Source: a virus
IMG/VR virus record: IMGVR_UViG_3300004369_000115
Location: 1-27,128 of that record
Strand: one strand, 5' to 3'
DNA: 27,128 bases
Position numbers and translations under genes: made by a program. Below, piece after piece: positions 1 through 27,128 of this stretch (positions are counted from its first letter, which is position 1; each line of letters opens with the position of its first letter). The notes under the pieces were generated by a model. It had not been told where the DNA came from and made no database searches. It saw only the letters and a program-made list of their open reading frames with translations.

Positions 1-332
1 GGTGGCTCTACCCGGATAAAGCTGGCGACCACAGGCTTGGTCAGCTTGCAGCACGGGCACTTGGCCGGTCTTTGGATCTTGCCCTTTTCTAAGGCTCGCT
101 TTAGCCGGTAGTAAGCCTTACTGCGCTCACGGTTGTGCTCGCGCCACTCGGCGTCAACAAGCCGCCGCCGCGCCTTTTCCTCTGGACGAGAATCTCTCCG
201 CTTGCGCTCGGCCTGACGGCAGACGATGCAAGCAGAAGAGAGTCCGTCCTTGGCCTTCGCACGACGCCAGAAGTGCCGAATGGCCTTCGTAGCGCCGCAC
301 GTCGTGCAGGTCTTCTCAGAAAGGGATGTCAT
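1..332 (-). CDS. Zinc-finger phage protein, partial (3' end beyond left edge)
   Basis: The reading frame starts at an ATG at 332 and is still open after 110 codons at the window edge, so the C-terminus is missing. Visible are an N-terminal pair of CxxC knuckles (Cys9/Cys12 and Cys35/Cys38), a highly basic helical middle (residues 40-85) and a second Cys cluster (CPCC, 92-95). The N-terminal layout, a CxxCG start followed by a 'KDGL..C..C' step, resembles phage zinc-knuckle proteins related to endonuclease VII or HNH nucleases. The C-terminal part recalls small phage HNH-like zinc proteins, but the His-His pair expected after the second Cys cluster is not visible (it reads VVASFIRVEP). The ATG overlaps the end of the SSB gene by 17 bases, so the two are probably co-translated. 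A role in nucleic-acid binding or cleavage is inferred, not shown. Confidence 0.6.
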   Translation of the reverse strand, partial: MTSLSEKTCTTCGATKAIRHFWRRAKAKDGLSSACIVCRQAERKRRDSRPEEKARRRLVDAEWREHNRERSKAYYRLKRALEKGKIQRPAKCPCCKLTKPVVASFIRVEP

Positions 333-738
333 CGTCGGTGATGCTGACTTCGCGCTGTTCCCTCTGACGACGCTCCGGTGCCGACGTGCCCTTGCCCGGG
401 CCATCCAGCAGGATCAGGTAGCCGTTGAAGGGGCGGATCTGAACGCTGGCTTGCGTCTTCTCCACGCCGCTCTTGTCTGTGTACTTGCGGTAAACCATCT
501 TGCCCTCCACGTAGACCTTGCTGCCCTTGCGGACGTAGTCCTCACAAAGCCGGATCATGGACGGAATCCAGATGGTCACCGTGTGCCACTCGGTCTGCTC
601 ATGCTGCTCGCCCTGCTTGTCCTTGTAGCGATCCGTCGTCGCCAGCCGCAGGTTGCACATCTGACCATGCGGGAGGTCTCGCACCTCCGGGTCCGCCCCG
701 ACATAACCAAGTAGCGTGACCCTGTTGAGATTAATCAC
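316..738 (-). CDS. ssb: Single-stranded DNA-binding protein
   Basis: This is a 140-residue OB-fold SSB. It opens with the family signature MINLNRVTLLGYVGADPEVR, followed by the strand-rich core (LRLATTDRY, the WHTVTIW segment, YVEGK). It ends in an acidic tail, DDDIPF, which in bacterial SSBs recruits partner proteins. It coats single-stranded DNA made during phage replication and recombination. The start codon is GTG at 738 with an AAGGA ribosome-binding site about 9 bases upstream. It sits two bases after rusA and overlaps the next gene. The tail next to the RusA and RecT/exonuclease genes fits a recombination-replication module. Confidence 0.95.
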   Translation of the reverse strand: MINLNRVTLLGYVGADPEVRDLPHGQMCNLRLATTDRYKDKQGEQHEQTEWHTVTIWIPSMIRLCEDYVRKGSKVYVEGKMVYRKYTDKSGVEKTQASVQIRPFNGYLILLDGPGKGTSAPERRQREQREVSITDDDIPF

Positions 739-740
739 CG

Positions 741-1112
741 TTATAAGTCCTTGTCGTTTTTGATGTTAACAGAAATCGACCCGCCATCCATGACGGGTCC
801 ACGCACGATTGTCAAGTGGTCGATCAGCGAATCGTCCTGGATCACCCCGCCGTGGACGATGCTGTCCAGGGTTGCCTTCAGCAGGTTGTCCAAGTCTCTT
901 CGCCTTCGGTCCGGCGGGTTGGCCGTGATGTAGACCGTGAGCCTGCCCTGCATCGGGTTCATGCCTCGCCGTTCGACGATCGCCTGAACCTCCGCCCGGT
1001 AGGCCCGACCCCGCTCAGAGATCAGGACGCGGCCAGCCAGCCTGCCTCGGTTCACCGACCGGTAGTAGGAGTTCACCGACGGCGGCCACGGCAGAACTAG
1101 CGTGGTGTCCAT
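741..1112 (-). CDS. rusA: RusA-family Holliday junction resolvase
   Basis: This 123-residue protein matches the length of E. coli RusA (120). RusA enzymes are dimeric, Mg-dependent endonucleases that cut four-way DNA junctions. The N-terminal 'PWPPSVNSYYR' motif is characteristic. The catalytic aspartates correspond to Asp73 and Asp75 in RRDLDNLLKATLD and Asp94 in GVIQDDSLI. These are the expected counterparts of E. coli Asp70, Asp72 and Asp91. The ATG at 1112 has an AGGA site about 8 bases upstream. It is the first gene of a leftward operon with ssb and a zinc-finger gene, and probably resolves recombination intermediates or debranches replicating phage DNA before packaging. Confidence 0.93.
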   Translation of the reverse strand: MDTTLVLPWPPSVNSYYRSVNRGRLAGRVLISERGRAYRAEVQAIVERRGMNPMQGRLTVYITANPPDRRRRDLDNLLKATLDSIVHGGVIQDDSLIDHLTIVRGPVMDGGSISVNIKNDKDL

Positions 1113-1232
1113 GAGTTAGATCCTCATGCAAAAAAACCCGCAGATCAAGGTTGCACCAACTTCTACCACTGACTACTACAGTCCACACAGCGCAACCGCG
1201 CTGCTGTCCGATTCTCAGAGGAAAACTTAAGC
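1113..1232. promoter_or_regulatory. Divergent control region between the two early operons
   Basis: This 120-base gap separates the leftward rusA operon from the rightward exonuclease operon, so it should hold both promoters. For the rightward side a weak sigma70-like pair can be drawn (TTGCAC at 1151-1156, TACTAC at 1174-1179, 17-base spacer), but the match is poor. Short inverted repeats are present: GTTG-CAC-CAAC at 1150-1160 and GGTTGC/GCAACC at 1149-1154 and 1192-1197. On the leftward strand a run of seven T follows a short GC stretch just before the rusA ribosome-binding site. These could be operator or attenuator elements. Only the divergent layout is certain. Confidence 0.4.
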
Positions 1233-2174
1233 ATGAAAGTGATTCTTGACCCAGCCGACGAAGCCGAATGGCTTGCGATGCGGCAGCAGGACGTGACCAG
1301 CACAGAGTGCTCTGCGCTCTTTGGTCTGTCTCCATACCTGACCGAATACGAGCTGTGGCATCAGAAGGCCAGCGGCGAACGCGGCAGCTTCTTTGAAACC
1401 GAGCGCATGACTTGGGGCAAGCGGCTGGAGCCGATTATTGCCGAAGGCGTGGCCGAAGACCAAGGCTGGAGCGTGGAGCCGTTCAAGCTCTACATCCGCG
1501 ACGACGAAGCGCGACTCGGGTCGTCGTTCGACTACCGCATCATCAACCATCAGGAAGGTGACGGCATCTTGGAGATCAAGAACGTCGACCGTTCTGCGTT
1601 TGCCAAGAAGTGGGTGGAGTATGCCGACGGCACCATCGAAGCTCCGGAGCACATCGAACTCCAGGTGCAACACCAGATGGAGGTCGCGGACATGGAATAC
1701 GCGGTCATCGCTGCTCTGGTCGGTGGCAACGAACTGAAGATGTCACACCGGACCCGTGACCGTGCGGTCGGCAGAGCCATCCGCGCCAAGGTCGCCGAGT
1801 TCTGGGACAGCATCGACAAGCAAGTCCCGCCGAAGCCTGACTACGACCGCGACTACGACCGCATCGTGCGAGCCAACCTCGCTGCGGTCAGCGATGAGGT
1901 CATGGAAGCAGACGAAGCCCTAGACCTCCTGATCGCTGACTACCGCGATGTCGCCGCACTGCGAAAGGACATCGAAGCCAAGGAGAAGGTGCTGAAGGCG
2001 CAGATCATCGAACGCGCAGGCACCGCCAGCAAGATTCACAGCGGCCACGGCACCGTGTCGTGCGGCGCAACCCAGCCGAGCCCGGGCAAGCTCATCACCG
2101 CCGACATGGTCGGCACCTACACCGGGGCGCGGGCTCCGTTCCGTGTGTTCCGATTCACCGCCAGGAAGGACTGA
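1233..2174 (+). CDS. YqaJ-family (lambda-exonuclease-like) viral recombinase
   Basis: This 313-residue protein belongs to the YqaJ/lambda exonuclease branch of the PD-(D/E)xK nucleases, which resect double-stranded DNA ends to expose single strands for annealing. The visible signature is an N-terminal 'DVTSTECSALFG' segment (20-31), Glu66 in the GKRLEP motif, Asp100 in the GSSFDYR motif, the catalytic Glu114-Ile-Lys116 (LEIKN), and the downstream QVQHQ motif (144-148). The C-terminal part (about 215-313) is helical with a small tail domain. The ATG at 1233 follows an AGAGGA site. It heads the rightward operon and is paired with RecT further along, the usual two-component exonuclease/annealase arrangement. 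Confidence 0.93.
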   Translation: MKVILDPADEAEWLAMRQQDVTSTECSALFGLSPYLTEYELWHQKASGERGSFFETERMTWGKRLEPIIAEGVAEDQGWSVEPFKLYIRDDEARLGSSFDYRIINHQEGDGILEIKNVDRSAFAKKWVEYADGTIEAPEHIELQVQHQMEVADMEYAVIAALVGGNELKMSHRTRDRAVGRAIRAKVAEFWDSIDKQVPPKPDYDRDYDRIVRANLAAVSDEVMEADEALDLLIADYRDVAALRKDIEAKEKVLKAQIIERAGTASKIHSGHGTVSCGATQPSPGKLITADMVGTYTGARAPFRVFRFTARKD

Positions 2175-2175
2175 T

Positions 2176-2490
2176 ATGAAGACTTACGACACGACCGAAC
2201 TCCCCTACGTCATCGTCCGCTGCCGGGACGCTGGCGTCCACGCTGGCTACTTGGTCCAGGCTGAGGGCCGCAAGGCCGTGCTGACCGCGTCCCGCCGTCT
2301 CTGGTATTTCCGGGTGCCGATGGGATCGCCTGCGTTTCTGTCTGGCGTCGCTCTGAATGGGCTCGCGGACAAATGCAAGATTGGCGCTCCCATCAACGTC
2401 ACGCTGACGGAGACCTGCGAGATCATCGAATGCACCGAGGAGGCCCGGAAGTCGATCGTCGGGTATGAAGGCCATGTCAGAACCAAGTGA
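2176..2490 (+). CDS. DUF6948-like small phage protein
   Basis: This is a 104-residue protein of unknown function. The ATG at 2176 is preferred over an upstream in-frame start because AAGGA lies just upstream and it begins one base after the exonuclease stop. The pattern 'VIVRCRDAGVHAGYL', then 'VLTASRRLWYF', then 'LTETCEIIECT', resembles a family of small phage proteins annotated as DUF6948, recalled from memory and often found near recombination genes. It shows mixed alpha/beta sequence, no membrane segment and no catalytic motif. Its C-terminus overlaps the start of the glycine-rich repeat gene. Position between exonuclease and RecT suggests an accessory role in recombination, but that is inference. 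Confidence 0.7.
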   Translation: MKTYDTTELPYVIVRCRDAGVHAGYLVQAEGRKAVLTASRRLWYFRVPMGSPAFLSGVALNGLADKCKIGAPINVTLTETCEIIECTEEARKSIVGYEGHVRTK

Positions 2491-2812
2491 TGGTTTCGAC
2501 GGCTCCGGCTCCGGCGACGGCTGCGGCTCCGGCGACGGCTCCGGCGACGGCTACGGCTCCGGCTCCGGCTCCGGCGACGGCAACGGCTCCGGCTACGGCT
2601 ACGGCTACGGCCTCGGCTACGGCTACGGCAACGGCGAAGGCTTTGGCAGCGGCGACGGCGACAACGACGGTTTTGGCAGCGGCGACGGCGACGGCGACGG
2701 CGATGGCTTCGGCGACGGCTACGGCCACGGCGACGGCTGCGGCCACGGCGACGGCTGCGGCCACGGCGACGGCTTCGACGACGACGACGGCGCTGGCGAT
2801 GGAGAAGGATGA
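2474..2812 (+). CDS. Gly-Asp/Ser/Tyr repeat protein of unknown function
   Basis: The frame encodes about 112 residues, nearly all alternating glycine with Ser, Asp, Tyr, Cys, Asn, Phe, His or Leu (for example GSGDGCGSGDGSGDGYG). The end is more acidic (FDDDDGAGDGEG). It is expected to be disordered and strongly acidic. Two in-frame ATGs (2465, 2474) lie inside the end of the preceding gene, and neither has a clear ribosome-binding site. The same DNA is open in another forward frame (Ala/Thr/Pro-rich, from GTG 2487 or ATG 2490) and on the reverse strand (Ala/Val-rich). I favour this frame because glycine is kept at alternate codons while the partner residue changes, including synonymous changes such as TTT/TTC. 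Similar GDGSG-repeat proteins are known from uncultured phages. The function is unknown. Confidence 0.6.
   Translation: MSEPSDGFDGSGSGDGCGSGDGSGDGYGSGSGSGDGNGSGYGYGYGLGYGYGNGEGFGSGDGDNDGFGSGDGDGDGDGFGDGYGHGDGCGHGDGCGHGDGFDDDDGAGDGEG
2499..2790 (+). repeat. GGC-NNC hexanucleotide low-complexity tract
   Basis: About 290 bases are built from imperfect GGC-NNC units (GGCTCC, GGCGAC, GGCTAC, and near the end blocks of GGCCACGGCGACGGCTGC). The block with CAC/GAC/TGC is repeated almost exactly two to three times around 2719-2772. Such a tract is prone to slippage and unequal recombination in multiples of three, which would change protein length without breaking the frame. Confidence 0.85.
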
Positions 2813-2833
2813 CTAACTAAAAGGAACGACACT

Positions 2834-3655
2834 ATGACTACTAACGCAGTATCCCCGATTGACACGATGCGCTCGACCCTGACCCGGATGCAGCCGGAGT
2901 TCAGCGCAGCACTTCCCCCGCAGATCAGCCCGGACAAGTTCATCCGCACGACGCTGACCGCGATCCAGATGCAGCCCGAGCTGCTAAACGCTGACCGCCG
3001 GTCGCTCTTCGGTGCGGTCATGAAGTCGGCGCAGGACGGCCTTCTGCCTGATGGCCGTGAAGCCGCACTCGTCATCTTCCGCAGCAAGAGCGGACCGATG
3101 GTGCAATACATGCCGATGATCGGCGGGCTGCTGAAGAAGCTTCGCAACTCGGGCGAGCTTGCCAGCATCTCGGCGCACGTCGTGCATGAACGCGACAAGT
3201 TTGACTACGTGCTTGGTGACGAAGAGAAGATCGAGCACGCGCCCTGCCTGTTCGGCGAGCGCGGCGATCCGATCGCTGTCTACGCCATCGCCAAGACCAA
3301 GGACGGCGCAATCTACCGCGAAGTCATGAGCGTCGAAGAGGTGGAGAAGGTCCGCAGCGTCAGCCGCTCCGGCAACGGTGGGCCTTGGACGACGTGGTGG
3401 GGCGAGATGGCCAAGAAGACTGTCATCCGCCGCATCTGCAAGCGCCTTCCCAGCAGCGCAGACCTGGACCAGCTCATGGCTCACGATAACGAGAACTACG
3501 ATCTCCGTCGTGAACCGACCAAGCAGGCACCGAACCCGATGGACCGCCTGCGCGCGGCCATCCAGATCGACGAAGACGTGACCCCCGAAGTGACCCCTGA
3601 AGAGGAGCAAGTTGATGACGGAACCCCCCCAGTCGCCAATGCTGACGCAGAGTGA
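2834..3655 (+). CDS. recT: RecT-family single-strand annealing protein
   Basis: This 273-residue protein is a RecT/Redbeta-type annealase. It binds single-stranded DNA exposed by the exonuclease and pairs it with complementary strands. Characteristic stretches are 'SPDKFIRTTLTAI', 'SLFGAVMKSAQDGLLPDGREA', 'VQYMPMIGGLLKKLRNSGEL' and 'WWGEMAKKTVIRRICKRLP', in the order found in RecT. The C-terminal tail (about 235-273) is acidic and probably disordered. The ATG at 2834 follows a strong AAAAGGA site. It is transcribed with the exonuclease and overlaps the next gene by 41 bases. Confidence 0.95.
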   Translation: MTTNAVSPIDTMRSTLTRMQPEFSAALPPQISPDKFIRTTLTAIQMQPELLNADRRSLFGAVMKSAQDGLLPDGREAALVIFRSKSGPMVQYMPMIGGLLKKLRNSGELASISAHVVHERDKFDYVLGDEEKIEHAPCLFGERGDPIAVYAIAKTKDGAIYREVMSVEEVEKVRSVSRSGNGGPWTTWWGEMAKKTVIRRICKRLPSSADLDQLMAHDNENYDLRREPTKQAPNPMDRLRAAIQIDEDVTPEVTPEEEQVDDGTPPVANADAE

Positions 3656-3836
3656 ACTGTGTGCGCGTTGGAACGTGACCCGTTGGACCTTGCGGAAGAT
3701 GCGTCGGGAGGGCTCCGGTCCTCCCTACTTTGAAATCGAAACGAACGAGAAGTCGCCCATCATCCGCTATCCGATGTCTGGCATCGAAGCCTATGAGCTT
3801 GCGATGACCAAGAGCCATGAGCAACCATCCACCTGA
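3615..3836 (+). CDS. Small helix-turn-helix protein (AlpA/excisionase-like)
   Basis: This 73-residue protein starts at the ATG at 3615, with GAGGAG about 8 bases upstream. A TTG three bases earlier is less likely. The segment 'LTQSELCARWNVTRWTLRKMRREG' is a winged helix-turn-helix of the MerR/AlpA/excisionase type, followed by the common wing 'GPPYFEI.....IRYP' and a short helix. Such proteins act as phage regulators or recombination directionality factors. With no integrase in view, a transcriptional role is more likely. It overlaps recT upstream and the next helix-turn-helix gene downstream by 20 bases. Confidence 0.75.
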   Translation: MTEPPQSPMLTQSELCARWNVTRWTLRKMRREGSGPPYFEIETNEKSPIIRYPMSGIEAYELAMTKSHEQPST

Positions 3837-4227
3837 TTGGAAGCCAGCCACTTGGGCTGAAGCCGCCAAGACGCTAGTGCTTCGGCACGGCTTCAGGAAG
3901 GCTTCGGAGATGTGTGGTGCCTCACCCCAAACCATTCGGAACTGGATCAGGGGCGTCTACACACCGCAGGGCCGCTACCAGACGACCATCATCAAGGCGC
4001 TGGAGATCCCTGCCCATGTGGCTGCGACCATGGGTGAAGACTTCCGAGACGATGCGCTGGACCGGTGTGCGAAGCGGCTGAAGGAAGCCGAGACCATCCT
4101 AGACAAGACGCTGCGCGTTCTTATCAAGGTTCACAACATCGGCATGGACAAGCCGCTTCGCGACCGCATCGAAATCCAGGGCAACATGATCTACGCATTC
4201 CTAACCGAAGACGATGGACCCAAGTAA
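3817..4227 (+). CDS. Helix-turn-helix DNA-binding protein
   Basis: This is a 136-residue protein. Residues about 24-48 (HGFRKASEMCGASPQTIRNW) form a clear helix-turn-helix of the transposase/Cro-like type, followed by helices without recognisable catalytic residues. It is not closely similar to a phage repressor I can name. The start at 3817 lies inside the preceding gene, and its last codons contain the start of the 37-residue membrane protein. It is probably an early regulator or replication accessory factor. Confidence 0.65.
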   Translation: MSNHPPDWKPATWAEAAKTLVLRHGFRKASEMCGASPQTIRNWIRGVYTPQGRYQTTIIKALEIPAHVAATMGEDFRDDALDRCAKRLKEAETILDKTLRVLIKVHNIGMDKPLRDRIEIQGNMIYAFLTEDDGPK

Positions 4228-4327
4228 AGTAGATGTCGCATTCATGGAATGCGTATTCGTCGCGATGTGCAGGCTGTGCATCGCAATCATCATCGCCGCA
4301 CTTCTCTTTATCTATTACGCATTATGA
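4214..4327 (+). CDS. 37-residue single-span membrane protein
   Basis: The frame from ATG 4214 reads a short polar start (MDPSKVDVAF), then a hydrophobic helix with three cysteines (Cys13, Cys19, Cys22) and the core 'IAIIIAALLFIYYAL', ending at TGA 4327. The ATG overlaps the end of the upstream gene by 14 bases, and the stop overlaps the next ATG as ATGA. This is the same coupling pattern as its neighbours, which supports it being real. One transmembrane segment with a short exposed N-terminus is predicted. No family is recognised. Small early phage membrane proteins often act on host membrane proteases, channels or superinfection, but nothing here shows which. Confidence 0.6.
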   Translation: MDPSKVDVAFMECVFVAMCRLCIAIIIAALLFIYYAL

Positions 4328-4569
4328 GCCGATCTATCATGCAGGCGCTGCCACGCGCCAACCAGACCGTCGCCGAAGCCTTGCAGGCCATGCGCGACGC
4401 AGAGAACCTTGTCAAGCACGCCGAGCTTTCGGTGATGTCGGCAAACCGTCACAAGCGCGAACACCTTCTGGGCTACGTTGACGAAGCCAGACGTGCTGTG
4501 CAGTCCGCGCTGTTCCAGGTCAGCATCCTGAAGGCCGAGATCGCTCACCTGAGCGTGGAGGATGCGTGA
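4324..4569 (+). CDS. Small helical protein, unknown function
   Basis: This 81-residue protein starts at ATG 4324, coupled by an ATGA overlap to the small membrane protein. A longer in-frame extension to 4249 would run through the membrane-protein gene in another frame and is rejected. The sequence is almost entirely helix-forming (VAEALQAMRDAENLVKHAEL, then EARRAVQSALFQVSILKAEI) and may form a coiled coil. There are no known motifs. The end overlaps the next GTG start. Confidence 0.6.
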   Translation: MSRSIMQALPRANQTVAEALQAMRDAENLVKHAELSVMSANRHKREHLLGYVDEARRAVQSALFQVSILKAEIAHLSVEDA

Positions 4570-4799
4570 CCCTTGTCGGTAAATACCTAGACGTAGCAGA
4601 CCAGGACCTGCACCAAGCCCTGCTGCTGGCCGTCAGTGACCTTCAGAAGCTGCGCGGCATCCTGCTCCGCGTCCACGGCGTCCTTGGTGACGCACACGAC
4701 ATCCCGGTGCCATCAGATGTCTATGCCGACATCTCCATCGCGGTGCGGCTTCTTCTAGAGCAGCGCAACGAAGCCCGCGAAGGGCTTTCGATGGGATAA
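4566..4799 (+). CDS. Small helical protein, last gene of the rightward operon
   Basis: This 77-residue protein starts with GTG at 4566 (GTGA overlap with the previous stop), with GGAGG five bases upstream. It is predicted to be helical, with leucine-rich segments (LHQALLLAVSDLQKLRGILLRVHGVL and a C-terminal helix). No family is recognised. It ends three bases before the hairpin at 4803-4839, so it is the last rightward gene before the convergent late operon. Confidence 0.6.
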   Translation: MTLVGKYLDVADQDLHQALLLAVSDLQKLRGILLRVHGVLGDAHDIPVPSDVYADISIAVRLLLEQRNEAREGLSMG

Positions 4800-4802
4800 A
4801 AA

Positions 4803-4839
4803 CAGGGCCGCAGTCCAGGGGGGAGGAGCTGCGGCCCTG
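4803..4839 (-). terminator. Rho-independent terminator of the leftward late operon
   Basis: A perfect 11-base inverted repeat (CAGGGCCGCAG at 4803-4813, CTGCGGCCCTG at 4829-4839) encloses a 15-base loop. Read on the minus strand, the hairpin is followed directly by TTTTT, so it terminates late transcription coming from the right. Read on the plus strand it has no T-run, so termination of the early operon there would be weaker. A second, weaker 7-base inverted repeat (CTAGCGT/ACGCTAG) lies at 4869-4900 around the o-spanin stop codon. Confidence 0.8.
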
Positions 4840-4883
4840 CGGGCTGGTCGGGCGAGTGGGCCTTAACTCTAGCGTCTACACCC

Positions 4884-5117
4884 TCAATCGTCAACGCTAG
4901 GATCTCGCCTGCACAGCCCCTGTAGTCTGGCGTTGTAGACCTTGATCTGGCGGATGGTTTCGGGCGTGTCATGAACCGACCAGCGGATCGGCTCAAAGAC
5001 CCGGCACACGTCAGTCACGTCGGAACCCGTCATCCAGCAGCAGCCCGTCGCCGTCAGCATCAGCAGCAGCGCGACGACCAGCTTCGATAGCTGCTTCCAG
5101 TTGTTCAAGGTTGGCAC
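4884..5117 (-). CDS. Rz1-like outer-membrane spanin lipoprotein (o-spanin)
   Basis: The 77-residue product starts with GTG at 5117. It has a basic start, a hydrophobic signal segment (LVVALLLMLTATG) and Cys near residues 26-27, as in a lipoprotein signal peptide. The box reads L-T-A-T-G-C, so the residue at -3 is Ala rather than the usual Leu. The remainder, with the motif 'FEPIRWSVHDTPETIRQIKV', matches a common small phage lipoprotein found in lysis cassettes. The gene begins inside the i-spanin gene in a different frame, the classic overlapping Rz/Rz1 layout. O-spanins link through the periplasm to i-spanins and fuse the inner and outer membranes at the end of infection. Confidence 0.75.
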   Translation of the reverse strand: MPTLNNWKQLSKLVVALLLMLTATGCCWMTGSDVTDVCRVFEPIRWSVHDTPETIRQIKVYNARLQGLCRRDPSVDD

Positions 5118-5232
5118 GGTGACGCTCTAGTTCGGCTTCGGCCCTCGCCTTGTCGTGGGTCGATGACACCAGTGCCCAGACCACCAAGCCGAGCAGGATC
5201 ACCAAGCCGCCGACAAAGGCGAACTCTGTCAT
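5011..5232 (-). CDS. Rz-like inner-membrane spanin (i-spanin)
   Basis: This 73-residue protein has a single N-terminal membrane anchor (residues about 5-23, FVGGLVILLGLVVWALV) followed by a charged coiled coil (HDKARAEAELERHRANLEQL) and a short hydrophilic tail. This is the i-spanin plan, although shorter than lambda Rz. The ATG at 5232 is coupled to the holin stop by an ATGA overlap, with AAGG about seven bases upstream. The last 107 bases overlap the o-spanin gene in another frame. Confidence 0.75.
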   Translation of the reverse strand: MTEFAFVGGLVILLGLVVWALVSSTHDKARAEAELERHRANLEQLEAAIEAGRRAAADADGDGLLLDDGFRRD

Positions 5233-5405
5233 GCCGAAGCCTTGTCCTTCTTGGAAATGACAGACCAGACGGCGGTGACAAGGGTGGCCAGGGCACCACC
5301 GACCGCCGCCACGGTCTCACCATCCACGAACCCGCGCCCAACGAGGTAGCCACCAACGGCGGCGACCAAGGCGCGAACGATTCCAGCTACTTGTTCTGCG
5401 GTCAT
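5229..5405 (-). CDS. Holin (Pam3-gp28-like)
   Basis: This 58-residue protein starts at ATG 5405, chosen because AGGA lies about 8 bases upstream and ATGA overlaps the previous stop. The longer open frame to 5813 is non-coding shadow. Two hydrophobic segments are visible, at about 9-27 (VRALVAAVGGYLVGRGFV) and about 31-50 (TVAAVGGALATLVTAVWSVI), with a basic C-terminus (SKKDKASA). The sequence resembles the Pam3-gp28 family of putative phage holins. Holins open the inner membrane at a set time so lysis enzymes reach the cell wall. It lies between the membrane accessory gene and the spanins. Confidence 0.8.
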   Translation of the reverse strand: MTAEQVAGIVRALVAAVGGYLVGRGFVDGETVAAVGGALATLVTAVWSVISKKDKASA

Positions 5406-5671
5406 GGGGTAGTCCTGTTTTGCTTGCTCTGCAACTCTTTGAAGATGAGGTCCAGCTTCTCTTCGATCCGTTGGAGGGCACGAACGAACTCCTCCTTGGT
5501 CACGTAGGTTTGGGGAAGGTGCTCCCGAAGCTCGGCAAGGTTCTGCGTCAGCCGACGGTCCGAGTCCTGAAGGTCCCGCATCGCCTGCCAGATGACCCGG
5601 AGAACCCAGCCACCAGTTGCTGCCATCACTCCAAGCAGCACGTTGATGATTTCCTGGTTCATGGTGCTCAT
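5402..5671 (-). CDS. Membrane-anchored coiled-coil lysis accessory protein
   Basis: This protein of up to 89 residues has an N-terminal hydrophobic helix (IINVLLGVMAATGGWVLRVI) followed by a long charged coiled coil (LQDSDRRLTQNLAELREHL, then a basic/acidic helix with 'ALQRIEEKLDLIFKELQ'). The plan resembles small proteins encoded just before phage holins, and loosely XhlA-type hemolysin-like proteins. Start: ATG 5671 gives an ATGA overlap with the fibre stop, while ATG 5662 has a better-spaced GGA site and gives 86 residues. It ends in an ATGA overlap with the holin. A helper role in membrane permeabilisation is inferred from position. Confidence 0.65.
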   Translation of the reverse strand: MSTMNQEIINVLLGVMAATGGWVLRVIWQAMRDLQDSDRRLTQNLAELREHLPQTYVTKEEFVRALQRIEEKLDLIFKELQSKQNRTTP

Positions 5672-8600
5672 CCGAGACGAAACGCATCCACCAGCGGGCT
5701 GAGGATGTTGGACATGACGATGTGTGCCCGGAAGTCCGGGTGAATGTCGTCAAAATAGTAGGACAGCGGGCCGGGTTCGGTCCAAGGCACACTAAGCTGT
5801 GGCGTGTCAGCAAAGTCGGCTAGTGCATCATAGTATGGCGATGCCAGCCTCAACTTTGTATTGTAAAGGTTGCGGTTCGCTTCGCTGTAAGCGGTGAAGT
5901 AAGCCGGGTTGGCCGCCGTCACCGTGCAAACGATGACCTTGGCACCGGCATCGCGCAGCCTCTGCCAATACAAGGCAAGCTCCACGATTTTCTGGTCCAT
6001 TTGGGTCGGCGTGATCCCGGCTACCAAGTCGTTGATGCCAGCCATATAGATCACGATCGGGCGGCTGCCATCGGCAACAACGCGCTGGATCTTGTCCAGC
6101 ATCTCCGGTTCGCGATCCAGCGTGGACTGAATTGTGGAGCCAGACGTAGCCAACAGGATGTTGCTCAGCTTGCTGGCATCATTCTTCAGCTCGGGGATGA
6201 ACTCCTGCACGGTCATCGTGCCGAAGCCTATGCTGCCAGCGTTGACCACGTTGCCGGGTAGCGGGAAGCCAAGCGACATCTTCGTGTTCGACAGCTTTCG
6301 GGCGTAGATGATCTCTTGGTCGTCCAGCCCAGCAGGCAACGTGTTGGTCGTCTTGACCTGAACAGAGTCTTGCGTTGCGTAGCCGTGAGCGGAGGCAAAG
6401 GTCAGCTCGATCTTGTCCGCCGTCCAACTAATCTTGTTGGTGCCCGACCCTGCCGAGACATAGCCGATCGGGATGCTTGTCAAGCTAGTCGTTGTGGTCA
6501 GGTAGAGCGAGGTCGCGTCGCGGTAGCGGACGTAGTAGGTCACGCCCCCGGAAAGCCCACCCGGCAGGGTGCCGCCTTCCGTGAACACGATCACAGCGTC
6601 AGGAGTGCTGGTCGCATCCAGGTAGTTGTGATCGGCGCTAAAGGTCAGTTTCAGGCGACCGTCTTCCAGCGTTATGGTGTGATCGCCGGTTCCATCGTCT
6701 CCACCCCAAGCAATCGGCGTTGCCTCGGGGTCGGCCGTGGTCGCAAGGTCGAGCCTAGTCGAGTTGATGCGCTGGACGTAGTAGTCCGTGCCGGTTGACA
6801 CGCCAGTCGGCAGCGTCCCCGTTGTCGTAAGCCGGACCTTGTCTCCGGTGTAAAAGAAGTGCGGGCTACTAAAGACCCACCGCATGGTGCCGTCAGCGTC
6901 CACTACGGAACTGGCTTCCTGCGCGTTGGTGTCCTCTACGGCAGACGCAATCGTCTTCTCGTTCCGCGTAATGCCGATAGCCGTGACCGTTCGCTTGTTA
7001 AACTCTAGGCCGTAGAACAAGCGGTAGCGGAACGAGTCGCTTGGCGAGGTTGTGCCAACACCGAAGGTGATCGAGTCACCCTCAAAGAGAAGCACGGAAC
7101 CAAGCGACGATGCGGCTTCGTAGTGCGACGCCACGCGCTGCTTCTGTGCTGCGGCAAGGTTTACGACTTCAGTGTCCGTCAGGGCGCGGTCGTAGACGAC
7201 GGCGTTGGCGAACTCTCCTTGCAGGTTCAAGCCACGGATGATGTCGAACGGAGCTGCGTCAATCGCAACAATGCTCTCAAAGTTTCCCGCGCCAAGCAGA
7301 GACATCAGGCTGGCCGTGAACGGGACCACACCGACGTTGCGTCGCTGACTCTGCACGAACACAAACCCAGCACCGGCGCCGTCGTGAGCGACCAGATTGG
7401 TGCCAGCGGATGCCGGGGTCGTAGACAGGAACAGTCGTTCCTGCGGGTTCTCGGCAGGAAGGCGAACGTAGTAAGTCACACCTTCTTCGATGTTGCCTGG
7501 GAAAGCACCAGCAGCTCCACCCGGAATGTCGGCAACCGTGACCGTCACCGGTTGGTCTTCCACAAACCAGTGCGGCCCACCAAAGTCAAAGCGTAGCGTG
7601 CTAGCGTCGTTGGTTCGCGCCGTCGTCTTGACACGAATGAGGTCACGCACCTCACGCAGCAAAATGCCGTTCAGGTAGATGCGGACAGGATCAGAGTTGA
7701 CCCCCTGCTCCTTCGGACAGACAACGGTTAGGATCGACCACTTGTCAAGCGGTGGCGCGACCTCGGTGACCTGCACAACATCGTCAACGCTTCCAAGACC
7801 GTTGAAGCCGATGTAGCCACCTGCGGTTCCGTTTGCTGAGGCAATGTCCGAAAGGAACTCGTAGCTTGGCACGTTCAAAATGCTGAACGGCTGACCAGTC
7901 GGGGCGACAACGTTGGTGATCTGATACGGATCGTTGCTCGTCGGCTTGATCGCAACGCTGACCGTGACTTCTTCAAACTCTCGCTCTTCATTCAGCGGAG
8001 CAAGAAAGTGCATCTTGTCGGTGATCGCGCTGTCGTTGCTGTCAACGAACTTGCCGCTTCCGATGTTCCAAGACCGACGGTGCCACGGGTGCTGGACGGC
8101 AGGTGGCGTGTAGGTGGTCGCCGTGCCGGGGCGGAGCACGATGTTGTTGATGCGAACGCGCGTGGCGCTTCCAACGGTGCTGGTCAAGTTGCCATCATCA
8201 GCACACAGAATCAGGTCAACAGACGCAAAGTCCGTCCTATTAATCGTGGCCGTGACGTTGGACAGTGTTCCGGAAGCAGACAAGCCAAACCAGTTTGATC
8301 CGCCATCAACCGAATACACAAAGCTCTGCGCCGCAATATCAGACCAGTAATCGTAATTAAGCGTGTAGCGACCCGGCGGAAGATCAACCGGCAGCTTGAC
8401 CCGCATGTTCCCGCCGATGACTGCCGTGCCCAGATAATTCATCTGGACGTAGTCGCCATAACCATCCAAACCAAACGTGACCGTTCCAGCCGTCGCGCTT
8501 GGTGATCCAGCGATAAGATTGAGGAACTGTGGCGTGATGTGACCGCGCAACGGCTCTTCAGCAACGTTCGTGTTTCGCAGGATTGGCGAGTTGTCGTCCG

Positions 8601-9507
8601 GCTTCCCAGTGACGGCGCGGTTGCGAATGTTGGTGTGGCTGTAAAGAGAGTCCACGCTGACTACGTCCACCAAAGCCCCAGACGGAATGCTTTGGCCGGA
8701 CGGCGTCACACCACCAGATGCCGCGCTTGCTATCGTCGCGTCGATGCCATCAACAGGCACGACGTATTGAAGGACGCCGTAGTCTCCAGATTCGTTGTAA
8801 ACGTAGACGTAGTAGCGGCCTTGGTGTGCAAGCCGGAACACCGTGCCGTCATCGCCAGCGCCAAGGGCAGCGATGGCCGCCGCGTAGTTCGCGTAAACCG
8901 TGCTGGTCGCAGCGGTCACCGTGTTGACGTAGCTCTCCGCGTTCGTCTCCGCAGTCTCCGCTCCGGCCTGCGCAGCCTCGGCCGCAGTCTGCGCTGCTAC
9001 AGCGGCCGTCTCCGCTGCCTCAGCTCCAACACGCGCCGTCTGCGCCGCAGCGTCTGTGTTCAACAGGTCGGTGATGAACTCGTTCGGGTCCGTGTAGCCG
9101 CTGGTCAGGGGCACCTTGAATGCACGGTCCAGATCAACCTGCATCTGCTGAACCTGCACGACGCTGCGATCCAGAGCGTCTTCGATGACTTCAGCGAAGA
9201 ACCCGTCTTGGTTGTTGATGTCGACCGGCTGCGTGAGCGGCACCGCCGACGTGATGATGAGGTTCTTGGTTGCGGGCAGGGATGACGTGAGTGTGATCGT
9301 GCCACCCGGATTGCCATCCTGTTCTGCGTTCAGACTAACCGTGTAGTCCGTAGTCAGCGTCAGCGTGGTCTCTACGCCGGTCGCGATGACAGACGTAGTG
9401 ACCTTGACCTCGCTGGCAGCGAAGACCTTGAAGGTGAAGGCAAACGGGCCTGTCGTTCCGGAGCCGACGTAGAGCGGGCTCTTCCTGCTTTCGCTGCTGA
9501 TGGTCAT
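5668..9507 (-). CDS. Tail fibre with T7-type adaptor, lectin-like and SGNH hydrolase domains
   Basis: This 1279-residue protein starts at ATG 9507. The open frame upstream offers only a TTG. No ribosome-binding site is evident in the pyrimidine-rich leader. Domains: 1-135, T7 gp17-like virion-attachment domain (SRKSPLYVGSGTTGPFAFTF); about 155-205, Ala/Glu/Thr coiled-coil repeats; about 320-460, a beta-rich region like a carbohydrate-binding module; about 470-785, a LamG/concanavalin-like domain ending 'AVVYDRALTDTEVVNLAAAQ' with an FCCH-like module nested at about 636-720; about 805-1279, an SGNH/GDSL hydrolase. The last has Ser812 in EGDSITFG, Gly-x-Asn1159-Asp in AGINDL, and Asp1253/His1256 in DDIHPD. 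Three FCCH-like modules (about 865-1100) interrupt the hydrolase. The protein probably binds and deacetylates a surface polysaccharide of the host. Confidence 0.88.
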   Translation of the reverse strand: MTISSESRKSPLYVGSGTTGPFAFTFKVFAASEVKVTTSVIATGVETTLTLTTDYTVSLNAEQDGNPGGTITLTSSLPATKNLIITSAVPLTQPVDINNQDGFFAEVIEDALDRSVVQVQQMQVDLDRAFKVPLTSGYTDPNEFITDLLNTDAAAQTARVGAEAAETAAVAAQTAAEAAQAGAETAETNAESYVNTVTAATSTVYANYAAAIAALGAGDDGTVFRLAHQGRYYVYVYNESGDYGVLQYVVPVDGIDATIASAASGGVTPSGQSIPSGALVDVVSVDSLYSHTNIRNRAVTGKPDDNSPILRNTNVAEEPLRGHITPQFLNLIAGSPSATAGTVTFGLDGYGDYVQMNYLGTAVIGGNMRVKLPVDLPPGRYTLNYDYWSDIAAQSFVYSVDGGSNWFGLSASGTLSNVTATINRTDFASVDLILCADDGNLTSTVGSATRVRINNIVLRPGTATTYTPPAVQHPWHRRSWNIGSGKFVDSNDSAITDKMHFLAPLNEEREFEEVTVSVAIKPTSNDPYQITNVVAPTGQPFSILNVPSYEFLSDIASANGTAGGYIGFNGLGSVDDVVQVTEVAPPLDKWSILTVVCPKEQGVNSDPVRIYLNGILLREVRDLIRVKTTARTNDASTLRFDFGGPHWFVEDQPVTVTVADIPGGAAGAFPGNIEEGVTYYVRLPAENPQERLFLSTTPASAGTNLVAHDGAGAGFVFVQSQRRNVGVVPFTASLMSLLGAGNFESIVAIDAAPFDIIRGLNLQGEFANAVVYDRALTDTEVVNLAAAQKQRVASHYEAASSLGSVLLFEGDSITFGVGTTSPSDSFRYRLFYGLEFNKRTVTAIGITRNEKTIASAVEDTNAQEASSVVDADGTMRWVFSSPHFFYTGDKVRLTTTGTLPTGVSTGTDYYVQRINSTRLDLATTADPEATPIAWGGDDGTGDHTITLEDGRLKLTFSADHNYLDATSTPDAVIVFTEGGTLPGGLSGGVTYYVRYRDATSLYLTTTTSLTSIPIGYVSAGSGTNKISWTADKIELTFASAHGYATQDSVQVKTTNTLPAGLDDQEIIYARKLSNTKMSLGFPLPGNVVNAGSIGFGTMTVQEFIPELKNDASKLSNILLATSGSTIQSTLDREPEMLDKIQRVVADGSRPIVIYMAGINDLVAGITPTQMDQKIVELALYWQRLRDAGAKVIVCTVTAANPAYFTAYSEANRNLYNTKLRLASPYYDALADFADTPQLSVPWTEPGPLSYYFDDIHPDFRAHIVMSNILSPLVDAFRLG
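6200..6905 (-). repeat. Three tandem FCCH-like protein modules inside the SGNH domain
   Basis: Three degenerate modules of roughly 75-80 residues follow each other. Each starts with a strand such as 'MRWVFSSPHFFYTGDKV', 'LKLTFSADHNY' or 'IELTFASAHGYATQDSV'. Each continues with 'GTLPTGV', 'GTLPGGL' or 'NTLPAGL', and reaches a 'YYV' or 'IYA' strand followed by a short '..T.L.L' strand. Phage proteins with this pattern are commonly labelled 'ubiquitin-activating E1 FCCH domain-containing', a beta-barrel-like fold label. A fourth, divergent copy lies at about 7345-7600 in the lectin-like domain. Boundaries are approximate. Confidence 0.7.
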
Positions 9508-9527
9508 GGCGGGGTTGAGGTGGGGGT

Positions 9528-12500
9528 TTACTTTTGAGTGCCAAGGACGACGGCCCACCAAGGCACGTCTTTGCCTTCAGATAGCGCCAAGACGCCATCT
9601 ACGGTGCGGTTGATTTGAGTGGATGGGACACCAGCAACATCACCGACGAAGTTGGTAAACTGTCGCCAGAATCGGCGCGACTGCACGCCAGATTCTGCGG
9701 CGGCGTTGATAGTGCCTACAAAGTCAACGATTGGTGCAAAGCCAGCCGGGCCGCGATACTCAAAGGCGCGCTGTCCGCTCAACACAGATGCAATGGTCGG
9801 AGCGACTTCACGGAAGCCGACCGTGGTTCCAAGCAGGGTGTTGACGGACTCACGCAGGGTTTCCCATGCGTATTGCTCAGCAACAGACATTGCGCCCTTG
9901 CCGGTCCGGCGCTTTTTCTTTTCCTCCTCGTCATCCGGAGCGAGATCGCGGATGACAACAGTGAGGAAAGGAAGAACGACGGCAAGCGTTGCAAGCCGGG
10001 CTACGCCTTCTGCGGACAAGCCTTCAGTCTTGGCAATGCGGTAGATCTCGTTGAACAGTGTGTTCTGCCATGTGTAGAACACCGTCAACAGCTTAGAGCC
10101 GGGTCCGCCGCGTTCGATCGTGGACAGGTTAACAAGGTCACCCGAACCCTGTGTGTCCAGAACTGCTTGGTAGGCGCGGTCAGCAGCTTCCTTGTCGCTG
10201 ATGCCGGGGTTGTCCTCAAACGCGCGGGAGTAGGCAGCGTGCCAAGTAATGGTGTCAGGCACCATCTGGCTATACATAATCATGGCGTAGGCACCTCTTT
10301 CGAGCGCCATGATCTTCTCTGGCTTGCCGCGAATCTGCGCGGCCACTTCGCCAAGCTCACGAAATCTTGTGCGGTGACGGTTCCGCATCTCCGGGCTCTT
10401 GTCCAGCATCTCCTTGTGAGTGCCAACCACGTCAGACAAGAACCTGATCGTGGCATCGCCCACATGCTTTGCGCCGATGCTTTGCGCGGATATGACGGTT
10501 CCTGTCTGCTGAAGAGCCGCCGTGACTGGACTGAAACCAAGCCGCGACACACTGATAAACCGGCGCATCAGACCAAGCCACTGCTCAGCCGGGTGCTGCG
10601 GACCAGGGCCAGATGCAGCGATGTCCTTCATCCACTGACGAATGTCGGCCATCCACTCGGAGCCGTAGTTGTCGATGATGGCCCGCGACACAGAGCCGTC
10701 AGGCCGCAAGATCAGGTTGGCATCGACCAGATACTCACGCCAAGCAAGGTCGTGGATGACCTCGTTCAAGCCGTTGAACAAGCGGCTGGTTTGCAGTAGC
10801 AGCGGGCGATTAAAAACGCGGGCGACACGGGTCTTTTTGTATGTATCGCGCGTTTGGTTGCCAACGAACGAACCTTCTAGCTGCATCCGCGCTTGCGTTG
10901 CGGCCTCAATGCTGGTTCCAAGCTCGCTGGCGCTGCGGTCATATTTGATCGGCAGGTAGCCACCGTTCAGCTCAACCAAACTGCCGTCGTTAGCGCGGAA
11001 CGCGATCGGCTTGGGCGTCAGGTAGGTCGGCTCTTTGCCGTTAAGTCGCCGTTCCATCTCCGAGATACGCGGCTTAAACTCAGCAAACAGATCCCAGATC
11101 TGACCGACAACGCGCAGCTCTTCTGGTGTCAGCACGGACACCATCTGCATGGCTTCTTCCTGCGTAATTCCGAAGCCGTCGGTCACGCGCTGGATGTTGC
11201 TTTCGTTTCCAAGATCCAAAGCAAGGATGAACACTTCTTCGCGCGTCAAGCTGCGTGGAGTTCTCCCTGCGTCGTCTTGCCACTCACCAGACTTGGTGTC
11301 AAACTTGCGGCGCGGCATCACTGCGCCACTGTCCGCAGTCATGGTTCCGCGCTCGTAGAACGGCTGCATCATCATTTGCAGGCGCTCGGTAATCTCCGCG
11401 ACCTCCTGCTGCTCAACGCCCATCTGCCTGTTGGCCGGGCGGATGATGAAATTCCAGAACGCACCAAGCTCACCGCCATCCATGACGTAAGCTTTGGTTG
11501 ATGTCTTGATGTGCCGAATGAAGAACGAGTGAAAGCTCTTCTTCATCCGACCAAGGACCGTGTTGGGCGTGACGTTAGACGGCTTGATCTTGCCGGAATT
11601 GCTTTCAACGTTGCCGATTAGCTCGGTCTTGATCTCTGCCAGCTTCTTGTTGAGCTGCATCAGCCGGGCGTTCTGAATGCGATCACCTGCGTGGTAGATC
11701 TGTTCGATCGCGTCAACGATCCCATCCAGGGAATCCATCGGGATGTCCTGAATTGGTCGCTCTGCGGCGATGCTCAGCATCTCATCAGAGATGCCGTAGT
11801 CCATGCCCGACTGTTGCTGATCCTTCAGCCACTGCTGGAACCGAACGCGCTGATCCTGCATCCGCTGCGCGGCCTGCGCTGAAACCTTGCGGATGTTCAG
11901 GCGGCTAAGGATGTAATCAATCTGATCGCTGTGGTCCGCACCGATCTTCTTGCGCTTTGTGTCCTTGGACATGCGGCGCAGATAACGCTCATGTTTGTCA
12001 AACCGCTTGCGTGCCGCGATGGCTTCGCGGTAAAGCATCCCCTGGTAGAGCTGGTTCCACTTGGCCCTGACAACCGCGTTGACCGTAGCTCGCCCCGGCT
12101 GCTTGTTGATCTCGCCAAGCGCATCCATCATGGCCTGCTGCGCTTGCTTCACGTCTTGCTCAGCAGCGGCGATGATGTCGGCGTCTTGGGTTTCCTTTGC
12201 CGCCTTCAGAGCCTTACGGGCTTGTGACAGGGCCTTGCTCTGCTCAGCCGTTGCGCGGCGGTCACCCTTGGCCATCCACTGCTGAGCAGTCTTCGCAGCG
12301 CGACGCTCTGCTGCAAGGAACTTGGCAGGCTTGATGTTGCGGTGGCTCATCTGCGCCACTTCAGCCTCGGCTTCCCTTCTGGCCGCCTCCATGATGACGC
12401 GGACTGGTTTGTTGATGCCGCCAAGGAACTGAAGCTCCTTAGACACAAACTTGGCCAGCGCCTCGTTGTGCAGCGACTCCATCGCTGCTTGCTTGATTGC

Positions 12501-15500
12501 CTCCGGCTTCAGCTCTGGATGACGCTCCTTGATCTCCTCATCAGTCAGCTCGTTGATGACGTCGTTGATGGGGCGAGCAGCAACAAGCTCCTTTACAAGC
12601 TCTGCGGCTGAAGCAAAGCCAAACTGTTCGGCAACAACCGCCGGATCTAGCCCGTTCTTCACGACCATGCCGTAGCGGCCAGTGCGAAGCGGTGACAGAT
12701 CCAGGTAGCCAGCTTCGCCTTCCTTGGCTGGGAACAGCTCCTGAACCCGTGCTGCATCCAAACGGTAAGGCTTGGGCACTTGGCGCTCGTTCCCCTGCTC
12801 GTCTACGAACACACCGCGACGCAGCATGTTGATGGCCCTGTAGACGGGGCGAGACTCAACCTCTGCCTGAATGCCCTCCCGGATCGCCTTGCGCTGCTCC
12901 TTGGCGGTCTTGTTCTTGGCGCGGATGACACGGGCCATCGCGTTGTCAAGCCACCGCATGGCGCGAGCGGTCGTCGCAGTCAGCTTGGCCGTAGCTTGGT
13001 CGATGTGAAGCTCGGCTCCCAGATTGTATGCCTCCCACTCTTCATCAGACATGGCTGACTCTTCCTGTGTCTGGAAGACAGGAATCATCTGCATGTCAGC
13101 GGCTGCTGTAGCAACTTCGGCTTCAGCCCCCATCATGGTGTCGAACACCTCAATGACCGATGGAGTCAGCACAGGCAGCTTGCGACCGGGAAACTCCTTT
13201 TCGTAAGCAGAGCTAAGAGCGCCACGGATCTTGCCGTAGATGCCTCGCATCCACTTGGCAACCTTGGCAAAGACCTTCTCTAGCCTCTTGGTCGGAGCCT
13301 TGCCGGTGCCAAGATAGATCTCAAAATTGTAAGTAAACGCTTCGTGGTGGACCGCCTTTTCGCTTGCTGGCAGAGCATCCCACGCGGCCAGATCCTCTAC
13401 GCCGAACCAGTCAAGGAGCGTCTGGAACTGCGAAGTGACAGCCTCTGGCGCGTCTTGGTTATGGGCAAGAAGCGACAGGGTATGCAGGTAGTGATGGATG
13501 AACTCATGGATCAGAGTTGTCGCATCCGCCTTTTCAGACAGGATGATCTCCATCGAACGCGGGAGGTATGCACCACGGCGCTGCGTGTCGTCAGCTTCTG
13601 GCGCATACAAGATGCTCGGCTGATCTACATCAAACCGCTGCGACAACGGAATAATGTTGCCGTCGGCGTCGCGGGTGATGGGGTCGGCGGATTTGACGGA
13701 GCCCGGATCGACAATCATGTAGGAATCAACGCCGCGATCTTCAATCGTGTTTTCGTATACAACGGCGTCAAACCCGGCGGCACGAATAAGATCTACGGGC
13801 GAATAGATTCCTTCTTCATTGGCAAACGGCGCAAGCTCTGGATATTTACCTTCTCGGACCGCGCGCAACAGGGCTGGCATACTATTGACTTCGCTGTCCG
13901 TAAGTCGAAACGGCCTTTCAATTTTTGCTAAAACGCGGACAACCTTTCTGTCGGCCTCCGGAACGCCGCGAAAATCAAGCCTGTCAACCGCCGCTTCTTG
14001 TGTTGAGCCAAAATGTGACCCGCGATCAAAAACATCAAACTTCTTTTCGGTTCCGTGGAAAAGCTCCACTGTGAATCCAGCAGATCGTGCCGCATCTGCC
14101 ACTGCCGCCTGCTGCGCCTCAACGTCCCCCGCCTTGACAGCCTCCATGTAGGCCGCGTCTTGGGCAGGTGTGACGCGGGAGCCGGAAGGATGTGGCGCAT
14201 ACAGGATGCTTGGCTGCTCTACATTAAACCGCCGCGACAAAGGAATGACGTTGCCGTCGGCGTCGCGGGTGATCGCGCGGGCGTCCATCTCAGAGGAAAG
14301 CTGAAGCCTTCCAACGCCTTCTTGACCGATGATTGGGGCAACCCGCATCTCTGGCGTAATGCTTTCGGCCCGCGCGTTTAACGGAAAGAAATGGACCTCC
14401 ATCGGCTGCTGGCCGAACACATCAGCAAACGCATCAGACCTAGATCGGCCTTCGTGGTTGCTTACGCGCCAAACACCGTTCTCCTTGTCCCAGTCGACAA
14501 GCAGGAACGGCTGACCGATCTTCTCGCCAGACGACAACTTCTCTGAGATGAATGATCTGGTGCTCTCGCCGGATACCCCCGGAGGAACAAGGCTGCGAAA
14601 CTGCTCCGGAGTAAGGAATGCTCGGAAGCCGCGATAGTCAACCTCTTGGTTGTTTGAAACAGCTCCATAACCATCCTTGGCGTCGAAGACGTCGGGGACA
14701 CCGGCAGCTCGGTTCACAGCCGCCTGCTGCGCCTTAACGTCCCCCGCCTTGACAGCCTCCATGTAAGCCGCGTCAGCCTTCGGCGTCACCGGCTGAGACA
14801 AGATGCCCTGCCCACCAAGCTCTGGAATCGTGATCTGACCAGCCGTCAGCACCGGCTTGTGTAGATCCCAAAGCTCGCCCACCTCCATGTTGAAAGCCCT
14901 CGCAAGGCTTTCCCAAGACGTGACGGCAATCTCGGCTGCACTGGATGCCTGCTTCTTGGTGATGCCGGGCATCTGAGCGGCGAAGTCCCGAAGCTCCTTC
15001 AGGATCACCTGACGCTGGTCTGCTTGCCGCTCTTCGCTTTCCAGCGACTGCTGCATTTGCTCTTCGGTCTGCTCACGGATGCGCTGTCGCTCCTCTTCAA
15101 TCTGCGACTCTTCCGCAAGCGAGAACTCAGCGTTGCCGATACGCAAGTTCGGCTGCATCTTGCTGGCGATGTCCTGATACTTCTCGCTCAGAGCCATCCG
15201 CGCAACAAAGTCTCCGGTAGGCAGCTCCACCTCGCTGCCGGGATCTGCGCCATTCTGGTTGAGCTGCTGGCCGATAGACGGGAACTCAGCCAGGAAGTCA
15301 TCACGGTCTTCTGACTCAGCTAGAATCTGACCTAGAACCTCTGAGTCAATACGCGCAACATCACGACCGGTGATCTGCGATGCAAGGTTGACGAACTCTG
15401 CCGCTTTTTGCGGGCTTTGCTTGGCAAGGTTGGTGTCGCGCAGGTTGTCGATGACACCTTGAACAAAGTCGCCGTTGCTTTTGGTAATCTGCTCTTCTGT

Positions 15501-16712
15501 GTCAATGCGCGTCGTTAGTTGCTCTGCAACACGAATCGTTGTGTTAAGCGATGCCACACCAACTGTGGTTGCGACGATAGTGTGCCACGCACGCTCCGGT
15601 CGCTCGCGCAGGTATTCCTCAAACGTCTTGTCTGGCTCCAGCGCGGCCATGTCCAACAGGTCCTGCGCTGCCGTTGCGATGTTCTCCTGCACAAGCTCAG
15701 CCGGAAGCTGATCCTTAATGCGTTGCAGCAACGGGCTTTTGAGCTTCATGCCAGCAAGGAACTTGCCGCCCGGCACGATGTTGGTCAGATACTCAATGCC
15801 TGCTTGACCAAGCGCGTAGGTGTGAGCGGCTTGCTCACTCATGCCCTCTAGACGAGCGCGGTTGATCGAGTTGCCGTAAAGCGGAACGACAAAGGCAGCT
15901 CCAGCACCGTGAACCCCAAGCACCGGATACAGCGGAGCAACGGCCAGCATCGCTGGCAGTGACCGAAAGCCGCCGTAGATTGCAGCCGTGGTAGAAGATG
16001 GATCAACCCCGCCTTCATCAAGCAGCTCCTTCAGTGGCGTTTTGACATCGGTCAGAAACTGCTCTGCATAAAACTGCGTAGCCTGAGCCCCTTGGCCAAC
16101 ACTTCGCAAGAAGCTAGAAATGGCCGGGAAAACTCCGCCTTCAGCAATCCATTCCTCCTGCGTTTGCGGAGTGATCTGCTGTTCAATGCGCTTTAGCTGG
16201 CGGCCAGTCAGACCTTGTCGTTGCAGGTCTTCCAGCAGCATTCTGCGGAACTCTGGCGGTGAATAGCCAGCAGTGCGAAATGCGTCAATAAGGCGCTCTG
16301 GGAAAGCAGCAACGGCCGAAAGCGCCCCGGCGGCAAAAGTCATCGTGCCACCGGCAAGCTCTTTCAAAACGCCGCCAACGGAAAGCTTTTCAACTTTGGT
16401 TAGCGCATCCGTGTCTTGCCAAGAAATGTTGGCGTAGTCCGGATTAGACAGCCACTGCGCCGTGACCGGCGACATCTCGGTCTTGCCGGTCACCCGAATA
16501 ATGTCTTGCCGACGCTTTTCCTCGGCGACGATGTAGTCATCGACGGTTGATGCAGCGTTCAGATTGACGCGCTCAGCAACCTTGTTCGGATCGCGGGTAA
16601 GGGCAATCTGAAGACTGTGCCGAACCCTAGCGTTCTGCGCCTCACGCGCTGCGCGTTGAAGCTCAGTCTCTGGCCGCTGGCCACCGATGATCGGAACAAT
16701 TGGGTCAGTCAT
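9528..16712 (-). CDS. Giant polyvalent internal virion (ejection) protein with ART-like and zincin domains
   Basis: About 2394 residues from ATG 16712 (ATGA overlap with the gp15-like stop; an ATG at 16724 is possible). It takes the T7 gp16 position and is probably ejected into the host with the DNA. Regions: 1-640, mostly helical with hydrophobic stretches (TMTFAAGALSAVAAF near 130); about 646-840, cassette 1 with a HEGRxR motif (His753); about 851-1038, cassette 2 with an ADP-ribosyltransferase-like domain (FHGT with His886, HFGS, Glu987 in VYEN); about 1045-1170, zincin protease (HEFIHHYLH, His1069, Glu1070, His1073, and His1077 as candidate third ligand), with the typical 'YLGTGKAP' helix after it. 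The remaining 1200 residues are helical, with one membrane segment near 2230-2246 (LATLAVVLPFLTVVI). The C-terminal region resembles large-polyvalent-protein domains. No lytic transglycosylase domain, as in T7 gp16, is seen. Confidence 0.85.
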   Translation of the reverse strand: MTDPIVPIIGGQRPETELQRAAREAQNARVRHSLQIALTRDPNKVAERVNLNAASTVDDYIVAEEKRRQDIIRVTGKTEMSPVTAQWLSNPDYANISWQDTDALTKVEKLSVGGVLKELAGGTMTFAAGALSAVAAFPERLIDAFRTAGYSPPEFRRMLLEDLQRQGLTGRQLKRIEQQITPQTQEEWIAEGGVFPAISSFLRSVGQGAQATQFYAEQFLTDVKTPLKELLDEGGVDPSSTTAAIYGGFRSLPAMLAVAPLYPVLGVHGAGAAFVVPLYGNSINRARLEGMSEQAAHTYALGQAGIEYLTNIVPGGKFLAGMKLKSPLLQRIKDQLPAELVQENIATAAQDLLDMAALEPDKTFEEYLRERPERAWHTIVATTVGVASLNTTIRVAEQLTTRIDTEEQITKSNGDFVQGVIDNLRDTNLAKQSPQKAAEFVNLASQITGRDVARIDSEVLGQILAESEDRDDFLAEFPSIGQQLNQNGADPGSEVELPTGDFVARMALSEKYQDIASKMQPNLRIGNAEFSLAEESQIEEERQRIREQTEEQMQQSLESEERQADQRQVILKELRDFAAQMPGITKKQASSAAEIAVTSWESLARAFNMEVGELWDLHKPVLTAGQITIPELGGQGILSQPVTPKADAAYMEAVKAGDVKAQQAAVNRAAGVPDVFDAKDGYGAVSNNQEVDYRGFRAFLTPEQFRSLVPPGVSGESTRSFISEKLSSGEKIGQPFLLVDWDKENGVWRVSNHEGRSRSDAFADVFGQQPMEVHFFPLNARAESITPEMRVAPIIGQEGVGRLQLSSEMDARAITRDADGNVIPLSRRFNVEQPSILYAPHPSGSRVTPAQDAAYMEAVKAGDVEAQQAAVADAARSAGFTVELFHGTEKKFDVFDRGSHFGSTQEAAVDRLDFRGVPEADRKVVRVLAKIERPFRLTDSEVNSMPALLRAVREGKYPELAPFANEEGIYSPVDLIRAAGFDAVVYENTIEDRGVDSYMIVDPGSVKSADPITRDADGNIIPLSQRFDVDQPSILYAPEADDTQRRGAYLPRSMEIILSEKADATTLIHEFIHHYLHTLSLLAHNQDAPEAVTSQFQTLLDWFGVEDLAAWDALPASEKAVHHEAFTYNFEIYLGTGKAPTKRLEKVFAKVAKWMRGIYGKIRGALSSAYEKEFPGRKLPVLTPSVIEVFDTMMGAEAEVATAAADMQMIPVFQTQEESAMSDEEWEAYNLGAELHIDQATAKLTATTARAMRWLDNAMARVIRAKNKTAKEQRKAIREGIQAEVESRPVYRAINMLRRGVFVDEQGNERQVPKPYRLDAARVQELFPAKEGEAGYLDLSPLRTGRYGMVVKNGLDPAVVAEQFGFASAAELVKELVAARPINDVINELTDEEIKERHPELKPEAIKQAAMESLHNEALAKFVSKELQFLGGINKPVRVIMEAARREAEAEVAQMSHRNIKPAKFLAAERRAAKTAQQWMAKGDRRATAEQSKALSQARKALKAAKETQDADIIAAAEQDVKQAQQAMMDALGEINKQPGRATVNAVVRAKWNQLYQGMLYREAIAARKRFDKHERYLRRMSKDTKRKKIGADHSDQIDYILSRLNIRKVSAQAAQRMQDQRVRFQQWLKDQQQSGMDYGISDEMLSIAAERPIQDIPMDSLDGIVDAIEQIYHAGDRIQNARLMQLNKKLAEIKTELIGNVESNSGKIKPSNVTPNTVLGRMKKSFHSFFIRHIKTSTKAYVMDGGELGAFWNFIIRPANRQMGVEQQEVAEITERLQMMMQPFYERGTMTADSGAVMPRRKFDTKSGEWQDDAGRTPRSLTREEVFILALDLGNESNIQRVTDGFGITQEEAMQMVSVLTPEELRVVGQIWDLFAEFKPRISEMERRLNGKEPTYLTPKPIAFRANDGSLVELNGGYLPIKYDRSASELGTSIEAATQARMQLEGSFVGNQTRDTYKKTRVARVFNRPLLLQTSRLFNGLNEVIHDLAWREYLVDANLILRPDGSVSRAIIDNYGSEWMADIRQWMKDIAASGPGPQHPAEQWLGLMRRFISVSRLGFSPVTAALQQTGTVISAQSIGAKHVGDATIRFLSDVVGTHKEMLDKSPEMRNRHRTRFRELGEVAAQIRGKPEKIMALERGAYAMIMYSQMVPDTITWHAAYSRAFEDNPGISDKEAADRAYQAVLDTQGSGDLVNLSTIERGGPGSKLLTVFYTWQNTLFNEIYRIAKTEGLSAEGVARLATLAVVLPFLTVVIRDLAPDDEEEKKKRRTGKGAMSVAEQYAWETLRESVNTLLGTTVGFREVAPTIASVLSGQRAFEYRGPAGFAPIVDFVGTINAAAESGVQSRRFWRQFTNFVGDVAGVPSTQINRTVDGVLALSEGKDVPWWAVVLGTQK
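14104..14159 (-). repeat. Cassette-boundary direct repeat, copy 2 (before the ART-like domain)
   Basis: This 56-base sequence encodes the linker around 'DAAYMEAVKAGDVEAQQAAV'. It matches the copy at 14719-14774 at 54 of 56 bases, both differences being single substitutions. The copies are 615 bases (205 codons) apart, so recombination between them would delete or exchange exactly one in-frame domain. Confidence 0.92.
14719..14774 (-). repeat. Cassette-boundary direct repeat, copy 1 (before the HEGRxR domain)
   Basis: This is the partner of 14104-14159 and encodes 'DAAYMEAVKAGDVKAQQAAV'. The downstream end of each cassette is also repeated. 'ITRDADGNVIPLSRRF...' (about 14195-14275) and 'ITRDADGNIIPLSQRF...' (about 13600-13680) are close copies at DNA level, and both end in 'QPSILYAP'. 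Confidence 0.92.
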
Positions 16713-18856
16713 CGGTTGCCCCATTCAGACATCTTCTTAATTGCTACACCAATGTTTTCGTTGGTGAGTTTCAGGTTGTTTTGCAAAAGCATCTCTTCAG
16801 CAAGCTGGTATATTTTTGCCGGAACCTCCTTCTCAGTTACGCTGCCGTCTTCGTTGGTAAACCGAACCATGCGTGGCTGGTTTAAAAACTGCTCTCTCGT
16901 CAAGCCAGCTAGGCCAGACACAACAGGCGCGCTCACATCTGTGACGCCCGGTGCGCCAGTGCCAATGCTGTAGGTTGTGCTTTTGAATCCAAAGCTGATT
17001 TTCTGGCCAAGGATGTCAAGGAAGATTTCTTTTTCTTGATCTGGGGTCAGCGGCTTTTGATCACGCGCAGCTCGGCTAGCATTGGATGTGTTGATGGCGT
17101 CGGTCCACTCGCCAAACAAGATGGACTTCAAGCTATACAGATCCGGGTTTGAAGACAGCGTGACGTTAGCCATCTCTTCATACCCGTTTCGGTAAAGCAG
17201 CGTCTTAAAGTTGTTATCGCGGTCGTAGATAAGGCTGGCTTTGCCTGTTCCTTCCTGGCCAAAGATGTCTCGATACTTGTTGTAGGTAGACTCAGAAAGA
17301 CGCGGGCTCATGTTGTCCAAAAACTGCATCTTCTCTTCCAGAGACTTACTGCGGTCTACGGACATGGCGTAAAGCGCATCGCGCTCTGCTCGCCCCTCCA
17401 AAGCGGGCGGCGGCTCAGACAAGGCTGCGCGCACATCAGAGCTAAGCTGCAACCACTCTCTGCGTGGGATGAGATGAGCCAAAGACTTGCCTTGCTTTTG
17501 CGCCTCGGCGCTGTGAGCGATAGACTTTGCCGCTCTGTTGCGGGCAGACTCTTGCTCTAAGCGGCGACGCGCTTCCTCGTTGTTGATGCGCTCAATCTCT
17601 GCTACCGCAGTCTTCTTGTATTCGTCTGACCGACCCGACGCACTAATCGCTTTCTTGGCTGACGAAACATCTAGCGATCCATCGTCTAGCCGTGGAACCT
17701 TCGTCGATCCTTCTCGAAACGCGCGAACGTCGGGGCTGGCTGACACCGTCAGCTTCACAAGATCATCGTCTTGAACTGCGTAGTGAACGGTCAGCCCGAC
17801 CGCGCGAAGGCGCTCAGCCGTGTCGCCGGGCGTCTCGCCATCAACTGGCCCGGCAAGGATGATCGTGCGGCCGTTCGGAGCAGAGCCCGTGCCCACAACG
17901 TCTACGCCCTGCGCGGACACCAGCTTGCCGATAGACTCCTTGGACACAGACCCACCAAAGCGACCAGTGCTGGCAAGCTGCGCTGCGTCACTTAGAGCCT
18001 CTGACTGATCCTTCTCGCTGCGTGCCTGCGACAGAAAAACTTCGGCTGATGCTTCATCAAGCAGGTCGTTGTCGCGCAGAGACTGCACATGGTCGATCGC
18101 TTCATCGTAGCGACCATCATTCATCAGCAACGCAGATGTCTTGCTCACAATCCCCTGGACGACCGACCTCTTCTTTTCCTGAACGATTGGGTCATCAACG
18201 GCAAGGCCAAGGCGTGCATGGCTCGTTTCAACAAGACGCAGCATGGAGCCAAGGGTCACGTTAAAGTCGCCACTTGGTTCGCTGACCGAGCTGAACGAAC
18301 GCGCAGCCATGTTGGCTAGGCTTTTGATTTCCGCTTCGTCAGACGCCGTTTCGTAGGCTCGTTGCTGCGCGATCTGATGCTTGCGAGCGTTGCGGTTGTA
18401 GGTTGCGTAGTAGGACTGGGCTTTCTGGGTGTAGGTGTCCCGCGCAACCCCCTGCGGAAGCGCAGCGGCACCTTCCTCAATCGCCTGCTGAACGCGCGTG
18501 TCGAAAGCGGTTCTATCTAGAGCGTTGCCAAGTAGCGTTTCCTGGTATTCGTCAGAGATCAGGTCAATCTTGTCGGACACAGATGACAGGACGCCCCTAA
18601 CGTCGGCATCAACTTGCCGGTCCTGCCTCTCTTGTGCTGAAATACGCGACTGCGCCCCGATACGCGCCCGCATCTCCGCAAGACGATTCTTGTCTTGCTC
18701 AATACCTATGGCCATCTGCCCAGCGCGGGCAAGGTCTTGGCCGAGCTGCATGACCGACTGCATCCCTGGCGAAGGAGCAGCCTGGAACTGCGGTGCCGCA
18801 ACCTGCTCTTGCTGGACCTGCGGCTGGACCTGCGGAGCGACGGGAACTCGGACCAT
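16709..18856 (-). CDS. Internal virion core protein, gp15-like
   Basis: This 715-residue protein lies between the gp14-like and giant proteins, the place of T7 gp15, which forms part of the ejected core that spans the periplasm. The N-terminus is rich in Pro and Gln (VAPQVQPQVQQEQVAAPQFQ). A long helical region follows (about 40-300, with tetratricopeptide-like 'NDGRYDEAIDHVQSLRDNDL'), then a small beta-containing segment (about 310-370), then more helices. There is no enzymatic motif. The ATG at 18856 overlaps the preceding stop by one base (TAATG). Its 3' end is visibly richer in A+T (24 of 60 G+C in 16741-16800) than most of the operon. Assignment rests mainly on order, size and composition. 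Confidence 0.72.
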   Translation of the reverse strand: MVRVPVAPQVQPQVQQEQVAAPQFQAAPSPGMQSVMQLGQDLARAGQMAIGIEQDKNRLAEMRARIGAQSRISAQERQDRQVDADVRGVLSSVSDKIDLISDEYQETLLGNALDRTAFDTRVQQAIEEGAAALPQGVARDTYTQKAQSYYATYNRNARKHQIAQQRAYETASDEAEIKSLANMAARSFSSVSEPSGDFNVTLGSMLRLVETSHARLGLAVDDPIVQEKKRSVVQGIVSKTSALLMNDGRYDEAIDHVQSLRDNDLLDEASAEVFLSQARSEKDQSEALSDAAQLASTGRFGGSVSKESIGKLVSAQGVDVVGTGSAPNGRTIILAGPVDGETPGDTAERLRAVGLTVHYAVQDDDLVKLTVSASPDVRAFREGSTKVPRLDDGSLDVSSAKKAISASGRSDEYKKTAVAEIERINNEEARRRLEQESARNRAAKSIAHSAEAQKQGKSLAHLIPRREWLQLSSDVRAALSEPPPALEGRAERDALYAMSVDRSKSLEEKMQFLDNMSPRLSESTYNKYRDIFGQEGTGKASLIYDRDNNFKTLLYRNGYEEMANVTLSSNPDLYSLKSILFGEWTDAINTSNASRAARDQKPLTPDQEKEIFLDILGQKISFGFKSTTYSIGTGAPGVTDVSAPVVSGLAGLTREQFLNQPRMVRFTNEDGSVTEKEVPAKIYQLAEEMLLQNNLKLTNENIGVAIKKMSEWGNR

Positions 18857-19518
18857 TAGCCAGCTCCTTGCAATGCTGCCATGACTTCGCTGTGACGCTG
18901 AGACTCAACACCAGATGCCTGCATTTGCATTCCGATCTGTGTGGCGCTGCCAAGCAAGCTCTGCACACCAGCAAGACCGGGACTGATCGTGCCAGCCATC
19001 AGGCCATAGCTGCGTGCAGACGCACCAGCCATGACGCCTTGAACCCGCGCTCTTGTTGCCGCCATGCGTTGTGCCTCGGCAGCACGCACAGTGTTGGCGT
19101 TAATAGTCATGGCGTCGATCTCCTTGATGAGGTCAAACGTCGCCATGATCTCCGCTGCTGACCCTTTGCCAGCTTGAACGCCGCGCGCAGCAAGCTGCGT
19201 CTTGGCTGTGCTCTTGGCGGCACCTGCCTGCATCGTGTAGGCACCGATCTGGCGTTGACCGGCCTCCATGATGCCTTGTGCTTGGAACTCCGCTTGACGC
19301 GCAGCAAGGTTGCTCATCCGCTGCTGGAACAGCAGGTTTTGCTCCTGCATCCGCATCTGGATCTGCGCGTTCTTGGTGGCGTAGAACGAGCCGATGGCTT
19401 GCGTGACCGCACCGGCAGCCATCAGGGCAAAGCCAGCGGCTCCGAAGCCAGAAGAGCTTGCTCCGGCTGTGTCTAGCGTCGCACCTGACGGCAACGGTCC
19501 CTGCATTGGGTCGGCCAT
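18856..19518 (-). CDS. Internal virion core protein, gp14-like
   Basis: This 220-residue protein has a hydrophobic N-terminal segment (GAAGFALMAAGAVTQAIGSF) followed by Gln/Ala/Met-rich helices and the pattern 'AARGVQAGKGSAAEIMATFD', then 'DAMTINANTVRAAEAQRMAA'. This pattern is typical of T7 gp14-like core proteins of podoviruses. Those proteins are ejected first and form a pore in the outer membrane. It starts at 19518, one base after the nozzle stop, and ends overlapping the gp15-like start. Confidence 0.82.
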   Translation of the reverse strand: MADPMQGPLPSGATLDTAGASSSGFGAAGFALMAAGAVTQAIGSFYATKNAQIQMRMQEQNLLFQQRMSNLAARQAEFQAQGIMEAGQRQIGAYTMQAGAAKSTAKTQLAARGVQAGKGSAAEIMATFDLIKEIDAMTINANTVRAAEAQRMAATRARVQGVMAGASARSYGLMAGTISPGLAGVQSLLGSATQIGMQMQASGVESQRHSEVMAALQGAG

Positions 19519-19519
19519 C

Positions 19520-22500
19520 TCAGCCTCCTAGCGAAACTTCGATTGTAAGGCCAGAGACCGTCAGCGGCAGCGGATCGGCTTGGCGGATGTAGACCTGACC
19601 GTCTTCGTCCCAAGACGGGTGCAGCACGATTTCGATTTGCTCAGACATCAGCCGTGGCGGCGTGCCATAGGGCTCCGTTGTCCGCTGCTTGTAGGCGACC
19701 AGCGATAAGTCGTTAGGGCCTGCAAGCACACTGGACGAACGGAACACGCGCAGCCAGACGCGGTTGACGTTCTTGTGGCGGCCCTGACCGAACCCGTCAA
19801 TCTGCAACGTCATCGGCAAAGTCTGCAAGTCCGCTTCAATCGGAATGCCGATGTGAACCTTACGAAATGCACGGCTGAGAGTGACCGTGCCAGTTGTGAC
19901 AAGAAGTGGGCTCTGCACTGCGCCGTCGGCAAGGATCGACACCGTGTAGCCGTTCAGGTGCCCAAGGCCAGAGAACGTGTTGCGGCAGAAGGCCCAGTTG
20001 GCGGTGAAGGTATCGCGCAGAGCCGCTGGAAGCGTCTTGTCGACGCGGACCTTGGCAACGACATCTGACGTGACCGACACGATCGTGAGTCTGTAGATCT
20101 GACCGTCAGCCGCATCCAGCTCAACAACGTCGCCGATGTCGGACGATGACGGGCCAGTCACGAACTGCGGCGTGTCCGCGTTCAGCGTCAGCTCTTCAGA
20201 CGGGTCCCAGAGCGTGCCGCCCGTGACCTTCATCTCAGCAGCGGTCGTGTTGGTGCCGTCAAAGCTCAGGCCAGAATCGACGAAGAACGCATCAGCGGTC
20301 GTCTCAAACTGGTAGACGTTCATGCGCTCCACGTATCGCTTGTATTCGACGACACCAGCGACAGCCTTGTGGAGACGCTTGACGATGACGTAAAGCCTGT
20401 CCTCGTCACCCTCGGAGACAATACAGCATGACTCAAACGTTGCACCCTGTGAGTCGTGCTGATGCCATGCACCGACCTGCTGCTCAGGGATGTAGGTCAA
20501 CCCAAGCAGCTTGCCGCTAGACGACACGAACCAGACGATCGGCAGCGGCGACTTGCTGTAAGCCTGATCCTTAATCGTCAGGTTGTCGAACAAGTGTGCA
20601 GCCCGCAGGCTTACGTCGTTGGTGACGAAGCCACGAACGGAGTCGTTGTATCCAAGCTCGCGAACGTGGCCGCCGCGTGCAGCACAGTAGACAAGCGAGT
20701 TGTTGACGATCGTGGGGCGCACGCCAGACGCCCCGATGTAGCTCTGCGGCCGGACAGCGATCGACGACGGCGTGATGGCGTCGCTGTTGACCGACGTGAC
20801 ACGCCATTCTGCTGAGTTGGTCAGCAGCAGCAGCTCGGTCAGCGGGACGATGTGGCGAACGCGGTTGGCTTCGCGGGACGCAATCTGGAACGAGATGCGG
20901 TCAGCGTCGCGGATTGGGATCTGGTAGCTGAAGTCGGACTCGGTGCCCGACTTGGTCATCCAGATGTTCTGCGGTTCGTTGTCGGTGCCAGCGAAGACGC
21001 GGCGCTGCTCAAAGTAGGCAACAGAGGCTGGGTAGTTGCCAGCAGAGGTCAACGTGTCATCGTATTCCGGTGGCGAGATGCCCATGTCCGGGGCGATGTT
21101 GTCGTCGATGAACGTCAGTTCTTCGGTTTGTCCTATGTAGCCGTAAAGACCGTTTTGTTCTTTGTATACGTTATATCGTTTTGCGCCGGTGACTGCCGCC
21201 CAGCTTAGTGTGTTGTAGGCACCCGAAGCAAAAATGTTGTTGGTGACCGTGACTGGGTCACTAGCTTCTGATTCTTCAATATCGCCGTCGCTAATCGCTG
21301 TGACTTTGTATGTAAAAGTAATGTCTGGGGTGTTTTCGCCGTATTGAATATGCCCATCTGTCGGATGTGTGGTGGTTGTTGGGCCATCAAGCGCGATGAC
21401 AGCTCCGCCATCTTCAACGCGGCTCAGCCTAAACCTTGTGTTGTCATCCTTTAGTTCGCGAATAACGTAAAATCCAGCTTCAACGGCAACGCGAATTGTA
21501 GGCAAAGATGCGGTATACAAAAGTTGCGAAACATAGACCGGATCACCAACGCTAAGCGGTAAAGCCACGCGGCCGCTAGCCGCTCCAGTCATAGCGTCAG
21601 CTCGAAACCACGGCGGATTAGCCTCTGTGTTGCTGCTAGCGTCAATTACTTGAATGTGGTATCGGCGACCGCGATAAGATACAACAACCAGATTGCCGGG
21701 CTTTTTGAGCGGCGGCGCAAAGCTTATGTCTTGGAAGTCCCAGTTGATAACGCCGTAGCGACGCAGCTCCGCTGGTGCGTGGTTGGGATGGACCAGCGTC
21801 AGCACATCGTTCGACTGGACGTAGTTGATGTCGAACAGCTCTGACTCGGCATAGGTGTTGGGGATCTCGAACACATCGCCAACCATCGCATCCCACTTGT
21901 CGGACGCGTCAGGCAGGCCATGATTGCTGGCGTAGTAGCCAAGCGCAGGGTTTAGCGGTGCTGTGTTGCGATAGACAACACCGTCGTATCGCAAACAGTC
22001 CCTGACGTAGTAAACGCGGGCAACATGCACGCTGGTGCCGCTGGACGACCAAGCTACAACCGCTCCATCAGCGGTCTGTGAGACGTTAAACGTCAGGTCC
22101 GTCTTGTTGCGGACGTAGTAAACGACGCCAGCAAACGTGTTGCCTGGGTTGGCCGTGCCCCCAACAACGATCTTGTCGCCGTTGCTCAGTCCGTGCGAAG
22201 TAGCAGAGGTCAACAGCAGGTTTGAGCCCGACTGAGACCCGGTGACATCTAGTTGTCCGGGGACAGTCTCGCTTTCGGCAAACCACGAAGCAGCCGTTGT
22301 GTTAAGCAGCGTCCCACCGTCAGTGTGGAACCTGAAGTAGCCAGCTCCAAGCTCGATCACGTAGGTCTGGTCAACCGAGAACGTGAACGGGATCAGCCGA
22401 GTCTGCTTCGTGCTGTCCTTGACCTCTCTGACCAGGGCAAACCCAGGACGGTTCTGCGCCGGACCCTGCGGCTTCGCAATGAAGTTCCGCATCAGCGCAG

Positions 22501-22597
22501 CGCCGGTCTGGTAGCGGATGTCGTCAATCCGCCCGAACATCTCCGGGCTGACCTCGCCGCCAGCAAAGGAGCGCAGGTAGTTCCGGGTGTTAGGCAT
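19520..22597 (-). CDS. Tail tubular protein B (nozzle, gp12-like)
   Basis: This 1025-residue protein begins 'MPNTRNYLRSFAGGEVSPEM' and 'AALMRNFIAKPQGPAQNRPG', the signature of podovirus nozzle proteins. It continues with the conserved 'RLIPFTFSVDQTYVIELG' and 'QTEELTFIDDNIAPD' type strands. Six copies of such proteins form the tip of the short tail. It is longer than T7 gp12 (about 794) because of inserted modules. One FCCH-like unit lies at about residues 112-185 ('GLSNGDKIVVGG', 'VVYYVRNKTDL'), a second around 21400-21560, and a fibronectin-III-like segment around 21140-21350 ('TFTYKVTAISDGDIEESEAS'). The insert region is markedly AT-richer. The gene start overlaps the adaptor stop by one base (TGATG). 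Confidence 0.9.
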   Translation of the reverse strand: MPNTRNYLRSFAGGEVSPEMFGRIDDIRYQTGAALMRNFIAKPQGPAQNRPGFALVREVKDSTKQTRLIPFTFSVDQTYVIELGAGYFRFHTDGGTLLNTTAASWFAESETVPGQLDVTGSQSGSNLLLTSATSHGLSNGDKIVVGGTANPGNTFAGVVYYVRNKTDLTFNVSQTADGAVVAWSSSGTSVHVARVYYVRDCLRYDGVVYRNTAPLNPALGYYASNHGLPDASDKWDAMVGDVFEIPNTYAESELFDINYVQSNDVLTLVHPNHAPAELRRYGVINWDFQDISFAPPLKKPGNLVVVSYRGRRYHIQVIDASSNTEANPPWFRADAMTGAASGRVALPLSVGDPVYVSQLLYTASLPTIRVAVEAGFYVIRELKDDNTRFRLSRVEDGGAVIALDGPTTTTHPTDGHIQYGENTPDITFTYKVTAISDGDIEESEASDPVTVTNNIFASGAYNTLSWAAVTGAKRYNVYKEQNGLYGYIGQTEELTFIDDNIAPDMGISPPEYDDTLTSAGNYPASVAYFEQRRVFAGTDNEPQNIWMTKSGTESDFSYQIPIRDADRISFQIASREANRVRHIVPLTELLLLTNSAEWRVTSVNSDAITPSSIAVRPQSYIGASGVRPTIVNNSLVYCAARGGHVRELGYNDSVRGFVTNDVSLRAAHLFDNLTIKDQAYSKSPLPIVWFVSSSGKLLGLTYIPEQQVGAWHQHDSQGATFESCCIVSEGDEDRLYVIVKRLHKAVAGVVEYKRYVERMNVYQFETTADAFFVDSGLSFDGTNTTAAEMKVTGGTLWDPSEELTLNADTPQFVTGPSSSDIGDVVELDAADGQIYRLTIVSVTSDVVAKVRVDKTLPAALRDTFTANWAFCRNTFSGLGHLNGYTVSILADGAVQSPLLVTTGTVTLSRAFRKVHIGIPIEADLQTLPMTLQIDGFGQGRHKNVNRVWLRVFRSSSVLAGPNDLSLVAYKQRTTEPYGTPPRLMSEQIEIVLHPSWDEDGQVYIRQADPLPLTVSGLTIEVSLGG

Positions 22598-23265
22598 CAG
22601 CGGTTTGCCATCCAGGTCACGATGTGCTCAGGCTTGGTGTTGCTCTGGATGCTGTCCGACCGGCGAGCTTCGCCAAGGTAGAACGCCATCATCTGGGCAC
22701 ACCGCTTGGCTTCTGCGGCTCCTTGGTCGCCCTTGATAATCGGGCCAGCCAGCATCCCGGCAAGGTGCCAAGACAGAGCCATGACGAACGTCGGCGAGAA
22801 CTTGGTCGTGTCCGTGACCTTTGCGACGTAGCGAATGACCGCAAAGTCTTGGTCCGTGCGGATGACCTTGTTGCCAAAATCGTCTAGCTCAACCGTGTAG
22901 CGGCGCGGGACATACTGACCGGCAGCGATCACAGGGGTCGTGATGGCCGTGTCCGTCGGCGCGTAGCGCGTGCTGTAGTCGTCTTCGTTTTCGTTGCCTT
23001 GGATGGCGACGATCGTCAGCAGGTCTGCCGGAGCTGCATACACGTAGTCCCACTCTGGGATCGTGCCAGACACGGTAGCCAGCGCAGAGCGACGCATGGC
23101 GAAGTTCCATGGGTGCTGCTCTAGCAGCGTGTCGCGTGCGATCGGGTAGAACCGAGCGCAGTGAGCTGCCTGCGCCGACCCATCGGGTGGCGAGATGCTG
23201 GAGACGTTGGCTACGTCACCGAGGTGACCAAGGGCAAGGTTGCAGATGTCAACGGCTGAAGTCAC
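22597..23265 (-). CDS. Tail tubular protein A (adaptor, gp11-like)
   Basis: This 222-residue protein starts with 'VDICNLALGHLGDVANVSSI' and 'AHCARFYPIARDTLLEQHPWNFAMRR', which is diagnostic for the T7 gp11 family of adaptors joining portal to nozzle. The start codon is GTG at 23265, with a GGGGTG ribosome-binding site upstream. Length is close to the family norm (about 196-220). It is coupled to the nozzle gene by a one-base overlap. Confidence 0.93.
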   Translation of the reverse strand: MTSAVDICNLALGHLGDVANVSSISPPDGSAQAAHCARFYPIARDTLLEQHPWNFAMRRSALATVSGTIPEWDYVYAAPADLLTIVAIQGNENEDDYSTRYAPTDTAITTPVIAAGQYVPRRYTVELDDFGNKVIRTDQDFAVIRYVAKVTDTTKFSPTFVMALSWHLAGMLAGPIIKGDQGAAEAKRCAQMMAFYLGEARRSDSIQSNTKPEHIVTWMANR

Positions 23266-23284
23266 TGGTCACCCCGGTGGTAGC

Positions 23285-23515
23285 TCATACGTTCTTGCGT
23301 GGACGCCCCGGCTTGCGCTTCTGTGGCACCTCGGCGACCACCGGCTCCTCTGCCACCACTTCTGGCTCCGGCTCAACAGCCGGTTCCTCAGCAGCAGCAG
23401 GGGGGTCGATGGGCTCCAGATACCAGCGCGGTTCGCCGGAGTAATCGACAACGTCGCCGGGCCGACGGATCAAGCCGTCGACTAAGCAACGTTCTTTCAC
23501 TAGGCATCTAGCCAT
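23285..23515 (-). CDS. Small protein with AT-hook-like basic tail
   Basis: This 76-residue protein opens with a compact domain (CLVKERCLVDGLIRRPGDVV, then a 'GEPRWYLEPID' turn), common in small proteins encoded between phage capsid and tail genes. A Pro/Glu/Val-rich linker follows, and then a basic end, 'KRKPGRPRKNV', whose GRP core is an AT-hook-like minor-groove binder. A head-completion or DNA-contacting role is possible but unproven. It lies eight bases after the cement gene. Confidence 0.6.
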   Translation of the reverse strand: MARCLVKERCLVDGLIRRPGDVVDYSGEPRWYLEPIDPPAAAEEPAVEPEPEVVAEEPVVAEVPQKRKPGRPRKNV

Positions 23516-23523
23516 GCGCTAGA

Positions 23524-24024
23524 TCACGGAGTCGGAATGCCGACGAAGTTCGTGCTGAAACCGGACGGGTAGAACTTCTTGCCGTCCTGGATGTCCAGAA
23601 CAACGTCAGCCGTCACCTTTCCAGCGCCAACGGTGCCAGTCACGTCGTAAAGGGCACCAATATACTTGTGCCCAGTGGAGGCAAGCGAAGGGTTAATCTT
23701 GACGAAAACCTGACTGCCAGCGGTCAGAGTGCTGGCAACAATAGCGTCGCTCTGACCAAGAACCGCATCGGGCGAGGTGCTAAGACCAACGGTCGAATGA
23801 CCAATGACCTTAAACGCAATTGTCCCGGCCCCGGTAAACGCGGTCGTCACCGTGAACACCATGTAGAGTTCGCGGCCCTCGCCGATGTCGCGGGGACGAC
23901 GGGTCTGCAACGCCCCGCTGGCGTCGTAGTACTCCTCAGCAACGAGGATGCTGTTGGTCGACACCGCATCAGCGGTGATCGGTCCCTGGTTCGTAGAGAC
24001 CTGAAGATGTGCGTCAGTAATCAT
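23524..24024 (-). CDS. Capsid cement (decoration) protein, Bbp16-like
   Basis: This 166-residue protein begins 'MITDAHLQVSTNQGPITADA' and ends with 'TADVVLDIQDGKKFYPSGFS', the pattern of the Bbp16 family of BPP-1-like capsid cement proteins. In these phages such proteins sit on the outside of the capsid and stabilise it. It is predicted to be all beta, with no cysteines or signal sequence. The ATG at 24024 has a strong AAGGAG site about 8 bases upstream. It follows the major capsid gene, the expected position. Confidence 0.88.
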   Translation of the reverse strand: MITDAHLQVSTNQGPITADAVSTNSILVAEEYYDASGALQTRRPRDIGEGRELYMVFTVTTAFTGAGTIAFKVIGHSTVGLSTSPDAVLGQSDAIVASTLTAGSQVFVKINPSLASTGHKYIGALYDVTGTVGAGKVTADVVLDIQDGKKFYPSGFSTNFVGIPTP

Positions 24025-24053
24025 GTGAGTGTCTCCTTGTCAGAGTGTTTGGT

Positions 24054-25073
24054 TCAGGTAATCGGGTCTTCGTTCGTCAGAAGAGCATCCACACGACGAA
24101 TGGGAATACCGAGGAAGGTCAGGTAGCTCTGAGCCGTGCCGAACTGCGTCGTAGCGGGCTGGATCGCCAGCACGCCCTGCGACTTGTCCATCGCCATGTT
24201 GGCAAGGGCAGAGTGAACCGTTCGGTTCATGTAGAAGACCGGACGACCCATGGCGAGGTTCGGGATCTTGTAGGTCGCCCGCGTCATCAGCCTCAGCAGG
24301 TTGGTTCCGGCCGCCAGCGCCTGCGTGCCAGTGAGGCTAGCAAGATCCGAAATGTCGATGTTTGCGATGCGAACGACGTAGCGCCAGTCCTTGACGACCA
24401 GACCAGTCTTCCACTGGTAGCGAGTCGACAGAGCCTGCATACGGTTTGCACCGTCGTAGACTGTCTGCTCACCAAGGTCTTCGTGCATCAGACCCGCCTT
24501 CGATCCCTTCGGGAACGGGCTGTAGACCGTCTGATCGCCCCAGACAACAAGGTAGACCGACGTGTTGTCGCCGTTCTGAGCGCCGTTGGCGTTCAAGATG
24601 TTGGTGCCGTTGTCGGCGCTCAGCGAACCATAACGCTTGTTAAAGCCCAAGAACGTCTTTGGATCGAAGCTGGGATTGCCGTAGAACAGCGTCTCGGCCA
24701 TCGTCTGGTTCATCGCCTCCAAGAAGGCGGTATCCTCAGACAGACGGAACTCAGCCGTGTTTCCGTTTAGCATCGCAAGGTCCTTGTCGACCTCGCTACG
24801 CGCTTCCAGGATCGCGCAGGCTTCGTCAACCTGAGCAGTCGTGGACTTGCTGTTCGGGATACCCTGGTTCAGCGCACGCCAGTAAACGGTCGGCAGCCCG
24901 GTGCGGATGACCACGCGCTCTCCGGTGGGCAGGTTGCCCTCCTTCATCACGCAGTCTGAAAGGATTTCGTTGCTCTGCGAGAGAAGTTCGGCGACGACCG
25001 GGACTCGGCCATCGGGATCAAGACGCTTCGCCCAATCGAGCAGCGTGAGGTTAGTAGTAGGCAGCTTTGCCAT
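24054..25073 (-). CDS. Major capsid protein (BPP-1-like)
   Basis: This 339-residue protein starts at ATG 25073, with AGGAG six bases upstream. A GTG one codon earlier is less likely. The sequence 'LPTTNLTLLDWAKRLDPDGR' and 'VIRTGLPTVYWRALNQGIP', plus 'FLGFNKRYGSLSADNGTNIL' and the C-terminal 'YLTFLGIPIRRVDALLTNE', resembles major capsid proteins of BPP-1-like podoviruses. The protein is expected to have an HK97-type fold. Its place between scaffold and cement genes agrees. It forms the icosahedral shell. Confidence 0.9.
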   Translation of the reverse strand: MAKLPTTNLTLLDWAKRLDPDGRVPVVAELLSQSNEILSDCVMKEGNLPTGERVVIRTGLPTVYWRALNQGIPNSKSTTAQVDEACAILEARSEVDKDLAMLNGNTAEFRLSEDTAFLEAMNQTMAETLFYGNPSFDPKTFLGFNKRYGSLSADNGTNILNANGAQNGDNTSVYLVVWGDQTVYSPFPKGSKAGLMHEDLGEQTVYDGANRMQALSTRYQWKTGLVVKDWRYVVRIANIDISDLASLTGTQALAAGTNLLRLMTRATYKIPNLAMGRPVFYMNRTVHSALANMAMDKSQGVLAIQPATTQFGTAQSYLTFLGIPIRRVDALLTNEDPIT

Positions 25074-25086
25074 CACAGACTCCTAG

Positions 25087-25755
25087 TCAGTTTGGTTGGT
25101 TGGAATACAGCGCGGCTGCGTAGCCAGCGAAGTCAGTCGGGGCTTGCTTGTCGCCCTTCGTGTTTCCGCCAGCAACGAAGGTGTCCTCGCTGATAGCCTT
25201 TCCGGCCCGGTAGAACGCCCGGATCATCTCCGGGTGGCTTCCCAGGCCAGACTTTTCCAAAAGCTCACGCAGCTCAGGGGTGCCGAACGAATCCAAAGCC
25301 TTCTTGGCGACGGCTAGGTTTTCGCTCAACTTCTCGCCGCCGAACTCCTTGTCGGACAACGATGCTTCCCGCCACTGGGTAGTGACTTTCTGGACATGCT
25401 TGGTCTGCTGCTCAGCAAGAGCAGGAGCCACCCTGTCCAAAACCTTCTGCGCGGCCTCCTGAGACAGGTCCAATTCGCGGGCGACTTCCCCGTATGCGTT
25501 CAGCACATCGGGGTCAAACTCTTGGCCGTCTGGCGCAGCGAACTCGTAGTTCTCTGGCGCACCACGGCTAGGGTCGTTGGCGTCGTCTACGGATTCTTCA
25601 GCCGACTGAGCTTCCTGCTCACCCGACTCGACCGGAGCCTCCTGCGGCTGCTCTTGGGTTGCCTGACCCTCATCCTGAGAGCCAAGCAAAGTTGAATCGG
25701 CTGCCGACTGGTTGGTAGCTGCGTCGTCAGCGGTCATCAGTGTGTCGTTCGTCAT
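25087..25755 (-). CDS. Capsid scaffolding protein
   Basis: This 222-residue protein has an acidic, Gln/Glu/Ser-rich disordered N-terminal third and a helical middle (VLNAYGEVARELDLSQEAAQ, then a charged coiled coil). The C-terminal 'FGTPELRELLEKSGLGSHPE' and 'FYRAGKAISEDTF' are typical of phage scaffolds, which direct capsid assembly and are then removed. The ATG at 25755 has AAGGA about nine bases upstream and overlaps the Bbp19-like gene by 29 bases. No protease motif is seen. Confidence 0.85.
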   Translation of the reverse strand: MTNDTLMTADDAATNQSAADSTLLGSQDEGQATQEQPQEAPVESGEQEAQSAEESVDDANDPSRGAPENYEFAAPDGQEFDPDVLNAYGEVARELDLSQEAAQKVLDRVAPALAEQQTKHVQKVTTQWREASLSDKEFGGEKLSENLAVAKKALDSFGTPELRELLEKSGLGSHPEMIRAFYRAGKAISEDTFVAGGNTKGDKQAPTDFAGYAAALYSNQPN

Positions 25756-26059
25756 CGGTGTTTTCCTTCACCATTGAGGGGTAAAGCTCCGGGCACTGAG
25801 AGTGGATGAGGGAAAGTGCCCGGTTGCCAAAGTTGCGGTTGCCTTCAGCGAATGCCATCTGCATTGCGTTCGTGTTGAATGACAGGCGAAAAACCCCCGC
25901 CTGTTCTAGAAGCCGCCATAGGATGCGGCGACCACGCTTGCTGGACATCAGCCAGCGAATGTCTGCTTCTTCGGTGTCTCGGTCGGCACGGTCCCGCAGA
26001 GCCTTGTCTGAAGCGGCTCGCTCCTGCTGACGAAGGTCTGTCGGGTCGTAGTCGGTCAT
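25727..26059 (-). CDS. Bbp19-like phage protein
   Basis: This 110-residue protein starts at ATG 26059 (ATGA overlap with the upstream stop, GGAG five bases upstream). A longer open frame to 26530 is shadow. The conserved block 'RGRRILWRLLEQAGVFRLSF' and 'NTNAMQMAFAEGNRNFGNRA', followed by 'LSLIHSQCPELYPSMVKE', is diagnostic for the Bbp19 family of BPP-1-like phages. The function is not established. Position before the scaffold suggests a role in head assembly. Confidence 0.85.
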   Translation of the reverse strand: MTDYDPTDLRQQERAASDKALRDRADRDTEEADIRWLMSSKRGRRILWRLLEQAGVFRLSFNTNAMQMAFAEGNRNFGNRALSLIHSQCPELYPSMVKENTDDERHTDDR

Positions 26060-26472
26060 ACCGGCTCCGCCACCTGCACCGTCTGAAGACCCAAGCGCCC
26101 GAAGGCTACCCACGGGTCCTGAGTCGTGACGTCGCACGCCGCGAACAGATCGACGATCTGCTGGAGCGTGATGGTGCTGTCTGGGTCCATGGCCTGGATG
26201 GCAGCGAGAAGCTGCACGGCATCGCCGGGATCGGCGTCCGTCTGCGTCCAAGTGCCGTCGATCTCCTCCCAAGTCTGGAGCGGCATCAGCACCTCCCACT
26301 CCGGGCCGATGTATCCCGTGGAGCAGTAGTGCGTGGCTGGCTCGCTGCCGTCGGCGCTGAAGGCGCTCGTCCACATGCCCTGACCAGCGACTGGCGCGAC
26401 GGTGACGGCGATCTGTTGAGCGAGAGCCTGCTGGGCAGCAGGCACGATCATGGTTCGGAAGACGTCGGTCAT
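26056..26472 (-). CDS. Hypothetical protein upstream of Bbp19-like gene
   Basis: This 138-residue acidic protein begins 'MTDVFRTMIVPAAQQALAQQ', has a Trp/Gly-rich middle (YIGPEWEVLMPLQTW) and a C-terminal helix, and ends 'GRLGLQTVQVAEPV'. Similar openings occur in small structural-operon proteins of other phages, but I cannot name a family. It starts at ATG 26472, five bases after the leucine-rich-repeat gene, without an obvious ribosome-binding site, and ends coupled to the next gene. Confidence 0.6.
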   Translation of the reverse strand: MTDVFRTMIVPAAQQALAQQIAVTVAPVAGQGMWTSAFSADGSEPATHYCSTGYIGPEWEVLMPLQTWEEIDGTWTQTDADPGDAVQLLAAIQAMDPDSTITLQQIVDLFAACDVTTQDPWVAFGRLGLQTVQVAEPV

Positions 26473-26477
26473 AGCGA

Positions 26478-27128
26478 TCAGTTGTGCGTGACCGTCCAGC
26501 CACGTCCTTGAAGAGCGGTGACAGCTGCAAGACCCGTTGCGCTCGGCGTTGCGCTAGTCCCGCCAGTCATGTTCAGCGTGCCGTTGCTGGTCCCGGCGGC
26601 TTCAATGCTGACCAGAATGTTGTCGACACTAGTTTGCGTCAGAGCGCAGTTCACAAAGGCGTTGATGAAGTTGGTGCAGGGCGTGCTGTCGAAGACGTTG
26701 GCGGGGAAGCTGGTAAGGCTATTGCAACCAGACCAAGCAGCAAAAAAGTTAGTCCCCTGACTTGTATCAATCAGTGGGAAGCTAGTAAGGCTATTGCAGC
26801 CATACCAAGCAAGACCAAAGTTGGTCCCCTGACTTGTATCAATCAGCGGGAAGCTAGTAAGACCTGTGCATTGATACCATGATCTAAGAAAGTTAGTTCC
26901 CTGACCTGTATCAATCAAAGGGAACTCCGTAATCCACGACGCTTGTCGCCAATATTGGGTAAAGTCCGTCACCCCAGCATATGCACCGGTCCCGGTTGCT
27001 CCGGCACCCTTGCCGTCGAAGTAGTCATAAGTCGCAGTGACTTCGCCCCCAGACATCGCCCCATCGCGAACGACCGTGCCATACAGATCCTTCTGGAACG
27101 TGTAGATCACGCTCGGCGAGTTGGTCAG
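26478..27128 (-). CDS. BspA-type leucine-rich-repeat protein, 5' end possibly beyond right edge
   Basis: The frame stays open to the window edge. An internal GTG at 27110 would give 210 residues, but six further in-frame codons (LTNSPS) precede it, so the true start may lie outside. After a 60-residue N-terminal part come repeats of 24 residues with the core 'LTSFPLIDTSQGTNF..AW.GCNS', the BspA/DUF285 type of leucine-rich repeat. A capping repeat and a small C-terminal domain ('LAAVTALQGRGWTVTHN') follow. In phages this type occurs in structural or host-binding proteins. It lies upstream of the head genes rather than near the fibre, which is unusual for an adhesin. Confidence 0.75.
   Translation of the reverse strand: MTNSPSVIYTFQKDLYGTVVRDGAMSGGEVTATYDYFDGKGAGATGTGAYAGVTDFTQYWRQASWITEFPLIDTGQGTNFLRSWYQCTGLTSFPLIDTSQGTNFGLAWYGCNSLTSFPLIDTSQGTNFFAAWSGCNSLTSFPANVFDSTPCTNFINAFVNCALTQTSVDNILVSIEAAGTSNGTLNMTGGTSATPSATGLAAVTALQGRGWTVTHN
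26700..26935 (-). repeat. 72-base tandem repeats encoding leucine-rich repeats
   Basis: About three and a third units of 72 bases are visible. The sequence CCCCTGACTTGTATCAATCA starts at 26754 and 26826, with a diverged copy near 26898. The two central units are nearly identical, which indicates recent duplication. Unit count may vary between related phages. Confidence 0.85.

What the first reader, a model, noticed from the sequence alone, without database searches (positions are those of the whole stretch)
13600..14774. Two cargo cassettes with identical boundaries in the giant ejection protein
A 56-base linker (54/56 identical) recurs at 14719-14774 and 14104-14159. A second boundary ('ITRDADGN.IPLS.RF...QPSILYAP') also recurs downstream of each cargo. 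Between the boundaries the cargo differs completely: a HEGRxR-type domain in one and an ADP-ribosyltransferase-like domain in the other. This looks like a swap site where effector domains are gained, lost or exchanged in frame by homologous recombination, possibly using the phage's own YqaJ/RecT enzymes. A recombination-driven effector array inside an injected protein would be a system worth describing.
Basis: partly seen in the sequence, partly recalled or inferred. Interest (0 to 1): 0.8.

Follow-up and report, generated by a model that had tools for sequence, protein, structure and literature searches.

The report
Swappable effector cassettes in phage protein
A giant protein that phages of this kind probably inject into bacteria carries effector domains between two short conserved brackets, and related phages have repeatedly exchanged, moved or lost the domain between those brackets, which makes the protein look like a natural plug-in system for early-infection weapons.

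Summary
The 2398-aa gene (9528-16724, minus) holds two cassettes: LINK (57/60 nt identical), unrelated cargo, TAIL (79/91 nt). The protein is the giant internal protein of BPP-1-like podoviruses; its N and C parts are conserved and its middle varies in every relative. Cargo B is an ADP-ribosyltransferase (ART). Cargo A is a ParB/sulfiredoxin-like domain ('HEGRxR'), absent from Pfam and PHROGs.

The window has no close relatives, but 101 non-redundant LINK-cargo-TAIL cassettes were recovered, 99 of them outside the window. Near-identical backbones carry unrelated cargo (L127/L155: flanks 90-91%, cargo 5%); near-identical cargo sits in unrelated backbones (L113/L126: cargo 100%, flanks 4-7%); three cassettes are empty. 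Break points fall in LINK/TAIL five times more often than expected (96 vs 19). LINK and TAIL keep identical codons far more often than equally conserved backbone. So swapping by short-homology recombination is well supported for the family; for this phage it is inferred. The phage encodes YqaJ, RecT and RusA, but their role is unproven: only 9 of 20 swap-carrying contigs show RecT and 1 of 20 YqaJ.

Polyvalent proteins and their mosaicism are known; the bracketed cassette is a new variant.

The parts
9528..16724 (-). giant internal (probable ejection) protein of a BPP-1-like podovirus, 2398 aa
   Evidence: phrog_9880 E 5.6e-261; homologues incl. Bbp10 of Bordetella phage BPP-1
14715..14774 (-). 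LINK of cassette A (DAAYMEAVKAGDVKAQQAAV); helical hairpin in the models
   Evidence: 57/60 to copy B; helices 2-10 and 13-23 in the model, low confidence
14284..14714 (-). cargo A: HEGRxR domain, ParB/sulfiredoxin-like fold (core about 14310-14690)
   Evidence: no Pfam/PHROGs family; model pLDDT 70, 85-91 in the core; Srx Z 6.1, Osa 5.7, ParB-like about 4-5
14193..14283 (-). TAIL of cassette A (ITRDADGNVIPLSRRFNVEQPSILYAP)
   Evidence: 79/91 to copy B
14160..14192 (-). 33-nt spacer between the cassettes
14100..14159 (-). LINK of cassette B (DAAYMEAVKAGDVEAQQAAV); helical hairpin
   Evidence: 57/60; helices 2-10 and 13-26 at pLDDT about 95
13690..14099 (-). cargo B: ADP-ribosyltransferase, polyvalent-protein type
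   Evidence: PF18760 E 2.3e-5, below curated cut-off; 36 of 42 aligned cassettes match PF18760; model pLDDT 90.7, ART fold; His conserved, consensus Tyr is Arg here
13599..13689 (-). TAIL of cassette B (ITRDADGNIIPLSQRFDVDQPSILYAP)
   Evidence: 79/91
13494..13508 (-). HEFIH, the HExxH motif of a zincin-like metallopeptidase region directly after the cassettes
   Evidence: H, E, H invariant in 13 homologues; read from the sequence
9531..13577 (-). conserved C-terminal part (aa 1050-2398), used to find relatives
   Evidence: alignment A1; at least 577 IMG/VR stretches encode relatives
16380..16619 (-). LPD22-like region in the N-terminal part
   Evidence: PF18834 E 3.8e-6, 27.5 bits against cut-off 28.6
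1233..2174 (+). YqaJ-type exonuclease
   Evidence: PF09588 E 1.8e-25
2834..3655 (+). RecT single-strand annealing protein
   Evidence: PF03837 E 2.7e-43
741..1112 (-). RusA Holliday-junction resolvase
   Evidence: PF05866 E 1e-14

Best explanation
The middle of this giant phage protein is a cargo bay. Each cargo sits between two conserved brackets: an N-terminal helical hairpin (LINK) and a C-terminal TAIL motif (D.DGN.IPLS.RF, then a lineage-specific peptide such as ILYAP). Because the brackets are nearly the same in sequence around different cargos, they serve as short homologies. When two phages, or a phage and a prophage, meet in one cell, recombination in LINK and TAIL exchanges, adds, duplicates or deletes a cargo in frame and leaves the conserved N and C parts intact. 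In the window, one bracket pair was duplicated; one copy holds an ART and the other a ParB/Srx-like domain. The protein is probably packaged and ejected with the DNA, and the cargos act on host targets early in infection, perhaps after release by the adjacent zincin-like peptidase. Shown by sequence: brackets, cargo diversity, exchange in relatives, break points. Inferred: exchange in this phage, the recombinase, ejection, peptidase processing, cargo function.
For: Repeats and unrelated cargo in the window. Conserved N and C parts, variable middle in all isolates compared. 101 non-redundant bracketed cassettes in 96 loci, about 77 cargo types at 80% nt, 3 empty ones. Ten upstream contexts carry more than one cargo type; ten cargo types occur in more than one context. 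Pairs with both flanks alike and cargo unrelated: L127/L155 and L190/L211; pairs with the reverse: L113/L126, L051/L145, L116/L175, L034/L038, with identity changing inside LINK and TAIL. Break points in the variable middle: 96 of 282 in LINK/TAIL, null mean 19.4, maximum of 2000 shuffles 35. Identical-codon fraction at identical residues between diverged phages: LINK 0.70, TAIL 0.80, equally conserved backbone 0.51. ART fold model pLDDT 90.7; Foldseek's best hit is a cyanophage A4 pre-ejectosome chain. HExxH invariant in 13 homologues. YqaJ, RecT and RusA in the phage.
Against: No close relative of the window shows a different cargo, so exchange here is by analogy. The window's own LINK/TAIL DNA is not clearly more codon-identical to other phages than its backbone (0.52/0.54 against 0.45). 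Two thirds of break points lie outside LINK/TAIL, so other junctions are used too. RecT is missing from 11 of 20 and YqaJ from 19 of 20 swap-carrying contigs, though many are fragments. Nearly all comparisons are metagenome contigs. The window ART lacks the consensus Tyr, so it may be inactive or divergent.
Confidence: 0.75

Rival explanations
1. A single tandem duplication of an ART cassette, after which one copy diverged beyond recognition or had its cargo replaced once. There is no ongoing exchange; the linkers are alike because the protein needs them.
For: LINK and TAIL copies are compatible with one age (3/60 and 12/91 differences, Fisher p 0.16). No other phage with this exact linker was found.
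Against: The two cargos are different folds, so divergence alone fails. Relatives show repeated exchange and empty brackets. HEGRxR occurs elsewhere as a free-standing or differently fused domain.
Confidence: 0.12
2. LINK and TAIL are simply structural parts of the ART-PolyVal domain, kept by protein selection. The apparent swaps are ordinary divergence of ARTs.
For: Most cargos are ARTs; LINK and TAIL are modelled with high confidence next to the ART.
Against: Codons, not just residues, are conserved. Flanks at 90% identity enclose cargo at 5% and cargo at 100% sits in unrelated flanks. Non-ART or unassigned cargos occur (window A; L131, L133 and L180 without a credible Pfam hit) and so do empty brackets. 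The Pfam ART model covers only residues 30-159 of the 188-aa cassette.
Confidence: 0.1
3. The swaps in relatives are assembly chimeras formed at the conserved 60-90 nt brackets in mixed metagenomes.
For: Almost all cassette-bearing relatives are metagenome contigs, and the brackets are shared between phages.
Against: For swapped pairs the longest exact runs are usually 11-60 nt (for example 44/26, 23/27, 16/44, 23/24), shorter than the large k-mers used by assemblers as far as I know. The same cargo and the same empty form recur in different samples. Isolate genomes also vary in this middle region.
Confidence: 0.05

Closest known systems
Polyvalent proteins of phages and conjugative elements (Iyer et al. 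2017, PMC5512222)
   Same: Very large multidomain phage protein with ART, zincin-like peptidase and LPD domains; domain mosaicism was already noted (Helicobacter jhp1044 with up to 50 domain combinations; cassettes suggested for the kinase loci).
   Different: A fixed pair of conserved brackets around exchangeable cargo, break points at the brackets, empty brackets and codon-level conservation: I found none of these in the passages of that paper that I searched. The HEGRxR domain is not named there under that motif.
MuF polymorphic toxins of temperate phages (Jamet et al. 2017, PMC5576092)
   Same: Phage-packaged protein with a variable effector part.
   Different: There the variable part is C-terminal after a MuF domain; here cargo is internal, there can be several, and no MuF domain is found.
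Bacterial polymorphic toxins (Zhang et al. 2012, PMC3482391)
   Same: Cargo domains replaced by recombination with cassettes while the delivery part is kept.
   Different: Cargo is internal and bracketed on both sides; no immunity gene or orphan cargo cassette was seen beside the gene; delivery is presumably by the virion.
Phage mosaicism by Rad52-like recombinases (De Paepe et al. 2014, PMC3945230)
   Same: Exchange at short, diverged homologies; the recombinases named there include RecT types.
   Different: That work concerns whole gene segments; here the exchanged unit is one domain inside one gene.
Cyanophage A4 pre-ejectosome chain (PDB 9k3a_B)
   Same: Best Foldseek hit of the ART cassette model (E 1e-4): an ART-like stretch inside an ejectosome protein in a virion.
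   Different: TM-score is modest (0.35) and no cassette exchange is known to me there.

Membership tests
polyvalent proteins | Large protein with two or more unrelated catalytic or effector domains in one chain | tested here: met
   2398 aa; ART-like, ParB/Srx-like and HExxH regions
polyvalent proteins | Zincin-like metallopeptidase with HExxH | tested here: inconclusive
   HEFIH invariant in 13 homologues, but no Pfam peptidase match; fold not predicted
polyvalent proteins | LPD or ART-PolyVal domains | tested here: inconclusive
   LPD22 27.5 bits (cut-off 28.6); ART-PolyVal 25.6 bits (cut-off 31.2), both just below; 36 of 42 aligned cassettes match ART-PolyVal
polyvalent proteins | Carried in the virion and delivered with the DNA | not testable with these tools
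   Inferred from gene order beside internal virion and tail genes and Bbp10 noted as 'part of the structural protein cassette'
ART superfamily (cargo B) | ART fold | tested here: met
   Model pLDDT 90.7; the structural matches are almost all ARTs, best Z 7.1, rmsd 3.1 over 116 residues
ART superfamily (cargo B) | H-Y-D active-site pattern of the polyvalent ARTs | tested here: inconclusive
   His35 kept; the column with Tyr in 27 of 42 holds Arg in the window; D131 matches a column with Asp in 36 of 42, but whether it is the catalytic Asp was not tested
ParB/sulfiredoxin superfamily (cargo A) | ParB/Srx fold with a conserved GxxR/HR-type motif | tested here: inconclusive
   Srx Z 6.1, Osa 5.7, PadC 4.6; low-depth model; HEGRxR invariant in the small family
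MuF polymorphic toxins | MuF domain | tested here: not met
   No MuF match at E up to 1 in P0001
MuF polymorphic toxins | Variable toxin at the C-terminus | tested here: not met
   Cargo is internal; the C-terminal 1349 aa are conserved
bacterial polymorphic toxins | Adjacent immunity gene | tested here: not met
   The next genes overlap the gene ends (16709-18856 and 5668-9561 frames) with no small gene between

The most novel reading that the evidence does not exclude
Phages of several lineages share a common plug standard, the LINK and TAIL brackets, so that effector domains circulate between different giant injected proteins through a common gene pool; the lineage-specific peptide at each junction (FEQAA, ILYAP, NYSI) is the cleavage site of the resident peptidase, which frees each cargo after injection.
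Probability: 0.25. Interest if true: 0.85.

Novelty: new variant of a known kind. Interest (0 to 1): 0.66.

Why it matters
Phages must disarm a host in the first minutes, before their own genes are expressed, and which weapons they inject is largely unknown. A bracketed cargo site gives a simple DNA handle for finding such weapons: anything between LINK and TAIL is a candidate early effector. From one pattern scan it yielded dozens of cargo types, several without a credible Pfam match, among them a ParB/Srx-like family. It also makes a general question testable: whether short conserved brackets inside a gene are kept so that domains can be exchanged.

Tried and rejected
Exact-peptide scans of IMG/VR with the middle region and with the whole protein found no usable relative; a degenerate scan for the window's own linker found only a different, marine family of giant proteins. 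The cassette A protein had no match among phage records and three weak ones among plasmids. A five-sequence HEGRxR alignment was too diverse to scan with; smaller alignments worked. PDB sequence searches with both cassette alignments and the whole protein gave nothing usable. I tested whether RecT/YqaJ accompany the swaps: only in part. I looked for isolate phages with complete bracketed cassettes: no clear one; H59 and H60 align over most of a cassette at 28-30% identity and were not examined further. A second-look structural list for cargo A did not settle ParB against sulfiredoxin. I considered assembly chimerism and rejected it as the main cause. Diversity-generating retroelements, known in BPP-1 for the tail protein Mtd, were not considered likely, since whole domains rather than point positions change; this was not tested.

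Full report
What is there. The finding lies in a 2398-aa open frame on the minus strand (9528-16724). In reading order it holds LINK A (14715-14774), cargo A, TAIL A (14193-14283), 33 nt, LINK B (14100-14159), cargo B and TAIL B (13599-13689). LINK and TAIL differences are compatible with one age (Fisher p 0.16). The cargos share nothing: identity falls to background just after LINK and rises again at TAIL.

What the protein is. It matches phrog_9880 (E 5.6e-261) and Bbp10 of Bordetella phage BPP-1 and its relatives. The neighbours are an internal virion protein, tail, head and protease genes. In the isolates compared, conserved similarity resumes at about aa 1050 of the window protein, where an HExxH region begins (H, E and H invariant in 13 homologues), and the middle differs in length from about 230 aa to more than 2000. 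So the two cassettes lie in a region that is variable throughout the family.

What the cargos are. Cargo B is an ADP-ribosyltransferase of the polyvalent type: PF18760 at 25.6 bits (below the cut-off), 36 of 42 aligned cassettes matching PF18760, a model with pLDDT 90.7 and ART structures filling the match lists. Foldseek's best hit is a chain of the cyanophage A4 pre-ejectosome. The fold resemblance to well-known ART toxins says only that this is an ART. The window copy keeps the His but has Arg where 27 of 42 have Tyr, so activity is uncertain. Cargo A belongs to a small family, D..GxGAV.N..EVDY...HEGRxR, that is in neither Pfam nor PHROGs. It occurs alone on Bosea and Rhizobium plasmids and alone or fused in many phages. 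Its model (pLDDT 70 overall, 85-91 in the core) resembles sulfiredoxin, Osa and ParB-like proteins. Only in the window was it seen between LINK and TAIL; in L180 it stands directly before a LINK.

Brackets in relatives. An alignment of the C-terminal part (A1) brought in 80 IMG/VR loci. In a group of them the same two brackets occur, as Y[ML]AAVERGDMATAQRMVDEAA and TRDEAGNVVPLSRRFDITSPKVFEQAA, around different cargos. A DNA pattern for LINK then found 117 viral stretches and 15 bacterial ones, the latter mostly in Clostridia MAGs. In all there are 101 non-redundant cassettes in 96 loci (two of the cassettes are the window's own): 82 in one broad ART cluster, others unassigned, and three empty ones in which LINK runs straight into TAIL. 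Of 96 cassette-bearing frames, 43 also carry the BPP-1-like C-terminal part in the same frame; some others are cut by the contig ends and some are other large proteins, so the bracket probably extends beyond this family.

Evidence for exchange. L038, L039 and L062 are 96-98% identical in DNA up to the LINK and again in the C-terminal part, but carry three unrelated cargos. L127/L155 have 90% and 91% identical flanks and 5% identical cargo; L190/L211 94%, 86% and 4%. Conversely L113/L126 have identical cargo and unrelated flanks (7% and 4%), as do L051/L145, L116/L175, L181/L198 and L034/L038. The change of identity falls inside LINK and TAIL in each displayed pair. Ten upstream contexts carry more than one cargo type and ten cargo types occur in more than one context. 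In a test not centred on chosen pairs, 96 of 282 distinct break points in the variable middle fall in LINK/TAIL windows, against a null mean of 19.4 and a maximum of 35 in 2000 shuffles. Related ORFs share break points, so the 282 are not independent. Between phages whose backbones are under 70% identical, codons at identical residues agree in 70% (LINK) and 80% (TAIL), but 51% in backbone windows of like conservation; pairs are not independent here either. This fits exchange of the bracket DNA itself.

Limits for the window. Its nearest relatives are about 37% identical in the C-terminal part, and its own linker sequence was found in no related phage. Its LINK/TAIL codons are only slightly closer to other phages than its backbone. 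That one of its two cargos was swapped in is an inference from the family, plus the fact that the two folds are unrelated while both brackets are nearly the same.

Mechanism. The exact shared runs at the junctions are mostly 11-60 nt, suited to single-strand annealing recombinases. De Paepe et al. (PMC3945230, abstract) showed that Rad52-like phage recombinases drive mosaicism and tolerate divergence. The window encodes YqaJ, RecT and RusA. Yet RecT is found in only 9 of 20 and YqaJ in 1 of 20 contigs with swaps; many are fragments, and other recombinases may serve. Ejection and the role of the adjacent HExxH region in releasing cargo follow from homology and from the proposal of Iyer et al. 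(PMC5512222). A lineage-specific peptide stands at the module ends (FEQAA-like 43 times in the N-terminal and middle parts and 0 times in the C part of 14 proteins; ILSQP/ILYAP in the window; NYSI in L126/L155). It could be a cleavage site or a recombination footprint.

Against what is known. Polyvalent proteins, their ARTs, and domain mosaicism in some of them are published (PMC5512222, PMC9503650). Swapping of C-terminal toxins is known for polymorphic and MuF toxins (PMC3482391, PMC5576092). I did not find in the papers searched a description of this bracket pair, the exchange at it, or the empty forms, but the library holds only part of the literature. I rate it a new variant of a known kind.

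Noticed in passing
window 2452-2829: A Gly/Asp/Ser-rich tract of 12- and 18-nt repeats lies between the YqaJ and RecT genes.
   Followed up: no
window 26704-26919: Three tandem 72-nt repeats (88% and 74% to the first) near the contig end.
   Followed up: no
window aa 640, 839 and 1037 of the giant protein; L026-L092; L126, L155: A short lineage-specific peptide (ILSQP/ILYAP, FEQAA, NYSI) recurs at both ends of the modules and is absent from the C-terminal part in the 14 FEQAA-type proteins: possible peptidase site or junction footprint.
   Followed up: partly
L021, L022, L023, L024: Marine giant proteins carry a related AYMEAVEAGD element; L022 has an insert of about 150 aa soon after it that near-identical L021 and L023 lack.
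   Followed up: no
L237-L239, L241-L258: The HEGRxR (ParB/Srx-like) family occurs as free-standing 150-190 aa proteins on alphaproteobacterial plasmids and in phages, and fused in larger phage proteins; it is absent from Pfam and PHROGs.
   Followed up: partly
window 13690-14099: The window ART has Arg where most relatives have the consensus Tyr; it may be inactive or act differently.
   Followed up: no
window 5668-9561: The tail fibre begins with a podoviral tail-fibre N-terminus (phrog_1640) and holds repeated units (h-YYV-type motifs, read by eye) before what looks like an SGNH-type hydrolase end (by eye).
   Followed up: no
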